From NCBI RefSeq assembly GCF_003627755.1, contig NZ_CP032696.1, positions 186,001 to 250,000 of the forward strand: a stretch of 64,000 nucleotides of DNA, in the 5' to 3' direction. The stretch comes from Rhizobium jaguaris (GTDB lineage Bacteria; Pseudomonadota; Alphaproteobacteria; Rhizobiales; Rhizobiaceae). The first letter of the stretch is position 1; the number at the start of each line of letters is the position of its first letter. The notes under the pieces were generated by a model. That model did no database searches, had not been told where the DNA came from, and was given only the letters and a program-made list of their open reading frames with translations. Shown in pieces: positions 1-64,000 of this stretch. The position numbers and the translations under genes were made by a program.

Positions 1-503
1 GGCAGCCTGTCGACTTCGAAAAGCAGCGGCTCGTAAGCGGCGTTGAACACACCACGCTCTCCGACCGACATCGTGCCGATCGTGTCGCCGTGATAGCTGT
101 GCTCCATCACCACGATGCGGCTGCGCGGCTTTTGCGTGTTATGGAAAAAGCCGAGCGCCATCTTCAGCGCCACCTCGACCGCGGTGGAGCCGCTGTCGGA
201 ATAGAAGACGTGCTTGAGCCCAGCAGGCGCGACCTCGATCAAGCCTCTGGCCAGCTCTTCGGCCGGTTCATGGGTATATTCGGCGAAGATGACCTGGTCG
301 TAGGTTTCGCAGGCGCGCCGGATCGCATCCATGATCACCGGATGACGGTGGCCGTGGGTAATCACCCACCAGGAGGAGATGGCGTCGAGAATGGCCGCGC
401 CATCTTCGTCCACAAGATAGGCACCTTCGGTTTTTGCGATACGCTTCATCACGGGTTCGAGCGCGTGCTGCGTAAAGGGATGCCATACGGGCGAACACGT
501 CAT
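1..503 (-). CDS. bioA: BioA, adenosylmethionine-8-amino-7-oxononanoate aminotransferase (partial)
   Basis: Only the first 167 or so codons are inside the window; the family is about 420 residues. The enzyme is PLP-dependent and moves the amino group of S-adenosylmethionine onto KAPA to give DAPA in biotin synthesis. The reading frame opens [14 protein letters not shown] and continues with the family pattern [13 protein letters not shown] and then [13 protein letters not shown], typical of class III aminotransferases. The ATG overlaps the bioD stop as ATGA, so it is translationally coupled as the fourth gene of bioBFDA. The PLP lysine lies in the missing C-terminal part, so intactness cannot be judged. 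Confidence 0.9.
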
Positions 504-1138
504 GCCGGCTCCTTGCGGAAGAGATCTATGTCGAAATTTTCGCTAAAGGCCTGCCGCAGAAGCTCCGGTGTGAGCGCATCGAGCTTTGGAAGTCGTCCGA
601 GTAAACGGACCTGCCCCAGCTTTGCGATGATGCTTTCCGTATCCGCTTGTTGAACGCCGATAAAGGCGACGCCGAAAACTGGAATGGACCGGGCGCGCAG
701 CGCCTCCAGCGATAGTAATATGTGATTGATGGTTCCGAGGCCCGTGCGGGCGCAAAGGACGACGGGTATTTGCCAGCGGGCAAAGACGTCTGCGAAGACG
801 ATCTCTTCGGTGAGCGGCACCAGCAATCCACCTGCGCCTTCGATGATCAGCGGCGCATCGGTGCTGGGCGGAATAAGGGCTTCGGCCTCTATCCGGACTC
901 CGTCGATCCTGGCCGCAAGATGCGGCGAAGCCGGTGTCTGCAGCCGGTAGGCTTCCGGCATGATGCGCTCCGACGGTATCCGACCAAGCCGCTGCACCGT
1001 CTCACTGTCCGTTTCGCCTTCGAGGCCGGATTGGACCGGCTTCCAATAGGAAGCGCCGAGCGCATCCGTCAGGGCTGCCGAGAAAACGGTCTTGCCGATG
1101 CCCGTGTCGGTGCCGGTGACCACAAGCCTCAGCGTCAC
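500..1138 (-). CDS. bioD: BioD, ATP-dependent dethiobiotin synthetase
   Basis: Cytoplasmic enzyme that closes the ureido ring of DAPA with CO2 and ATP to give dethiobiotin. The 212-residue product starts [17 protein letters not shown], a P-loop of the BioD type at residues 9-17, and has the second family motif [13 protein letters not shown] chose the GTG start at 1138 because it overlaps the bioF stop (GTGA) and puts the P-loop at the usual distance from the N-terminus; the open frame extends further upstream into bioF, but that part looks like out-of-frame translation. Third gene of bioBFDA. Confidence 0.92.
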
Positions 1139-2280
1139 GGTTTTTCCTCCGCGATAACGGCGGCGAGCTGCGCGAACATGTGCGATATCGTCGTCCTGTC
1201 GACGTTCAGCGTGATGGCAATTCTGAGCCTTGCCGTGCCTTCGGGTACTGTTGGCGGCCGGATCGCGCGGATGTCGAAGCCTTCGTCGCGCATCCGTGCT
1301 GCAATCCGCAAGCACAGTGCGTTGTCGCCGATCGGAACCGGCAGAATTTGCGAGCCACTACCGTCGGCGCCAAATGTCGCAGCAAGCTCCGCGTTGGCGA
1401 ATGTCTGCAATGCTTCCAGAGAGGCCTGGCGTTCGGGCTCGTCGGCAAGAACCCTCAACGCCTCGCGCACGCCCGCAGCCATAAGCGGCGATGGCGCGGT
1501 CGAGTAGATGAAGCCGCGTGCCCGGTTGATGAGATAGTCGCATAGCACCGCGCTACCGCCGACCAGCGCGCCGCTACTACCAAGCGCCTTGCCGCAGGTG
1601 TGGAGGACGACGATGTTGTCGCGGCTCTCCAGGCTGTGGGCGAATCCGCGCCCACCGCGACCGAAAACGCCCGTCGCATGGGCCTCGTCAATCACCAGAA
1701 AGCCGTCATGCCGATCGGCCAGTTCGGCGAGCTCGGTCAGAGGAGCCCGATCGCCATCCATCGAATAGAGGCTTTCGACGGCAATCCACGGATGGCCGGC
1801 GCCGCCAGCAGTCCGCCATTTTTGAATGGCCTCGGCAAAGCCCTGGACGTCATTGTGCGGCACGGAGACCGATGGTGCCTTGCTTGCCGAGATGCCTTCA
1901 TGCGCGCTCGCATGTACCAGTACGTCATGAACAATCAGGTCATCCCGCTGCGGCAGGGTCGAAAAGAGCGCGACGTTGGCGGCATAGCCGCTTCCAAAAT
2001 AGAGACAGCGTTCCACGCCGAAATAAGCGGCGGCCTCGGCTTCGAGCGCCTCATGCTCCGGATGGTTGCCGCGCAGCAACCGCGAGCCGCCGGCACCAAC
2101 CGGCACGCCCCGTTCGATCGCTGCGGCGATGGCAGCCTTGAGGCGCGGAGAATTGGCGAGTGCCAGATAGTCGTTCGAGGTGAAGTCGACGCCCCCTTGC
2201 GGCAGGAGGGCCCGATACCGCCCCTTGCGTTCGAGCCCGTTCAATCTCCGGCGATACCGCGCGAGGCCCGCGCCTGTCAT
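1135..2280 (-). CDS. bioF: BioF, 8-amino-7-oxononanoate synthase
   Basis: PLP-dependent alpha-oxoamine synthase that condenses pimeloyl thioester with alanine to KAPA. The 381-residue protein has the family features in order: [11 protein letters not shown] near the N-terminus, [24 protein letters not shown] (PLP-binding Asp and His), and [11 protein letters not shown] with the Schiff-base lysine. The ATG overlaps the bioB stop by four bases, so it is coupled to bioB upstream and to bioD downstream. Full length, with no sign of decay. Confidence 0.95.
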
Positions 2281-3260
2281 GCACGCGGCTCCAGTTCCAT
2301 GGGCTTCAAGCCAAGGCGGCGGAAAAGGCCGGTGTCGTGGTCCTCCCCCGGATTGTCGGCGGTCAGCAACGTATCGCCGACGAAGATGGAATTGGCGCCG
2401 GCGAAGAAACAGAGCGCCTGTGTCTCGTCGCTCATATCAGTCCGACCAGCCGACAGGCGCACATGGGATTGCGGCATCAGAATTCGCGCAAGCGCAATGG
2501 TGCGGATGAACTCGATGGGATCGATCGGCGCGGCATCGGCGAGCTTCGACCCAGGGATCGGAATGAGCATGTTGATGGGCACGCTTTCCGGCGGCGAGGG
2601 CAGGTTGGCGAGCGTCACCAGCATGGAGATGCGGTCGTCAGCCGTTTCCCCCATGCCAAGGATACCGCCGGCGCAGACCTTGATCCCGGCGTCGCGTACG
2701 TTCGAAAGCGTTTCCAGTCGATCGGCGAAGGTGCGGGTGGTGATGATCTCGCTGTAGAAGCGCTCGGAAGTATCGATATTGTGGTTGTAATAGTCGAGGC
2801 CTGCAGCCGCGAGTTCGGCGCTCTGCCCTGTCGACAGCATGCCAAGCGTCATGCAGGTCTCCATGCCGAGCGCCTTGACGCCGCGAACCATCGCAACGAT
2901 CGCTTCCATGTCGCGTTCTTTCGGGCCGCGCCAGGCAGCGCCCATGCAGTAACGCGTTGCACCGCCCTCTTTTGCCTTGGCCGCCTCGGCGACAACCCGC
3001 TCGACCTCCATGAGCTTCGACGCTTTAAGCCCCGTTGGATAGTGTGCTGATTGGCTGCAGTAGCCGCAGTCCTCGGCGCAGCCACCGGTCTTGATCGAAA
3101 GAAGCCGGCTCATCTGCACGGCGTTGGGATCGAAGTTCAACCGATGCACGCCGTGCGCGCGGAACAGTAGGTCGCTGAATGGCAAATTATAGATTTTTTC
3201 TGCTTCGGAATGACCTAATCGTAGGGCTTTGCGCCCATCCTTTATTCGCAGCAGAGCCAT
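2277..3260 (-). CDS. bioB: BioB, biotin synthase (radical SAM)
   Basis: Inserts sulfur into dethiobiotin using a radical-SAM 4Fe-4S cluster and a sacrificial FeS cluster. The 327-residue protein carries the CxxxCxxC motif CAEDCGYC (Cys61, 65, 68), followed by SQSAHYPTG and the later motifs YNHNIDTS and [11 protein letters not shown] at 3260 is preferred over an in-frame TTG one codon upstream because GGAG lies seven bases before the ATG. First gene of the bioBFDA operon. Two operator-like sites lie about 30-55 bases upstream of the start. Confidence 0.95.
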
Positions 3261-3288
3261 CAAACATCTCCGTCTCGTTGCAGAATCA

Positions 3289-3317
3289 TTATCGATAAAA
3301 TCCGGATTTATCTATAA
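3289..3317 (-). promoter_or_regulatory. Tandem BioR operators in front of bioB
   Basis: TTATCGATAA at 3289-3298 and TTATCTATAA at 3308-3317 both fit the BioR consensus TTATMKATAA described for alphaproteobacterial biotin operons. The second is nearly and the first perfectly palindromic. Their centres are 19 bp apart, close to two helical turns, so two dimers could bind one face. They lie just upstream of the bioB start, where a repressor would cover the promoter. The bioR gene is not in this window. Confidence 0.8.
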
Positions 3318-4073
3318 TCCTGTGAGCTGCCAGGCAAGGGGCTCATATGGCGGTGACCGCCGAAGGTTCAATAGGTGAGGCGGACGGTCGCGGCGGCGGA
3401 TCCGAGACAGAAGTTCCTCGAAGGTCTATTCGTCGGCCTTTAAATTAGGCTGCTCGATCCGGGGTTGAAGCGACTGGTGCCGCAACAAGCTGCGCAAACG
3501 GCGATGCCGGCGCAAAAGGACTTTCGCGGGGTCAGTTTGCGAAGAGTGCTCTGTCTCGGTCATTCGTCCGCGGTGGCTTCACAAAGTCGCGCGGATTCAA
3601 CTGGAAAGTGAGCGCACCAGCCAAGCCTTCCTGCAGATCTTTGATCAGTGTCAAAATCTTGCTTTTCCAATTAACCAAATGGGATATAAACAAACACGAA
3701 AATGGATCGCACGTTCGGGTCGGCCGTTGACGTGGGATTCGTATGATGACCGCGAACAACTATCTTGAGCCGCTTCGAGGCATGTCGCCAATTTCGACCG
3801 TATTTCAAGGCAATAGTGATCATGAGGACGCGGTCGCGATGAAGAACTTTTGCTCCTTTTCAAATCCGACCGCCGATATTGCGCCCCAGATTTGAGTGCG
3901 TCGGCCAGGCGTTTACTGAAGCAATTTGGCTAAACGCTTTAAAGTTGTTATAAGCGAAAAAGATCGTTCATGAAGGTATGGAAAACGACTGAAAAGCGGC
4001 GGAAACAGATGATCCAAGTCGATTCCGATGTGAGCCAAGCCAACCAGCAATTTGCTGGAAAAAGGGACGAGCG
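3318..4073. other. Intergenic stretch, no supported gene
   Basis: About 750 bases between the bio operators and the first XRE-type regulator. Short open frames exist on the minus strand, for example 3532-3759, but none has a convincing ribosome site or recognisable protein family. Possibly a decayed region. Confidence 0.5.
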
Positions 4074-4541
4074 GTGACGCAAGATCTAGCAAGCTACAAA
4101 AGTTCAAAAGGCCTCGTGGACACCACCGATCCGGAAGTCGACAAGCCGATCTATCGGAAGCCCGGTTTTGACGGCAACGTGACGACGCTGGGAGACATGG
4201 AAGAACTGATCAGCGCCTTTCTGAAAAAAACGCGCGAGGCCAAGGGCCTCTCTCGCGCAGATATTGCGCCAATGCTCGGTCTGTCGACACCTGTCTACGG
4301 TCGCTACGAACGGGCATTTTCCAAAATGACGGTCACCCGAATGATCCATCTTTGTGAGATTCTCGGCTTCACGCCCATAGATATGATCTTTGAAGCCGCG
4401 CCGCATCTTTGGGGGCGCACGCAGGAGGAAGCCGAGGATCGTCTTACGCTGGATCGAATAGTCAGAAAGCTTCCGAGCGACGCAACGCACGACCTCATTC
4501 GGCTCTTGAGGCGCATGACCGCCGACGACAACCCGATCTGA
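4074..4541 (+). CDS. XRE-type helix-turn-helix regulator, paralogue 1
   Basis: A 155-residue protein with a Cro/C1-type HTH at about residues 43-105 (KTREAKGLSRADIAPMLGLS, then VYGRYE, and further on MIHLCEILG). Start is GTG at 4074, with AAAGGG about eight bases upstream. It is clearly paralogous to the protein at 8147-8689: both have a conserved N-terminal tag (PIYRKP / PVYRKP), the YGRYE turn and a C-terminal PHLWGRT motif. Role unknown; the position next to a lone repC would suit a plasmid-borne regulator, but nothing in the sequence shows its target. Confidence 0.8.
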   Translation: MTQDLASYKSSKGLVDTTDPEVDKPIYRKPGFDGNVTTLGDMEELISAFLKKTREAKGLSRADIAPMLGLSTPVYGRYERAFSKMTVTRMIHLCEILGFTPIDMIFEAAPHLWGRTQEEAEDRLTLDRIVRKLPSDATHDLIRLLRRMTADDNPI

Positions 4542-4764
4542 CGAGACATCAAGCGTTGGTAAGCTCGGATCTTGGCCATGAACCACCCGGCCAGCCGACG
4601 CTCCTCTTAACCGGTGATCTCGCCAAAGATGTTCTCCATCATCCTCTTTCTGAAATAACGACGTCGCACTTGCGCGGCGTGAGGCCACATCCTTTCATTT
4701 CTGCTTGATCATCGCATGCGCCGATTGCCGCAACGCCGATGATGATATCGCCATCGGCCGTCAG

Positions 4765-6057
4765 CTAAGTTTGCCCGACGGTTCGGTCAAATGCCTCCGG
4801 ACCGCTGCGGGCGGCCAGCCCGAAGACCGAGCGGGCAAGATGTAATTTGCCCGCGGCAGCCCGCTCAGTCATTGCCCGCAAATACCCGCCGGGCGAGGCG
4901 ACTTCCTGCCGGTTGGTTTTTTCAAGGGTAATTGCCACTGCGACTGCTGCTTGCAGTTCGCCCATCGTCGCGACGGCATTGCTACGGATACCCTCTGAAA
5001 TCCCGGTGAAGCGGCACAACATCGGTGTCAGCCGAACAAGGTCCCGAAAGTTGTTGGGAGCGCATCCAAGCTCCTTAAGCGTCGGCGCTGCACGCATGAC
5101 ATCCTTGAGGGCAACCAGGGCCTGCCGCCGAGTGTCGCGCTCGCCGATTGAGCCTGGCCGGGCCGCCGCGCTTTGTTCCAAGGCCCAGTTGCTGGCGGCG
5201 CCGGCTTTTGGAAAACCAAGTCGTCCGGCATGAACCGAACCAGCTTGGCCATTACTACGTTCTGATTGATAAGGAGGTGTAATCTGTTTGTGCATGTCGT
5301 TTTCGACATCTAAACATGTCGTTTTTTCTGCCTCACGCTGGCCTTGCCGTCGAGGGGCGAGCTGCATCAGCCGGTCGATGGACCATTCAAGAAGGAAGGT
5401 CGCACGACGTAGCAGATAGTTGGATGCCTTGGCAGCAATGCCGACATAATTGCTGATGCGCTCGATACGGTCGGCGACGCGTCGGCGCGCTGTTGCACTA
5501 AGATCAGCGGCAGCCAGTGCATAACGGGTATTTCGCAACGCGCCTCGATAGCGTCGCAGCGCCGCTTCGGTCGCCTTCTTCTCCGCCCGGATCTCTTTTA
5601 CACGGCGATCGAGCTCGCCATAGCGCGCGATTAATATTCGTAGGTCGACCCCACATCCATCCGTTATGTCGCCGTCACTGTTTCTGATCGGATATCGCTT
5701 ATAATTTCCACTGTCCTGCATCGTGATCAAACCCAGATCGAAAAACCGGGAAAGCATTCGACTGACCCGACCGACCGAGCGTCCGACCTCAAATGCCAAT
5801 TGACGGTTTGATTTGAAGACGATTGGTTGCCCCGATTTGTCGAAGGCATCGGCGGGAGCGGTGTTGATCAATATCAGCAAAAGATGGCTTTCGGTTCCGT
5901 TTATCAGACCTGTGCAAGTCAGATTTTGAGCAAGCACCGCCAATTGGGCACGGGTCACCATTCCGACTTCTGCCGATTGTGCCAAGCGCCGGAATTCGGC
6001 GCGTTGGGGCGTCATCTTGCGGCCGACTGGCCGCTGATGGGGGGTCGTATCGTCCAT
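4765..6057 (-). CDS. repC: RepC-family plasmid replication initiator, without repAB
   Basis: A 430-residue RepC-like initiator. The N-terminal winged-helix part shows the family pattern (VFKSNRQLAFEVGRSVGRVS, then LSRFFDLGLITMQDS, GNYKRYPIR, and CGVDLRILIARYGEL), followed by a long charged helical stretch, and the C-terminal domain ends with the typical SPGGYLRAMTERAAAGKLHL. RepC binds within its own gene, which usually contains the origin. The start ATG at 6057 has GAGGAC upstream. There is no repA or repB beside it, unlike repABC replicons, so this is either a repC-only replicon remnant from co-integration or a secondary initiator. The leader upstream has two strong inverted repeats (see 6133-6212). 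Confidence 0.85.
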   Translation of the reverse strand: MDDTTPHQRPVGRKMTPQRAEFRRLAQSAEVGMVTRAQLAVLAQNLTCTGLINGTESHLLLILINTAPADAFDKSGQPIVFKSNRQLAFEVGRSVGRVSRMLSRFFDLGLITMQDSGNYKRYPIRNSDGDITDGCGVDLRILIARYGELDRRVKEIRAEKKATEAALRRYRGALRNTRYALAAADLSATARRRVADRIERISNYVGIAAKASNYLLRRATFLLEWSIDRLMQLAPRRQGQREAEKTTCLDVENDMHKQITPPYQSERSNGQAGSVHAGRLGFPKAGAASNWALEQSAAARPGSIGERDTRRQALVALKDVMRAAPTLKELGCAPNNFRDLVRLTPMLCRFTGISEGIRSNAVATMGELQAAVAVAITLEKTNRQEVASPGGYLRAMTERAAAGKLHLARSVFGLAARSGPEAFDRTVGQT

Positions 6058-6132
6058 GTCCTCGTCTCCATTCGGGACCAGGCAAAGCTCCGCCGTTCAC
6101 CAAATTGGTGTTTTTTGTTGACAAGGAAGGAA

Positions 6133-6212
6133 GGGTCTGCGAGAAAGGTTTTGGCTTAATTTATTCTCTTACAGACCCGCTTCCGGATTTCTTCGGGAGC
6201 GGTTTTCTTTTT
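6133..6212 (+). ncRNA. Possible antisense (ctRNA-like) RNA opposite the repC leader
   Basis: Two consecutive inverted repeats lie 75-155 bases upstream of repC on the opposite strand. The first pairs GGGTCTG-CGAGAA (6133-6145) with TTCTC-TTA-CAGACCC (6164-6178). The second is the terminator hairpin at 6177-6212. A TTGACA occurs at 6118-6123, but no good -10 box follows at 17 bp. The layout resembles the small counter-transcribed RNA that limits RepC synthesis in repABC and repC plasmids. This is inference from structure and position. Confidence 0.35.
6177..6212 (+). terminator. Rho-independent terminator, plus strand
   Basis: CCGCTTCCG (6177-6185) pairs with CGGGAGCGG (6194-6202) around an eight-base loop, with one G-T wobble, followed directly by TTTTCTTTTT (6203-6212). 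No gene on the plus strand ends here, which is why a short non-coding transcript antisense to the repC leader is suspected. Confidence 0.7.
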
Positions 6213-6999
6213 CTGGTCGGTTTCGTCATCTCCGTTTCAAGCCCGGCTCATGCGTCGGGATCGTTGTGGGTAATGCGGAAAGCATATCTTAACAAATCAA
6301 TTTGGCGCAAGATATGTACCGATCTGGACTGCTACTTGACGTCACGGTCGGGGCGATCGGCGAGTTAGTTCATTGATTTTATATTACTTTTAGAAGATTG
6401 AGCGGCCTGGATAAATGCCGTTTTGCGCGAGCCTTTTTGGTTCGCCTTATGGATATGGGTTCGACAATTCGCCGAGCGCTTTAAAATCGGACCAATGACA
6501 CCAGCCCGGAACGCGGCGGCCCTCCCGTACTTACGGTTGAGGAGCGCGGATGTGAATCTGGATGGCTGAATGGAATGGCGATTTGGGCGAGGGCAGGTTT
6601 TCCAAACCAGACCATGATCGGCCGGCTGATCATCGACGCAATTGATGACCGCTCCGTCATCAGCCCTTCCGGCCGTCTCCTTGCAAGGTCTTGGCGACGG
6701 CAGCAGGAGGGTTCTGGTGTGCCGTCCAGCGAGTCCATATGAACCCGGTTTCTGCCGCCGGCGTGAGATTGGATCTTCTGGTCGGATTGTCGCCTACCGG
6801 TGCGCGGGTTCTCCATATTGAGATTGTGAATAGTTGTGGGCCTTTCCCTGGGGCTCCATTATATCCATAATCTGTCTGGCCGCAGTGCCGCCGCGGCAAT
6901 TCAATGATCGATCACATGCAAATGCACGGACCCGTCAGTTCTGCGTTCCGCAGCCTTGCCGCCACACTCGCGGACGTTCCGGCGAGTGTGGCGATGATA
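6213..6999. other. Intergenic stretch, no supported gene
   Basis: About 790 bases upstream of the repC leader. Open frames on both strands (for example 6481-6816 and 6660-6899 on the minus strand) overlap one another and lack recognisable family features or clear ribosome sites. I see no convincing gene. Confidence 0.5.
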
Positions 7000-7479
7000 T
7001 CATTGTATTGAACCATGATTGTCATGATATCGGCTCTCTTCCAGCATTGGGGGCCGGCGATCAATGCGCACTTGTAAGCTCGCTAATGCTCCCGCAAGAA
7101 TGAGACCCTTCGAGGTCATGTCGTCAGTCGTGACAAAGACAGGGTCGAGCACCGGTCGGCAACATTGGAAGCGTGCCGCCGCATCCGCAATCGTTATCAA
7201 TGGCGACCGATAAAGCTGTCCACCGTCGCCTCCGATAAGAACGATATTTCCAGCAAGCGGCTTCGGGCAGCCATCAAAGATCGTGAAGGCGGTTAGGCCG
7301 TCTCGCAATGCGTCCTCGTCAAAAAACAGCCAGTGCTTTTCGTCAAAGCGGATCATCTCGATCACCCTGCCGCCGATCAGGTCATAGATCGGTGCAATGC
7401 TATCTCCACCTCCACGATGCAACTTAACGGCTCGAAACAAGGCGGTTTCCGACTCCAACACGTATGCGATTTTTTTCAT
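7000..7479 (-). CDS. Hypothetical protein, DUF3846-like
   Basis: A 159-residue soluble protein beginning MKKIAYVLESETALFRAV, with a central stretch FDEKHWLFFDEDALRDGL and GNIVLIGGDGGQLYRSPL. Composition and codon use look like a real protein. GAGGA lies immediately before the ATG at 7479, which is a tight spacing. The small-domain pattern reminds me of DUF3846 proteins found on plasmids and phages, but this is only an impression. No operon partner. Confidence 0.5.
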   Translation of the reverse strand: MKKIAYVLESETALFRAVKLHRGGGDSIAPIYDLIGGRVIEMIRFDEKHWLFFDEDALRDGLTAFTIFDGCPKPLAGNIVLIGGDGGQLYRSPLITIADAAARFQCCRPVLDPVFVTTDDMTSKGLILAGALASLQVRIDRRPPMLEESRYHDNHGSIQ

Positions 7480-8146
7480 TTCCTCAGCCTTCTATTTTTT
7501 GAAGCGATCTCGTGTCGTACAAAAATGAAGAGAAGGGCCGGTGATTTGCGTTACCAACCCTGGATAGCGACAACGCGGCGCAATATGCTGATTTCTCCGA
7601 GCTGTGTAAATGCTTTCCGAGCCAATTTGGCACGTTTTTTGCGATCAAGTCCGATTCTGCTTTGCGCGAAATTAGTGGATATGACGCTGAATCAGTTGGA
7701 ATATTTCGAATATTCTACCGAAATTTTGCAATGACACTATACCGGCAATGCGCCAAATTTATTGCCAGACTACCCGGTGAGAAGTCTCGGGCAGATATTT
7801 GGTCGAGCCATATTCCTACAAATAATCAACCTATGATGGACATTGAGGGCGAGGAAAGCGGTTTGGCGGAGCGATTGAGCCAGTGCGTTGCAGGCACCCG
7901 CGTTCACATTATCCCAAGCGTAGCCAATTTGGTGCGACAACTCGGTTCCGCATGCGAGGTGGCTTTTACGCAATATGCACTTAACCATTTGATAGATAAC
8001 TATATAGTTTCGGCCACGGCGAACTTTGCATGAGATCGTGCGGTCAAAATATGCGCCAAATAAGATCGGAAAATTTGAATTAGAGGTTTTAACGGCGACA
8101 TTTATCCGTATAAAGAGGTCCTGAGCGCTGACCTTCAGTCCGAGCA
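7480..8146. other. Intergenic stretch with a sigma-54 promoter and doubtful ORFs
   Basis: About 670 bases. It contains a perfect -24/-12 element at 7628-7643 pointing right. Downstream of it an open frame at 7662-8033 (123 codons) overlaps a minus-strand frame at 7770-8162; neither looks like a known family nor has a convincing ribosome site. The transcript from the promoter would run into the regulator at 8147. Confidence 0.4.
7628..7643 (+). promoter_or_regulatory. Sigma-54 (-24/-12) promoter
   Basis: TGGCAC-GTTTT-TTGCG matches the consensus TGGCAC-N5-TTGCW almost perfectly, with the GG and GC elements exactly ten bases apart. I found no TGT-N10-ACA NifA site in the 150 bases upstream, so the activator is unclear. 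The next well-supported gene downstream is the XRE-type regulator at 8147. Confidence 0.6.
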
Positions 8147-8689
8147 ATGGCAGGACCATCATTGAAGCAATGGATTAAAGAACTCGGTTTAAAGCGGATC
8201 GACGATCCAGGCATAAACAGGCCGGTCTATCGAAAACCTTTTGACGGGCGAATAGCACTTAGCGCTGAACTCGAAGAACAGATCAGCATCAGCCTTCGCG
8301 AGGCTCGCGACAGACGAAAACTGTCTCGCTCGAAGCTCGCGCCCTTGCTTGGTCTCAGCGAACAGGTCTATGGCCGCTACGAAAATAAGGTCTCTCGTCT
8401 GACAGTGGGTCGACTGATTCACTTTTGTGAGGTTTTGGACGCAACTCCGGAAGAGATTATTGCGCCGGCAGCACCCCATCTTTGGGGTCGGACTGAAGCC
8501 AAAGCAGCTCTGCTGCTGGGCTGTATCGAGAAGTTGCGGACCTTCGACGAAGAGACTTTGCGGGACGTTTTCTGCTTGTTAGGTCGCATAGGAGAGACCT
8601 GTGACCATGGCGATGGCGATGGCGCTCCGGCAGTTAACCCTTCGTGTCGCGCTGCCGTCGATATCCCTAGTGACGACGGCAAACCATGA
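8147..8689 (+). CDS. XRE-type helix-turn-helix regulator, paralogue 2
   Basis: A 180-residue protein with a Cro/C1-type HTH at about residues 44-106 (REARDRRKLSRSKLAPLLGL, then VYGRYE). It shares the N-terminal RPVYRKPFDG and C-terminal PHLWGRT motifs with the protein at 4074-4541, and has a longer acidic tail. The ribosome site before ATG 8147 is weak. A sigma-54 promoter lies 500 bases upstream in the same direction, so expression in the bacteroid is possible. Target unknown. Confidence 0.75.
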   Translation: MAGPSLKQWIKELGLKRIDDPGINRPVYRKPFDGRIALSAELEEQISISLREARDRRKLSRSKLAPLLGLSEQVYGRYENKVSRLTVGRLIHFCEVLDATPEEIIAPAAPHLWGRTEAKAALLLGCIEKLRTFDEETLRDVFCLLGRIGETCDHGDGDGAPAVNPSCRAAVDIPSDDGKP

Positions 8690-9074
8690 AATGTGCGCCA
8701 CAGCTTTCGGGGAAGGCGCAAGGGGCGCCGCGACGGTCGATCGAATTTGAGCGTGCCATTCCGGCGCGGAGCCCGTGCGCTCGACTTGTCGCCTTATCCT
8801 ATGGTCCAAGTCCCGCCCTCAGCCCACGTTCACCCCAGGACGTAATTGACGCAATGTTCTTCCGGGACTTCGGGTGCGAAATCAAAGCGGTAGTCAACGC
8901 AGGCCAATGATTGCAAGCTCGCATCGACGACTGTTTGAAAGCGACGCTCCATTGCCGCCTCCAAAGACATTCCTGCTAATTTGTTGGCACCTGAGTCTGC
9001 GTTGATCTGGCGAGATCCCGCCCGGAATGGCTCAAATCCACATCTGCCTCCAGATCCAGGCGTGCCCGAGACGC
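8690..9074. other. Intergenic stretch downstream of nodD
   Basis: About 385 bases. A 46-codon minus-strand frame at 8830-8970 (ending EEHCVNYVLG) has protein-like composition and could be the tail of a lost gene, but it has no clear ribosome site and I do not recognise it. Nothing else is seen. Confidence 0.35.
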
Positions 9075-10001
9075 TCAACGATCTGCGAGCGAAGCAGCAA
9101 GGCGGGATGCCTCCTGCAACAGGATCCTGCGCATCCAAAGGCTTGCCGGATCACCATTGTGAAGCGCAGGCCATTGAACGGCTTCGGTGAATGCAGGAAG
9201 TGGCAGTGGAAGTTCCATGATCCGCAGGGGTAGGTTTTTTGCGAAATGTTGAGCCAGTCGCAGCGGCATTGTCCCTATACGGTTGGTATTCGTTAGCACG
9301 GGTGGGATCATGCTAAAGCCCTGCACGACGACTTCGATACGTCTCTTGAAGCCGTGTTCGAGCAGATACCATTCCTCGATGGAAGGCCTGCGGGCATTCC
9401 CGAATTTGGCCGCGACATGACCCATGGACATATATCTGTCGAACGTAAGCGGCTGTGATAGCTGCTCGTTCGAGCGACAGCCGACGCAAGCGAGTGTCTC
9501 CTCAAACAGTTTCGCTCGGGGATGCGCACTTGGCATGAACACTTCCGGCAGAACTAGAAAATCGACTTCGCCGCGGCGCAGAAGCTCGTCGTAATCATCG
9601 GCAAGAGGCAGAAATTCGAAGCTCACCCCGGGAGCTTCGCGCGCCGCACGCTTCACGACCTTTTCCATAAACACCAGCGTGAGGAAATCGGAAAGGATGA
9701 TCCTGAAACGGCGATCCGATTGGAAGGGATCAAATGGCTCCCAGGAGATGATGGAGAGCTGAATGTGGAGCAAAGCTTCACGGACTGCCGAAATGAGGCT
9801 CTCCGCTCGGGGCGTCAGGACAAGTTCGCGCCCATTCATCGTGAATAATTCATCGTCGAAATAGGCGCGCAATCGAGCAACGGCCGCGCTCATGGCAGGC
9901 TGGCTTAAGTTGATGTTGCGTGCCGCCGCCGTCAGATTACGCTCGGTCATCAGTGCATCGAGCGCAACAAGCAGATTTAGATCGAGTCCCTTAAAGCGCA
10001 T
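9075..10001 (-). CDS. nodD: NodD, LysR-family activator of nod genes
   Basis: Flavonoid-responsive LysR-type regulator that binds the nod box and activates nodABC. The 308-residue protein starts [20 protein letters not shown], with the [23 protein letters not shown] at about residues 20-40, followed by the inducer-binding domain. ATG 10001 is chosen because AAGGA lies five bases upstream and the N-terminus then matches NodD exactly; the open frame continues upstream only through the nod box. It is divergent from nodA, and its start is ten bases from the nod box, so it probably autoregulates. R. tropici-type strains carry several nodD copies; only this one is in the window. Confidence 0.96.
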
Positions 10002-10011
10002 TTTATCCTTC

Positions 10012-10058
10012 ATCCAAACCGTGGATGGATGCCATCCAAACAATCAATTTTACCGATT
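10012..10058 (+). promoter_or_regulatory. nod box upstream of nodA
   Basis: A 47-bp element between nodD and nodA with all conserved blocks: ATCCAAACCGTGGATG in the left half, then ATCCAAACAATCAATTTTAC in the right half, followed by CGATT. It is the NodD binding site and the promoter region for nodABCSUIJHPQ. It lies about 275 bases before the nodA start. Confidence 0.95.
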
Positions 10059-10332
10059 TGCGCCGATGGTGCATGAGAAAAATGTCGATAACCTGACAAG
10101 TATGTCGAATAGCAGACGAGTACATCGGCGCAAGTGTACAAACGACTGAGGAAGGTCGGAAGTATTGAGAGAGTTAATCACCTCTGACGCGAGCGGCATA
10201 GAAAGGCTCTACTTTCACGATTGTTTAGCGTCGCAATCGATAATGGCTGCAACCGACGTCCAGCAGACGAGCCGTTGCTTCAATCGCACGATGTTTCTCT
10301 CAGAATTACAGCAAGCAAAAGGAGGTCTTTGC

Positions 10333-10923
10333 ATGCGCGCTGACGTGCAGTGGAGACTGTGCTGGGAAAGCGAGTTGGAACTCGCCGAACATGTCGAACT
10401 CGCCGAGTTCTTTCGAAAGACCTATGGGCCAACCGGTGCCTTTAATGCAAAGCCGTTCGAGGGCAGTCAAAGCTGGGCCGGAGCAAGACCTGAGCTTCGT
10501 GCAATCGCCTATGACGCTAGTGGCGTCGCCGCTCACATGGGATTGCTGCGCCGGTTCATAAAGGTTGGCACAACCGATCAGTTGGTGGCTGAGCTCGGAC
10601 TATATGGTGTGCGTCCGGATCTCGAGGGTTTGGGGATCGGGCATTCGATCCAAGCCATGCTTCCGGTGTTGCGCGAACTGGCTGTTCCGTTTGCTTTCGG
10701 CACGGTGCGGCCCGCATTGCAAAAACACATTGAGAGGTTCGGTCGAAACGGCCCGGTGACTGTTGTGTCGGAGATTAGCGTACGATCCACGCTGCCACAC
10801 GCGCGTACAGACCTGCCGCCCACGCGCGTCGAGGACCCACTTGTCATTATTCTGCCTGTTGGACGGCCAATCTCCGATTGGCCAGCTGGTACGACGATCG
10901 ACCGGAACGGACCGGAGTTATGA
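10333..10923 (+). CDS. nodA: NodA, Nod-factor N-acyltransferase
   Basis: Transfers a fatty acyl chain to the de-N-acetylated terminal glucosamine of the chitin oligomer made by NodC and NodB. The 196-residue length is exactly that of the family, with the hallmark stretch [18 protein letters not shown] and [15 protein letters not shown]. The start at 10333 ([12 protein letters not shown]) has AAAGGAGG eight bases upstream; the longer open frame upstream is not coding. First gene of the nod operon; its TGA overlaps the nodB ATG. Confidence 0.97.
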
Positions 10924-11579
10924 CGCACCTCGATTGCTTATACGAAGTGCACGATCCGTGCGCTGACGGCACCGGCCAGCCCAGCGTCTATCTGACGTTC
11001 GACGACGGACCTCATCCCTTCTGCACGCCGGAGGTTCTGGATGTGCTGGCGCAATACCGGGTACCGGCGACGTTCTTCGTTATCGGAACTTACGCGGCCG
11101 AACAGCCGAAACTCATCCAACGAATGATCGCAGAAGGGCACAAGGTCGCCAATCACACGATGACTCATCCCGACCTTACCAAATGCGGACCCGGCGAAAT
11201 ACAACACGAATTACTTGAAGCGAACAGGGCCATCAAGATCGCATGCCCGCTGGCATCGCTCCAGTATATGCGCGCGCCATACGGGAGCTGGACGCAAGAG
11301 GTTCTTTCTGCGTCCGCCAGCGCAGGGCTTGCGGCCGTCCACTGGTCGGTAGACCCGCGAGACTGGTCTTGTCCTGGCGTCGACGCCATCGTCGATACAG
11401 TGCTCGCCTCTATCCGTCCCGGAGCAATCGTTCTCTTGCACGACGGATGTCCTCCTAGCGAGGCGAAACCGAGCGGCGACAGCAGTCTGCGCTATCAGAC
11501 CATCATGGCGCTCTCTCGTATCATTCCAGTCGTGCGCGACCGCGGATTTGCAATCCGCTCGCTTCCTCAACATCACTGA
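10920..11579 (+). CDS. nodB: NodB, chitooligosaccharide deacetylase
   Basis: Polysaccharide deacetylase (CE4) that removes the N-acetyl group from the non-reducing end of the chitin oligomer. The 219-residue protein has the metal and catalytic motif TFDDGPHP near residue 25 and the metal-binding histidines in NHTMTHPD, then RAPYGSW and the C-terminal ILLHDG-type motif IVLLHDG. The ATG overlaps the nodA stop as ATGA, so translation is coupled. Confidence 0.97.
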
Positions 11580-11590
11580 AAGCGATATCC

Positions 11591-12949
11591 ATGAATCTGC
11601 TCGACACAACCAGCACTGCCGCCATCTCGCTTTATGCGCTGCTCTCGACTGCCTATAGGAGCATGCAGGTCGTTTATGCTCGGCCGACCAACGATTCATC
11701 GACCTCCGCAGAGCCGATCGGTTCCGCTCCCTTGCCGAGCGTGGATGTCATCATCCCCTGCTTCAACGAGGATCCGGCCACGCTTTGGGATTGCCTGGCT
11801 TCGATCGCCGACCAAGAATACGCCGGAGAACTGCGTGTCTATGTTATTGATGATGGTTCCAGCAATCGCGATGCCGTCACACCCGTACACGCAGCGTTTG
11901 CACGTGATCCAAGATTCACATTCATTCTGCTCCACGAGAATGCTGGAAAACGCAAGGCGCAAATAGCGGCGATACGCCGCTCCTCTGGCGATTTGGTGCT
12001 CAACGTCGACTCGGACACGACACTTGCTTCAGACGTCGTCATGAAACTTGCAGTTAAGATGCGTGATCCAGCAATCGGCGCGGCTATGGGCCAGCTGGCT
12101 GCCAGCAACCGGCGCGACACTTGGTTGACCCGCTTGATCGATATGGAATACTGGCTGGCCTGCAATGAGGAGCGGGCGGCACAGGCTCGTTTCGGTGCTG
12201 TTATGTGCTGCTGCGGCCCATGCGCCATGTACCGCCGCACTGCGCTCACCTTGCTGCTTGACCAGTACGAAACGCAAATGTTTCGGGGAAAGCGAAGCGA
12301 TTTTGGCGAGGACCGCCATCTCACGATCCTCATGCTGAAAGCCGGATTTCGAACCGAGTACGTTCCGACCGCCATCGCGGCAACAGTTGTTCCAGACCGA
12401 CTGCGCCCGTATCTGCGTCAACAACTTCGCTGGGCACGCAGCACTTTCCGCGACACGTTGCTTGCGTTGAACCTTCTGCCTGGTCTTGATCGTTTTCTCA
12501 CCTTGGACGTGATTGGTCAGAATCTGGGCCCCCTCTTGCTCGCTCTGTCGGTGCTGACAGGCCTGGCACAGTTCGCGATGACTGGGACCGTGCCTTGGTG
12601 GACATGCCTAATGATTGCATCGATGACCATGATCCGCTGCAGCGTTGCAGCGGTCCGTGCTCGCCAATTTCGATTTGTAGGCTTTTCCCTGCATACCTTC
12701 ATCAACATCTTTCTCCTGCTGCCCTTGAAAGCCTATGCGCTGTGTACGCTCAGCAATAGCGACTGGTTGTCGCGAGGCTCTGCTGCCAAGGCACCGGATA
12801 AAGCTGGAAAACAGAGCCCCATCCAAGATCCGCTCGCTGAGCCAAACATGAATGAATCGCCGGAAAATGAGGCTCCGTTTCGCCGATACAATCTTGCGCG
12901 CGATGCATCAAGATTGGTCGCATATGACAGCATTGCCAGCGACAAGTAA
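11591..12949 (+). CDS. nodC: NodC, N-acetylglucosaminyltransferase (chitin oligomer synthase)
   Basis: Membrane glycosyltransferase family 2 enzyme that builds the Nod-factor backbone from UDP-GlcNAc. The 452-residue protein has an N-terminal hydrophobic segment, the GT2 core (VDVIIPCFNEDP, VIDDGSSN, NVDSDTT, GEDRHLTILML), the processivity motif QQLRWARSTF, and C-terminal membrane helices around residues 305-390. It lies 11 bases after nodB and its TAA overlaps the nodS ATG by one base. Confidence 0.97.
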   Translation: MNLLDTTSTAAISLYALLSTAYRSMQVVYARPTNDSSTSAEPIGSAPLPSVDVIIPCFNEDPATLWDCLASIADQEYAGELRVYVIDDGSSNRDAVTPVHAAFARDPRFTFILLHENAGKRKAQIAAIRRSSGDLVLNVDSDTTLASDVVMKLAVKMRDPAIGAAMGQLAASNRRDTWLTRLIDMEYWLACNEERAAQARFGAVMCCCGPCAMYRRTALTLLLDQYETQMFRGKRSDFGEDRHLTILMLKAGFRTEYVPTAIAATVVPDRLRPYLRQQLRWARSTFRDTLLALNLLPGLDRFLTLDVIGQNLGPLLLALSVLTGLAQFAMTGTVPWWTCLMIASMTMIRCSVAAVRARQFRFVGFSLHTFINIFLLLPLKAYALCTLSNSDWLSRGSAAKAPDKAGKQSPIQDPLAEPNMNESPENEAPFRRYNLARDASRLVAYDSIASDK

Positions 12950-13584
12950 TGGTTGCTTTACTAGGGTGCACGGATTTGAAACTTCAAGAGAATTATCAAT
13001 TGTTGAATCGGGAACTGGCGACAGTCGATCCATGGCGCCTCGACGGTAATCCGTTCGAACGCGAGCGTCATGCGCAAATGCTTCGGCTATCGCTTGCCCA
13101 AGGTGCCATCACAAGCGCGCTCGAAGTCGGCTGCGCGGCCGGCGCCTTCACCGAGAAACTAGCGCCTCACTGCCAGCGGCTTACCGTTATCGACGTCGTG
13201 CCACGAGCAATTGCTCGAACTCGTCAACGAATGAATAAGCCCGCGCACGTCAGCTGGATCGTCGCGGACGTACAACAGTATTCCTCCGACGCGCTGTTCG
13301 ATCTGATCGTCGTCGCGGAAGTTCTTTATTACATCGGGGGCATTGCCGAGATGCGCATGGCGATCGGCAACCTGCTTCGGATGCTTGCGCCAGGCGGCCA
13401 TCTGGTTTTCGGCTCGGCACGCGACGCAAACTGCCGGCGCTGGGGTCATGTTGCTGGCGCCGAGACGGTCATCGCCATGCTGAACGAAAAGCTGGTTGAG
13501 GTGGAACGTCTTGAGTTCCGGGGTCACTCGGACAACGAAGACTGCGTGCTCGCGCGTTTCCTCAATCCGGTTTCCTCTTCCTGA
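12949..13584 (+). CDS. nodS: NodS, SAM-dependent N-methyltransferase
   Basis: Methylates the free amino group of the deacetylated Nod-factor precursor. The 211-residue protein has a class I methyltransferase fold: SAM motif ALEVGCAAGAFTEKL near residue 60, VIDVVP, and FDLIVVAEVLYYI. It is coupled to nodC (TAATG). nodS with nodU is typical of strains nodulating Leucaena and Phaseolus, including R. tropici, S. fredii and Azorhizobium. Confidence 0.94.
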   Translation: MVALLGCTDLKLQENYQLLNRELATVDPWRLDGNPFERERHAQMLRLSLAQGAITSALEVGCAAGAFTEKLAPHCQRLTVIDVVPRAIARTRQRMNKPAHVSWIVADVQQYSSDALFDLIVVAEVLYYIGGIAEMRMAIGNLLRMLAPGGHLVFGSARDANCRRWGHVAGAETVIAMLNEKLVEVERLEFRGHSDNEDCVLARFLNPVSSS

Positions 13585-13619
13585 TCAATCGAATGGTCGA
13601 CGTTAGACATGGAGACACT

Positions 13620-15347
13620 ATGCGCATCTGTGGTATCAAACTGACCCATGACGGGGCGATCGCCCTTATCGAGGATGGACGACTCGTCTTCTGCATTGAG
13701 CAGGAGAAGCGTGACAATAATCAGCGATATCAAACCATCGGCAATCTGGAGGCAATCGTCACCGCTTTGGCCGAACACGGCCTGAATTTGCGGGATATCG
13801 ATCAGTTCGTCATCGACGGCTGGGACGGAGAGGTCGAGTCGCAGTTCCAGGTCCTCAGTGGTGCGGTTCCCCTTACCCTCAAGGGAGCGCCTTATGTTGA
13901 ACGCCATGCCGAGGGTGTTCTCGATTCGCTCGATGGCTCCGGTCTTATCCTCGATGATCACGTTTTTTCTTATCGGAGCTATCCACATGTGAGCGGCCAT
14001 GTCGCCTCCGCATATTGCACCAGCCCGTTTGCCAAGGCCGGAGAACCTTCATTCTGTTTGGTGTGGGATGGCTGCATCTTCCCGCGTCTTTACTACGTCG
14101 ATGCTCAGGGAGCCCGGTTCCTCGAATCCTTGTTCCCAATGATAGGGCAAGCCTACGCGGCCGCGGGTCACTACTTCGGACCTTACAAGCGGGCGAGCCG
14201 CGCGGGCTGGGATCTAGGTGTCGCCGGTAAGCTGATGGCCTATATCGCGCTTGGGTCAATTGACGAAGACATCGTTGAAGTGTTTGAGGATCTCTACGAG
14301 AAGCACTTTTCCGGCGATACCGAAATTGCCCGCCGTTACCGCGCAAACATCAACGACGCCGAGGCATCGCTTGTCGCCGTGCATGATTTCTTCGATGCCA
14401 GCGTGCTCCGATTAGAGGACAAGGCACCCGAAAATGTACTTGCATCATTCCATTCTTTCCTTGAGCTTCTCCTGGTCGGCGAATTGGATCTTTGCTTGCA
14501 GCGCCATCCTTTCCCCGGGCTGCGAAATTTGTGCGTAGCCGGCGGTTGCGGTCTCAACATCAAATGGAACAGTGCACTGCGTGGAACTGGTCTGTTCGAC
14601 GCCGTCTGGGTCCCGCCTTTTCCGAATGATAGCGGTTCTGCAATCGGTGCCGCTTGCTGCGCCATGGCGGCTGACGAAGGCTTCGTGCCGCTCGAGTGGT
14701 CGGTCTATAGTGGCCCGGCTCTGAAAAATGGCGATGTGCCGCCCGGATGGAAAGCCGCGCCGTGCACCATGTCAGAACTCGCCACGATTCTCGCCAGCAA
14801 CAAGCCCGTCGTCTTTCTTGCCGGGCGCGCCGAGCTCGGACCGCGAGCATTGGGAGGCAGAAGTATTCTCGCAGCCGCGACTTCACCGGAAATGAAAGAC
14901 TATCTCAACGAAGTCAAACTTCGCGAACACTTCCGGCCGGTGGCGCCGATATGCCTGGAGGACCGGGCGCCGGATATATTCAGTCCCGGCACGCCCGATC
15001 CTTACATGTTGTTCGACCACCAGACACGCCCGGAGTGGCAGGCCAAAATTCCCGCTGTCATGCATCTCGACGGATCTGCGCGTTTGCAGACCATTTCCAG
15101 AAGCTCTCGACACGATGTTACCGAGCTTCTCATCGAGTATGAAAAACTCACAGGCATTCCGTTGCTTTGCAACACGAGTGCAAACCTCCACGGGTGTGGC
15201 TTCTTCCCGGATGCCGCCGCGGCCTGCCAATGGGGGCGCATCGAACATGTATGGTGCGAGGGCGTGCTGTTTACCAAGGAGCAGGTAACCGGACTGCCGC
15301 CAGAAGGTAGTGCACACAATACGAAGATGAGCGCATGTCCGCGGTAG
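13620..15347 (+). CDS. nodU: NodU, carbamoyltransferase
   Basis: Adds a carbamoyl group to the non-reducing end of Nod factors, from carbamoyl phosphate and ATP. The 575-residue protein begins [20 protein letters not shown] and has the C-terminal carbamoyltransferase block with the motif [19 protein letters not shown] 13620 is chosen over the upstream ATG because GGAG lies five bases before it and the family begins at this point. The 3' end overlaps nodI by 13 bases. Confidence 0.95.
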
Positions 15348-16249
15348 CAATCGAGCTTGACGGCGTCAGGAAGTCATACGGTGACAAAACCGTTGTCGAC
15401 GGGCTGTCGTTTTCCGTCGCAGCCGGAGAGTGCTTTGGCCTACTGGGGCCGAACGGCGCTGGAAAAAGCACAATTGCGCGCATGCTTCTCGGCATGACTC
15501 TCCCTGACGCCGGCAAGATCACCGTGCTTGGTGTGCCGGTGCCGGCGCGCGCTCGCATGGCACGCAGGCTAATCGGCGTCGTCCCTCAGTTCGACAATCT
15601 CGACGCCGAGTTCACCGTGCGCGAAAATCTTTTGGTGTTCGGACGCTATTTCGGCATGCGCACATACGAGGTCGAAAAGGTCATTCCGTCGCTGCTCGAG
15701 TTCGCGCGCCTCGAGAGCAAGGCGCATGCACGCGTTTCCGAACTGTCCGGCGGCATGAAGCGGCGCCTGACGCTGGCACGTGCGCTGATCAACGATCCGC
15801 AGTTGCTGGTCATGGACGAGCCGACCACGGGTCTCGATCCGCATGCGCGCCACCTGATCTGGGAGCGTCTGCGGGCGCTTCTGGCGCTCGGCAAGACGAT
15901 TATCTTGACCACCCACTTCATGGAAGAGGCCGAGCGGCTGTGCGACCGCCTGTGCGTCGTCGAGAAAGGACGCATCATCGCCGAAGGCCCCCCGCACGCG
16001 CTTGTCGACGAGCAGATCGGGTGCCAGGTGATCGAGATATATGGCGGCAACCCGCAAGAACTACATTCTCTGATCCGGCCATATGCGCAACGGTTGGAGG
16101 TGAGCGGCGAGACGCTCTTTTGTTATGCGTCCGATCCGGAGCCGGTGCTGGCGCAAATGCGCGGGCGAACGGGACTGCGTCTTTTGCAGAGACCACCGAA
16201 TCTGGAGGATGTTTTTTTGCGGCTGACCGGGCGCGAGATGGAGAAATGA
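15335..16249 (+). CDS. nodI: NodI, ABC-transporter ATPase for Nod-factor export
   Basis: ATP-binding subunit that with NodJ exports lipochitooligosaccharides. The 304-residue protein shows Walker [10 protein letters not shown] at about residues 39-47, the Q-loop VVPQFDNLD, signature LSGGMKRR, Walker [17 protein letters not shown], and the switch His in TTHFMEEAE. It starts inside the nodU end and is three bases from nodJ, so the three genes are tightly coupled. Confidence 0.96.
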
Positions 16250-16252
16250 ACG

Positions 16253-17038
16253 ATGGGTGAAGGTTGCTCGACGACGCTGCCGGCTAACGCTTGGAACTGG
16301 ATCGCGGTGTGGCGCCGCAACTATCTGGCATGGAAGAAGGTCGCGCTTGCGTCGATACTCGGCAATCTCGCCGATCCGATGATCTACCTGTTCGGTCTCG
16401 GCTTCGGCCTGGGAATAATGGTCGGTCGCGTTGACGGCACTCCGTATATCGCATTTCTGACCGGCGGCATGGTTGCGGCAAGTGCCATGACCTCCGCCAC
16501 CTTCGAAACGATTTATGCGGCTTTCGCTCGCATGCAGACTCACCGCTGGGAAGCGATCCTTTACACACAACTCACCCTTGGCGATCTCGTCCTTGGCGAA
16601 TTGGCATGGGCCGCGACCAAGGCTTTTCTGGCCGGCACCGGGATCTTGGTCGTTGCCACTATTCTTGGCTATGCGGCATGGCCTTCGGTCCTCTATGTAC
16701 TGCCGGTCATCGCGCTGACCGGATTTGCATTCGCGAGCCTGGCGATGGTCGTCATGGCACTCGCACCCAGTTACGACTATTTCATTTTCTACCAGACGCT
16801 CGTCCTCACACCCATGTTGTTTCTGTGCGGCGCGGTGTTTCCGGCCACACAGCTGCCCGGCGGATTTCAGGAAATGGGGCACTTCCTGCCGCTCGCGCAT
16901 GCGATCGACCTCATTCGCCCGGCAATGCTTGGCCGGCCTCCGGTCAATGTCGGCCTGCACGTTGGTGCGCTTTGCCTCTACGCGGCCTTGCCGTTCTTTC
17001 TTTCCGCAACACTGTTGCGACGGCGCCTCATGCCCTGA
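16253..17038 (+). CDS. nodJ: NodJ, ABC-2 type membrane subunit for Nod-factor export
   Basis: Integral membrane partner of NodI. The 261-residue protein has about six hydrophobic segments, including [33 protein letters not shown] and [20 protein letters not shown]; the last is the conserved ABC-2 signature region. The length equals the family norm. It is followed by a pseudogene relic before nodH. Confidence 0.96.
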
Positions 17039-17070
17039 AGCCATGACCGCTTACGAAAAGGAGATATGAA

Positions 17071-17233
17071 ATGCAGTATCGCGAACTCGGCCGCAGCGGC
17101 CTGAAGGTAAGCGCGCTCGGCTTCCCTAACGCAACTGACGCACAACTTCGCCGCTGCCGAAGTCACTTTATCACGCGAAATTCTGGATGGAATCCAGTCA
17201 ATTTGCCAGCGTTACGGATCTCCAGCACCATGA
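17071..17233 (+). pseudogene. Aldo/keto reductase relic, internally deleted
   Basis: The first 18 residues, MQYRELGRSGLKVSALGF, are the N-terminus of an aldo/keto reductase with a good ribosome site (AAGGAG). Directly after them, in another frame, comes a typical aldo/keto reductase C-terminus, AAEVTLSREILDGIQSICQR then YGSPAP and a stop at 17231. About 280 codons between the two ends are missing. The remnant sits between nodIJ and nodHPQ and marks an old deletion at the junction of the two nod sub-operons. Confidence 0.75.
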
Positions 17234-17405
17234 TGAGCTTCATCGGTTTTTCGGCCCGATCGCGCGACCTCCGGCCCTCGGTCCGATTTTGGGGAACTGC
17301 CACAAAGAAGCAGCCGGAGAGCCCTTACGCTCGCCAGCGCGACCGCGGAGTTCTTGTGCAGGCGCCACCCGCCTTTGTGATCAATATCAGTTGGAAACAT
17401 GCGCA

Positions 17406-18155
17406 ATGATCCATTCCGTATCGTCGCCCGAGCCATTTGTAATCCTCGCAATGCCGCGAACTGGGACGCACTATCTCGAAGCGTTGCTGAACGACCATCC
17501 TAATGTGTTGAGCAACGGAGAGTTGCTCAACAGCTATGATGAAAATTGGCCCGATAAGGATCGTCTGCGGCACAGCGATCGCGAGCTTCTCGAGCTTGCC
17601 TATCTGCGCTATCCGCCGAGCGAAAAGAAGGTGACGCACGTCGGCTGTAAAATCAACGAGCCTCAATTTTATGACCGTCCGGGCTTTTTCGACGAATTGG
17701 CACGTTGGCAAGGCCTGAAGGTCATTCTGCTTACTCGCAATACATTGGAATCCCTGCGATCGCTCGTGCAGGCAAGGCAAACGGGTCAGTGGCTGAAATT
17801 TAGCCCGGACAGTAATGAGCCCCCAAGTGTCTGGCTGTCAGTTAACGCATGCGAAGCCTATTTCAAAGCCGCCGACGATTTCCATGCGCGGGTCAAAGGT
17901 GCGTTCGATCCGAGCAAACTGCTGGTGATCGAATACGAGGATCTTCTTCTCAAACCGAGCGCATGCCTGGCAACGGTTTTGGCCTTCCTGGGAGCTCCCG
18001 CGCATCAGTCTTCCAATCGCGCCACCATTCAACGGCAGGAAACACGGTCGATCACTCGCTCGCTGCAGAATTTTGAAGAGCTGCGGCGGCACTTTGCAGG
18101 TGGGCCTTACGCGAAGTTCTTCGAGCTTGACGACGCATCGGCTCCGCAAGGATAA
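17406..18155 (+). CDS. nodH: NodH, Nod-factor sulfotransferase
   Basis: Transfers sulfate from PAPS to the reducing-end glucosamine of the Nod factor. The 249-residue protein starts [20 protein letters not shown] and contains the PAPS 5'-phosphosulfate loop [24 protein letters not shown], and the 3'-phosphate region around [23 protein letters not shown] 17406 is chosen by alignment with the known NodH N-terminus; the open frame upstream runs through non-coding sequence. Followed by nodP after five bases. Confidence 0.96.
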
Positions 18156-18160
18156 ATGAG

Positions 18161-19060
18161 ATGTCATTCGACAATCTGCGATACCTCGAATCCGAAGCCA
18201 TCCATATCATTCGGGAAGTCGCTGCGACCTTTTCAAATCCGGTTGTACTCTATTCCATCGGAAAGGACTCTTCCGTTTTATTGCATCTTGCAATGAAGGC
18301 GTTCTTCCCGGGAAAACCGCCCTTTCCCTTTCTTCATGTGGACACCCTGTGGAAGTTTCGGGAGATGATCGCCTTCCGCGACCGTACGATGCGGGAACTG
18401 GACCTGAAATTGATTGTCCACGTCAATCACGATGGCATCGATCAGGGTATCAGTCCCTTTCGAGACGGCTCCAACGTGCACACGCACGTGATGAAGACCA
18501 TGGCGCTGCGCCAGGCGTTGGACAAATACCGTTTTGATGCTGCGCTCGCAGGCGCCCGCCGCGACGAGGAGAAATCGCGAGCGAAAGAACGGATCTTTTC
18601 CATTCGCAACGCCCAGCACGCCTGGGATCCGAAACGCCAGCGTCCGGAGATGTGGAGAACCTACAACACGCGTGTCAGCGCAGGCGAAACGATGCGCGTC
18701 TTTCCGCTTTCGAACTGGACCGAGCTCGACGTCTGGCGGTACATCCAAAAGGAAAACATTGCCGTCGTGCCACTCTATTTCGCAGCGCCGCGGCCCGTCG
18801 TGCGCCGCGGTACGACGACGATCATGGTCGACGACGAGCGCATGCCGCTTGAGCCCGACGAAACCGTCACGCAACGCATGATCCGTTTCCGCACGCTCGG
18901 CTGCTACCCTTTGACGGGCGCGATCGAATCCAGTGCGGCGACGGTTCCAGAAATTTTGCGCGAGATCGTGGAGGCACGCACCTCCGAGAGACAGAGCCGG
19001 CTGATCGATCTCGACGAGGCCGGCGCAATGGAGAAGAAGAAGCGCGAAGGGTACTTCTGA
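18161..19060 (+). CDS. nodP: NodP, sulfate adenylyltransferase subunit 2 (CysD type)
   Basis: Small subunit of ATP sulfurylase, making APS for Nod-factor sulfation. The 299-residue protein has the PP-loop type motif [18 protein letters not shown] near residue 30, [12 protein letters not shown], and the C-terminal [20 protein letters not shown] precedes the ATG, and the stop overlaps the nodQ start as TGATG. It would work as a complex with NodQ. Confidence 0.95.
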
Positions 19061-20970
19061 TGTCATATCCTTTTTCGATATCAGCGCATGACATGGAAGA
19101 GCATCTGGTCCAAGAGGACAAAACACCGGTTCTTCGATTCATCACCTGCGGCTCGGTCGACGACGGCAAATCGACCTTGATCGGTCGATTGCTTTGCGAT
19201 GCGGATTTGGTCTTCGAAGACCAATTGGCAGACCTTCGCCGCATCGGTATCCGCGGCGGCAATGGCGAGGAAATCGATTTCTCTCTGCTGCTCGACGGCC
19301 TTGAGGCAGAGCGCGAGCAGGGCATCACCATTGATGTCGCATATCGCTATTTCTCCACGTCGAAGCGCAAGTTCATCGTTGCCGATACGCCCGGTCACCA
19401 CGAATATACGCGCAATATGGTAACGGGCGCATCGACGGCCGATCTTGCCATCATCCTCGTCGACAGCCGCCAAGGCATGCTCCAGCAAACGCGCAGGCAC
19501 TCCTATCTCGCCTCGCTTCTCGGCATACGCCATGTCGTGCTGGCGGTGAACAAGATCGATCTCGTGGATTTCAGCGAGCCGGTATTTGATGCCATCGTGG
19601 CCGAATATGTAAGCTTCTCGGCGAAGCTGGGTTTTGCCAGCATAACGGCCATTCCGATGTCCGCCCGCTTCGGAGACAATGTTGTGCTGAAATCCGGGCA
19701 ATTACCCTGGTATGAAGGCCCGGCCCTTCTTGAATATCTGGAAACTGTTGAACTCGACCCAGCTGATAAGCAAAGAGCCTCACGTTTTCCTGTTCAGCTC
19801 GTCATGCGGCCCAATCCGGATTTTCGCGGCTATGCGGGCCGGATCGCATCCGGAAAAATTGCCGTCGGCGATCCGGTGGTCGTCTCTAAATCAGGGCGGC
19901 GCTCCTCGGTCAGGGCGATCATTGCACCCGACGGCAACCAGATATCTGCCGCAGAAGGGGAACCGGTAACCTTGGTTCTTGCCGACGAGTTAGATGTCTC
20001 CAGGGGCGACATGCTGGTTGACCCCGCCTCAAGACCTTTTGTCGCCGACCAATTCCAGGCGCATCTCATTTGGTTCGATGCCAATCCGATGCTCCCCGGA
20101 CGAAGCTACCTCTTGCGAACGGAAACGGACAGTGTCGGCGCCACGGTGACTGCGCTCAAGCACCAACTGAATGTCGACAGCTTCGTTCGCGAACCAGCTA
20201 AATTGCTTCAGATGAACGAGGTGGGCGTCTGCAACATCATGACGCAACGACCGATCGTGTTTGACGCCTACGAGGAAAATAGGTCAACGGGCAATTTCAT
20301 CATCGTCGATCGGGTAAGCAGCGCGACCGTCGGTGCCGGCATGATTGATTTCCCGCTTCGTCGTGCCGACAACGTTCATTGGCAAGCGCTCGACGTCGAC
20401 AAGGCCGCTCGCACCGCGCTTAAGAACCAAAAGTCCGCTGTTCTTTGGTTCACCGGTCTGTCGGGCTCGGGCAAGTCGACGATCGCCAACGCACTCGAGG
20501 CGCTCCTGTATACATGCGGCAAGCATACCTATCTCCTGGACGGAGATAACATACGCCACGGTCTCAATCGCGATCTTGGCTTTACCGCGGCTGATCGGGT
20601 CGAGAATATACGCCGCGTCGCCGAGGTCGCCAGGTTGATGGCCGACGCTGGGCTGATCGTAATTTGTTCCTTCATTTCGCCCTTCCGAGAGGAGCGACGT
20701 ATGGCGCGCGAGCTTTTGGAGGAAGGCGAGTTCATCGAGATCTTTGTCGACACGCCTTTGGAGGAATGTGCGCGGCGCGATCCGAAGGGACTCTATAAAA
20801 AGGCCTTTGCCGGCAACATTGCCAACTTCACCGGCGTCTCGTCTCCCTATGAGGCGCCTGAGGATCCGGAACTTCATCTCAAAACGGTTGGCCAGGAGCC
20901 GGCGACGTTAGCGCTTCAGATAGAGGAGTTCCTTCGAAGGCGAATGGAGGAGAAACAGCGCCTGGCTTAA
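19060..20970 (+). CDS. nodQ: NodQ, sulfate adenylyltransferase subunit 1 / APS kinase fusion
   Basis: Bifunctional CysN-CysC protein of 636 residues. The N-terminal part is an EF-Tu-like GTPase: G1 GSVDDGKST at about 31-39, G3 DTPGHHEY, G4 NKID. The C-terminal part from about residue 450 is APS kinase, with P-loop GLSGSGKST and the motif [17 protein letters not shown], then [13 protein letters not shown] and the substrate motif DPKGLYKKA. With NodP it makes PAPS for NodH. Last gene of the nod operon. Confidence 0.96.
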
Positions 20971-21484
20971 CGCTCGCTTTTTTTGGCGTGCGCTGGGCGT
21001 CAGTCATCCGAGCGGCGGTTTGGTGTTACCCGCGGCTCAGGCTTTAGTTCGGCAAACTTGCGAAATTGCAGATCCTCTTTCGGCAGACGATTGATGTCGA
21101 GGCATATTGCGTCCGAGATGTTCATCTGGTGTGTTCCGCTCGGCTCTTCATCATTTCAGCAACTGCAGCATTTGCTTCGTGATCGACCGATGTGCGGTCA
21201 AACGTATCAATCATCAAGCCTCCCGGCGCCGACGTGCTGCGGCTGGCGAGGCAGGGCCGAGACTTCGCAGTTACGAACGAGTGTCGGTGGCCAGCTCCCC
21301 TGGGTCTTCGTTCAAGTCGATCTCTTCGAAACTGAACAGGTCGAAGCGTCGCCGTCACGGACTTCCCCAATGCCACTCCACACGGCGACAGCATTCCGGT
21401 AGGTCTGGGCCGCCTCGCCGAATACGTTGCGCAAGAGGTTTACCGGCAGATGGCTAGCACCAGCTTGCTAGGGATGGAACGGTC
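20971..21484. other. Intergenic stretch after nodQ
   Basis: About 510 bases between the convergent nod operon and the DUF3223 gene. Overlapping short frames on both strands have arginine- and serine-rich out-of-frame composition. I see no supported gene and no clear terminator. Confidence 0.5.
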
Positions 21485-21799
21485 TCAGACCGCGATTGCC
21501 CTGAGCGCCTTATCCAGGGAAAATCGCCCTATTGAGCCATTGGCGAACGTCACGCCAAAGCAGCGTGTGGTGTAGCCTTCATCGCGCTCGTAGGTCGGGT
21601 AGAAGGATGTTGGGGACGAGGGAAGCGGCCAATTGGTCTTGGCGCAATAATCGCGGTAGAGTGCCGCTATATCCGCCAGATCACCGCCCGAGAATGGCTG
21701 CTTAAGGTCGTTGCGGTCGAGCATCGGCGCGAAATGTTGCTTCGCGGAGGTGATGGTCGCAAAGGTGCGGCCGGTTTCGAGAGACACTGATTTCGCCAT
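21485..21799 (-). CDS. DUF3223-like small protein
   Basis: A 104-residue soluble protein: FATITSAKQHFAPMLDRN at the N-terminus, a middle region with DLADIAALYRDYC, and a C-terminal TRCFGVTFANGSIGRFSLDK. This pattern fits DUF3223, a small domain seen in mobile and defence-related contexts. It starts 12 bases after the ietS stop on the same strand and is probably cotranscribed with the ietA-ietS pair. Role unknown. Confidence 0.7.
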   Translation of the reverse strand: MAKSVSLETGRTFATITSAKQHFAPMLDRNDLKQPFSGGDLADIAALYRDYCAKTNWPLPSSPTSFYPTYERDEGYTTRCFGVTFANGSIGRFSLDKALRAIAV

Positions 21800-21811
21800 G
21801 TCTGCCCCCTA

Positions 21812-24319
21812 TTAAACCCTTGGTGTAATGCGCGCCGCGGTTCGGATATCCGCGATCTGCGTGCCAAGCGCCTGAAGGCTCTGACGCATATCGTTGAACA
21901 CAGGCTGTTCAGCATCCGGATCGCTGATCGTGACGATAGCCGTGAACGGCACGCCTTCCTCCGGCATGACCTCTCCGGCACGGGTCAGATAGTCCACGAA
22001 CAGCCGCCAGTTGGAGGAAGCGCCAACACCCTTCGGGAAGGTCTTGGCCAACACTTTAACCGGGCTCCACTTCAGATCATATTCGATGCGCTCGGCCTCA
22101 ATGACCTGTGCTTCGCGTTTTGACGGAAGATAGAGGGGCTCTAGTTGCCCTTTCCATCCACCCTTTGGCTTTTCCTGCTGCAAGGTGGCATTGATGTTCA
22201 CGCGAACAAACTCCGAGCCAAACCGCGCATCGAGAGGCGGGGTGGAGACCAAGGTGATCTTCGCCCGACCTCGGCATTTCCCGCCCGGCCCGACCAGCGA
22301 GGCGGGCCAAGGGAAACGGAAGTTGATCTGCTGATCGCGTTGAATCCGCGATGCGAAAACAAGGGTGATACTATGATCGCCGGTCTCAAGGATCCGATCC
22401 GCCGAAGGCGGGAGACCAAAGCCCACCATATGACGCGCGATCGGCGCGAGCTCCTTCGGTTGCAAAGGCACCGGCATTTCGGCGTGATGGACCATCAGGG
22501 CGATCAGCGTTTCGCGTGAGACCTCGCCTTCGATGGCATGATCAAGAACGGCGGCCGTTTTCGCGGCGAGCGGCGCAGCATAGCTGGTGCCGCAGCCATC
22601 CACGACGGTTCCGTCGGGCAGGATGGAAAAGAGGCCATGCCCGAGTTCGGGATGTAACGAGCCAGCGCCACCGATATGTGCAAGATCGGGTTTCACACCC
22701 GCACGCAAACCGGGACCACGCCTGCTGAAGCGAGTCGGTGCAAAAGCCACGCAGCCGCTGTGTCCCGGCGGGTTGAGCGCCGCGACGGCGACGTTGCGAG
22801 CGCTCTCTGCAGGGGTCAACAGGCTATCGTTACGAGCAGTTGCAAGATTGGCGAGGGCTGCGGTCGCATCGGCGGGCCATTCAGCCCGCAGATCCTGTGG
22901 CTGAATATTGCCCGCCGAAATGAACATGATCGCATTGTTGCTCTCAGCGATATGATCGAGGCGCGCAGCGTGTGGGCTGTAGCGATCAGGGGCGGCCGGC
23001 TGCAAAATGTTGAGGCTCATGTTGAACACCCGGACCCCATGCCGGGCGCGAGCATCGGATACCGCCGTCTCCATTTCGTCGAAGAACTGGGGAAGACCTT
23101 CGGGGTAGTAGGACGCGAAGGCTCCTGCCTTTCGTTCGTTCGGGAACACGGCGACGTCGACCAACTCTGCGCCATCGGGTTCTGAACAGATTTCCACGCC
23201 ATTCAAGGCGCCGCCCACTGCCGCCAAACCACCAATGAAGGTGCCATGCGCAAGGTCAACATCTTCGTCAGCGAGAATGTCCCAGCGATCGATAACCCAC
23301 TCGGACAGCGCATCGCTGATGCCACCGTCAATGATCCCCATCCGAGGGTGTGTTCGACGACTGTCGCGAACCGGAAGAGCAAGGTCGGTCGGTCGCGTGC
23401 GGGCGATAGGATTGACCGACTGACTTGCACGGACAACGATGCCTGGCAACTCGATGCGCCGGACCAACGGATGACTATCAAGAAAGCCAAGCAGGCGGGC
23501 GTGGCGCCCAGTGTCAGCGCTGAATGGCGCCAACTCGCGGCGGCGTTCACTGACCGTGGAACCGGTCAGTTGCAGGACCGGCTGATCGCTCGATTGGTCA
23601 AGGCGGACGGAAAGGAGCGGATGCCTGTTGCGGTGATTAGGCAGCCGTTCGACCGTCACGCCGCCATTGAGCTGGCTGAAACCTGCGATGAAGCTCTCGA
23701 CGAGCCGGCGTTGGCCCGCATCGAGACGATCCCATTCGGAACGGGGCGGCAGGGCCTCGAATAATTCGACTTGATAGCTGCCGCCGGTCGCTGGCTTGGA
23801 GAGCCATGCAACCGCCTCCTCCACGGAGAAGCTACGGCGGTCTGAGGGGCCATAAAGTTCGATCCGGTCAATCGCACCCGTCTCGCTCTTGCGAGCAGTG
23901 GGATGAGGTTCGTCCTTCTGCTTGTTCTCGTTGAAACGCATCTCCGTATGAGACTCGGCTTTGTCGATCTCCGATGAGACTTGCTGCAGGGCGCCGGGGC
24001 GCGCGGCAACGATCATGACACCCAGATCACCCCCGCCCACGACCGGCGTGCGATCGTTGCGGAATAGACTCGCGACCGGGCGATGGCTCTTGGCCCATGC
24101 CTCCCGGCGCAGGATGACTTTCACAAAGCCGACGTCACCCTGAGCTTGAGCACTCAGAACCCCCGAGATCGTGTCGATCTGGTTCATGAGGGCCGCCTTG
24201 TGCTTGGCGAATTCGGCATCGCGATGCGCGAAGAAGTCCTTGTGTCCGCCTCCGCCGCCAGCGTCGCGGGCTTCCTCATAATTCTCGGGGTTGAGGACGA
24301 TCTGGATCGGGCTAGCCAT
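21812..24319 (-). CDS. ietS: IetS-like subtilisin-family serine protease (S8)
   Basis: An 835-residue protein without signal peptide. An N-terminal region of about 320 residues precedes an S8 peptidase core with the full triad: Asp331 in GIIDGGI, His358 in AHGTFIGG, oxyanion Asn471 in ISAGN, Ser579 in GTSYAAPLAA. ATG 24319 is preferred over the GTG four codons upstream because GAGG lies six bases before it; it overlaps the ietA stop by eight bases. An AAA-ATPase / S8 protease pair of this kind, ietAS on pTiC58, is known as a plasmid-stabilising toxin-antitoxin module in which the protease is the toxin, and such pairs were later reported in anti-phage defence. Confidence 0.85.
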   Translation of the reverse strand: MASPIQIVLNPENYEEARDAGGGGGHKDFFAHRDAEFAKHKAALMNQIDTISGVLSAQAQGDVGFVKVILRREAWAKSHRPVASLFRNDRTPVVGGGDLGVMIVAARPGALQQVSSEIDKAESHTEMRFNENKQKDEPHPTARKSETGAIDRIELYGPSDRRSFSVEEAVAWLSKPATGGSYQVELFEALPPRSEWDRLDAGQRRLVESFIAGFSQLNGGVTVERLPNHRNRHPLLSVRLDQSSDQPVLQLTGSTVSERRRELAPFSADTGRHARLLGFLDSHPLVRRIELPGIVVRASQSVNPIARTRPTDLALPVRDSRRTHPRMGIIDGGISDALSEWVIDRWDILADEDVDLAHGTFIGGLAAVGGALNGVEICSEPDGAELVDVAVFPNERKAGAFASYYPEGLPQFFDEMETAVSDARARHGVRVFNMSLNILQPAAPDRYSPHAARLDHIAESNNAIMFISAGNIQPQDLRAEWPADATAALANLATARNDSLLTPAESARNVAVAALNPPGHSGCVAFAPTRFSRRGPGLRAGVKPDLAHIGGAGSLHPELGHGLFSILPDGTVVDGCGTSYAAPLAAKTAAVLDHAIEGEVSRETLIALMVHHAEMPVPLQPKELAPIARHMVGFGLPPSADRILETGDHSITLVFASRIQRDQQINFRFPWPASLVGPGGKCRGRAKITLVSTPPLDARFGSEFVRVNINATLQQEKPKGGWKGQLEPLYLPSKREAQVIEAERIEYDLKWSPVKVLAKTFPKGVGASSNWRLFVDYLTRAGEVMPEEGVPFTAIVTISDPDAEQPVFNDMRQSLQALGTQIADIRTAARITPRV

Positions 24320-25517
24320 TGGAAACCTCACCTTCGCCCATCTTGGCTACACGGCCAAGCTGCCGGCTGACTGTTGATTTGTCCTTGCCGGCGATTTCGC
24401 CAATATCAGCCATGGAGAAGCCAAGGATCGGGTCATCGCGCATCGCGCGGAACAGATTGCCTGCATCATCGAACAGCAACGCCCGCCGTTCGCTTTGAAC
24501 CCGCGCCGCGTTCAGGGTCGCGAACTGTCGCAGCGTGTCCAAAAGCCCGCGCCTGTCCTCATCTCGTACAGTCGTCGCCTTTTTGTATGTCCGCACGAGC
24601 GACTCGATCTCAGCCCCGGTGGAGCCCTCGGTGAACCACGAAATCAGACGCAAATGGCTGTCTGGCGCCTTCACAGGGCGCATGAAATGCGCGGCAATAG
24701 CCTTACGGATCTCGAAGTCGGGCTTGGGGATTTCGAGCTGGACCTCGAAGCGCCGCCAGACAGCCGAATCCAGTAGCTTGGGATGATTGGTGATGCCAAT
24801 CGTAAAGCCCACATCGCGGCGAATATCGAGATTCTGCAGGAGCGCGTTCACCACCCGCTTGATCTCGCCGACCTCCTGCGGATCATCTCGAACTTTCGCG
24901 ATGGCGTCGAACTCATCCAGCAGCAAAACGCAACGATGGCGGTTCGCGAACGTAAACAGGTTGCCGATGTTTCGCGCCGTCGTGCCGAGAAACGATGACA
25001 CGAGGCCGTCAAGCTTCACAAGCACTACGGGCAGATCAAGCTGCTGGGCGATCCAGAGTGCCAGACGAGTTTTGCCCGTTCCGGGAACACCGTAGATGAG
25101 ACAGGTCTTCGATGGCCGAATGTCGATTTCGGCGAGCGCATCGAAATTTGCCCATTCATCAATGATTGTGCCGATAGCCTGACTGACGGTCTCGTTGAAC
25201 AAGGGAGCCGCTGACTGGATGTCAGCCGGAAAGATAATGTCAGCAAGCGGGGCCGACGTTTCACGATCGACAGGCACCGGCGTGTTGCGGGTCAGAGGTT
25301 CACCAAAAATCTGCGTCTTGGACCGTTCGATGCGGCTCGGGGCAAGTTCCTTGGTCCGGTCGGCAGTCGTAAGAATGCTGGCCAAGGCAGCCGACTGCTG
25401 CTGTTCGCCATCTTTGGCTAATGCGTCACGCAGGCGCTCGATCTGCTTGCGCAGAGCTGGAGAGGCATCCGCCATCGCGGCGCGGCAGAGGGCTTGGATG
25501 ATAGTAAAATGGTCCAT
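24312..25517 (-). CDS. ietA: IetA-like AAA-family ATPase
   Basis: A 401-residue AAA ATPase: N-terminal helical part, Walker A GVPGTGKT at 143-150, Walker B VLLLDEFDAI at about 197-206, sensor region GITNHPKLLDSAVWRRFE with the arginine finger, and a C-terminal part ending in an HTH-like stretch (MADIGEIAGKDKSTVSRQLG) that could bind DNA. First gene of the pair with the S8 protease; in pTiC58 ietA acts as the antitoxin. A promoter-like sequence lies 40-70 bases upstream. Confidence 0.85.
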   Translation of the reverse strand: MDHFTIIQALCRAAMADASPALRKQIERLRDALAKDGEQQQSAALASILTTADRTKELAPSRIERSKTQIFGEPLTRNTPVPVDRETSAPLADIIFPADIQSAAPLFNETVSQAIGTIIDEWANFDALAEIDIRPSKTCLIYGVPGTGKTRLALWIAQQLDLPVVLVKLDGLVSSFLGTTARNIGNLFTFANRHRCVLLLDEFDAIAKVRDDPQEVGEIKRVVNALLQNLDIRRDVGFTIGITNHPKLLDSAVWRRFEVQLEIPKPDFEIRKAIAAHFMRPVKAPDSHLRLISWFTEGSTGAEIESLVRTYKKATTVRDEDRRGLLDTLRQFATLNAARVQSERRALLFDDAGNLFRAMRDDPILGFSMADIGEIAGKDKSTVSRQLGRVAKMGEGEVSNG

Positions 25518-25558
25518 GAAAAATCCTCGGCGCGTTGCACCGTTACGCCACTATGATG

Positions 25559-25587
25559 CATATATAACAACAACCGGTGCATTTCAA
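25559..25587 (-). promoter_or_regulatory. Possible sigma-70 promoter of ietA
   Basis: Read on the minus strand: TTGAAA (25587-25582), a 17-base spacer, and TATATG (25564-25559), 42 bases before the ietA ATG. GGTGCA / TGCACC words recur around it (near 25537, 25577 and 25618), which would suit an autoregulatory operator. The HTH-like C-terminus of IetA makes self-regulation plausible but unproven. Confidence 0.45.
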
Positions 25588-26176
25588 GCGGAAAATGATG
25601 CGCATTACTGATATTTGGTGCACAATGTCGGCGTCGGGTTGCGTCGGTTCTGGCTTTTGGTGCGGAAACACAGCGCCGGGGCCGCGGCACCGACGCGGCT
25701 GGGGAGCGCTCTTGCGAACAGTGGTAGGCCGATGCCCACCACCAAATTGCTACTTGAATAGAGGCGCTCGGCCTTGGCTGGCCCGGTATCGCCGAATTTG
25801 ATCGAGCCATTTCAGGAGCCGGTGACTAGAGCAATTCCAGGAAAAGTGCGAAACGGTTTTCCGTCCGGAATTGCGTAAAAACAAAGGGCTAGAGCGGGAA
25901 AGCGATTCCGTGAAACGCTGAACCGCTCTAGTTCCGTCCGACGCGAACGTCGTCGGCCATCCCAGCGAAGGACAGCTTCCCTCCGCCACTCACCAGAAAG
26001 CCGTCAGTAGACAACCGGCCCCGGATCGGTCATGCATCCAAGCCGAGCCGGCGTCCGCTTGCGGGCGCAAAGCAGGCGTTGGCTATTGGTGATTTTCTGC
26101 CGAATTCGGCGTAACGTCGGGAAGACTTTATGATCCTCGGTCGGCATGCGATTTGCGGAGTCTGGCTCGCCTGCAG
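25588..26176. other. Intergenic stretch holding the RIME element
   Basis: About 590 bases between ietA and the SIR2-like gene. Apart from the RIME1-type repeat at 25827-25930 I see no supported gene; short frames on both strands look like shadows. Confidence 0.5.
25827..25930. repeat. RIME1-type intergenic mosaic element
   Basis: A 104-bp element bounded by TAGAGC and GCTCTA. It contains the pattern GCAATTCCAGGAAAAGTGCG and then CGGTTTTCCGTCCGGAATTG, and closes with a second imperfect palindrome ending AACCGCTCTA. This matches the RIME1 family of rhizobial intergenic repeats as I remember it. It lies between the ietAS module and the SIR2-like gene. Confidence 0.75.
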
Positions 26177-27058
26177 CTATGTCGGATCGACAAGACCAGC
26201 CGCAACCTCGCTAATCGACAGGTCGATCAGGGTGATGGTGCATTCCGCGCAGAAGCGGCGTTCGTTTTTGGTCATGGTTTCGGCGTCAATCACGGCGAAG
26301 TGTGGCCCGTTGGAACGCTTCATGATCTGGCGGGCGAAAATGCGTAACATCTGATCGTCGAAGCGGCAGCCGACGAAGAAAAAACCGCGATTGGTGCGTC
26401 GCTCCTTCACTCTTTCAGGGATCGGCGTCTGGATATCGATTTCGGTCAGGACTTCGACATAATCAGAATCGGAGACGAGAAAGTTGGCGGCGGGCCGAAC
26501 GCTCCCATGCGGCGCATAAAGCACCGTCCTTGCCACTGGGCCGGGGCCGAGCTCCCTCCCGGACAAATCGTAGGTTTTCGTCCAAATGTGCGCTTTCTCG
26601 TTTGCCCGCGTGATGCCCTGTATCTCGACAACGTCTGTTCGGCCTTTCGCCGCGATGGCTGCTCGCATCGTTCCGTCGTACCAACTGTCGATGATGAGCG
26701 AGAGTGGCAGCGTCGCAAGCCAGAGGTGGAGGGCAGTCGGCGGCACGGATGGGGCGAATATCTCCGCCATCCAGGCTTGAAGCGTCCGACGATGCCTGCG
26801 CTGCTCGATAAATTGCGCGACCGACCACATGTTACTGCGTATCTTGGAAGAGACGGTCGCCCGTTTGTTAAGAGCTGCTGCAACGGCCGCCGGCCTGTCC
26901 GGTACAGGCGGTGCCGCCGAACTCAGTTGCAGGAGCCCGGGACCGAGATATGGGATGAGCTCATCCGCGACGAGCGCTTCCTTCAGCAAATGAAGTTGCC
27001 TTTCGGCGTGATGATCCCTGCAGACCGAAAGATGATCGGAGTTAAGACGCGCAGTCAT
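26177..27058 (-). CDS. SIR2-like domain protein
   Basis: A 293-residue soluble protein: ADELIPYLGPGLLQL near residue 32 resembles the NAD-binding opening of SIR2_2-type domains, and the C-terminal half has RGFFFVGCRFDDQMLRIFAR followed by HFAVIDAE, both usual in that family. It starts 34 bases after the nifT stop on the same strand, so it is likely the last gene of the nifB-fdxN-nifZ-nifT transcript. It could act in bacteroid NAD metabolism, or be part of a defence module with the neighbouring ietAS; the sequence does not decide. Confidence 0.7.
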   Translation of the reverse strand: MTARLNSDHLSVCRDHHAERQLHLLKEALVADELIPYLGPGLLQLSSAAPPVPDRPAAVAAALNKRATVSSKIRSNMWSVAQFIEQRRHRRTLQAWMAEIFAPSVPPTALHLWLATLPLSLIIDSWYDGTMRAAIAAKGRTDVVEIQGITRANEKAHIWTKTYDLSGRELGPGPVARTVLYAPHGSVRPAANFLVSDSDYVEVLTEIDIQTPIPERVKERRTNRGFFFVGCRFDDQMLRIFARQIMKRSNGPHFAVIDAETMTKNERRFCAECTITLIDLSISEVAAGLVDPT

Positions 27059-27092
27059 GCCCTTGTCGCCTTTCGTTGTTCGTTAGCAGCGC

Positions 27093-27305
27093 CTAGTCCT
27101 CCTCAGATATCTTTCTTGCCTCGACAGTGATCGGCAGACGCGTGTCCTGCGGCAGGTCGGGCAGGGCGAGCCGCCAACCGTTCCTAAGCAGCACGCACCC
27201 GCCCCATAAATTTTCATTCTCCATGGCAATGATCGGCTCTTCGAGATCCTTCTTGGGAACATATGCTGTCAGGCAGGTTCCGGTTCTGCGGATCATGACC
27301 TTCAC
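27093..27305 (-). CDS. nifT: NifT/FixU protein
   Basis: A 70-residue protein of the NifT family: MKVMIRRTG at the start, AYVPKKDLEEPI, WGG and LALPDLPQDTRLPITVEARK. The family accompanies nif genes but its biochemical role is not established. The GTG start overlaps the nifZ stop (GTGA), so translation is coupled. Confidence 0.92.
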   Translation of the reverse strand: MKVMIRRTGTCLTAYVPKKDLEEPIIAMENENLWGGCVLLRNGWRLALPDLPQDTRLPITVEARKISEED

Positions 27306-27625
27306 GGAGCTATTCCTTCTTTGGGGCTGGTGGCCGTTTCGGCAATGCCAACCGCGGCTTTGTCGAGGCTCGTCAGTTCACGCGCGCGCATGCCGACGAT
27401 GGTGCCGCGATCGATCCATTCGACCGCATAGATGTAGAACTGCTGTAGAAAGGTGCCGATGTCGCGCACATAACCCTCATCGCCTTTCCGCACCAGGTTT
27501 TCTCCAACGTCTTTGCCCGGATAGGTGCCGTCATTCTTTATATGGCGTGTGGCACGGACCCGCTCGCCCGGCAGGAATTGCGGCGGAGAGCCGATTTCCA
27601 CCTCTTGTTCGCGTCCTGGGCTCAC
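27302..27625 (-). CDS. nifZ: NifZ, nitrogenase P-cluster maturation factor
   Basis: A 107-residue NifZ-family protein with FLPGERVRATRHIKNDGTYP, GDEGYVRDIGTFLQQFYIYA and RGTIVGMRARELT. NifZ helps in the second step of P-cluster assembly on NifDK. GTG start at 27625 with AAGGA six bases upstream. It lies between fdxN and nifT. Confidence 0.92.
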   Translation of the reverse strand: MSPGREQEVEIGSPPQFLPGERVRATRHIKNDGTYPGKDVGENLVRKGDEGYVRDIGTFLQQFYIYAVEWIDRGTIVGMRARELTSLDKAAVGIAETATSPKEGIAP

Positions 27626-27722
27626 CGCGGTTCCTTACTTTCTTGGGACTGCTCCGCTTAACGACGAAGTTCAAAGTGTCCTTTGACGGGGATATTGCCT
27701 TCCGCGACCAGCGAAGAGAAGA

Positions 27723-27917
27723 TCAGGCTGGAACGCAGGTCTTCGGTACCGGACATACCGCTGCGCATTGCTGCGTCTCGAAAGCTCCCTCGCATTCTGT
27801 GCATTTATCCGGATCGATCACGTAGTTATCACGCTTGAGTTCTATCGCACCTGATGGACATTCGAACTCGCAGGCTCCGCACTGGGTGCATTGGGATGCG
27901 ATGATCTTGAAAGCCAT
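27723..27917 (-). CDS. fdxN: FdxN, 2[4Fe-4S] bacterial-type ferredoxin
   Basis: A 64-residue ferredoxin: [20 protein letters not shown] gives the first CxxCxxCxxxC cluster set, and the second set is CTECEGAF..., QCAAVCPV. It probably donates electrons for NifB-dependent FeMo-co synthesis or to nitrogenase. ATG 27917 is chosen because GGAG lies six bases upstream; an in-frame TTG two codons earlier is less likely. Directly downstream of nifB. Confidence 0.95.
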
Positions 27918-27950
27918 TATCAACTCCTGAGGACGTTCAAATAAAACAGT

Positions 27951-29432
27951 TCACGCCGTCGCCGTCAGCGGGCCGACTCCAAACTCGGCGGCATAAACCG
28001 CACTGATTGCGGTTTCGATGTAATCATAGCTATAAGCGTGCATTGCTCGAATGCCGGCGTCCGCCAGCCGCTTCTTAGGACAATCTCCGATCTTGGCGCA
28101 GAGCACGATGTCGATCCCTTCGAGCGCAACGATGACGGCGTCGAGTGTGGCGTCGTCACCCCAACCGCCGCGGCAATACTGCTCGATCTTGCGATGGCCG
28201 ACGAAGGCGATTCCTCTCGGGGAAGCCTCATAAATCTGGAATTCTTTCGCATGGCCGAAATGTTCGTTGATGCGGCCGCCGCCCTTGGTCGCTACCGCGA
28301 TTTGAAGTGACCCGTCAGGGCCTGCCGCCTTGACCATTTCTATCGCCTCGCTCTTGGCTGCTGCGTGAATGCTTCTCTCTTGCGCGACTACCTCGCGGTA
28401 TGCCGCGCGATTGCGGTCGTCGTAGGAGAGCTCGCCAGGAATTTGGTCGAGCATAAATTCCTTGCCACGGTCCTCGCCCAGTAGGCCGACGGCATCAGCA
28501 CGGCACTGCCGGCAATGGCGCATCAGCTTGGCGCCGTTTTCGAGACGATCCTGAAGCGCCTTCAATTCGATTGGCCGCGGAGCGCGTTGCCCGGTCAGGC
28601 CGTAGTAGGTGCCGTGCGCCGGCTCCGAAATCAACGGCATGACGTTGTGCAAGAACGCGCCACGCTCCTTCACCCATCTGTTCACCTCGATCAAGTGCTC
28701 GTCGTTGACGCCGGGTATCATGACCGAATTGATCTTGGTGAGGATGCCTCGAGCCGCCAGCATCTCCAGGCCCAACATCTGCCGCTCGTGCAGGATTTCG
28801 GCGGCTTCGATGCCGGTGTAGCGCCGGTGGTTGTAAAAAATCCAGGGGTATATCTTCGCACCGATTTGCGGGTCGACCATATTGATGGTGATGGTCACGT
28901 GATCGACATTCATGCTTGCAAGCTCGTCGACATGATCTGGCAGTGCTAGCCCGTTGGTCGAGATGCACAGCTTGATATCGGGGATTTCAGCGATAACCTT
29001 TTCGAATGTTGCCTTAGTTCTCTGCCAGTCGTAACAGGCATCGCCCGGCCCGGCGATGCCTAGGACCGAAAGCTGGGGCACTTCGTTGGCGACCGCAATG
29101 ACCTTGCGCAGAGCCTGGTCTGGCGTCAGCTTTTCCGAGACGACCCCGGGCCGGCTTTCGTTGGCGCAGTCATATTTGCGATTGCAGTAGTTGCATTGGA
29201 TATTGCAGGCTGGCGCGACGGCGACGTGCATGCGCGCGAAATAGTGGTGTGCTTCTTCTGAATAGCACGGATGATCCTTTATCTTCTCCCAGACTGCTGC
29301 GTCTATGTCGTTCGGCTTGGCGGTTGAGCCGCAGGACGAAGATTTGCAGTTACTGGACTTCGCGATAGTCAGCCTGCGGTGGGACGTTTTGGCGCTGGCC
29401 AGGCTATCAAGCGAAATCATCGATGCAGTCAT
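27951..29432 (-). CDS. nifB: NifB, FeMo-cofactor precursor (NifB-co) synthase
   Basis: Radical-SAM enzyme that builds the 8Fe core of FeMo-co. The 493-residue protein has the CxxxCxxC motif CNIQCNYC (Cys76, 80, 83), then NRKYDCANESRPGV, AGPGDACYDWQ, and a C-terminal NifX-like domain beginning near residue 380 (GGGRINEHFGHAKEFQIYEA). ATG 29432 has GGAG seven bases upstream; the open frame upstream is not coding. A -24/-12 promoter lies 39 bases before the start. Confidence 0.96.
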   Translation of the reverse strand: MTASMISLDSLASAKTSHRRLTIAKSSNCKSSSCGSTAKPNDIDAAVWEKIKDHPCYSEEAHHYFARMHVAVAPACNIQCNYCNRKYDCANESRPGVVSEKLTPDQALRKVIAVANEVPQLSVLGIAGPGDACYDWQRTKATFEKVIAEIPDIKLCISTNGLALPDHVDELASMNVDHVTITINMVDPQIGAKIYPWIFYNHRRYTGIEAAEILHERQMLGLEMLAARGILTKINSVMIPGVNDEHLIEVNRWVKERGAFLHNVMPLISEPAHGTYYGLTGQRAPRPIELKALQDRLENGAKLMRHCRQCRADAVGLLGEDRGKEFMLDQIPGELSYDDRNRAAYREVVAQERSIHAAAKSEAIEMVKAAGPDGSLQIAVATKGGGRINEHFGHAKEFQIYEASPRGIAFVGHRKIEQYCRGGWGDDATLDAVIVALEGIDIVLCAKIGDCPKKRLADAGIRAMHAYSYDYIETAISAVYAAEFGVGPLTATA

Positions 29433-29470
29433 CAAACAACTCCGTTGTTGGTGAACGTCGCAGATCAAAC

Positions 29471-29486
29471 TGCAACAGCTATGCCA
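29471..29486 (-). promoter_or_regulatory. Sigma-54 promoter of nifB
   Basis: On the minus strand TGGCAT-AGCTG-TTGCA matches the -24/-12 consensus, 39 bases before the nifB ATG. A perfect NifA site is not seen upstream; the best candidate is TGT-N10-ACG at 29527-29542, which is imperfect and closer than usual. Confidence 0.75.
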
Positions 29487-29661
29487 ACCCCAGAAATCGT
29501 TTGATGTCAGGCGTCTTAGCGTCTGGTGTCCGATTCAAGACGTGTGCTCCGACATAGTTTTGTTAGTTCCTGACGCTGGGCACACAGGCTGGGTCGCAAA
29601 CGCGACGCGCCTTTGTCATGCGGAGCAATGGATCGTCTTCGACCTGACGAAGGAGATAGCC

Positions 29662-31410
29662 TTAGAACTTTTTGACCTCGATATTATGCCGGCGCAGAGC
29701 ATAGCCGACCTGGCGCGGCGTGAGGCCGAGCATGCGGGCCGCTTTGGCCTGAACCCATCCGGTCTTCTCCATCGCGTCGATCAGCCGGTCCCGCTCCGTT
29801 AGGCGCGGTGATATGGCCGGGCATGCCGGACCGTTTGGATCGCAGGCCTTGACGGGCATCACCTCCGAGTGCGATGCGCCGCCGGGCGGGGTGGAGAACG
29901 GCGATACTGCTGGTATCGTTCTACCTCGAGTGAGTTCATCGATGGTCTTACCGCCATGACCACCGTCGTCTCCTTTCCAAAGGCGCGCCGAAAGACATTG
30001 GCTGTTCTGGCAAGCGAAATCCGAGGGAGCGATCGCCTTTGAATGCGCCAGTGTGGCCGTCCTCCGCACGCAATTTTCCAGCTCGCGGACGTTCCCAGGG
30101 AAGTAGCATTGCGAGATCAGGTCCAGTGCCGGCGCCGTGAAGGCGAGTTCGCGATTGTTCTCCCTGTTAAAACGGTCGAGGAAAACTTTTGAAAGGCGTG
30201 GAATGTCCCCGGGCCGCTCTCTAAGCGGTGGTAAGACGATCGGCACCACGTTGATGCGATAGTAAAGGTCGGCCCTGAATTCCCCATTCGCGACAGCCAC
30301 TTCGAGGTCCTTGTTGGTTGCGCATATGAGCCGGATGTCGACTTTGAGTGTCTTGGTTCCGCCCACCCGCTCCAGCTCGCCTTCCTGCAAGACGCGCAAG
30401 AGCTTGGCTTGAAAGGCAGGCGAAATCTCGCCGATTTCATCAAGGAGAAGCGTTCCGCCGTTCGCCAATTCGAAACGCCCCGCGCGTTGTGAGACAGCCC
30501 CGGTAAAGGCACCCTTTTCATGTCCGAACAATTCCGATTCCAAAACACCTTCCGGCAGTGCGGCACAGTTCAATTTGACGAAAGACTTCTTCCTGCGAGG
30601 GGAAAGCTCATGGATGGCTTGTGCAAAAAATTCTTTACCGGTGCCGCTTTCACCCCGCAGAAGCACGGTGGTATTCGTCATTGCCACGGCGGAAACGATC
30701 TCCAGCACCTGCTTGACTGCGGGGCTTTCCCCGACGATCCAGTCGACTTTGACTCGCGCAGCCCGGCTGGCGTCGTTCCTGTTGCCCTCGGGGGATTTTC
30801 GCTGCGGCTGAAGGATCTGCGGACCGGCCGTGCTCAGGGCTCGATGGAACGATACAGTTTGGCCAATAAGATTGGCGACCATGGTAAGGAAGCGGATATC
30901 TTCGTCATGACGGAGCTCGGTGGCGCTGTCCCTGAAGCGGTCGATCCATAACGTTCCTACTAGTTTGTGCGCAGCCTTTAGAGGGACACCGATAAATGTG
31001 ATTGGGATAGAGTCGCTGCTCACAGACGGCTGAGGATCGGCCCGGAATAAATCGGACTTGCTAGTTTCCCTTATCACGAGCGGCTGCCCGGTCGTCACGA
31101 TTTGGTCTATCGCAGCGCCTGGAACAATGTAGCGAGCGCCGGATTGACGGCAGTCGGCGACGCCGGCCGACGCGGTAATTTCCGGCTCCCCTTCGCCGGC
31201 CAGCACGACAATTGCTCCGTGACGCATCCGCAGAAAGGTGGGGAGGATATTGGCGACATTGGCAAGCGTGATTTCCAGCGGGACAGCGGCAGTCAGGAGC
31301 TTGGATATTTCATAGATCCCGCTGCATGAGATTTCCACTTCAGGCGTTTTGCTGGATGATCCGGGCAAAGTTCCAACTTTATCGGCGCAATCGCGTAGGA
31401 TGCGGGTCAT
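29662..31410 (-). CDS. nifA: NifA, sigma-54-dependent activator of nif and fix genes
   Basis: A 582-residue enhancer-binding protein: N-terminal GAF domain (about 30-195), AAA+ domain with Walker A GESGTGKE near 253-260 and the sigma-54 contact loop GAFTGA near 300-305, and a C-terminal Fis-type HTH (QAKAARMLGLTPRQVGYALR). The rhizobial oxygen-sensing cysteines are all present as C-X11-C-X19-C-X4-C from the end of the AAA+ domain into the linker. ATG 31410 is preferred over a GTG three codons earlier, which lies within the AAAGG ribosome site. Downstream of fixX on the same strand. Confidence 0.96.
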   Translation of the reverse strand: MTRILRDCADKVGTLPGSSSKTPEVEISCSGIYEISKLLTAAVPLEITLANVANILPTFLRMRHGAIVVLAGEGEPEITASAGVADCRQSGARYIVPGAAIDQIVTTGQPLVIRETSKSDLFRADPQPSVSSDSIPITFIGVPLKAAHKLVGTLWIDRFRDSATELRHDEDIRFLTMVANLIGQTVSFHRALSTAGPQILQPQRKSPEGNRNDASRAARVKVDWIVGESPAVKQVLEIVSAVAMTNTTVLLRGESGTGKEFFAQAIHELSPRRKKSFVKLNCAALPEGVLESELFGHEKGAFTGAVSQRAGRFELANGGTLLLDEIGEISPAFQAKLLRVLQEGELERVGGTKTLKVDIRLICATNKDLEVAVANGEFRADLYYRINVVPIVLPPLRERPGDIPRLSKVFLDRFNRENNRELAFTAPALDLISQCYFPGNVRELENCVRRTATLAHSKAIAPSDFACQNSQCLSARLWKGDDGGHGGKTIDELTRGRTIPAVSPFSTPPGGASHSEVMPVKACDPNGPACPAISPRLTERDRLIDAMEKTGWVQAKAARMLGLTPRQVGYALRRHNIEVKKF

Positions 31411-31588
31411 TTTCAGCACCTTTAGCTGTGTAAAACGATCACATCACTACCATCGTTTGTACTTATTTGTATAAATAGAAACTCTAATGTTAGTTTCTGA
31501 AATTGCAAGCTGGTTCCACGCGAAATTGATGCAGCGCCTGGATGCGATCAAAACAGTGTGCTGTTGACCTATTTGAGAATAGAGCCGT

Positions 31589-31888
31589 TCACCCGAACTT
31601 GAAAAGAACACCGAAGCCACCGCGCGGGTAGTTCCACACAACCTCACCACTGGCCTCGCACAACACCCTGCATGTGCCACACTCCATGCAGCCGTCGGCG
31701 GCAATCTCTACCTGGCCTTTGTCATTCAGCTCATAGCATTTCGCCGGGCAGATGCGCGTCAACGCCCGCAGGTTCGCGCTCGGATGCTCGTGCGGTCGCA
31801 CGGTGATGTGCGGACGTCCCGGATCAACCAGATAGCGGTTCTGGAAAAGCTTGTCCTCCACGCGCAACTTCGTCGCTGCAACGGTCAT
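31589..31888 (-). CDS. fixX: FixX, ferredoxin-like protein
   Basis: A 99-residue ferredoxin-like partner of the FixABC complex, which takes part in electron bifurcation to nitrogenase. It has [12 protein letters not shown] and the cluster [13 protein letters not shown], with the family ending [15 protein letters not shown]. Two adjacent ATGs occur; the second (31888) has AGGAG at seven bases and is preferred over 31891. Twelve bases after fixC. Confidence 0.94.
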
Positions 31889-31900
31889 CATATTTCTCCT

Positions 31901-33205
31901 TCAACGCCAAGCGAATGCCAGGCGAACCGCATCACTGACCAGCCCCAGGCGCGAGCGCGCCTTTATGAAGGCGGCCGTGGTCGCTCTTTCATTTTCGATC
32001 TTCGGCGTACCGTCGACGCGCATGAAATTTTTCGAGGCCTCTGACATCAACTTCGGGTATGTCATGAAAAAATTGCGGGAGTTGGTATGGAGGAGCGCTG
32101 GCATGTCTTTGTATTTCTTAAGATCTTTAATGACAAAGGACTCGTCCAGCATTGTCTTGTAAAGGGCGAGATTCTTTTTCGTCATTCGACCTCCGCGGCT
32201 CTTCACATCGAAAATAGCCTCCCCGGCGATGCGACCCGACGTCATGGCAAGATTGGAACCCTCGCGGTGAACGGCATTATTGAGCTGTGCTGCGTCGCCG
32301 ACAACGACCCAGCCATCGCCGAAGAGAGCGGGTATTGCCTTGTACCCACCTTCGGGAATGAGATGGGCTGCATATTCTTTCACCTCGGTACCCGCGATCA
32401 GATGCTTGATCGACGGATGGTTCTTGAATGCTTCGAGCAACTCATAAGGGCTTTCGCAAGTCGCAGCGAAGTCGGAGACGAGACAGCCGATGCCAAGGGA
32501 GATCGACTCCTTGTTGGTATAAAGGAAGGCGAGCCCCGCCATGCCGCGGGAGATGGTGCCGGCTGCCTCGATCACGCAGCCTTCGTTGCCATGAAGACCG
32601 AACCGCTGATCGATCACATCTTCTGGCAGAAAGTGAATTTCCTTGACTGCCAGCGCCACGCTCTCCGGTGTCGGCGTCTGACGCAAACCGGCCCGTGTGC
32701 CAAGCAGTCCATTGGCGCCTTCTGCGAGAACGACCGTGTCCGCAAGGATGATGTCGCCGGTACGGTCGGTGCGCACACCGATCACCTTGCCGCCTTCGTG
32801 CGCGAGTTCAGTCGCGGTCGTCTCGCAGAGGACCGTTGCTCCGGCCGCGCGCACCTTGCGCGAAAACCACCGGTCGAACTGGGCACGAATGATTGTGTAG
32901 CGCTCGGGCCGCGATTCGTTGAAGTCGTCCGATCGGTATTGTATCCCGACGTGGGACGTGTCATCCATCATCCAGAAGCGCTGCTCGACCAGATGCCGCT
33001 CGAGAGGCGCATCATCTCGAAAATCGGGGATGATTTTTTCCAGCATGTTTGCGTACATGATGGCGCCCTGGACATTCTTGGAGCCCGGATATTCACCACG
33101 CTCCAACTGCAGCACCTTGAGGCCACGGCTTGCCATCGTGTAAGCAGCTGCGTTGCCGGCCATGCCGGCGCCAATGACAATGGCGTCAAACTTTTCCTCA
33201 CTCAT
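31901..33205 (-). CDS. fixC: FixC, flavoprotein dehydrogenase (ETF-QO like)
   Basis: A 434-residue FAD protein related to electron-transfer flavoprotein:ubiquinone oxidoreductase. The N-terminal dinucleotide-binding motif is [19 protein letters not shown], followed by LERGEYPG, and [20 protein letters not shown] near residue 300. It accepts electrons from FixAB and passes them to quinone and ferredoxin or flavodoxin. Between fixB and fixX in the usual order. Confidence 0.95.
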
Positions 33206-33216
33206 GGCCCTGTCCC

Positions 33217-34323
33217 CTAGTTCGCAAGTTTATCGCGACTGTGCGGCGACAGCCGTTGCGTGAAAACATCAGTCAGTGCCGGCAAAAAGCGGATCGCATC
33301 TGTAACGACCCCGAGGTGGGCGAAGTCGAAAATCGGTGCGTTCGGGTCGGTGTTGATTGCCACAATAAGATCAGCTCCCCCGACGCCAACCCGGTGCTGG
33401 ATGGCGCCGGAAATCCCGGCCGCTATATAGAGCTTCGGCCGGATGGTCTTGCCGGTTTGACCGATCTGCCGATCTGCCGGCATCCAGCCCTTCTGGACCA
33501 GCGGCCGCGAACAGCCATATTCGGCTCCAATCACCCGCGCGAGATTCTTCACAAGCTTGAGGTTTTCCGCCGTACCGAGCCCCAAGCCCCCGCCCACCAC
33601 GACATCGGCATAGGCGAGATTGGAATTAGCCGACTGGCCATCGGAAAGGAACCCGAGGACTTTGGTGACGATCTCTTCCTCGAACATCGGCACCTCGTGC
33701 TGAATGACGCATCCGATCGGCTTATTCGTGCGCTGCGGCATCTCCATGACCCTGGGCCGCACTGTCGCCATCTGCGGTCGGCAGTTGAGGGTGTAGATTG
33801 TGCAAAGAAGAGAGCCGCCAAAAGTCGGCCGCGTTGCGGCAAGGGAACCGTCCCTATCCACGTCGAGTTCGGTGCAATCGGCCGTAAGACCTGTGAACAA
33901 GGTTGTCGCCACGGAACCGGCAAGGTCACGGCCAAGCGTCGTCGCACCGAGAAGCAGAATCTCGGGTTTGTAGGTGACGACGAGATTCGTCAGTGCTTTG
34001 GTGAAAGGCTCGTTCCTATAGTCCGCGAGCAGCGGGGTTTCGACGAGGTAGGCAACGTCGGCGCCATAAGCAAAGGCCTCGGCAATGGCATGCTGTGTGG
34101 CGTCTCCCGGAGGTCCGAGAACGACGCCTGCAAGGTCGACGCCTAGCTGGTCTGCGAGCTTGCGGCCTTCGCCTAGCAGTTCGAAGGAGACGGGATGGAC
34201 ATGCCCGCGCTCCAGTTCCATGAAGACCCAAACGTGTCGATAGTCCTTGAAATGCTCCGGAAGTTCTTTCTTCATGCCGGCACGGCCGGCGACAGGAGGA
34301 GGTGTTTCCTGAGTTGCAGTCAA
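33217..34323 (-). CDS. fixB: FixB, electron-transfer flavoprotein alpha subunit
   Basis: A 368-residue ETF-alpha homologue: N-terminal ETF domain ([20 protein letters not shown]), [17 protein letters not shown], and the C-terminal FAD domain signature [20 protein letters not shown] and [10 protein letters not shown]. Start is TTG at 34323, supported by AGGAG seven bases upstream. It forms the bifurcating complex with FixA, FixC and FixX. Confidence 0.94.
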
Positions 34324-34340
34324 TGTCGTGCTCCTAGCCG

Positions 34341-35192
34341 TTAGGCGCTAGCGTCGAAGGCGAGTTCCTGTTCCAGCGCCGGCTGACGGGCGAAGATTTC
34401 GACGATTAACTCATCGGCAAGATCGATCAGGCCCTTATCGGCCGTGGTGATTTGCTCCGCCTTTTCCACCCGGGCTGTAGGGGCAAAGACGCGTTTGACG
34501 ACCGTCGGCGAACCACGCAGCCCGCACTTGCTCAGGTCCTCAATGCCGGCATCGGCTGCGCTCCACTTTACAATCGGGCTGCGTGCAGCGCGTAGCGCGT
34601 CGTCGAGCGAGCCGCGGCGGATCTCGTTGGTGCCTTCCAGCATGGTGATGAGGCAGGGAAGCCTTCCATGCAGCATCTGCGTGCCTCCTTCCGATCGGCG
34701 GTCGACTTTGATTTCGCGCGCCTCCAGATCGATGGAGGCGATTTTCGAGACGTAGGTGAGCTGCAGGAGATCGAGGCGCTTGGCGATGCCGGGCCCGACC
34801 TGGGCAGTGTCGCCGTCGATCGTCTGCTTGCCCGTGAAGACGATGTCGGGCGCGCCGAAGGTCTCGCCAATCTTCGCGATCGCCTGCGAAAGAGCAAAAG
34901 AGGTTGCCAACGTATCGGAACCGGCGAAATGGCGGTCGGTCAACAGTATCGCCCGATCTGCACCGTAGGTAAGCGCCTTGCGCAATGAATCCTCTGCCAT
35001 AGGCGGACCCATGGTGAGAACTGTGACCTCGCCGCCGTGGAGGTCGCGCAACCGTAATGCTTCTTCAAGGGCGAACAGATCATAAGGATTTATGATGGTC
35101 GGCACACCCTGGCGCATAATCGTATTCGTCACAGGATGGACGCGTATCTGGGCGGAGTCCGGCACCTGCTTGATACAGACGACAACGTGCAT
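34341..35192 (-). CDS. fixA: FixA, electron-transfer flavoprotein beta subunit
   Basis: A 283-residue ETF-beta homologue beginning [20 protein letters not shown], with [29 protein letters not shown] (FAD contact) and [19 protein letters not shown] 35192 is chosen from the family N-terminus; the open frame extends upstream past the sigma-54 promoter and is not coding there. First gene of fixABCX. Confidence 0.95.
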
Positions 35193-35243
35193 GGTCTCTT
35201 TGCTCCTGTTCGAATGACGGGTTCGGTACTCGATCTTTTGCAA

Positions 35244-35347
35244 AGCACCATCTGTGCCAACCCTTCTTAGCTTTTCCATCCCTTTGAAATTCGGATGTTT
35301 TCTATAGGGGTGCCGGCGCTGTTACCGAGTTTGTCGGCTTTTCGACA
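35244..35347 (-). promoter_or_regulatory. NifA-dependent promoter of fixABCX
   Basis: On the minus strand a -24/-12 element TGGCAC-AGATG-GTGCT occupies 35259-35244, 52 bases before the fixA ATG. A perfect NifA activator site TGT-CGGCTTTTCG-ACA lies at 35332-35347, about 80 bases upstream of the -24 box, the usual distance. Confidence 0.88.
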
Positions 35348-35373
35348 TCGTTCAAGCCGCAACCATGTCGCAT

Positions 35374-35757
35374 TCATTCCTTGCCGAAACGCTTCAGGAT
35401 GGAATGGAACGGCACGAAGGCGTGGCCCGGTTGGCTGGGTCTGGCAGGATCGTGATCTTTAAGTACCTTGAAGACGCGCTGCGTAAGTGGCGAGGACGTC
35501 GCAAAATCTTCGTAGGCACGTTCAAGCATGGCGCGGGCCCGGGCAGCAACGACCTGCTCCGGGACATCGGAGAAATCTTCTTCGGCCAGATATTGTCCCA
35601 TACGCTTCATGATGTGGAGCCGTGAGACGTCAAGCACCTTGGGATCAAAGGAAACGTCAAGGAGTTCGAAAAATTCCTCCGCAGCGGACAATTTTTTCAA
35701 CCGTGCGAGAATTTCGGTGGTGTCAATGGTTCGACTGCTCTTGTAACAACTGCTCAT
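35374..35757 (-). CDS. nifW: NifW, nitrogenase stabilising/protective protein
   Basis: A 127-residue NifW-family protein: ARLKKLSAAEEFFELLDVSF, VLDVSRLHIMKRMGQYL, ARAMLERAYEDFATSSPLTQ and VFKVLKDHDP. NifW is linked to oxygen protection and MoFe-protein maturation. ATG 35757 has GGGAG seven bases upstream; the upstream extension of the frame is not typical of the family. It lies between nifS and fixA on the same strand. Confidence 0.93.
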   Translation of the reverse strand: MSSCYKSSRTIDTTEILARLKKLSAAEEFFELLDVSFDPKVLDVSRLHIMKRMGQYLAEEDFSDVPEQVVAARARAMLERAYEDFATSSPLTQRVFKVLKDHDPARPSQPGHAFVPFHSILKRFGKE

Positions 35758-35957
35758 GACATTCTCCCTAATCGGAAATGGTGGTCTCTGCTGAGTTCGG
35801 GGGCCATTAGCCCGCTGCGAAAACCGCCGACGAATATCCCTCAGGCTCCTGGCATCACGCGGCTGGCAAGTCGGAGTTTTTCCGCCTTCGTCAGGGGAAG
35901 CGAGTGACGTCGTTGCAGTCAGGCGACTTCGTATCGTTTGAATGGATCGCGACCGAT

Positions 35958-37184
35958 TCATGAGGGATTTCTGCCCTTCTCCTTCGGGTCAACAAACCCC
36001 AAAGGCCTTCGACGCTTTGCCCGTTTCGGCGTAACCGAAGAAGAGCCACGCAGATCGCTGACAATTCCAGGTAAAACATCGAGCACGTAGTCGATATCGT
36101 CGTCGCAGTTGTCACGCGACAGGGAGAAGCGGATGACTCCGAGTGCCGAAATATGGGGAATGTTCATCGCCGTCAGGACGTGGCTCGGCTCCGGCGAGTC
36201 AGACGTGCAAGCGGAACCGGAGGAGCAGGCGATGCCATAGCGATCAAGGTGAAGGAGTATGCCATCAGCTTCGACTTGTTCGAAAGCGATATTCGATGTG
36301 TTCGGTAACCGCTCCAATGGTGTGCCGGTGACGAACGCATCTGGGATGCGCTGCAGAAGCTCTTTCTCCAGGCGATCTCGCAGTGATCTTACCCGGCCGT
36401 TTTCGTCTTCCATGAATTTCAAGGCAAGTTCAGCGGCCTTGCCGAGCCCGACGATGCCGGCGGTGTTTGCCGTGCCCGCGCGCCGACCGCGCTCCTGGTG
36501 CCCCCCCTTGATCATCGCTTCGAAGCGCACGCCGCGCCTTACCCACAGCGCGCCGATCCCTTTGGGGCCATGTAGTTTATGGCCGGAGAGCGACAGCATG
36601 TCGATCGCACTCGATTTCAGATGTATCGGAAGTTTTCCAACTGCTTGTACCGCGTCTGTGTGGAAAATGGCGCCGACCTCCTTAGCCAAACTGGCGAGTT
36701 GGGCGACCGGGAAGATCGTGCCGGTTTCATTGTTCGCCCACATGATCGAGACGATTGCAACATGGGGAGAGAGGGCCATCCGGTAGGCTTGGAGGTCGAG
36801 GCGACCATGCTGGTCGACTGGAATCCTGTGCACCTTAATGCCGTGCCTCTTCTCAAGATGCGCACATAGCGTCAGCACGGCCGGATGTTCGACGACGGAC
36901 GTCACGATTTGTGTGCGGTCGGGCATAATTTCGAGCGCCGACAGGATCGCTGCGTTATCACTTTCCGTCCCGCCGGAGGTAAAGACGATCTCATGCTCAA
37001 ACTCCGCGCCGATCAGTGCTTGCAGTTGCCGGCGCGCGGTCGTGATGGCCGCGCTGGCCGACGAGCCAAAATTGTGACCGGACGACGGATTGGCGAATTG
37101 ATCCGTAAAGAACGGCAGCATCGTTTGCACCACTTCCGGATCGACTCGCGTCGTTGCATTGTTGTCGAGATATACAGACCTCAT
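35958..37184 (-). CDS. nifS: NifS, cysteine desulfurase
   Basis: A 408-residue PLP enzyme that delivers sulfur for nitrogenase FeS clusters. It starts MRSVYLDNNATTRVDPEVV and has TSGGTESDN, VEHPAVL, the PLP lysine in SLSGHKLHGPKG, and the catalytic cysteine loop ACSSGSACTS. The last 30 residues are a basic tail. Upstream is a nifU-like gene, so the pair forms the usual scaffold-plus-desulfurase unit. Confidence 0.95.
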   Translation of the reverse strand: MRSVYLDNNATTRVDPEVVQTMLPFFTDQFANPSSGHNFGSSASAAITTARRQLQALIGAEFEHEIVFTSGGTESDNAAILSALEIMPDRTQIVTSVVEHPAVLTLCAHLEKRHGIKVHRIPVDQHGRLDLQAYRMALSPHVAIVSIMWANNETGTIFPVAQLASLAKEVGAIFHTDAVQAVGKLPIHLKSSAIDMLSLSGHKLHGPKGIGALWVRRGVRFEAMIKGGHQERGRRAGTANTAGIVGLGKAAELALKFMEDENGRVRSLRDRLEKELLQRIPDAFVTGTPLERLPNTSNIAFEQVEADGILLHLDRYGIACSSGSACTSDSPEPSHVLTAMNIPHISALGVIRFSLSRDNCDDDIDYVLDVLPGIVSDLRGSSSVTPKRAKRRRPLGFVDPKEKGRNPS

Positions 37185-37213
37185 CGAGGCAATCCTCAGT
37201 TGACCGAATGACG

Positions 37214-37876
37214 CTAAGTGGTCTTCATCTTTCCGTCAGGCGAGAACGACAGCGGCAGCGTTCGATTGCCCGACCTCGTTGCAGCGACGTCATTTGGCAG
37301 TTTTAGATGCCGCTCGGAATGTTTCAGGTGGGCCCCGTCATGCGCCCCACGGCCACGGCGAGATTCCACCGCAAACGATCGTCGGTTGCACAAATGTTTC
37401 CTCGCCCTCGAGTACGGTGCCTTCCTTTGTGCCTGCCGCCCAGCTCTTTTCTGACGCAAGGAAGCCTTCGACGACCAACGCCGCAGCGACCTCGACAACC
37501 GCTTCTTCGGCAGCTTCGAAGCACCTGGCCGGGACGCGCGACTTCGCATCGCAAATGACCCGGTCGATGATGGCGAGCCTGCGAAGGGCGGCCGATCAAG
37601 AAAATCCGCTAAGTCGTAATTGATGATACGCAGCGCGGTTTTGCCGATGATGAATTCGATCAAATCCGACGAGCAGGCGATCGCGAAACGGCTGCAGAGC
37701 GCCTGTAATTTTGCGGCAGTGATTGCTTCCATCGGCTGATCGAATCTCATCACCAATCCAAGCGCGTTGCCGCAGACAACCGCGCCACCGTTGCTTTCGG
37801 GATTGGCGGTTTGCAGAACGCGGGCGCCCTTGTGATCGCAAGATGATTTCTTGAGCTTATCGCGATTGTTCCGCAT
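37214..37876 (-). CDS. nifU: NifU-like FeS scaffold, probable frameshift in the second half
   Basis: The first 95 residues look like the NifU/IscU N-domain: VVCGNALGLVMRF, a conserved SRFAIACSSDLIEFIIG and NYDLADFLD. After about 37590 the open frame (to a stop at 37214) becomes arginine- and serine-rich, like out-of-frame translation. Another frame from the same point reads RLAIIDRVICDAKS and then CFEAAEEAVVEVAAALVVEG, with strong GC at third positions, to a stop at 37338. That suggests an indel, natural or a sequencing error, in an original gene of about 180 codons. It lies between iscN and nifS as in R. etli. Confidence 0.7.
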   Translation of the reverse strand: MRNNRDKLKKSSCDHKGARVLQTANPESNGGAVVCGNALGLVMRFDQPMEAITAAKLQALCSRFAIACSSDLIEFIIGKTALRIINYDLADFLDRPPFAGSPSSTGSFAMRSRASRPGASKLPKKRLSRSLRRWSSKASLRQKRAGRQAQRKAPYSRARKHLCNRRSFAVESRRGRGAHDGAHLKHSERHLKLPNDVAATRSGNRTLPLSFSPDGKMKTT

Positions 37877-37901
37877 GACTTTTCACATCAATCGCAGATG
37901 A

Positions 37902-38222
37902 TCAGGTGAAGGACTTGCCACAAGCGCACTTCTCTGCCGCGTTGGGATTGTCGAAGATGAAGCCTGAGGACTCCAGCCCCATGACGAAGTCGACGGTCAT
38001 GCCGTTGACATGTGGCTGGGAGCCCACGTCCACGAACAGCCTGACCCCGTCTGTCTCAATGATTGCGTCGCCTTCGCGCGGGCCGCCTTCCAGTCCCATC
38101 AAGTATTTGAGCCCAGCGCAGCCACCGGGCTCGACCGTGATGCGCACGCCTTGCGCAGGCTCGGCCCCTCCGCTGAGCGCAGTCTTCATGGCGGCAACGG
38201 CATTCTCGGTGAGCGTGATCAT
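37902..38222 (-). CDS. iscN: IscN, A-type iron-sulfur carrier (IscA/HesB family)
   Basis: A 106-residue A-type carrier with the three conserved cysteines: one in EPGGCAGLKY and two in the C-terminal CACGKSF. It begins MITLTENAVAAMKTAL. In R. etli iscN is cotranscribed with nifU and nifS and is needed for nitrogen fixation. ATG 38222 is chosen because the family starts here and a -24/-12 promoter sits 43-58 bases upstream; the longer open frame would run through the promoter. Confidence 0.92.
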   Translation of the reverse strand: MITLTENAVAAMKTALSGGAEPAQGVRITVEPGGCAGLKYLMGLEGGPREGDAIIETDGVRLFVDVGSQPHVNGMTVDFVMGLESSGFIFDNPNAAEKCACGKSFT

Positions 38223-38264
38223 GTAATGGTTCTCATTGGTCGTTTGCAAATTCGCGAACGACCG

Positions 38265-38280
38265 TGCATCTACCGTGCCA
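38265..38280 (-). promoter_or_regulatory. Sigma-54 promoter of iscN-nifU-nifS-nifW
   Basis: On the minus strand TGGCAC-GGTAG-ATGCA, with GG and GC ten bases apart, 43 bases before the iscN ATG. An imperfect NifA site TGT-N10-ACG lies at 38378-38393 about 100 bases upstream. The perfect site at 38505-38520 is 225 bases away and sits better for nifQ, but could serve both directions. Confidence 0.8.
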
Positions 38281-38504
38281 AAGAGAAAAACCTTCGCAAA
38301 CAGTTGGATCTTTCTACCGATAATATGCAGGTGTCCGATATCGTTGAACCGCAAGCCTAAAAAACCGGGCAATCATCTGTGAACTCCAGGACGCCCGCCA
38401 AAGTATCCATGCGCCATCTTCCCGCCAGGGCCGTCATCGTCGCTGCGAGAACTCTCGTGGCAGTTCACCGCGAAAGGCTCGGCACCAAGGGCAACTGTCG
38501 AGTT

Positions 38505-38627
38505 TGTCGACTAGGCGACATCTGATGTCGAATCGAAATCCTTTGCGCACACTTATGAAGTGGTTGAAAAAACCACGGAAAGTTGTGCCCGACGCGGTTG
38601 TTTGGCCAGGCTGGCATAATTTTTGAA
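38505..38627 (+). promoter_or_regulatory. NifA-dependent promoter of nifQ
   Basis: A perfect NifA site TGT-CGACTAGGCG-ACA at 38505-38520 is followed about 90 bases later by the -24/-12 element TGGCAT-AATTT-TTGAA at 38612-38627. The -12 half has A in place of C but keeps the spacing. It points right, toward nifQ. Confidence 0.75.
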
Positions 38628-38691
38628 ACTCTCTCGTGGCGGCCGCCTACAGCAGCCGGCCCTGATCAATGAGCGAAGGAATGAACGCGCC

Positions 38692-39357
38692 ATGTCAGAT
38701 CTGCATCAGATCCAGGTTTTAAAGGGAAATGACATCAATCGCGGAATACGGATGTCCTATCAGCCCAGTCGGCAGCAATACTCACGGTCACCCAATGTCG
38801 GGCGGTGGCTGCGAATGGACATCGAGATGGATTTTGACGAATATGTGCTTACCTGTGTCTTTTCGCAGGCGCTTGAGGAGATCGAAGCCGGCCAGGTGTC
38901 GGCGACCGAGGCAACCGGCCTTTCTCCTACCGAGCTGCGGGACATCCTGGGGCGGAATTTCCCCGCCGGACTGGTCGAGGCGTTCTCCTCTGAGGCGGCG
39001 AGCGATCCAGAGCTCGGTACGGAGGAAGAGCTTCTGCGCGGCCTGCTACTGGCGCATGCCCGGCCAAACGACCCGGCCAGCGCCCGCTTTGCCAAAATCA
39101 TTGCCCGACGCGCCCTGCGCGACGACCATCTTTGGCAGGACCTTGGCCTCCTTGACCGAGCCGACCTCGGCCGCTTGTTCGCTACGCATTTTCCGATGCT
39201 GGCGGCCGGAAACACGAACAACATGAGATGGAAGAAGTACCTCTACCGCAAGCTCTGCGAGGCTGAAGGCTTTTCGCTGTGCGCCTCTCCCAGTTGTCAG
39301 GAATGCAGCGAGATCGAAGCGTGCTTCGGCCCCGAGAAAGGCGAAAGCCGTTGTTGA
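38692..39357 (+). CDS. nifQ: NifQ, molybdenum donor for FeMo-co
   Basis: NifQ-family protein (221 residues from this start) with the diagnostic C-terminal C-X4-C-X2-C-X5-C cluster CASPSCQECSEIEACF and, before it, NNMRWKKYLYRKLCEAEGF. It carries an FeS-Mo cluster and passes molybdenum to the NifEN/NifH machinery. The start is uncertain: ATG 38692 has AAGGA eleven bases upstream, and an internal ATG at about residue 24 is possible. Transcribed from its own NifA/sigma-54 promoter, convergent with rpoN. Confidence 0.93.
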   Translation: MSDLHQIQVLKGNDINRGIRMSYQPSRQQYSRSPNVGRWLRMDIEMDFDEYVLTCVFSQALEEIEAGQVSATEATGLSPTELRDILGRNFPAGLVEAFSSEAASDPELGTEEELLRGLLLAHARPNDPASARFAKIIARRALRDDHLWQDLGLLDRADLGRLFATHFPMLAAGNTNNMRWKKYLYRKLCEAEGFSLCASPSCQECSEIEACFGPEKGESRC

Positions 39358-39403
39358 GTCGCTTTCGCCAGCGGTGGGGGACCATCAGGCCTGATCGTCA
39401 TCA

Positions 39404-40843
39404 TTACAAGCCTGCACGCATCTCGCGGCGACGTTGCACGGAGGAGGGGATGTTCATTACTTCGCGATATTTTGCGACGGTACGTCGCGCAATATCGATT
39501 CCGCTTGCCCTAAGTTGGGCGACCATGCTGTCATCGGAAAGCACATTGTCTTCCGTTTCCGCGGCGATCATCGCCTTGATGCGATGGCGGATAGCTTCGG
39601 CTGAGTGTGCCTCGCCGCCTTCGGAGGAGGCAATCGCGACCGTGAAAAAATACTTCAGTTCGAACACGCCCCTTGGCGTGAGAATGTATTTATTCGAAGT
39701 CACTCGGCTTACGGTCGACTCATGCATCTCGATCGCGTCAGCGACAGTCTTGAGATTGAGCGGCCGAAGATGGGCGATGCCGTGTTCCAGAAAGACATCC
39801 TGCTGACGGACGATTTCGGTCGCTACCTTAAGGATCGTCTTGGCGCGCTGATCGAGACTGCGAACCAACCAGTTCGCGTTTTGGAAGCATTCATTGAGGA
39901 ATGCCTGATCTTGCGGATCATGCGCGGTCAGACGAGAGACTTCGGCAAAATAGGTTTGATTGATGAGCACTTTGGGCAGCATGTCGGGATTGAGCTCGAT
40001 TTGCCACCCGCCTCCGGTGGAAGGCATGACCCGAACGTCGGGGATGATGGCTTCCGGTCTTCCGGACTGGAAGCGATTTCCAGGCCTGGGATCCAGTGTT
40101 CGGATTTCATGCAACATGTCGAGAAGGTCTTCTTCGTCGACGCCGCAGCGCCGTTTCAATGCGCGAAAGTCGCGTTGCGCGACCAGCTCAAGATTGGCAA
40201 CCAGCGCTTCCATAGCGGGGTCGAACCGATCTCGCTGGCGCAACTGTATCTCGAGGCATTCGCTAAGAGTTCGTGCAAAAATTCCAGGTGGATCGAAAAG
40301 CTGCAAGGTTGCGAGAACCCGTTCGAGCTCATCTTCGCGGGCATCGAGACTCGCCGCCAGCTCCGAAAGGTTCACCTGAAGATATCCGGTGTCTTCCAGA
40401 TGATTGGCGAGCGCGCCGGCAATCAGCCGATCTCTTGAGGTAAATGCAGTCAAGGCGATCTGCCGAGCGACATCGTCGTGCAATGTTTCGGTCGAGGCAG
40501 CAAACTCCTCGAAGGCCGGGCGCTGCTCTGACGAAGCATTGGCAGTATTTCGAATTGATTTCCATTCCCCGAGCGGCTCGGGGGCGTCGGCACGTGTCGG
40601 CGCATCAACCTTGCTGTCGTGTGCGCCGATGTCCGGGCCGCTTTCCGAGGTCGACACGACATCGTCAGAAGCCATGCCGTCGCTTGATGCCAGCTCCAGA
40701 AAGGGGTTTTTCTCTAATTCCTGCTCGACGAACTGACGCAGTTCGCCGTGCGCCAGTTGCAGCAAGCGAATGGATTGGATGAGCTGGGGCGTGATAACCA
40801 GCGATTGCCTTTGGCGCTGGAGAAGGTTTGCTAAATACTGCAT
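39404..40843 (-). CDS. rpoN: RpoN2, RNA polymerase sigma-54 factor
   Basis: A 479-residue sigma-54: N-terminal glutamine-rich region I (SLVITPQLIQSIRLLQLAHG) that meets the activator, an acidic region II, the core-binding domain, and the C-terminal DNA-binding part with MHESTVSRVTSNKYILTPRG and the RpoN box ARRTVAKYRE. It is probably the symbiotic second copy, as in R. etli where rpoN2 follows prxS. The gap to prxS is 70 bases with the same orientation. Confidence 0.95.
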   Translation of the reverse strand: MQYLANLLQRQRQSLVITPQLIQSIRLLQLAHGELRQFVEQELEKNPFLELASSDGMASDDVVSTSESGPDIGAHDSKVDAPTRADAPEPLGEWKSIRNTANASSEQRPAFEEFAASTETLHDDVARQIALTAFTSRDRLIAGALANHLEDTGYLQVNLSELAASLDAREDELERVLATLQLFDPPGIFARTLSECLEIQLRQRDRFDPAMEALVANLELVAQRDFRALKRRCGVDEEDLLDMLHEIRTLDPRPGNRFQSGRPEAIIPDVRVMPSTGGGWQIELNPDMLPKVLINQTYFAEVSRLTAHDPQDQAFLNECFQNANWLVRSLDQRAKTILKVATEIVRQQDVFLEHGIAHLRPLNLKTVADAIEMHESTVSRVTSNKYILTPRGVFELKYFFTVAIASSEGGEAHSAEAIRHRIKAMIAAETEDNVLSDDSMVAQLRASGIDIARRTVAKYREVMNIPSSVQRRREMRAGL

Positions 40844-40913
40844 CCTAAGAGGGAAGCTCCCATCGATCTTTGTACTTAGTCGCGCGATTTATGAGACCTT
40901 GATTCCTGTGGGA

Positions 40914-41453
40914 TCACGCTGCGGCCGAGGCCTTGAGCGTTTTCAGTACGTTTTGGGGCGACGAAATGCCGTAGGGATCGGTTTGGCAGTCGTCCGAGAA
41001 GCCTTCTTCCTCGAACCATTGCTCCACATCGCCGTTATCGATCACCGCGGCGTAGCGCCAGGAACGCATTCCGAAACCGAGATTGTGCTTGGCGACGAGC
41101 ATGCCCATCTTACGGGTGAATTCGCCCGAGCCGTCAGGGATGAGCTTGACGTTCTGAACCCCTACGGACTTGCCCCAAGCGTTCATGACGAATGCATCGT
41201 TTACGGAGAGACAGTAAATCTCATCGATGCCCTGCTTCCGGAACTCCCCATGAAGGCTCTCGAACTCCGGTAGCTGCTGGTTGGTGCAGGTGGGGGTGAA
41301 GGCGCCTGGCAACGAAAACAAGACGACGCGCTTGCCACTGAAATAGTCGTCGGATGTGTTGTCTTTCCAATAATACGGATTTGGCCCCGGCAGGGAAGCG
41401 TCGCGAACACGCGTGCGGAACGTGACGAAGGGAACAGTCTTCTTCATGGTCAT
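40914..41453 (-). CDS. prxS: PrxS-type atypical 2-Cys peroxiredoxin
   Basis: A 179-residue peroxiredoxin of the Prx5-like group: the peroxidatic motif PGAFTPTCTNQQLPEFE, then CLSVNDAFVMNAWG and DGSGEFTRKMGM. It removes peroxides in the microaerobic bacteroid. In R. etli prxS is cotranscribed with rpoN2 and NifA-dependent; the homologue on pNGR234a is y4vD. ATG 41453 has GGAG eight bases upstream. A -24/-12 element lies 85 bases upstream. Confidence 0.92.
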   Translation of the reverse strand: MTMKKTVPFVTFRTRVRDASLPGPNPYYWKDNTSDDYFSGKRVVLFSLPGAFTPTCTNQQLPEFESLHGEFRKQGIDEIYCLSVNDAFVMNAWGKSVGVQNVKLIPDGSGEFTRKMGMLVAKHNLGFGMRSWRYAAVIDNGDVEQWFEEEGFSDDCQTDPYGISSPQNVLKTLKASAAA

Positions 41454-41537
41454 TCATATTGCTCCTTCACAAGAAAAGCTGACGCATTGTTTCGCGTTTG
41501 CGGCCGCCGTATCCGATTTTGGCATGCATGCTGGTCA

Positions 41538-41553
41538 GGCAAGCGCCATGCCA
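41538..41553 (-). promoter_or_regulatory. Sigma-54 promoter of prxS-rpoN2
   Basis: On the minus strand TGGCAT-GGCGC-TTGCC, with correct spacing, 85 bases before the prxS ATG. I do not see a perfect TGT-N10-ACA in the next 150 bases. Confidence 0.6.
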
Positions 41554-42162
41554 TTTGCCTCCAAGGCAGAGAATCACGCTGCTTTCGCACTGAGCTTTGG
41601 CTTGAGGATGAGGACGGGACGCGCAGCGAGCAAAGGCGCTGAACCAAATATCTCGGCCTTAAATAACGCCCGCCGCGGTGACCTTGGTTGGTTGCTCGTT
41701 ACCAGACGCGTCCGATATTCAAAAAAGGCGGAAACGTTCCGGATAGTCTATCGGTCGTATCAACGCGCACCACCGACAGGGACCGCAGCGCCTGCCGTGC
41801 GTGCGCGTGTAGGCACGGCGATCTGCCGGACACCTTTTCTCGCAGCACCGACCGGCGCGGCGCTGTTGCGGCTCTCGACCATATTCAGATTAGGATCTGG
41901 ACCACCCTACAGTTCTTCGGCAAGCGACGCGTGTTCGATCGTGGTGAGATTCAAGTTCGGGCCGGATCATGGTGATCGAATATTTCGGTCCTCCGCATGT
42001 GTCCATGCGCAAACCATTTTGTGTTCGAAGCGGGACAAGAATGTCGGAAGATCGACCTAGGGTCTCAGGCCCGGGCCGCAAGTCCTGCGGTGCGCCCATC
42101 CGGCAGTCAACTTGCTTTGACGGCTTTTCCGGCACACGGCACTGGCAGATTTCCGATGGAGC
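41554..42162. other. Intergenic stretch between prxS and the pepM relic
   Basis: About 610 bases. Long overlapping frames exist on both strands but none has family features or a good ribosome site; they are rich in Arg and Ser as expected for non-coding GC-rich DNA. Nothing supported. Confidence 0.5.
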
Positions 42163-42733
42163 ATGACCATGGATCAAACTGTTTTCGTTCCCAAGAGCAT
42201 CGGGCGATTGAGGATCCGACGAGAACGCTTCGAGTATCTGATTTCCTCCCCGGGCCTGACGTATCTGATGGACGCGCATGATGGGCTTTCCTGTTGCGGT
42301 TGCCTGCAGGCGAGCTTCAAGGCCATTTGGGCGTCCGACCTGTCCATTTCGGAGACCCTCGGCTACCGCGAAGTCAATGAGACAAGTTGGACAAATCTGA
42401 TTGAGGTGGAGGAACGAATGACGGACGCCAGCGGACTGCTGATCCTAGCTGATGGTGACTCCGGCTTCGCGGAACATCAATAATGCGCAGTTGATGGCAG
42501 CAAAGCTCTTGCAACATGGAGCCTCTGGTGTGGGTATTGACGATAAGGGCTTCCCGAAAATGAATTCCTCTGTCGGCGATCGTCATTCGCTGGACGATAT
42601 CGAGAAGTTCTCCGGCCGCCTGAAGGCGATTAAGAACATCACAGAAAGCGACCTTGTGCTTGTCGCCAGCGCCGGGGCGTTGATCGCCGATTACGGGCTC
42701 GAGACGGCTCTGTTGCGCGCCGAAAGCCTGTAA
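42163..42733 (+). pseudogene. Phosphoenolpyruvate mutase-like pseudogene (frameshifted and truncated)
   Basis: Frame 1 (42163-42483) reads LTYLMDAHDGLSCCGCLQAS and LGYREVNETSWTNLIEVEER, matching the intact PEP mutase at 54126-55037. After GDSGF a one-base indel near 42465 moves the match to another frame (NNAQLMAAKLLQHGASGVGI and later SSVGDRHSLDDIEKF), which stops at 42733, where the intact protein continues for another 115 residues. The active-site EDKLFPK is changed to DDKGFPK. An old paralogue rather than a recent duplicate, since identity is only moderate. Confidence 0.85.
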
Positions 42734-42906
42734 CGCGGCGACGCGGGTGACGCGCTGCTTCCCCGGTGCCAAATTGGCCTTGAACACTGGAAGAGGACGG
42801 TGGTTCGCCAGGAATCCGAAGAGAAAGTTCCGTGCAACCCCCCTGGTGTTCGAATGTTGGCATTGCTACAATCTCCCTCATACAGAATGGGTGACGCTGC
42901 ACTGAC

Positions 42907-43194
42907 GTGAAACCGCAAAACTCTCACACTCCGAGCCCAGCGAAGATTCGCCGCAGTGCGATCGAACTCGATCCGACAATGCGTCCATATCTCGCCGCTG
43001 CGATTGTTCGATTCACTGCGTTGCATGCAGGTATAGAAATCGAAGTATCTCAAACGGTCAGCCTGTTGGACGATGGCATAGCCCCGGTCGATCTGTTGGT
43101 CCAAGAGTTCCGCCACTGTCTGTATCGGGAGAAAATTTATGCCGAGACGCTTCCGCTCAGGCGTGCGCTGGTCGACGGTGTCCTCGGGCGATGA
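42907..43194 (+). CDS. hxsD: HxsD, His-Xaa-Ser system protein
   Basis: A 95-residue protein with no recognisable catalytic motif. Its size, its place just before hxsB, and a C-terminal region like VQEFRHCLYREKIYAETLPL then RRALVDGVLGR fit the small HxsD component of the His-Xaa-Ser system. Start is GTG 42907, with GGGTGA upstream; the ATG at residue 25 is an alternative. Its stop overlaps the hxsB start (ATGA). By size it may be a chaperone or peptide-recognition partner for the radical SAM enzymes, which is inference. Confidence 0.75.
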   Translation: MKPQNSHTPSPAKIRRSAIELDPTMRPYLAAAIVRFTALHAGIEIEVSQTVSLLDDGIAPVDLLVQEFRHCLYREKIYAETLPLRRALVDGVLGR

Positions 43195-44597
43195 CCGTAT
43201 TCCCCCTTAAGTTCAAACCGTTCGGCTCCGGCTATTTCTTTGCCGATGACGCGGGCGGCTACTTCAAAGCTGACGCCCAGTTTCTCGATCGCTATGCGAC
43301 CGGAAGGCTGACGGCAATGGATAAGGGTTTTCTTGAAGCGAATGGTCATGGGTTCAATGAGATCGACGACCCGGCCTATTTGGGATTTGCTTATCGATGG
43401 GCTCGACGATTACATCGTCCTCACGAGCTGAATTATGTCATTCTCGTTCCGACCCTACGTTGCAACTTGGCATGTGCGTATTGCCAGGTGTCTCGCGTGA
43501 ACGAGAGCACTCCGGGCTTTGATTGGACGGATGAGACGCTTGGACGCGTTATCCGATTTCTCGATGGCATGGATTCCGCGAGCGCCAAAATCGAATTCCA
43601 GGGTGGCGAGCCGCTGCTGCGGTTGGACTTATTGGAAAAGGTTCGAGATTTCGCTCGTCGCAAGTTCCAAGAAGTTTCCTTCACGGTATGCACCAATTTG
43701 CAATCCGTGTCGGAAGAAGCTTGGGATTTTCTGGACGCCCCGGACGTCTTCGTAAGCACGTCGCTCGACGGCAACCTCTCGACGCATGAGCGGCAACGAA
43801 CCGCAAATTCCAACGACACGCAGCAATTTGTATCGAACCTCAGCTATGCCATCGAGCGCTTGGGCCAGGGAAAGGTCTCGGCGCTCCCGACGCTAGACAT
43901 CAACAAGTTGCCGGTTGCTTCCGAGATAATCGATACGTTCGGTCGATTCGGTTTTCGCTCCATTTTCCTTCGACCCGTAAATCACCAAGGCTTTGCTCGA
44001 AAACGATTTCAGACCTCCGGTCTCGAAGACAAATGGAATGCCTACCATGCCGATTTTATCGACGCGCTGATCGAGCACAATTGGACCGCCGCTCAGCCGG
44101 TCGAAGAGTTCTACTTCACTCACTGCTTGCGCCGTGTTCTGCGTGGTGGCCACAACCAGCACGTTGACCTACGCAATCCGAATATTCTCGGCCGAGACTA
44201 CATCGTTATCGACTACGACGGTACTTTCTATCCGACGGATGAAGCCAGGATGGTCACGAGGATAGGACAGATCGATCTCAGCGTCGGCAATCTTTGGGAT
44301 GGCATCGATCAGCCCAAATTAGATATGCTGAACGAAGAATCCTCCAATTCATTCCATCCCGATTGCCTTCACTGTCCGTACCAAGCCGCCTGCGGTGTGG
44401 ACGTTGTTGACGACCTGTCCCGTTACGGGCGCATCGATTTGCCGAAACGCGACACAGCTTTCTGTCGCCGTCACACTGCAATCTTCGACAAGATTTTCGA
44501 GCTGCTCTATTCGGATGACAAGAAAGTCCAAAAGAGCCTCGCGGTTTGGGCTGGAATTCCGCAGTTCGATCCGTCACTGGCTCCGGTACACACATGA
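43191..44597 (+). CDS. hxsB: HxsB, radical SAM maturase of the His-Xaa-Ser system
   Basis: A 468-residue radical SAM protein. The cluster motif is CNLACAYC (Cys91, 95, 98), followed by the SAM motif EFQGGEPLLR, and a C-terminal SPASM-like cysteine region (CLHCPYQAACG, then a later AFCRRH) for auxiliary FeS clusters, as in peptide-modifying radical SAM enzymes. It is coupled by ATGA overlaps to hxsD upstream and hxsC downstream. In this family two radical SAM proteins, HxsB and HxsC, are thought to modify the repeat protein HxsA. Confidence 0.88.
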   Translation: MTVFPLKFKPFGSGYFFADDAGGYFKADAQFLDRYATGRLTAMDKGFLEANGHGFNEIDDPAYLGFAYRWARRLHRPHELNYVILVPTLRCNLACAYCQVSRVNESTPGFDWTDETLGRVIRFLDGMDSASAKIEFQGGEPLLRLDLLEKVRDFARRKFQEVSFTVCTNLQSVSEEAWDFLDAPDVFVSTSLDGNLSTHERQRTANSNDTQQFVSNLSYAIERLGQGKVSALPTLDINKLPVASEIIDTFGRFGFRSIFLRPVNHQGFARKRFQTSGLEDKWNAYHADFIDALIEHNWTAAQPVEEFYFTHCLRRVLRGGHNQHVDLRNPNILGRDYIVIDYDGTFYPTDEARMVTRIGQIDLSVGNLWDGIDQPKLDMLNEESSNSFHPDCLHCPYQAACGVDVVDDLSRYGRIDLPKRDTAFCRRHTAIFDKIFELLYSDDKKVQKSLAVWAGIPQFDPSLAPVHT

Positions 44598-45676
44598 TCG
44601 ATTTGCGGCTCAAGATCGATGACGTTCCAATCGATCATCCAAGCATCGTACGCTTGCGCACGGACGCGGTGGATAGTGAGCATGATGCCCTCCTGATCGA
44701 CAGGGATCAGGAAAGTCAAACCTTCGATCTCGCAGGCTACTCGCTTCGCGTCCACTGCGGTCCCGAAACCGATCTTGACGGTGACGTTCTGCTTCTAGTT
44801 CCTGGGCGAACGTCAGCGCATCGATTGGTGCGATCACGGTCGAGGCACAACACCTTCCTGGTCACCGAGCAATGTGACCAGCTCTGCGTCATGTGCTCGC
44901 AGCCTCCAAAGAAATATCACGCCGACCTCTTTGACCAGTTCACGGTTGCTGCCACCTTAGCCCCGGAAAGCGCCCGGATCACGATATCTGGCGGCGAGCC
45001 ACTCTTACACAAACGAAGACTGTTTCAATTTCTCGTCGCCGCAGCGAATGCCCGGCCGGATATCTCATTTCATGTTCTGACCAACGGCCAGTTTTTTGAA
45101 CCAGACGACGGCGCGATGATAGATGAGATTGGACGAGATCGCGTGCTGTGGGGCATTCCGCTGTACGCCCCTTACGCCGAACTTCACGACAGCATTGTTG
45201 GAAAGTCCGGCGCCTTCGAAAGGCTTTCGCTAAGCTTCGCGACGCTGATGAGGGTGGGGGCGGCGGTCGAACTTCGCACAGTTGTCCTTCAGCAGAACTG
45301 GGCCGCGTTGCCTGAGCTTGCGAACTATGTCTCGACCAGGCTGCCGTTCATCGATGTTTGGGCAATCATGCAGCTGGAGAATATCGGTTACGCCAGAATG
45401 AACTGGGCCCATTCGTTCAAGGATACGTCGCTGGACTTCGGCCAACTGCGCAGTGCCATCAATCTTGCGATTGGACGCGGTATCCAAACTCTTCTTTATA
45501 ATTTCCCTCTTTGCACGGTTCCTTCCCTGTACCGGCACCTGGCACCAGGCACGATTTCAGACTGGAAGAACAAATTCCTGGATGGATGCGGCGATTGTGC
45601 GCTTCGCTCTACTTGTGGTGGATTTTTTGAATGGTATAAAGCCGATCAGGGGTTTGGGGGACTCTTACCACAATGA
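44594..45676 (+). CDS. hxsC: HxsC, second radical SAM protein of the His-Xaa-Ser system
   Basis: A 360-residue radical SAM protein with cluster motif CDQLCVMC (Cys94, 98, 101), SAM motif ISGGEPLLHK, and the C-terminal CGDCALRSTCGGFF. ATG 44594 is chosen because it overlaps the hxsB stop as ATGA and gives the HxsC N-terminus (MIDLRLKIDDVPID); the frame is open further upstream inside hxsB. It overlaps hxsA by four bases. The pairing of two different radical SAM enzymes with a repeat peptide is the hallmark of the system. Confidence 0.88.
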   Translation: MIDLRLKIDDVPIDHPSIVRLRTDAVDSEHDALLIDRDQESQTFDLAGYSLRVHCGPETDLDGDVLLLVPGRTSAHRLVRSRSRHNTFLVTEQCDQLCVMCSQPPKKYHADLFDQFTVAATLAPESARITISGGEPLLHKRRLFQFLVAAANARPDISFHVLTNGQFFEPDDGAMIDEIGRDRVLWGIPLYAPYAELHDSIVGKSGAFERLSLSFATLMRVGAAVELRTVVLQQNWAALPELANYVSTRLPFIDVWAIMQLENIGYARMNWAHSFKDTSLDFGQLRSAINLAIGRGIQTLLYNFPLCTVPSLYRHLAPGTISDWKNKFLDGCGDCALRSTCGGFFEWYKADQGFGGLLPQ

Positions 45677-46296
45677 AGAAGCGCAAGATCTACCTGGTGC
45701 CGTCGTTGATCGCGGCGGGTTTCATGCCATCGAAAAGTGATGCGGCGCCAATCACCGGCCTTACCGAAAAGAAGCCGGCAACCACCCTGTTCGAACGGCT
45801 GCGGGTCAAGCAGGTCTACACCCTTGCGGGCCATAGCTCGCATTCGAGCCACGCAAGTCATGCCAGTCACGCTAGCCACGCATCTTCAGCTGGAGGCGGC
45901 TACATCCCACGGGGCGACTATGACACCGCTTATCCATCGCCCGACCCGACACCGCGCTATTCGCCCAACCCAGGGCCGGTCATCAGAAGTCTCCCGACCA
46001 TTCCCAATACACCGGCGACGACTTCAACTGGCACCTATTCGACGCAGTCCTCCTCGACGAGCGCGCAGCCAGTGCCGCTGAAGACGCTGCCAGGCAACTC
46101 GGACAAATTTCGCCGTATCGTCATACAGGTCCAGACGGCGCTGATTGCCTTTGGTTATTTCGGCGGCCCGATAACAGGGCAGGTCGATGCCGCAACGAGG
46201 GGCGGACTTAGCAAAATGCAGGATGCCTATGGTCTCAAGGTGACCGGAACAATCACGCCTCAGGTCCTAACAGCTTTTGGAATTTCAACGAACTGA
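45673..46296 (+). CDS. hxsA: HxsA, His-Xaa-Ser repeat protein with peptidoglycan-binding domain
   Basis: A 207-residue protein and the presumed substrate of HxsB/HxsC. A basic start and hydrophobic stretch (IYLVPSLIAAGFM) followed by SDAAP look like an export signal. Residues 54-71 are six perfect His-Xaa-Ser triplets (HSS, HSS, then four HAS). A Pro/Thr/Ser-rich linker leads to a C-terminal peptidoglycan-binding-like domain at about 145-205 (QTALIAFGYFGGPITGQVDA). The product would be a modified, exported, wall-associated protein. The chemistry of the modification is not known to me. Confidence 0.88.
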   Translation: MKKRKIYLVPSLIAAGFMPSKSDAAPITGLTEKKPATTLFERLRVKQVYTLAGHSSHSSHASHASHASHASSAGGGYIPRGDYDTAYPSPDPTPRYSPNPGPVIRSLPTIPNTPATTSTGTYSTQSSSTSAQPVPLKTLPGNSDKFRRIVIQVQTALIAFGYFGGPITGQVDAATRGGLSKMQDAYGLKVTGTITPQVLTAFGISTN

Positions 46297-46320
46297 CCCG
46301 ATGGGATCGGGGAGGGAGTG

Positions 46321-47481
46321 ATGCGCTCGTCAATCTTCATTTCTGCCCTCATTTCATTGGCAACGCTGATCGCCAGCCCGGGTCAGGCCGCGGTCAGGTT
46401 TGCCCATGTGAAAGCAGCGAACAACGACATCTTGTTGATTCAAGGAACGTTCGAGCCCAGCGATCTTCCCGATAGGCTCGAAGCCGAAATAAAGAGCAGC
46501 GTTCCGAAATTCATCGCGTTCAATTCGCCCGGCGGTGATGCGGATGCCGCGATCGGATACGGCCGAGCAATACGTCGACTGAAGCTTTCGACATTGCAGG
46601 TCTCGGGTTCAAAATGCGAGGCCGCATGCTTGCTCGCTTTTGCAGGTGGGACGCAGCGCTTTGCGGAAGACGTCTCGGTGGTCGTTGATCGGGCACTTCT
46701 GTCGTCGGGCGCATCAGGCCAGCAAACCGGCACCGACAAGTACAAATCCTATTTCGCTGAGATGGGTCTCGATCCCACCTTCCTTACATTCGTCACCGGC
46801 CTTGCTGACGGCGACCGGCGGGTGCTGTCGCTCATCGATATGGCTGGCTTCGGTCTCGTGACCGGGCAGCCCACGCCTTATGTCGCGCCGACGGCGGAAG
46901 AGACGGCCGTATCGGACGAGGCTCCGTCGGCAACTTTGAACGAGGCAGCGCTACAGTTCTTTCAGGAAATGCAGCGAACCTGGTCCACGAACGAAGGAAT
47001 GTCGTTCCTTGCGAATAACTACGGGGATTCGGTTCTCTATTACGGATCCCAGCACTCGAAAGCGGATGTCCTGCAGGAGAAGCAGCAGTTCGCGATCCGC
47101 TGGCCCGTGCGCATCTATGCCGTCCGATCCGGTACGGCGCGCGCAGCATGTTTTGACGTCTGCACTATCTTCGCCGTGGTCGACTGGTACGCCTCCAGCC
47201 CTCTACGCAAAAAATCATCCTCGGGTGCGGTGAATGCGGTCATGACATGGGACCCCACGACCCACAAAATTCTGGCTGAGAACGGTAAGATTACGACCAA
47301 TGACAAATCAGTAGCTGGACCAGATCGGATTATTCGTCGGTGGCTGACCGACAGCTCTGCATGCTCGCTATCGTACTCACAGGAGGCCTGCAATTCACAA
47401 GCGCTGCTTCTTACACTACTGAGCAACAGCGGTTGGTGCCGCAAACTCGATGCGACTTGGGGACCGTGTACCCTTCAATAG
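46321..47481 (+). CDS. Periplasmic ClpP/SppA-fold protein, nucleophile apparently lost
   Basis: A 386-residue protein with a signal peptide (MRSSIFISALISLATLIASP, GQAA). The first 190 residues have the crotonase/ClpP-like periplasmic pattern: IAFNSPGGDADAAIGYGRAI and SKCEAACLLAFAGG. In the related family the second motif usually reads C-x-S-A-C with the serine as nucleophile; here it is CEAAC. The C-terminal half is cysteine-containing and unassigned. It begins 24 bases after hxsA with GGAGG five bases before the ATG, so it probably belongs to the hxs transcript. Its 3' end overlaps the convergent gene by 66 bases. Confidence 0.75.
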   Translation: MRSSIFISALISLATLIASPGQAAVRFAHVKAANNDILLIQGTFEPSDLPDRLEAEIKSSVPKFIAFNSPGGDADAAIGYGRAIRRLKLSTLQVSGSKCEAACLLAFAGGTQRFAEDVSVVVDRALLSSGASGQQTGTDKYKSYFAEMGLDPTFLTFVTGLADGDRRVLSLIDMAGFGLVTGQPTPYVAPTAEETAVSDEAPSATLNEAALQFFQEMQRTWSTNEGMSFLANNYGDSVLYYGSQHSKADVLQEKQQFAIRWPVRIYAVRSGTARAACFDVCTIFAVVDWYASSPLRKKSSSGAVNAVMTWDPTTHKILAENGKITTNDKSVAGPDRIIRRWLTDSSACSLSYSQEACNSQALLLTLLSNSGWCRKLDATWGPCTLQ

Positions 47482-49377
47482 GCTAACGGCCGCTCTCCCG
47501 GGCGCAGGCGTGAATGTATTTTGCACCTTGGGTGCGGCGGATTGAAGCGAGACCGGACGTTGACCGAGCAATTCCTTCGGCACCCATCCCACCGCTGACG
47601 CACCACCCGAGACATGAACCCATCCACTTTCCGTCTCAAGTAAGGCCAGCAAAGCGTTCTGCCCGACTGCGGCGACCGGGATGTAATTTGCGCCGGGCCC
47701 ATCCCTCAGCTGAAAGGATTGCTTAAGGTAGGCGAACTTCAGCTCGGCTGGGGCGATATAAGGCGTGCCGGGAGGCTCGGATGCAGCAGCTACCGGAGAC
47801 ACGTCGGGTGCGGTCGCCGCCGCCGCAAGCGTTTCGAAGGTAGCGGGATCGGGCGTTGGCTCCTGATCAGCTTGAATGAGATCAGGTGTCGAAGTTTTCT
47901 GGTTGCCTGTAGGTTCGGGAACCTCCACGTTCTGCGCCTGGCTGGGGTCTGCGAGCGGACTTGTAGCCGAGGCAGAGGCGGCGGACGGCAACAGCGTGGA
48001 CGGGGACTCTGAACCGGTGGTAGAACCGGCGGACATCAACTGCGTGGCCGATGACGACGCGACTTGCCCCGAACCGGTGGCGACAGCAGCTTGTGTTGTG
48101 ACGGGCCTGGTCGAGCGTCCCGCGTTTTGGAATGCGGCGATCGCTATAGGAAGTGCAAAGATGCCGCCAATGATGAACGCTATGGTAGGCACGGTGCTCT
48201 TTGGTCTCTGCTGGGCAGGTACAGGCGAACCTGATGCCTCAGCTGGTAACGATGGCGTTTCGGTGGATGGAATTGCTTTCGGTGTCAGCGAAGCCTCGGT
48301 CTTTGCCCTCGCCAGAGCTTGGCAACCTGCGACAAAGCGAGCAAGTTTTCCTACTTGTGAAAACTCCAGCACCTCATTGAGGCCGCTGTCGCTTTGCAGA
48401 TGAAGTGTCTCATAGAGACAAACATGCAGTTGTCGGTTGTTGCGAAAACGCCGATCAGGCCCGCCATTCTTATTCGGGTGCTGCCATGTACGGTCGACGA
48501 CCTTCGCGTCACGAGGGGGACGCCCATCTTCGATGAATCGCGACTCCTGCCAACGAACGCGGAGATGGGAATACGACACCGCCCCGAAGCGTGAATTGTG
48601 GGCGACCAAAATAACGTCGGGCATGAAATAGATGATCTGCTTGCCAACATGTATCGAGGGTGGCGTGATGTTGCTCTTGATGACCTTCGGCAGAGCGTAG
48701 GCGAGCTTTGCGGCGGTTCGCTTGACGAGGTAGGAGGCGCCTGCATTTCTTTTCCAGGTCGTCAGATCGCTGATCGCACCGCCAGCATCGATATGCCATT
48801 TCCCCGCGCAGGAGCTTAAGCCATCGAAAGCCGCGATCATCTCCCTGTAGGCTTGTTCGATCGGGCCATCGATGTCGTAAAAGAGTACTGCCGACCGACG
48901 GTAGGAGTCGAGCCACGACCCGATCGCCCAGGCGGCAAGGGCGGCGATCAGCACCCAAATCCCCACCGGTGGTGCTTTCATCAGCAGAAAAATACCGAGG
49001 AGTGCCGCGAGCAATCCAAAAAGAGCCGACAGCCGCCATTGATTGGCCTTCGCGTTGATTTCGTCCAGCAACTCGCCGAAGTTCTCGTTGCGCATCAATA
49101 AGACATCGCCGGACTCGATCTCGATCATGTTGACGCCAGGTTCTTCGAAAATGATCTGGGCCGGAAGTGGCTCGTTATTCGCCCGATGTCGACCTTTGCC
49201 AGCACTGCTAATTGACGCTCGATAATACAGCCCGCCTCGTCCGACATGGATATAGTGGCCTCGAGGTCCGGTACCGATCCGCAAGCCCTTTACGCCGACT
49301 GAGACGCCGACACCGCCTTTGGAAAAATTAAACCGGAATGGTCCCGCCTTTACCGACTTGCGAATGTAGAATGGCAC
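47416..49377 (-). CDS. DUF4236 membrane protein with C-terminal SH3 domain
   Basis: From the GTG at 49377 the 653-residue protein starts with the DUF4236 pattern (PFYIRKSVKAGPFRFNFSKG, then GVGVSVGVKGLRIGTGPRGH). Two hydrophobic helices follow at about 116-155, another at about 397-416, then a long Ser/Thr/Pro/Ala-rich linker and an SH3-type domain (RDGPGANYIPVAAVGQNALL, and GWVPKELLG). The topology suggests an anchored protein with an SH3 domain that touches the cell wall. Directly upstream of the GTG is a run of twelve G on the coding strand. An ATG further upstream (49527) would read through that run. Confidence 0.75.
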   Translation of the reverse strand: MPFYIRKSVKAGPFRFNFSKGGVGVSVGVKGLRIGTGPRGHYIHVGRGGLYYRASISSAGKGRHRANNEPLPAQIIFEEPGVNMIEIESGDVLLMRNENFGELLDEINAKANQWRLSALFGLLAALLGIFLLMKAPPVGIWVLIAALAAWAIGSWLDSYRRSAVLFYDIDGPIEQAYREMIAAFDGLSSCAGKWHIDAGGAISDLTTWKRNAGASYLVKRTAAKLAYALPKVIKSNITPPSIHVGKQIIYFMPDVILVAHNSRFGAVSYSHLRVRWQESRFIEDGRPPRDAKVVDRTWQHPNKNGGPDRRFRNNRQLHVCLYETLHLQSDSGLNEVLEFSQVGKLARFVAGCQALARAKTEASLTPKAIPSTETPSLPAEASGSPVPAQQRPKSTVPTIAFIIGGIFALPIAIAAFQNAGRSTRPVTTQAAVATGSGQVASSSATQLMSAGSTTGSESPSTLLPSAASASATSPLADPSQAQNVEVPEPTGNQKTSTPDLIQADQEPTPDPATFETLAAAATAPDVSPVAAASEPPGTPYIAPAELKFAYLKQSFQLRDGPGANYIPVAAVGQNALLALLETESGWVHVSGGASAVGWVPKELLGQRPVSLQSAAPKVQNTFTPAPGRAAVSLLKGTRSPSRIEFAAPTAVAQ

Positions 49378-49381
49378 CCGA

Positions 49382-49393
49382 CCCCCCCCCCCC
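49382..49393. repeat. Homopolymer tract, 12 C (12 G on the coding strand)
   Basis: Twelve C in a row, read as G on the strand of the DUF4236 gene, ending five bases before its GTG start. Such tracts slip during replication. Depending on the true start, changes in length would alter ribosome-site spacing or reading frame. Confidence 0.85.
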
Positions 49394-49569
49394 GTTTCCT
49401 TGCAACGGATGGATGCTACAGGAATTTTTCGCCGCAACGAATGGCTTTGCGACCGATTTCGATTCTCTGGCGGAGCGCTTCCTGCAGATCGGCCTAAAGC
49501 TTGGCGCCAAACACGTCGAGCGGCCAACCGCCCGCCTCGAAGGGAACGCCGACTTTCTTCCGGTCGAGG

Positions 49570-50456
49570 CTAGGGGGCTTTTTGAACGGACGGACCGCCG
49601 CCAAGCCCAAACCGCTCTTTCATCTCGTCGGTGCGAACCCAGGTCTCACCAGCGATCTTGACAACCAGCCCTTCGAATACGCGCTCGAATGCCTCCTTGG
49701 TGGCGTCCTCTGACAACGCTTCCGCCTGAGCGAGCGGAAGCAGTGGCCGCATATCGGTCAGCAGCCGCGGGTTCGCCAGCTTTGCGAACATTCGCTCTTC
49801 GGCCTGGGCGCGGGATATCGATTGACCTGCAAATTGAAGATAGCGGCTGAACAGCTGAACAACCAGACCAGCATCAAGCCCTTCGAACACATCGAGGGCA
49901 TGGGAGAGATCATAGAGATCACGACCCTTGTCGCGCTGCAGGAGAGCCCGAAGCTTTGTGGCGAGAATCTCCTCCCTGGAGAAGGTCGGAATCTCTGCCT
50001 CGCCGGCAAACCAGGGATTGTCTATCCGAAGCGGTAGAGCTTGTGGCGGATCGTAGGCTTCGATTTCGCGCGTGTTGATTTCGACCTTGAGGCGAATGGG
50101 CACGCCGCTTCCGTCTTCCGCCTCCACACGAAAGCGAAATTTTGGCGCGACCGGCTCTGATCGAATTGCGCCCTGCCAAGCCAAGGTTCCAGAACTTCCC
50201 GCAACCGATCCAGGATTGGTCCGATCGGGCCTGCGGTTGTTCGGACGAGATCTATGTCTTCCGAGTAGCGAAGAGGCTTCGGGAAATGCAGCTTGTTCAG
50301 CGCCGTGCCGCCGCGAAAACGCAGTTCGGCGGACAGGAGATCGTCATTGAAGATATCGATAAGCGCACGGCTGATGATGAGGTCCTGCTCAATCTGACGC
50401 TGATCCGCCCACGGGACGATGCTCCCCCACGCGACAATGTTCTGAGCGGGGATCAT
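49570..50456 (-). pseudogene. AbiEii-type nucleotidyltransferase toxin, frameshifted
   Basis: Frame 1 from ATG 50456 gives the N-terminal half with the AbiEii signature FRGGTALNKLHFPKPLRYSE and DIDLVR. Around 50110-50180 the match passes to another frame (VAPKFRFRVEAEDGSG, then LKVEINTREIEAYDPP, LATKLRALLQRDKGRDLYDL), which ends at 49570. Neither frame alone is a full toxin, so it is probably inactive unless the frameshift is a sequencing error. Its ATG overlaps the antitoxin stop. Confidence 0.85.
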
Positions 50457-51280
50457 TCGTCGACCTCCGGCGTGCGGCGCACGATCACATGCCAGCGGTC
50501 GTTGCGCTCCTGCGGCGCGGGCGTGAAATCCGGGTCGCGCGTTTCGTGCCGGTCAAGCTCCGTCCACGGCGCAGCACCGCGCGCCATCAGCGCCACGTGC
50601 ATCGGTTCAGCGCGATCCTTATGTCCTAGCCGCTCCAGGAGGTGACCGAGACGTTGAACCACAGGCCGCTCGGCCGCGTCGGACAGTGCGGCGAGCTGAG
50701 AAGGGTCGATCTTTTCGGCGAGGTCCATAAGGACTGTCGCGACATTATCGATCCCCCCTGCCGCCTGTGGGTAGCGCAGGAGGTCGAGCGCCGTGAGGGC
50801 GGGAGATGATATCTTCATTCTGCCAGTATCCGTTTTGCGGTCCTCGATGCCAGGCTCCACTGCTGCAATGTCTTTGCGGTAGTAGAAGACGATCAGATTG
50901 CGACCCGCCTTGATCTTCGGCATGCGTTTGGGCGTGACGATCTGGAATTCCATCACGGCCTGGTGCGTGGCGCCGTGAAGCTCTGCCGCCTTCAGCAAGC
51001 CGACATAGTAGGGCTGCTGTTCGTGGCGCATCAGGGCGTCGATATACCAGGATGGCGGTGGCGCGCCCCAGGATGCAAACTGCGGGGGCACCGCAACATA
51101 GAGTCCCTGCCTGGGCCTGATCAGTGCCTTGCGGCGTTGAAGGCGCTCGGCTGCATCGAGGAAGGCACCGCGTTTGACGCCTATCGCCTGTTCGGCCTGC
51201 TGGCGCGTAAAGACCACCTGCCCTGCGGAGAGCAGGCTTGCGATATGGGTTGAAAGCGCGGATCGTTGATCGTGTACCAT
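50453..51280 (-). CDS. AbiEi-type antitoxin
   Basis: A 275-residue protein of the type IV toxin-antitoxin AbiEi family: N-terminal winged helix (TRQQAEQAIGVKRGAFLDAA), RPRQGLYVAVPPQFASWGAP, SWYIDALMRHEQQPYYVGLL, and a domain with LDLLRYPQAAGGIDNVATVL. AbiEi acts as a transcriptional autorepressor and neutralises the AbiEii nucleotidyltransferase. First gene of the pair. Intact here while the toxin is frameshifted, the order of decay expected for a toxin-antitoxin module. Confidence 0.85.
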   Translation of the reverse strand: MVHDQRSALSTHIASLLSAGQVVFTRQQAEQAIGVKRGAFLDAAERLQRRKALIRPRQGLYVAVPPQFASWGAPPPSWYIDALMRHEQQPYYVGLLKAAELHGATHQAVMEFQIVTPKRMPKIKAGRNLIVFYYRKDIAAVEPGIEDRKTDTGRMKISSPALTALDLLRYPQAAGGIDNVATVLMDLAEKIDPSQLAALSDAAERPVVQRLGHLLERLGHKDRAEPMHVALMARGAAPWTELDRHETRDPDFTPAPQERNDRWHVIVRRTPEVDE

Positions 51281-51839
51281 GCGTCATTATCCGCTCTTAG
51301 CGCGGATTTTTCAACATGATTCAGACTCGCAAGACAAATTGTTTTCGCTTTTCCGCGCTAAATGCGGCTTTCCAAACACGATTGATGGGCGTCCTCGCGA
51401 CGGGCCGGCCTTTTGGCTACCTGACGGGATCGCGTTGCGATTAGCTCGTGGGTGGTTCGAAATATGGCTGACGAACCGTTGGCTACTGCGGCTATTTCTG
51501 TTCCGCCAGTTCGGCCAGAAGGTAGTTAATATAGCTCCATCTCAGGTTGCAATAGAGGTGCGCCTCTTTGAGAGTCGGAGAGACATCGGCCGCAAGTTGG
51601 ATGCCGTGGCGAACGCCGCCACCGCCAGGAGATGAAAGATATCCACAGCGAACATCCGGGCGTTCACTCTCCGTTCGACCTTAGCGCAAGATTCTGCACA
51701 GGTCTTGTTCCGGCCCCTACATGGGGAGCGCCTAGTGAAGGCGTGGCGTGAAGCCGAAAACTTCCAAACCGACGACACGCCTTCCGATTTGGATGTTTCA
51801 GAACCCGTTCGCGATCCCGACACCGGCCATGTGATCTCG
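51281..51839. other. Intergenic stretch before the ISL3 remnant
   Basis: About 560 bases downstream of the divergent antitoxin start. A frame at 51279-51635 has no recognisable family. The last part may be the eroded 5' portion of the transposase that follows, but I cannot align it. Confidence 0.4.
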
Positions 51840-52235
51840 TTTGTGGTGGCCGCAGCTTTGTGCATAAAACCGCGCGGCCTGCCAACAGGTCATCAGGCCA
51901 GAAAGCTCAATGCTTTGAAGCAGGGCTCTCGAGGGTTCGCTATCATGTGTGGCTTGGCCATGCGCTTCAACGGCATCTTGCGCAGCGGGCGCTCGCAAGC
52001 ACTGGATGAAGGGATAGACGATGCCGTAGACACCGAGTTCACGGCAATCATGCGTTTCGCCAGCGTTCTGCGCCGGGATACTGATGCCGTCAAAAATGCA
52101 ATCGAACTCCCTTGGAGCAACGGTCAAGCCGAAGGTCAGATCAACCGCCTCAAGATGCTGAAGCGAGCAATGTACGGGCGCGCCGGCCCAGAACTGATGA
52201 GGGCGAGAATGCTGCCACTGAACCACAGAAATTGA
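51840..52235 (+). mobile_element. ISL3-family transposase, C-terminal remnant
   Basis: The end of the open frame shows the ISL3 transposase C-terminus: GFAIMCGLAMRFNGILRSG, then IELPWSNGQAEGQINRLKML and KRAMYGRAGPELMRARML. The N-terminal zinc-finger and most of the catalytic domain are missing, so the element is dead. Terminal inverted repeats were not identified. Confidence 0.8.
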
Positions 52236-52315
52236 GGAAGAACCTCCCGTGATGACATTCGCCGGGACTCTGCTGTCTGAACACCCGATCCAAAGATAGT
52301 CGAATTACAGATCAG

Positions 52316-52543
52316 TCACCTAGGCAAGGCCAAGGCCATGCCCGCTCCGTCCGAATAGATCGCACCGAAGCGCTCCCAGCACCGACCAGTCAATGGCCTG
52401 CGCCAGGCGCACCGTTTGTGCTTCATGTTGATGATCTGGTCGAGCCGGGATCGGAACAGATCCTGTTCACCCGGTTCGCGCCGTTCGCCCATTCCTGGCT
52501 CTCCGATCCACCGGGGGTAAATCCAGTGAATCGCGCTTCGCAA
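52316..52543 (-). mobile_element. IS5-family transposase, N-terminal remnant
   Basis: On the minus strand GEQDLFRSRLDQIINMKHK is the N-terminus of an IS5-type transposase. After it the match continues in other frames (LAQAIDW, then RFGAIYSDG), so the fragment is both truncated and frameshifted. With the ISL3 remnant 80 bases away it shows this is an insertion hot spot. Confidence 0.65.
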
Positions 52544-52837
52544 GCGGGGGAAACCTCAAATTGATTCCGCAAGGAAACAGCCTGTTCGGAAGCCGTTTCC
52601 TGCAATTATAAGATCTGCTGATCCCTCGATTCCTATGTCAAATCAGCCGCTTCAAAGTTCTTCACAGCCGACTCGATAGGAACGCCGATTTCGGCCCGCT
52701 TTCTTTTCAGTTCGTCTGTGACAACTGCCATGGTCAACTGCTCCACGGGATCGTACCGATTCTATTCCTTCAGTGGGATGGAGTCTGGGGGTAGTGCTAC
52801 CTAATTCCGAAAAACTGCGCGACAACGTCAACAAAGA
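52544..52837. other. Intergenic stretch
   Basis: About 290 bases between IS remnants and the small ORF; no supported gene. Confidence 0.5.
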
Positions 52838-53062
52838 TCATTGTGACCGGCTGGAGCGCGCTTCGCTTTGAAGCTCGTCGGCTAGGTAAGTTTCTGGTAG
52901 CTTCAGCTCGTCTTGCCGGCCCAGCATATTATTTGGTTGCCTGAGGAACTGTTCCGTCCTTCTCAGAAGCTCACGAGAACTCACAACGGCGTCCTGTCCA
53001 AGCAAGAAGTCTTGTAGGTATTCTTCACCGACTATTGCGGCAAGCCTGACGAAATCCACCAT
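52838..53062 (-). CDS. Small hypothetical protein downstream of the phosphonate genes
   Basis: A 74-residue acidic protein (starts MVDFVRLAAIVGEEYLQDF) with no known family. It follows the cytidylyltransferase gene after 97 bases on the same strand and could be the last gene of that transcript. Its composition looks protein-like, but it may be spurious. Confidence 0.4.
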   Translation of the reverse strand: MVDFVRLAAIVGEEYLQDFLLGQDAVVSSRELLRRTEQFLRQPNNMLGRQDELKLPETYLADELQSEARSSRSQ

Positions 53063-53159
53063 GTTGGTGCTCCTGCGTCAGCGGGCATGTATGATCTCTC
53101 TGTCGTCAGAGCTGACGGGTTCCTAGAATCGCTACCGATATCTCGGAAATGGAGCGGCT

Positions 53160-53963
53160 TTAGGGATGCGTCGGCATCTGCGGACAAGATTGCGACCTTG
53201 ACGGAACTCCCAGGAACATTGCCTCAGCAATGCGTAGATCGTCCTCATTGTCGATCTCACACCACCTGACGTCATCACATATGGCAGCGGCGATCTGCAG
53301 ATCCTTGTTCCGTATCAGATCAGACAACAGCTCTTCAGTGTAGGACTTTACGGCGCCGCCGGCGATGAGGTCGTCGAGATAAGGGACGATCGTCTCGCGC
53401 AGATCGTTGCAAGAAAAGCGGATCAGATTCATCGTCTTGAATAGCGCCGGCGAGCCGTCGCTCAAATCGGCGCCCGTTTGTTTCATCCGCACCTCGGTGA
53501 TATAGCCGTTTTCGGCCAGGACGACAGCGGAGCCTTCCATCGACCAGCCGAAAGGTGCGACCGCAGCAACGTTTTCGGCTTCTCCCATTTCGATATAGCG
53601 GAGGGCATCCAACTCGAAAAAGACATCCCCTTCCAGGAGATAGATGTCCCCGGCCAGCAGTCTCTCGCGTGCCAACCAGAGAGAATACGCAGTGCCCGTC
53701 TTGTCGAAGACCGAGGACTCGACGTAGCTAATTTCAAGATTGCCGAAGCGATTGCCGCAGGAGCACTGGATCGCATCCATGCGGTAGCCAACGACGATGG
53801 TGACTTCCTGTACGCCTGCCGCTTCCAGGTTGCGAAGCGCATTGTGAATAATGGGCGTACCGTTGACTTTGACGAGTGGCTTCGGCGTCAGGTCTGTCAA
53901 GGGTCGCAGGCGAGATCCACGACCTGCGGCAAGTATGACTGCGTTCTTGGGAGCACTTTTCAT
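53160..53963 (-). CDS. Nucleotidyltransferase of the phosphonate (PntC-like) type
   Basis: A 267-residue NTP transferase: N-terminal VILAAGRGSRLRPLTDLTPK then PLVKVNGTPIIHNAL, LLEGDVFFE (metal-binding Asp) and a C-terminal WCEIDNEDDLRIAEA. The fold is that of sugar-phosphate or choline-phosphate cytidylyltransferases. Linked to pepM, it is most likely the CTP-dependent enzyme that activates a phosphonate for attachment to lipid or polysaccharide. The sequence alone does not fix the substrate. Confidence 0.75.
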   Translation of the reverse strand: MKSAPKNAVILAAGRGSRLRPLTDLTPKPLVKVNGTPIIHNALRNLEAAGVQEVTIVVGYRMDAIQCSCGNRFGNLEISYVESSVFDKTGTAYSLWLARERLLAGDIYLLEGDVFFELDALRYIEMGEAENVAAVAPFGWSMEGSAVVLAENGYITEVRMKQTGADLSDGSPALFKTMNLIRFSCNDLRETIVPYLDDLIAGGAVKSYTEELLSDLIRNKDLQIAAAICDDVRWCEIDNEDDLRIAEAMFLGVPSRSQSCPQMPTHP

Positions 53964-54002
53964 CGTCGTAGTTCCCTTCTGTCTGCTCGTACCATGATCT
54001 CG

Positions 54003-54124
54003 TCATGGCCAGGCGTTCAGAACCGTAAAGAGCCGGGTGAGGCCGGTCTCCAGTTTATCAGTCGGTACCCCATAGGAGAGGCGAAGCCCGGCTGGGCTAC
54101 CGAATCCAGTGCCGGAAACCGCGG
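54003..54124 (-). pseudogene. Class I/II aminotransferase, C-terminal relic
   Basis: Directly after the pepM stop codon, the minus strand reads AVSGTGFGSPAGLRLSYGVP, then TDKLETGLTRLFTVLNAWP and a stop. This is the C-terminus of an AspC-like PLP aminotransferase. The rest of the gene is gone, apparently by a deletion that ends exactly at the pepM stop. Its place between pepM and the nucleotidyltransferase suggests it once aminated a phosphonate intermediate. Confidence 0.75.
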
Positions 54125-54125
54125 C

Positions 54126-55037
54126 CTATAGATGCTTCGGCAGATAGCGTTCTTCGGCCGATACCAATTCCTCATAGCCCATGAGGTCAAAGACCTCCTC
54201 GAGTGTGGCGACTTCCGGCTCAATTCCGGCAACGCTCTCTTCGGTGGCGATACGGCCGCACACCGCGCGCATCCCTGCAACCGCAGCCCGCATTGCATGG
54301 TTTGCCCATATCACCGTCGAGATGCCCGCATCCCGATATGCCGAGACTGGAGTACGGTAGTACTTCGTCGGCACGATCACGATCGGAAGCTTCTGCCACT
54401 GTTTCGCAAAAGCGAGAATCTCGTTCGCATGGCTTTTGCGCGAATGGATCAGGATCGCATCGGCGCCGGCTTCGGCATAGGCCTCCGCGCGCCTCAGCGC
54501 CTCACCTAGACCGTAGCCGGCGATTAGCGCTTCGATGCGAGCGACGAGCACGAGGTCGTTCCCGGTGGTGTCCCTGACTGCTCTAAGGCGGCCGCAAAAC
54601 TCATCGATATCTACGAGCGGGTGACGGTCTCCAACGAAACTGTTTCTCTTCGGGAAAAGCTTGTCTTCAAGGCAGACGCCGGCGGCGCCGTGCTGCAAGA
54701 GCTTTATCGCCAATAGACGGGCGTTGTTGAAATTGCCGAATCCAGACTCGCCGTCAACCAGGATCGGCAATCCACTAGCGTCGGCCATCCGCTCCACCAC
54801 GTCGACAACCTCGGTCCAACTCGCCTCGTTGGCATCGCGATAGCCTAATGCCGAAGAGATCGAAAATCCGGATGCCCAAAGTCCCTTAAAGCCAGCCTGC
54901 TTGACGATCGCCGCAGAAAGTCCGTCATGAGCTTCCATAAGGAACGACAGCTTGGCGGAGCAAACGAGATCACGGAGCATCGTCGTTGGGTTCTCGATCG
55001 GACCGATCGGCCCAGCTATTAGAGCTGCCTGATTCAT
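54126..55037 (-). CDS. pepM: PepM, phosphoenolpyruvate phosphomutase
   Basis: A 303-residue member of the isocitrate lyase / PEP mutase superfamily: SFLMEAHDGLSAAIVKQAGF, DGESGFGNFNNARLL, and the PEP-mutase signature CLEDKLFPKRNSFVGDRH (EDKxxxKxNS), then ARIEALIAGYGLGEAL. It converts PEP to phosphonopyruvate, the entry step of C-P bond synthesis. No phosphonopyruvate decarboxylase gene is seen next to it, so the equilibrium must be pulled by another step. A broken paralogue lies at 42163-42733. Confidence 0.88.
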   Translation of the reverse strand: MNQAALIAGPIGPIENPTTMLRDLVCSAKLSFLMEAHDGLSAAIVKQAGFKGLWASGFSISSALGYRDANEASWTEVVDVVERMADASGLPILVDGESGFGNFNNARLLAIKLLQHGAAGVCLEDKLFPKRNSFVGDRHPLVDIDEFCGRLRAVRDTTGNDLVLVARIEALIAGYGLGEALRRAEAYAEAGADAILIHSRKSHANEILAFAKQWQKLPIVIVPTKYYRTPVSAYRDAGISTVIWANHAMRAAVAGMRAVCGRIATEESVAGIEPEVATLEEVFDLMGYEELVSAEERYLPKHL

Positions 55038-55327
55038 GTCACTCCTCCTTCATGAAGCTGGAGCTAAAGCTGAACGCTTCTTTGAAGAAAGGCAATGGAT
55101 GATTGAATTATATTTTTCGTATATTTCGTAATAACACCATGACAACCGGAACGTCACCGTAGAAACAAGGAACTAGAAAGATCAAATAAGGAATATATCG
55201 AGAAATATATTGATAATGATCTCGATGCGGACGATTGCTTTGAGCAGAGGGCGCACTCCTGTCCAATATATGCTTGATTTAATCAAGTTAGGCGACCAGG
55301 ACTGTTTGTCCAGGCCAGGAATGTGAG
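55038..55327. other. AT-rich upstream region of pepM
   Basis: About 290 bases, clearly more AT-rich than the surroundings, with several ATAT-type stretches near 55120-55210. It should hold the pepM promoter, but I cannot pick one; there is no -24/-12 element or nod box. Confidence 0.4.
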
Positions 55328-55812
55328 GTGCGTTGGATCGTGGACCAGGCGTCCAAGCCTAAGCCGGCTGAACCAAGCATCGCCACGGAAGAACGCGAAA
55401 CTTTGAAGGATGAAATCGCTATTCAAGCCCGGGATGCGATTCTGGACGCTTATACAGTGACAGAAATCGAGCAGGAGGAGCGGCCGCGCGCCACCGAGAT
55501 CAACGGTTGGACGGCGCGCGAATGCATAAAAGGGGATGAGAAGCCACGCTACAAATGGCGGCACACCTGGGCGGGAGAAAAAGGTGACGATATTGTGGGC
55601 TGCGACTGTGCCACATGTCTCGGGTGCGTATTCCGGCTCGACTATACCGCACAGTCCGCGAAATGGTTTTGGCTTGTGGAGCTGTACCGCTTGAGCGACC
55701 CGATTGCGGATGTCCATCGGCAGGATGGGAGTGGAGTGCCAGAGAGACAGCCTGTCGCGCAGAAAAATGCTATGAAGCGATCATGCGACTGAACGGAAGG
55801 ACGGCAGCCTAA
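55328..55812 (+). pseudogene. Small hypothetical protein, probably frameshifted
   Basis: Frame 1 (55328-55792) gives an acidic N-terminal part and RYKWRHTWAGEKGDDIVGCD, a pattern known from small rhizobial hypothetical proteins, then KWFWLVELYR. The likely continuation, ARETACRAEKCYEAIMRLNG, lies in a different frame that ends at 55812. I therefore read it as one small gene with an indel near 55700. It stops two bases before the next gene, which is also frameshifted. Function unknown. Confidence 0.4.
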
Positions 55813-55814
55813 TC

Positions 55815-56523
55815 ATGTGCGGACGCGTATACATCCGATCGTCACTACGGGAACTACTCGCCAACTTCGCCTTCGCAAATCCCGGAGATGTTGAGCCGCT
55901 GTCTAACAGTTTCCCGCGTTACAACGGGGCCCCGCAGCAAAATTATCCAATCATCATTCGCGAGATCGTGCAGGAACCCGATGTTATGGGGCCGGTGTTT
56001 GCCACTGCCCGATGGGGCTTTATTCCAGCTTGGGCGAAGGATGACGGCACGATTCGGCCGATGATCCAGGTCCGAAGGCATATCGACCAGTGGCATGTTC
56101 AAGCAATCGTATAAATCGAAGCGCTGTCTCGTGCCGATCAACGGATTCTTCGAATGGAAGGACATCTTCGGAACCGGCAAGAACAAAAAGCCCTATGCCA
56201 TCGCCATGAAGTCGGGCGAGCCATTTGCCCTTGCCGGGATCTGGTCGAGCCGACGCGATCCCGACATCGGTCTTGATCGAAAGACCTTCGCCATCATCAC
56301 CTGTGAGGTGATGGCGGCCATTCATGACCGCATCCCGGTCATATTGCATCGGCAAGACTACGAGCGTTGGCTGTCGCCGGAGCACGATCCCTACCACTTG
56401 ATGAGCCCGTTCCCGAGCGAGCTGATGACAATTTGGCCAATCGGCAAGGACGTAGGTTCGCCGAAAAACGATAGGCCCGACATCATCGATCCAATCGAGG
56501 ATCCGGAGCCGCCATTGTTGTGA
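55815..56523 (+). pseudogene. SRAP (YedK/HMCES-like) DNA-protein crosslink protein, frameshifted
   Basis: Frame 1 begins MCGRVYIRSS with the catalytic Cys2 and runs to ATARWGFIPAWAKDDGTIRP. At about 56063-56070, where the family has NARSE, a few bases are missing: the frame changes, and the match continues as RSEGISTSGMFKQSYKSKRC, LVPINGFFEWKD and FAIITCEVMAAIHDRIPVIL to the stop at 56523. SRAP proteins trap abasic sites in single-stranded DNA. The loss of frame before the second catalytic region would inactivate it. Confidence 0.85.
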
Positions 56524-56630
56524 TTAATGACGTTACCATCAAAGAACGCTCTGCAAGGGGCAGGTACAATGATTAGGGTAATGCGATTTGAATTCGGCAA
56601 TGTCGTTAACCGAATTTGATGCGGTCTTTC

Positions 56631-57341
56631 TTAGCGGCGAAATGTGGTGATGTGGGTCGCTCTCACATGCTTTCCGTCGGTCCAATCACGGAGCCGGTTT
56701 GGATGCGCAGCGTTGATAATGATCCCCGAGGCACCTCGCAACGACATGAAATGGGCAGCACAAGTATCGATTGACGTATGACCAAGCTCAGCTAGATCAT
56801 GGGCATCAATCTCTTTTATGAGCGCTTCGGGATCATGAGTTGCGGCGTCGCGATAGATACCGTCTACATCGGTCAGCATTGCCAATAGAGGAGCATTCGT
56901 TACCCAAGCACTCCATGCGGCAACAGCATCGGACGTGATGTCCCAACTCCAAACAGCCGGATCCATCGCGAAGAGCATGTGTGACGGAAGCAGAACTGGA
57001 ATTTTGCCAACCTTTGCCAGGCTCCGGCATTCGCCCAACGTCGCGGATGGAACAAGATTAGGAGAGAAAGCGCGGTGCGCCAGCAAATATCCCGTCTGAT
57101 CTTGAGCGAGAGCGCAGGCGTGAGGGGCCGCAAACGGCGCCGGAGGATATGCTGTGTCAGCAGCCTCAATGGCTTTGTCCTGAAAGCCTCTGCCAGGGAC
57201 CACCAAAATTCGATCGCCACGCTGGACCAAGCGCTCGAGCTCCGCGACAGCCGCCCTACATACCGACAGATCATGCATGAGGCTTCCGCCGAATTCGACA
57301 ACGATCGAAAAGTCGTGTGAGGGAAAACTTTCGGCGAACAT
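56631..57341 (-). CDS. Amino acid kinase superfamily protein
   Basis: A 236-residue protein of the aspartokinase / uridylate kinase fold: VVEFGGSLMHD near the start (the usual Lys is replaced by Glu-Phe in this alignment), ILVVPGRGFQDKAIE, WDITSDAVAAWSAW, and ALLAMLTDVDGIYRDA. Relatives include small-molecule kinases such as MfnE. Substrate unknown. It is divergent from the NTF2/SDR/LLM operon; no promoter is obvious on its side. Confidence 0.7.
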   Translation of the reverse strand: MFAESFPSHDFSIVVEFGGSLMHDLSVCRAAVAELERLVQRGDRILVVPGRGFQDKAIEAADTAYPPAPFAAPHACALAQDQTGYLLAHRAFSPNLVPSATLGECRSLAKVGKIPVLLPSHMLFAMDPAVWSWDITSDAVAAWSAWVTNAPLLAMLTDVDGIYRDAATHDPEALIKEIDAHDLAELGHTSIDTCAAHFMSLRGASGIIINAAHPNRLRDWTDGKHVRATHITTFRR

Positions 57342-57878
57342 GTTCTGAAGCTCCCCTCCCGCTGCTTAAGCCATATCGACATCTGCGGGGATTTCCGAAG
57401 TCAGATTCCGACGCGCATCTGAGATTTTCTGGAAAGAGGCAGCGTTCGATTGCTTCATTTCCATGTCACTTTGCGGAACAAACTCGGTCACGTTGATCAT
57501 TATGCCGAGAAGCTTCGTCACGCTCAAAAAGTCGCTCTTCCATCATGTTCCACGCAGATTTCCACTGAACGCTGCTGGAGAAATCTCGACGTGGCGACGA
57601 CCTTTCATATTTGCTAGGAAGCTCAAGCGACCATGCCTGTCTATTTAGTTGTTGACTTCCAACATCCCTGCGCTTCGGACATCCAGCAACAGGAACATGT
57701 GTCGGCAGCATTCTTTGCGTCGCGACTGAACGGCATCAAAAACCGTGCCAACTATGCAGGACGGGTTCGCAAGGATTTTCTCTGTGTTTCTCCATGAGTT
57801 AAAGCCGCAGGCAGCGAAAGATCGCAGAAGCTGATAAGAGCGCGTCACGCGGATTAAACGCGCAAGTATTGTCCAATT
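57342..57878. other. Intergenic stretch between the kinase gene and the NifA site
   Basis: About 540 bases. Short frames on the minus strand (for example 57466-57711) have no recognisable family. No supported gene. Confidence 0.5.
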
Positions 57879-57998
57879 TGTCGGACAGGCGACAGAGGCT
57901 TGTTAAGTCAATCTCGCTTGCATTCCCTTAATGGCTTGAAATCACACACGGAAATCGTCTCTTCGGCTACGCTGGTCGAGTTGGCACGGTTTTTGATG
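57879..57998 (+). promoter_or_regulatory. NifA-dependent sigma-54 promoter of the NTF2/SDR/LLM operon
   Basis: A perfect NifA site TGT-CGGACAGGCG-ACA at 57879-57894 is followed 88 bases later by TGGCAC-GGTTT-TTGAT at 57983-57998, with exact -24/-12 spacing. The arrangement equals that before nifQ and fixA in this window. The leader to the first gene start is about 380 bases. Confidence 0.82.
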
Positions 57999-58378
57999 CT
58001 GTTCAGCGTTGTAACGGCGAAAGCTGCCGGCCGGCGATCGTTTATTGGATGACCGTCAGTCGGGAGGAGGTAGGCGCCGTATCGAATCGTCAGATTGCAT
58101 TTTGTCGAAGAAGAAAATCAATGGAAACCAGAGGACCGATCGGTCTGTCGCGCCGCCACCCGTATAACGGTCAACGTCGGCCGATCGCCGCCACAGGACT
58201 TCCAGCCGGACGAGGGCCTGATGGTCGGGAAACGTGTTATCGGACCACCTCGCCGCGATTGAGGGTCAAGGTGCGGTGCGCCTGCGATCGTCCACCGGCC
58301 GTGAACATTCTGGAATCATTGCCGCGTTACTCGATGCGCGAAAACGCCTCTTCCAACCTTAGAATTTGCGACAAAGCG

Positions 58379-58912
58379 ATGTTCCACGAACAGATTACCG
58401 AATTACTTGATCGCGAGGCGATCCGCGACTGCCTTTACCGATACTGCCGCGGGATAGATCGGGCCGATGAGGCGGCGCTGCGGAGCGCCTACTGGCCCGA
58501 TGCGCATGATCATCACGGAGCCTATTCCGGCTCGGCCGAGGGTTTCATCGAGTTCGCACTGAACGTCTTTAAGACCGAACCGCGCAATTTTCACCAGATC
58601 ACCAACGTCCTGATCGAGTTCATCGATCCGGCTACGGCTGCCGTCGAAAGTTACTTCACTGCGCTGCAACGCGGACCGGACGGCGCGAGGACGGAACGTC
58701 AGGTCCTCTTGTGCGGCCGCTATTGCGACCTGTTTCAGAAACGGGACGGGGAGTGGCGCATTGCCGAGCGGACTGTTGTCTACGATTGGGTCGAGGAGCA
58801 GACCGCGCCGGCGACCTCCGAGGCGGAGCGCTTCGGTCTCCGGCAGCCGATCGGAGCATCCTATCCGACCGATCCGGTCTATGCGCTCGGGAAACGTCGT
58901 TCAGAAACGTGA
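58379..58912 (+). CDS. NTF2-like (SnoaL-type) protein
   Basis: A 177-residue protein with the SnoaL_4 / small-subunit dioxygenase-like fold: [51 protein letters not shown], and [19 protein letters not shown]. Such proteins act as dehydratases, isomerases or monooxygenase partners. ATG 58379 is chosen because the family starts there, though its ribosome site is poor; the frame is open upstream with non-protein-like composition. First gene of a sigma-54-driven operon with the tandem SDR and the LLM oxidoreductase. Confidence 0.75.
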
Positions 58913-58925
58913 AGGTGTGATCCAT

Positions 58926-59067
58926 ATGGCGCAAATGCCTTGTGATGAGGGGTTTCAGATCTTGGTCGGCGACGGAGCGGAAATCACATGACCATTCTGT
59001 CTATTGCCATGTCGTGGGTGATTGCCCGGCACACATGGACCGGTAAAAGGTCAGGAGAATTCTCATG
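58926..59067 (+). other. Two coupled micro-ORFs between NTF2-like and SDR genes
   Basis: ATG 58926 opens a 21-codon frame (MAQMPCDEGFQILVGDGAEI) whose stop overlaps the ATG at 58988 (ATGA). That second frame of 26 codons (MTILSIAMSWVIARHTW) ends in a TGA that overlaps the SDR ATG at 59065. They may be remnants of a lost gene or a chain of translational coupling. Confidence 0.35.
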
Positions 59068-60573
59068 AAACGGCAAGGACGCGTCGTCATCATTACAGGC
59101 GCCGCAGGCGGGATCGGCCGCGCCTTGGTCGATGCCCATGTCGCTGCAGGAGACATTGTCGTTGCCGCGGATCTCCCGGGCAGCGGCGTGCTTGAACTGG
59201 TTCGGGCTCTCGACCCAGTGCATATTGGACTTGAATTCGATGTCTCGCGGGAAGAAGACATCCTTGCCCTTTATGAGAGGATCGACGCGCAGTTCGACCA
59301 GATCGACGTTCTCGTCAACAATGCGGGGATAGGACCCAGTATGGCTGCGACTGCCGACACCGGCATCGACGCCTTCCGACGTGCATTGGCGGTAAATCTC
59401 ATCGGGCCTTTCGTCATGGGTCGCGAAGCCGCGCGGCGGATGCGGCCAGGTGCATCTATCATCAATGTTGCCTCGATGGCGGGCATGATTGGCAATCCGA
59501 AACGCAACGCCTACGCAGCTTCGAAAGCGGGCCTTATCTCGATTACGAAATCGCTCGCCTGCGAGTTGGCTTCTCTTGGCATCCGCGTGACGGCAGTGGC
59601 GCCGGGATATGTACGCACGCCGATGGTCGCACAATTGGAATGCGCGGGCCAGACGAACTTAGCGGCGGTTCGCAGCCGCGTGCCGATGGGGCGCATGGCG
59701 CGTCCGGAGGAAATTGCACGAGTCGTGCTGTTTCTCGCCAGTGCGGACGCGCATTCTATCAACGGCACGGTGCTGACAATTGATGGGGGTTGGATGTCCT
59801 TCAACCAGCCCGGCCGCGCGCACCCGCGCGTCAGCGGCACACCACGAGCCGAACTCTTGCGTCCGCCAGAACAGAGCGACAGGCGGATCGTCCTCGTCAC
59901 AGGCGGAGCAACCAGCATAGGTGCAGCCATCATTCGCCGCTTTAGAGCAAACGGCGATACCGTCGTAATTGCCGACAAAAACGGGGCCGCCGCGGCGCAG
60001 TTCGCAAACTCTCTCGGTGGCGAGCACATGGGCAAATCCGTGGACGTCACCATCGAAGCGGAGGTGGTTGCGCTCTTCGACGATTTGCGCGAGCGGTTCG
60101 GGCGGCTGGAGGTCCTCGTCAACGGCGCAGCTTGGCCCGATAGTTGCGCTTCGGGAGTTGAGCAAACGCCTGCCGAGATCGCACGCGTCATTGATGTCAA
60201 TCTCACCGGTGCCTTCGCCTGCGCGCGTGAGGCAATCAAGATGATGCGGCCGGGCGGGGTGATCCTGAATATCGGGTCAATCAACCGCTCCCTGACGATT
60301 GCCCAACGCCATGCATATGGTGCATCAAAAGCGGGGTTAGAAATGCTGACCCGCTGCATGGCTGCCGAACTCGGACCGGTTGGCATTCGGACAGCGACGA
60401 TCGCACTTGGCTTTATTCACACACCTGATGTTGCACAGGATGCGATCAGCCGCCGCGACCCGATCGGCGAGATGGTGGCACAGTCCGAAGGCGTGGCTAA
60501 CGCAGCATTCTTCCTGGCTTCGCCAGATGCTTCATACGTCAACGGTTCGACACTCTACGTGGGCAGCAGTTGA
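59065..60573 (+). CDS. Tandem short-chain dehydrogenase/reductase (two fused SDR domains)
   Basis: A 502-residue protein made of two complete SDR units. Unit 1: TGAAGGIG at 11-18, NNAG at 85-88, Ser137, Tyr150-xxx-Lys154. Unit 2: TGGATSIG at 279-286, NGAA replacing NNAG near 353, Ser405, Tyr418-xxx-Lys422. Both catalytic triads are intact. CAGGAG lies seven bases before the ATG. A similar double SDR, y4vI, exists on pNGR234a beside a luciferase-like gene (y4vJ), as here. It probably oxidises or reduces two positions of a small hydrophobic substrate; substrate unknown. Confidence 0.88.
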   Translation: MKRQGRVVIITGAAGGIGRALVDAHVAAGDIVVAADLPGSGVLELVRALDPVHIGLEFDVSREEDILALYERIDAQFDQIDVLVNNAGIGPSMAATADTGIDAFRRALAVNLIGPFVMGREAARRMRPGASIINVASMAGMIGNPKRNAYAASKAGLISITKSLACELASLGIRVTAVAPGYVRTPMVAQLECAGQTNLAAVRSRVPMGRMARPEEIARVVLFLASADAHSINGTVLTIDGGWMSFNQPGRAHPRVSGTPRAELLRPPEQSDRRIVLVTGGATSIGAAIIRRFRANGDTVVIADKNGAAAAQFANSLGGEHMGKSVDVTIEAEVVALFDDLRERFGRLEVLVNGAAWPDSCASGVEQTPAEIARVIDVNLTGAFACAREAIKMMRPGGVILNIGSINRSLTIAQRHAYGASKAGLEMLTRCMAAELGPVGIRTATIALGFIHTPDVAQDAISRRDPIGEMVAQSEGVANAAFFLASPDASYVNGSTLYVGSS

Positions 60574-60632
60574 ACCTCGTTTTGACGATATGGGATTCTC
60601 TCACGATCAGGAACATTCAAGGAGATCGAAAA

Positions 60633-60986
60633 ATGAAGATCCACCGTGCGCCAGACAGCGTGCGGAGGGTCATCGAAGACGACAGTTTTAAGGAGCGCCG
60701 GCGACTGGCGAATGGCAAGCAAATTTCCCTCGAAACCTCGAATACCGAAAAAAGGGAATCGGCATCAAGGCCAAGGACAATTCGCGCGCCCGCCGGCTAT
60801 TCCCTGACGGGCCCAACCTCAATGAGGAAACGCTATGGAATTTGCGACATTCATCCTTGCCTCCCAGCGTGGCTATCATCAATCGTCCGAGAGTGTCATC
60901 CGCAATTCAATCGAACAGGCGGTCCTTTCGGAACAGGCTGGCTTCAACACCGCGTGGTTTGCCGAGCACCACTTCAACAACTATAG
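60633..60986 (+). CDS. Possible small protein overlapping the LLM gene start
   Basis: ATG 60633 has a very good ribosome site (AAGGAG, eight bases upstream) and opens a frame of 117 codons, of which the first 60 (MKIHRAPDSVRRVIEDDSFK, then basic) look protein-like. The remainder overlaps the LLM gene out of frame and is probably not original; a frameshift or lost stop is likely. Uncertain. Confidence 0.35.
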   Translation: MKIHRAPDSVRRVIEDDSFKERRRLANGKQISLETSNTEKRESASRPRTIRAPAGYSLTGPTSMRKRYGICDIHPCLPAWLSSIVRECHPQFNRTGGPFGTGWLQHRVVCRAPLQQL

Positions 60987-61899
60987 CCTGGTTCCATCGC
61001 CCTTGATGATGGTAGCGCATTGCGCCGGCCGGACGAACTCCATCCGCCTCGGCACCGGTGTCTGCGTCCTGCCGCTCTATCAACCGCAGCGTCTGCTTTC
61101 CGAGATCGGCTTCGCCGATATCGTTTCGAGCGGTCGCCTTGAGCTTGGCGTCGGCTCCGGATATCAGCAGTTCGAGTTCGAGCGCTTCGGTGTCGATATC
61201 GATGCGGCGCCCGCTGTTTGTTCGGAATACCTGGACGTCCTACTTAAGGGCCTCAAGCAAAAGATCTTTGAGCACGACGGCCAATATATAAAGATACCTC
61301 CCACGGCGATTTCGGCGCGGACCGTCCAGAAGCCGACCCCTCCGATCTGGATCGCTGCGGCGTCCGGATACAGCATGGGCCGGGCTTATCGCGAGGGACA
61401 CAATCTCTTCGTCACAGCATTCCACGACGGCTTGGATGCTTTGAGCACGTTGCGCGAAAGCATCGAGAAAGCAGCACTCTCAAAAAATAAGGACGTTACG
61501 GACGCCAAGATATCGCTGTTGCGTTGTTGTTATGCCAGCGACAACGAGACGGAGATCAACAGCTATCTCGATAACGCCCGTTTCCAGCGCCGGCTATCCG
61601 AAGCGCTTCATCAGCGCCGCCAGCAGAGCGAGGACGGCTATCTGCTGCAGGAAACCCCAACGCAACAGGACCTGTCGTTTCAGACTATGCGCGACAATCT
61701 GCCGGTCGGCAGTGTGGATCGGGTGATCGATCGCCTGCTGGAAGAGATCAGTGTGCTGAAGCCATCCCAGATCGCAATGCATTGTCAATTGGGCGATTTC
61801 GATCATCAGACGATGCTGCGGCAAATAGAGCTCTGGGGAGACAAAATCATTCCGGCGGTCAACAAATCGCTCGGTCACGCGCCCGGGATGACGGAATAG
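60835..61899 (+). CDS. Luciferase-like (LLM class) flavin-dependent oxidoreductase
   Basis: A 354-residue FMN-dependent monooxygenase of the bacterial luciferase family: FATFILASQRGYHQSSESVI, EQAGFNTAWFAEHHFNNYSL, RLGTGVCVLPLYQPQRLLSE, SSGRLELGVGSGYQQFEFERFG, and PTPPIWIAAASGYSMG. GAGGAA lies five bases before the ATG. Third main gene of the operon. The homologue y4vJ on pNGR234a sits beside the same tandem SDR. With the SDR and SnoaL-type proteins it suggests oxidation of a host or bacterial small molecule in the nodule. Confidence 0.85.
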   Translation: MEFATFILASQRGYHQSSESVIRNSIEQAVLSEQAGFNTAWFAEHHFNNYSLVPSPLMMVAHCAGRTNSIRLGTGVCVLPLYQPQRLLSEIGFADIVSSGRLELGVGSGYQQFEFERFGVDIDAAPAVCSEYLDVLLKGLKQKIFEHDGQYIKIPPTAISARTVQKPTPPIWIAAASGYSMGRAYREGHNLFVTAFHDGLDALSTLRESIEKAALSKNKDVTDAKISLLRCCYASDNETEINSYLDNARFQRRLSEALHQRRQQSEDGYLLQETPTQQDLSFQTMRDNLPVGSVDRVIDRLLEEISVLKPSQIAMHCQLGDFDHQTMLRQIELWGDKIIPAVNKSLGHAPGMTE

Positions 61900-62083
61900 A
61901 CGCTTCCCGAGATTAGGCTGTAATTTCTGATGATGGGTCGTTCGGACCATGACTGAAATCGACGCCGCACCACGGCGAGCGGGCCTCGTTGACGATGCCT
62001 GGTTCTGGCCTGGGGAGACCGCAAGCTAGACTTTGGCGAATTCGCCACGATAAATTGTTGCAACTTGGATCGCGGTGTCGACC
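61900..62083. other. Short intergenic gap between convergent genes
   Basis: About 180 bases; no gene. No strong terminator hairpin is seen. Confidence 0.4.
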
Positions 62084-62629
62084 TCAGTCAGCCAGACCCA
62101 GAGTCTCGAAGTGAAACGGGCCGCGCACCCCAGCGGAAAAACGCTCAGCCGCGTTGAGAGCCATTTCCAACCTTTCGCGGGGCGGAGAGCGTGACGATGC
62201 AAAGAGCGCGCCCAGTGCAATTTGCTGACCGCATCCGCAGGCGTCAAAGCCATCGATCGCCTCGCCAACCTGATAATCGTCATCGATCCTGAAAAGCCTT
62301 CCGGCATAGCCGACGAGGAAGGTGCCGCCGAGCTCGGCATCGTTCTGCCGCCGTGCGTAGCCACCATCTTTCAGGCATTGGCGGAGCGCGTTGACGAACT
62401 CCGTCACCATAAAGGCGTACACATCCGTTTCGGGGTGTCTTTTGGGTGGCTTGAAGGAATGTGCCAATAGCTGGCCCATTCTAAACGAAGAGGTAAATCC
62501 GAAGAGAAAGTCCTGCTTGCGGAACACCTTGCGATCGGCTCGGACGGTAAGCGAATAGCCGGCCACGCCAGCGCTATCGCCCCCGATATGAACGGATGCG
62601 TCGCTGACTAAACCGACAATACATGTCAT
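62084..62629 (-). CDS. Proteasome-beta/HslV-like Ntn hydrolase
   Basis: A 181-residue Ntn-fold peptidase-like protein starting MTCIVGLVSDASVHIGGDSA then GVAGYSL; Thr2 would be exposed as the N-terminal nucleophile after Met removal. It also has FLFGFTSSFRMGQLLA, GGTFLVGYAGRLFRIDDDY, and GCGQQIALGALFA. It has no HslU-type ATPase partner here. A -24/-12 promoter 96 bases upstream and a NifA site further up suggest expression in the nodule. Confidence 0.75.
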   Translation of the reverse strand: MTCIVGLVSDASVHIGGDSAGVAGYSLTVRADRKVFRKQDFLFGFTSSFRMGQLLAHSFKPPKRHPETDVYAFMVTEFVNALRQCLKDGGYARRQNDAELGGTFLVGYAGRLFRIDDDYQVGEAIDGFDACGCGQQIALGALFASSRSPPRERLEMALNAAERFSAGVRGPFHFETLGLAD

Positions 62630-62724
62630 CCGCGGCTGCTCCTCACGTCGGCTCTCTTTATAAAATCCAATGCGCCATTAGCAGCCGACCAGGATTTGCC
62701 GCATTCGCTGCCTCAGGCTCAACC

Positions 62725-62740
62725 AGCAAACAGCATGCCA
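62725..62740 (-). promoter_or_regulatory. Sigma-54 promoter of the HslV-like gene
   Basis: On the minus strand TGGCAT-GCTGT-TTGCT fits the -24/-12 consensus fully and points to the gene starting at 62629. The nearest NifA site is 62917-62932, about 180 bases upstream, within the range for enhancer action. Confidence 0.65.
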
Positions 62741-62916
62741 ACCAGCACACCAACCAGGACACGGCCTCCCGCGGCCGTGACAGCTGCTCCACGGTCTTAC
62801 CACTTCCTAGTTGGTCGATGGGATTACCAGACTCTGATGATGCAGGTGCGCTCTCGCCTGAAGCCGCAAGACTTCGTGATGGTTGTTGTTTGATCCAGGG
62901 AAGCGGACGTCGGGTT

Positions 62917-63022
62917 TGTTCCGTCCGCGACACGGACTTGTTCGGCGAGCTGGCGCAGCCACGCCTAAGCCTTTGATTATCAGGTCATCCACGCTCTTTG
63001 CCGAGCTGGCACGGCTTTTGAA
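62917..63022 (+). promoter_or_regulatory. NifA-dependent sigma-54 promoter toward the prolyl oligopeptidase gene
   Basis: A perfect NifA site TGT-TCCGTCCGCG-ACA at 62917-62932 and TGGCAC-GGCTT-TTGAA at 63007-63022, 75 bases apart. The next gene in this direction is at 63667, leaving a 640-base leader. The site may also serve the divergent promoter at 62725-62740. Confidence 0.75.
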
Positions 63023-63666
63023 GTTCCTCTGTCGGGAGGTGGTAGGAACGGCCGACCTGTGACGACATCGATGCAACAGGACGCAGAGGAAAGCCATCAT
63101 GCCAAGTCTGGCGCAGATCCGCATTCGGCCGGAAAGGCAGATAGCGCCTGGCATCGGAACGTTCGATTGCTCAAGTTGGCGACAATTCTCACAACCGCTT
63201 GGCGCCGCCGCTAATGGGCCTCAGGTTGAATTTCGATGAACATGTGCTTGCCTTACGTTCGCGTTCGCTGGACAAGAACCGACGGCGGCAACCAGCCCTT
63301 CACACGTCAAGCCGCGCCTTTCTCGGCTGCCGTCAGCCAAGCCTTCTCCTTGGAGGAGGGGAGAGGCGCAAATTCCGTGCGGGCTTTCCGCGACCCCAGG
63401 CTAAGGCGATCGGGCGAATGCATGGATCACCGGGATCATCGCCTAGCGGCCATCGAGTGATACCGATTTCTGGCAGGGCGAAATTCATTCGGTGGGCCAA
63501 AAACAGCCGCTTGTTGCCACCACGTTCTCAACGCGGGAGGCTCAGCAACGCAAAAGCAAGCGGAGATAAGACCATCCCCGGACAGATCGTCTGGCGGGTG
63601 CCCGCCATCACAAGTTTACCGCTTCCTCGCACCACGAAATTCTTCTCGATTTGGAGTTGCTCGCAC
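63023..63666. other. Long leader before the prolyl oligopeptidase gene
   Basis: About 640 bases between the sigma-54 promoter and the next gene. A frame at 63236-63460 has no recognisable features. A GGGAGG-GGTAGG stretch just after the promoter resembles one in the leader of the NTF2/SDR/LLM operon near 58057-58072. No supported gene. Confidence 0.45.
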
Positions 63667-64000
63667 ATGACTGTTATCGATCCTCGCCCGACGCTGAATG
63701 CTCCCGATGACGACCCTTATCTCTGGCTGGAAGACATCGATGGCGAGAAGGCCTTGATTTGGGTCACCGAGCAATCGGCGCGAACGCTGGCACGCTTTGG
63801 CGGGCCGCGGTTCGAAGGAGACCGCGACGTGCTCACAGGGATTTTCGATCGCCCTGACAGGATTGCCTGGATCATGCGCCGCGACAAATACCTCTACAAT
63901 TTCTGGCGAGATGCCGAAAATCCGAGAGGTTTGTGGCGCAGAACAACGCTTGCCGCCTACTTAACGGCAAAGCCGGAGTGGGAGATCGTTCTCGACGTGG
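63667..64000 (+). CDS. Prolyl oligopeptidase family protein (partial, runs off the window)
   Basis: Only the first 111 codons are present. The start MTVIDPRPTLNAPDDDPYLW then LEDIDGEKALIWVTEQ is the typical N-terminus of S9A prolyl oligopeptidases (family about 690-700 residues), and RRDKYLYNFWRDAENPRGLW belongs to the beginning of the propeller domain. GGAG lies ten bases before the ATG. A similar gene, y4nA, is on pNGR234a. The catalytic domain is outside the window. NifA/sigma-54 control is likely from the upstream elements. Confidence 0.82.
   Translation, partial: MTVIDPRPTLNAPDDDPYLWLEDIDGEKALIWVTEQSARTLARFGGPRFEGDRDVLTGIFDRPDRIAWIMRRDKYLYNFWRDAENPRGLWRRTTLAAYLTAKPEWEIVLDV

Follow-up and report, generated by a model that had tools for sequence, protein, structure and literature searches.

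We conclude with high confidence that four overlapping genes, hxsDBCA, form a working HXS operon in the window (the whole stretch of Rhizobium jaguaris DNA that was analysed, 64,000 nucleotides). This operon looks like a mobile plasmid-borne accessory trait rather than part of the symbiotic machinery. HXS is already known as a system, and hxsBCA are already annotated in public Rhizobium plasmid records. Our best explanation of the locus as a whole, to which we would give not quite an even chance, is that HxsB and HxsC introduce i to i+2 cross-links into HxsA before its export and retention at the wall, the whole being encoded by a mobile accessory operon. The significance of the locus is that, for a described radical-SAM peptide system, it allows a concrete and cheap test, namely a loss of up to 12 Da over six triplets.

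Organisation of the hxs operon

The genes of the locus and its immediate surroundings are as follows.

42907..43194, + strand: hxsD-like gene, 95 aa, GTG start, ATGA overlap with hxsB
43191..44597, + strand: hxsB, 468 aa, radical SAM maturase (CX3CX2C, additional C-terminal Cys; TIGR03978)
44594..45676, + strand: hxsC, 360 aa from ATG, second radical SAM maturase (TIGR03977)
45673..46296, + strand: hxsA, 207 aa, predicted substrate (TIGR03979, PF01471)
46318..47481, + strand: gene 5, secreted-looking product, first part ClpP/crotonase-like
47416..49527, - strand: gene for a DUF4236 protein with an SH3 tail, convergent with gene 5 (PF14020, weak PF08239)

Gene identities (that of HxsD less surely) and overlaps were observed directly. 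The open reading frame coordinates, with ATGA at 43191, 44594 and 45673, confirm that the four genes named in a preliminary description of this DNA are real and overlap by four bases at all three junctions. Also present, as that description had read them, are the motifs CNLACAYC and CDQLCVMC (CX3CX2C) together with extra C-terminal cysteines in the two radical SAM proteins, and, in HxsA, six tandem His-x-Ser triplets (HSSHSSHASHASHASHAS) and a peptidoglycan-binding-like domain (PG_binding_1, 8.3e-12). HxsB scores 448.7 bits against a curated NCBIfam cut-off of 370, HxsC 326.9 (267.9) and HxsA 222.9 (121.65), and because all three exceed their cut-offs the family matches are not due to chance. 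The reading as an HXS system whose substrate, HxsA, is predicted to be exported and to bind peptidoglycan is supported. The suggested comparison with TIGR03976-TIGR03979 came out in favour of HxsB, HxsC and HxsA, with no TIGR03976 match for the HxsD-like protein.

Two statements of the preliminary description hold only in part. The set had been called complete, which is true of HxsB, HxsC and HxsA, but HxsD can at most be called a diverged homologue, and the locus lacks the MauG-like/TIGR03982 pair. Its extent, 42907 to 47481, takes in hxsDBCA but runs on to the stop codon of a fifth, unmentioned gene (46318-47481). Compared with the HXS system as defined by TIGR03976-TIGR03979, the locus agrees in that HxsB, HxsC and HxsA exceed their cut-offs and are encoded in a single operon, preceded by a small gene, and differs in having an HxsD outside the reach of TIGR03976 and gene 5 plus the DUF4236/SH3 protein instead of the MauG-like/TIGR03982 pair. 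We also observe directly that hxsA, hxsB and hxsC are under purifying selection, with dN/dS values against R. tropici CIAT 899 of 0.07, 0.09 and 0.11, respectively.

The HxsD-like protein matched no NCBIfam family at E<=1. It belongs, however, to a 27-row alignment of relatives encoded at the same position, only one of which matches TIGR03976 (E 0.0015), and since the model misses 26 of these 27 proteins we do not count its failure here as disqualifying. Comparison of this family with six canonical HxsD proteins by hhalign gave P 6.5e-5 and a probability of 64%. Position, profile comparison and relatives thus make it probably a diverged HxsD, at best a homologue. More widely, HxsD models detect the protein in 55 of 80 loci, the misses being mainly sphingomonads, and several sphingomonad loci that lack a match do have small ORFs ending beside hxsB. 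The AlphaFold model (pLDDT 89.7) has the fold beta-alpha-beta-beta-long alpha and no significant match in the PDB (best E 0.29); a PqqD-like RiPP recognition element, which we also considered for HxsD, is on these grounds unsupported though not disproved.

The HxsA repeat and its putative modification

HxsA has a signal-like N-terminus (judged by eye), six HxS triplets at residues 54-71, a linker and the PG_binding_1 domain. The HxsA model matches 77 of 80 loci, including L111-L119, where scores are weak (20-63 bits); the repeat counts given here refer to the main HxsA cluster, comprising 69 of 88 examined loci and 66 distinct HxsA. All 66 have 4-7 HxS triplets in perfect tandem, and 65 of them mix AGY and TCN serine codons within the run; therefore it is the amino-acid pattern that is kept. 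The middle residue varies (among 362 triplets, Ser 162, Arg 125, Ala 49, Gly 21, others 5), as expected if i and i+2 alone react. In a 64-row HxsA alignment the signal-like region contains an invariant 'AG', and Ala directly precedes the first triplet in 64 of 64 rows, a degree of conservation that appears to exceed the needs of a plain export signal.

We propose that HxsA would be synthesised in precursor form, its N-terminal region acting both as maturase recognition sequence and as export signal, and that HxsD would be a small helper, possibly one that brings HxsA into contact with HxsB. The two maturases, HxsB and HxsC, would then act in the cytoplasm on the tandem triplets by means of S-adenosylmethionine radicals. 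The most likely product would be a covalent i to i+2 bond from the His imidazole to the Ser beta carbon, giving one three-residue ring and a change of -2 Da per triplet, and hence up to -12 Da for the six triplets here. A repeat bearing such rings may form a stiff imidazole-rich rod. The modified HxsA would subsequently be exported and held at peptidoglycan by its C-terminal domain; this order of steps, as well as export and wall binding, we infer.

The cross-link chemistry is a guess by analogy, because the literature searched yielded no report of what any HXS system makes; PMC6537148 mentions the His-Xaa-Ser motif once. The analogy is with triceptides, for which PMC11002830 describes radical SAM enzymes whose bonds between residues i and i+2 involve His C2 (HaaB, ScaB, YhhB) or Ser C-beta (MscB). 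As with HaaB, MscB and YhhB there (PMC11002830), a radical SAM enzyme lies beside a precursor in which position i is aromatic and position i+2 supplies the partner, and the aromatic-X-X motif of cyclophane precursors is found in HxsA as the six H-x-S triplets. Unlike in the systems described there, a PG-binding protein bearing a tandem array serves as substrate here, there are two maturases, and the known families are not matched by score. HxsB falls below every known cyclophane-family cut-off tested (YhhB 54.4 bits versus 445, FxsB 42.1 versus 370, AmcB 36.7 versus 425). Its best non-self NCBIfam matches are instead PapB (a ranthipeptide maturase, 95.8 bits), CcpM and sulfatase maturases, with weaker scores for the cyclophane makers YhhB and DynA (58.7 bits). 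In HxsB itself, Cys 91/95/98 and 392/395/401/425 are invariant in a 13-row alignment.

Another way to view the maturases is that HxsB and/or HxsC modify Ser alone, for instance by oxidation as in sulfatase maturation or by epimerisation, with His acting in recognition or as a metal ligand and mature HxsA being a metal-binding wall protein. HxsB reaches 66.7 bits against the anaerobic sulfatase maturase family, its profile matches the solved sulfatase maturases 4k36 and 4k37, and the His-rich runs would suit such a protein, since runs of this kind often bind metal. However, several other peptide-maturase families score equally well or higher with HxsB, and modification of a single residue leaves unexplained the strict H-x-S period with its variable middle in every distinct HxsA of the main cluster. 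We consider this reading a real but distinctly minor prospect. The cross-linking model has difficulties of its own: two maturases suggest two modifications, of which a single bond leaves the second unexplained, and a radical SAM reaction on an export-bound protein is unusual.

Genes downstream of hxsA

Gene 5 matched no NCBIfam, Pfam or PADLOC family (best Pfam E 0.22). Its AlphaFold model, which at a pLDDT of 60.8 is weak and gives a fold hint at most, matches ClpP-type and 1510-N structures and 3h51; the structure match gave no ranges, and we read 3h51 as NTF2-like and as matching the second part of the protein. What we take to be the position of the catalytic Ser in ClpP-like proteins, the putative nucleophile position, is occupied by Ala. 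Gene 5 is probably a non-catalytic ClpP-like binder. The DUF4236 protein matches PF14020 (2.3e-15) and, weakly, the SH3 family PF08239 (0.0088), and its tail aligns with the SH3 protein beside the CIAT 899 hxs genes (43% over 110 aa). Relatives of the DUF4236 protein start about 60 residues later.

To place these genes we used 69 neighbourhoods, being 80 loci minus 11 with less than 3.3 kb downstream. Gene 5 adjoins hxs in 5 of the 69, and since most HXS loci were thus seen without it, the partnership is specific to a lineage and could be incidental. A relative 6.4 kb upstream of hxs in the Mesorhizobium locus L064 is excluded from this next-to-hxsA count. By eye, an SH3-tail protein lies near hxs in 11 of the 69, all of them among the 17 rhizobial loci (L040-L057, L110) with enough sequence. 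A TIGR03982-type gene and a MauG-like gene follow hxsA as a pair in 22 of the 69, the MauG-like identity having been established by family model for one representative. This pair is what sets such loci beside MauG/MbnH-type di-heme maturation (TIGR03981, TIGR04039), a likeness that is missing here: nothing in the R. jaguaris genome exceeds the TIGR03981 cut-off (best 54.6 bits versus 340), and home-made MauG-like and TIGR03982 models gave no match near hxsB in the window, to which the TIGR03982 search was confined. For 19 of the 22 MauG-pair loci, those with HxsA in the cluster used, Trp is absent after the repeats in 15 and occurs once in 4; in loci lacking the enzyme, Trp occurs in 1 of 45. 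Because 15 of these 19 HxsA lack Trp after the repeats, a Trp-type reaction is unlikely to be general, and we discarded the idea that a MauG-like enzyme turns a Trp of HxsA into a quinone. The MauG-like arm is thus optional, and the mostly Trp-less HxsA narrows the range of functions it could have.

In our proposal the periplasmic partner in this Rhizobium lineage would be gene 5 together with the SH3-tailed protein, which would stand in for the MauG-like di-heme enzyme of other loci. A bolder version, which we think improbable, is that HXS on Rhizobium plasmids has been rewired: the maturases and repeat protein would be kept and the MauG-like oxidative arm lost, while a periplasmic ClpP-like pseudo-protease (gene 5) and an SH3 wall protein would read or guard the cross-linked imidazole-rich HxsA rod, and gene 5 would be exchanged in cassette fashion, as in a wall-anchored module for recognition or competition. 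Gene 5 varies between relatives whose hxsDBCA are near-identical, being 43% identical to its CIAT 899 counterpart, as against 95% for hxsA and 91% for hxsB.

Distribution and mobility

HxsB scores above its cut-off in 12 of 394 genomes of the family, which we take to be Rhizobiaceae, and it is present on 69 plasmid records, 55 of them predicted conjugative and 26 from Agrobacterium (many being near-identical walnut isolates). The hxsDBCA genes share 88% DNA identity with those on pRtrCIAT899b of R. tropici CIAT 899, itself a laboratory symbiont, whereas hxs, gene 5 and DUF4236 share 80% with R. etli CFN 42 p42a; both plasmids have HXS loci that were annotated before. Relative to these loci the one here is a mosaic of CIAT 899-type hxsDBCA (100/98 in an HxsB tree of 88 rows, comprising the window, 7 plasmid loci and 80 loci, all within the length limit) and p42a-type gene 5/DUF4236.

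Patchy spread, mostly on plasmids predicted to be conjugative, would also be expected of a conflict or defence module in which modified HxsA and exchangeable periplasmic partners act between bacteria or against mobile elements, and the divergence of gene 5 beside conserved hxsA and hxsB points the same way. Neighbours at single loci include caspase-like, TIR, E2-like, Shedu, HipA, Fic, vWA/PP2C/kinase (a triad that is presumably TerY-type) and AbiE genes. However, the neighbours are not constant, and plasmid accessory regions collect such genes anyway. PADLOC, run on HxsB, HxsC, gene 5 and the DUF4236 protein, returned weak generic radical SAM matches of HxsB and HxsC to pVip and no match for the other two. 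We regard a conflict or defence role as unlikely.

Relation to symbiosis genes

The neighbourhood, which is directly observed, does lie between nif genes as the preliminary description stated: a nif/rpoN2 block lies to the left, with hxsB 2.3 kb from rpoN2, and about 6.5 kb past the right end of the window the same contig (550,563 bp) carries nifH, at C3:256460. The replicon thus carries nif genes, and it is related to nod/nif plasmids. HXS might accordingly be a symbiosis or plant-surface factor, selected for lying among nif and nod genes, and several further observations agree with this. Of seven plasmid records whose rpoN2 is >87% identical, six carry hxs, one copy being broken; nifH is above cut-off in 4 of 12 HxsB-positive genomes versus 6 of 50 HxsB-negative ones (hand-picked from 382); hxsB and nifH share a contig in 2 of the 12 (G000, G250); and many of the plasmid hosts listed are of plant or nodule origin.

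Nevertheless, the role in or around the plant that had been read from position is not supported. Position, as we observe directly, varies between related plasmids, and HXS occurs in nifH-less genomes and on Agrobacterium plasmids. In the six related records hxs lies ~95-159 kb from rpoN2, in CCGE532 hxsB is split by an IS256 element, and for the seventh plasmid, CB3060, which has nod and nif, there is no hxs among the matches listed. A segment of ~13 kb with hxs here corresponds to 1.5 kb at the equivalent site of CB3090. In 8 of the 12 HxsB-positive genomes nifH is not above cut-off, and more than a third of the plasmid records (the 26 noted above) are Agrobacterium. Thus, a symbiotic role is not supported, and we hold selection as a symbiosis factor to be very unlikely; a general benefit in plant-associated life is possible. 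Comparison separates location on a symbiotic plasmid from a function in symbiosis, two ideas that position alone had merged.

Regulatory sites were sought with what we take to be the NifA and sigma-54 consensus patterns. A NifA-like box (TGT-N10-ACA) at 42855-42870 could be read in favour of symbiotic control, but it lies just 36 bp before hxsD, such boxes are near chance in the window (10 versus 7.4), and the region upstream of hxsD is common to loci far from rpoN2. The window contains 11 sigma-54-like sites, none between 38280 and 57735, and no sigma-54-type site (<=1 mismatch) was found near the hxs operon. NifA/sigma-54 control of hxs was set aside, the scans having given no supporting site. 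A sigma-70 promoter scan found 3 sites against 2.4 expected, none of them before hxsD. By eye, an extended -10-like sequence, TGCTACAAT, is visible at 42864-42872, inside a stretch that is in frame with hxsD in the R. tropici type.

An HXS operon as a mobile plasmid trait

The window carries a genuine HXS operon under selection, of a kind already known and already annotated in relatives, and here it is a mobile plasmid-borne trait. What is new is a diverged HxsD-like family that escapes its model, an apparently exchangeable fifth gene downstream of hxsDBCA, a MauG-like arm absent from the window's lineage, and a specific, falsifiable chemistry proposed for the HxS triplets. The genes are:

42907-43194 (+), hxsD-like
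43191-44597 (+), hxsB
44594-45676 (+), hxsC
45673-46296 (+), hxsA
46318-47481 (+), gene 5
47416-49527 (-), DUF4236 protein with an SH3 tail, convergent with gene 5

The four reading frames lie where the preliminary description had placed them, with ATGA overlaps at 43191, 44594 and 45673. It had proposed a comparison with models TIGR03976 to TIGR03979, and against the curated NCBIfam models HxsB (TIGR03978, 448.7 bits, cut-off 370), HxsC (TIGR03977, 326.9 bits, cut-off 267.9) and HxsA (TIGR03979, 222.9 bits, cut-off 121.65) all scored over their cut-offs, while the first gene, called hxsD, had no match. The peptidoglycan-binding-like domain ascribed to HxsA is also there, as PG_binding_1 at the C-terminal end. 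The end of the feature at 47481 is a real gene end, but that of a fifth gene, 21 bp past hxsA, rather than of hxsA itself. The contig (550,563 bp) belongs to an 8.03 Mb genome in four contigs, which holds one full HxsB copy and one HxsA match over cut-off. Compared with R. tropici-type CIAT 899, dN/dS is 0.07, 0.09 and 0.11 for hxsA, hxsB and hxsC, indicating purifying selection, and 0.36 for hxsD.

Location and the question of symbiosis

Window positions 39001-42723 and 55726-59995 are collinear with a plasmid of Rhizobium sp. CB3090, in which the blocks are 1.46 kb apart, compared with about 13 kb in the window. Collinearity stops within a PEP-mutase-like gene, and the region includes:

42163-42733, PEP-mutase/isocitrate lyase family gene, in two frames here and annotated whole in CB3090
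49570-51280 (-), AbiE genes, AbiEi whole and AbiEii split across two overlapping frames
51705-52235, ISL3-family transposase remnant, between hxs and the PEP-mutase pair
53160-55037 (-), full PEP mutase (TIGR02320, 340.0 bits, cut-off 319.55) with an adjoining nucleotidyltransferase, looking like a phosphonate-making pair

A role on or around the plant had been suggested from the operon's position among nif genes. The comparison does not support this: related plasmids carry hxs far from rpoN2, and most HxsB-positive genomes of the window's family have no nifH over cut-off. In seven plasmid records rpoN2 is over 87% identical, and six of these have hxsB at a distance of about 95-159 kb from it, with an IS256 element splitting the CCGE532 copy of hxsB; strain CB3060 was absent from the 13 DNA matches to hxs and from the 60 protein matches listed of 69. 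Among the matches listed, which do not include NXC24, nod and nif annotations occur in the other six of the seven. Within the window's family, HxsB scored over cut-off in 12 of 394 genomes, and nifH in four of these 12, the window's own included, against 6/50 HxsB-negative genomes, a difference that weakly favours a link, the numbers being small and the negatives hand-picked. The two genes share a contig in 2/12. There is no sigma-54 site within one mismatch between window positions 38280 and 57735, a NifA-like box at 42855 is no more than chance would give, and the sequence upstream of hxsD is common to the window and R. tropici-type loci located far from rpoN2. Of the 69 plasmid records with HxsB at E ≤ 1e-60, 29 are from Rhizobium, 26 from Agrobacterium (many of these nearly identical), 8 from Sinorhizobium and 6 from others; 55 of the 69 are predicted to be conjugative.

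A diverged HxsD-like protein

The first gene product matched nothing in NCBIfam at E ≤ 1 and stayed below the cut-offs of all Pfam families. When the 27 proteins at this position in alphaproteobacterial loci, the window's included, were aligned, R35, R74, K76, I77, E80, T81 and R85 were invariant; one of the 27 matched TIGR03976 (E 0.0015). One Pseudomonas HxsD scores 48.8 bits, slightly under that model's cut-off of 50. Profile-profile comparison of this family with six canonical HxsD proteins gave a probability of 64% (P 6.5e-5), and we take the product, on these alignments, to be a diverged HxsD. Its predicted structure is confident (pLDDT 89.7), with no significant match in the PDB (best E 0.29).

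By eye, the hxsD frame in R. tropici-type loci (L003 11930-12150, L037 and L038) runs further upstream through a Cys-containing stretch, in L037 about CQHCYNLNHTEWGRCTD. In the window this upstream frame is interrupted, and we therefore place the start at GTG 42907. In four other loci (L114 8170-8454, L115, L116 and L117; Pseudomonas and one Methylophilaceae MAG) hxsD is preceded by a short protein resembling HxsA2 and lacking a PG-binding domain; that of L114 matches NF038296 at 104.1 bits (cut-off 48).

HxsA repeats

The main HxsA cluster comprises 66 distinct proteins from 69 of 88 loci. All 66 have an unbroken run of four to seven His-x-Ser triplets, and in 65 both AGY and TCN serine codons occur inside the run. 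Of the 362 middle residues in these triplets, 357 are Ser, Arg, Ala or Gly. Therefore, the HxS pattern is preserved at the amino-acid level, with a period of three and a variable middle residue. The radical SAM enzymes joining side chains i and i+2 that are described in a review (PMC11002830) include HaaB, ScaB and YhhB, which use His C2, and MscB, which acts through Ser C-beta; by analogy with these cases, we infer that His-Ser rings may form in the triplets. HxsB scores far below the NCBIfam cut-offs of known cyclophane families, its best non-self family being PapB, a ranthipeptide maturase. The literature searched yielded no reported product of any HXS system.

Neighbourhood and the MauG-like arm

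Genome contigs were searched with a profile from a 13-row HxsB alignment. In the best 80 of 564 confirmed relatives, HxsC models match in 78 and HxsD models in 55, and 77 match the HxsA model, some of them with weak scores. Among these, 69 loci have at least 3.3 kb after hxsB; 22 carry downstream, on the same strand, a 132-aa-type protein and a di-heme protein, and gene 5 adjoins hxsA in five, all Rhizobium. At one such pair, in locus L070, the proteins match TIGR03982 (88.4 bits, cut-off 40) and TIGR03981, the 'His-Xaa-Ser system-associated MauG-like protein' (386.6 bits, cut-off 340). The window's genome has no TIGR03981 match over cut-off (best 54.6 bits).

In a midpoint-rooted HxsB tree of 88 rows all 12 loci with gene 5 fall into a single clade (100/100), where the window groups beside the R. 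tropici type (100/98), and MauG loci are scattered over alphaproteobacterial, gammaproteobacterial and acidobacterial branches. The tree, which has several long branches, fits an ancient MauG arm lost several times. HxsA proteins beside MauG-like enzymes have no Trp after the repeats in 15/19 cases and one in 4/19; without such an enzyme beside them, 1/45 has a Trp there. In Rhizobium and kin (loci L049, L053, L057 and L110 and those of CIAT 899 type), a vWA/PP2C/kinase triad and an SH3 protein recur beside hxs in either orientation.

Gene 5 and the downstream mosaic

The window's hxsDBCA is 88% identical in DNA to that of CIAT 899, whereas its gene 5 protein is 43% identical to the CIAT 899 counterpart and 85% to the type on R. 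etli plasmid p42a. Because hxsDBCA is thus CIAT 899-like and gene 5 p42a-like, the downstream part appears to have been exchanged at the hxsA/gene 5 border. On the more distant R. tumorigenes plasmid, gene 5 is 44-45% identical to both types and the DUF4236 neighbour is present as well. An SH3-tailed protein follows in both the CIAT 899 and p42a arrangements, with homologous tails. The pAt locus of Agrobacterium has a different gene after hxsA, one with no relation to gene 5, and here too an SH3 protein lies close to hxs.

No family was found for the gene 5 protein in NCBIfam, Pfam or PADLOC. Foldseek with its weak predicted structure (pLDDT 60.8) returned the stomatin protease 1510-N, ClpP and enoyl-CoA hydratases; a further match was 3h51, which is a CaMKII-association-type domain. 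The nucleophile position expected for ClpP-like proteins sits in C-x-S-A-C; by eye, it is Ser in two of ten aligned rows (loci L004 and L064) and Ala in the window, and the window's protein is thus probably not a protease. On R. tumorigenes pRt1078 (L138 1888-4303), an annotated YhhAB cyclophane RiPP pair precedes, by about 3.7 kb, an hxs locus that has both gene 5 and DUF4236.
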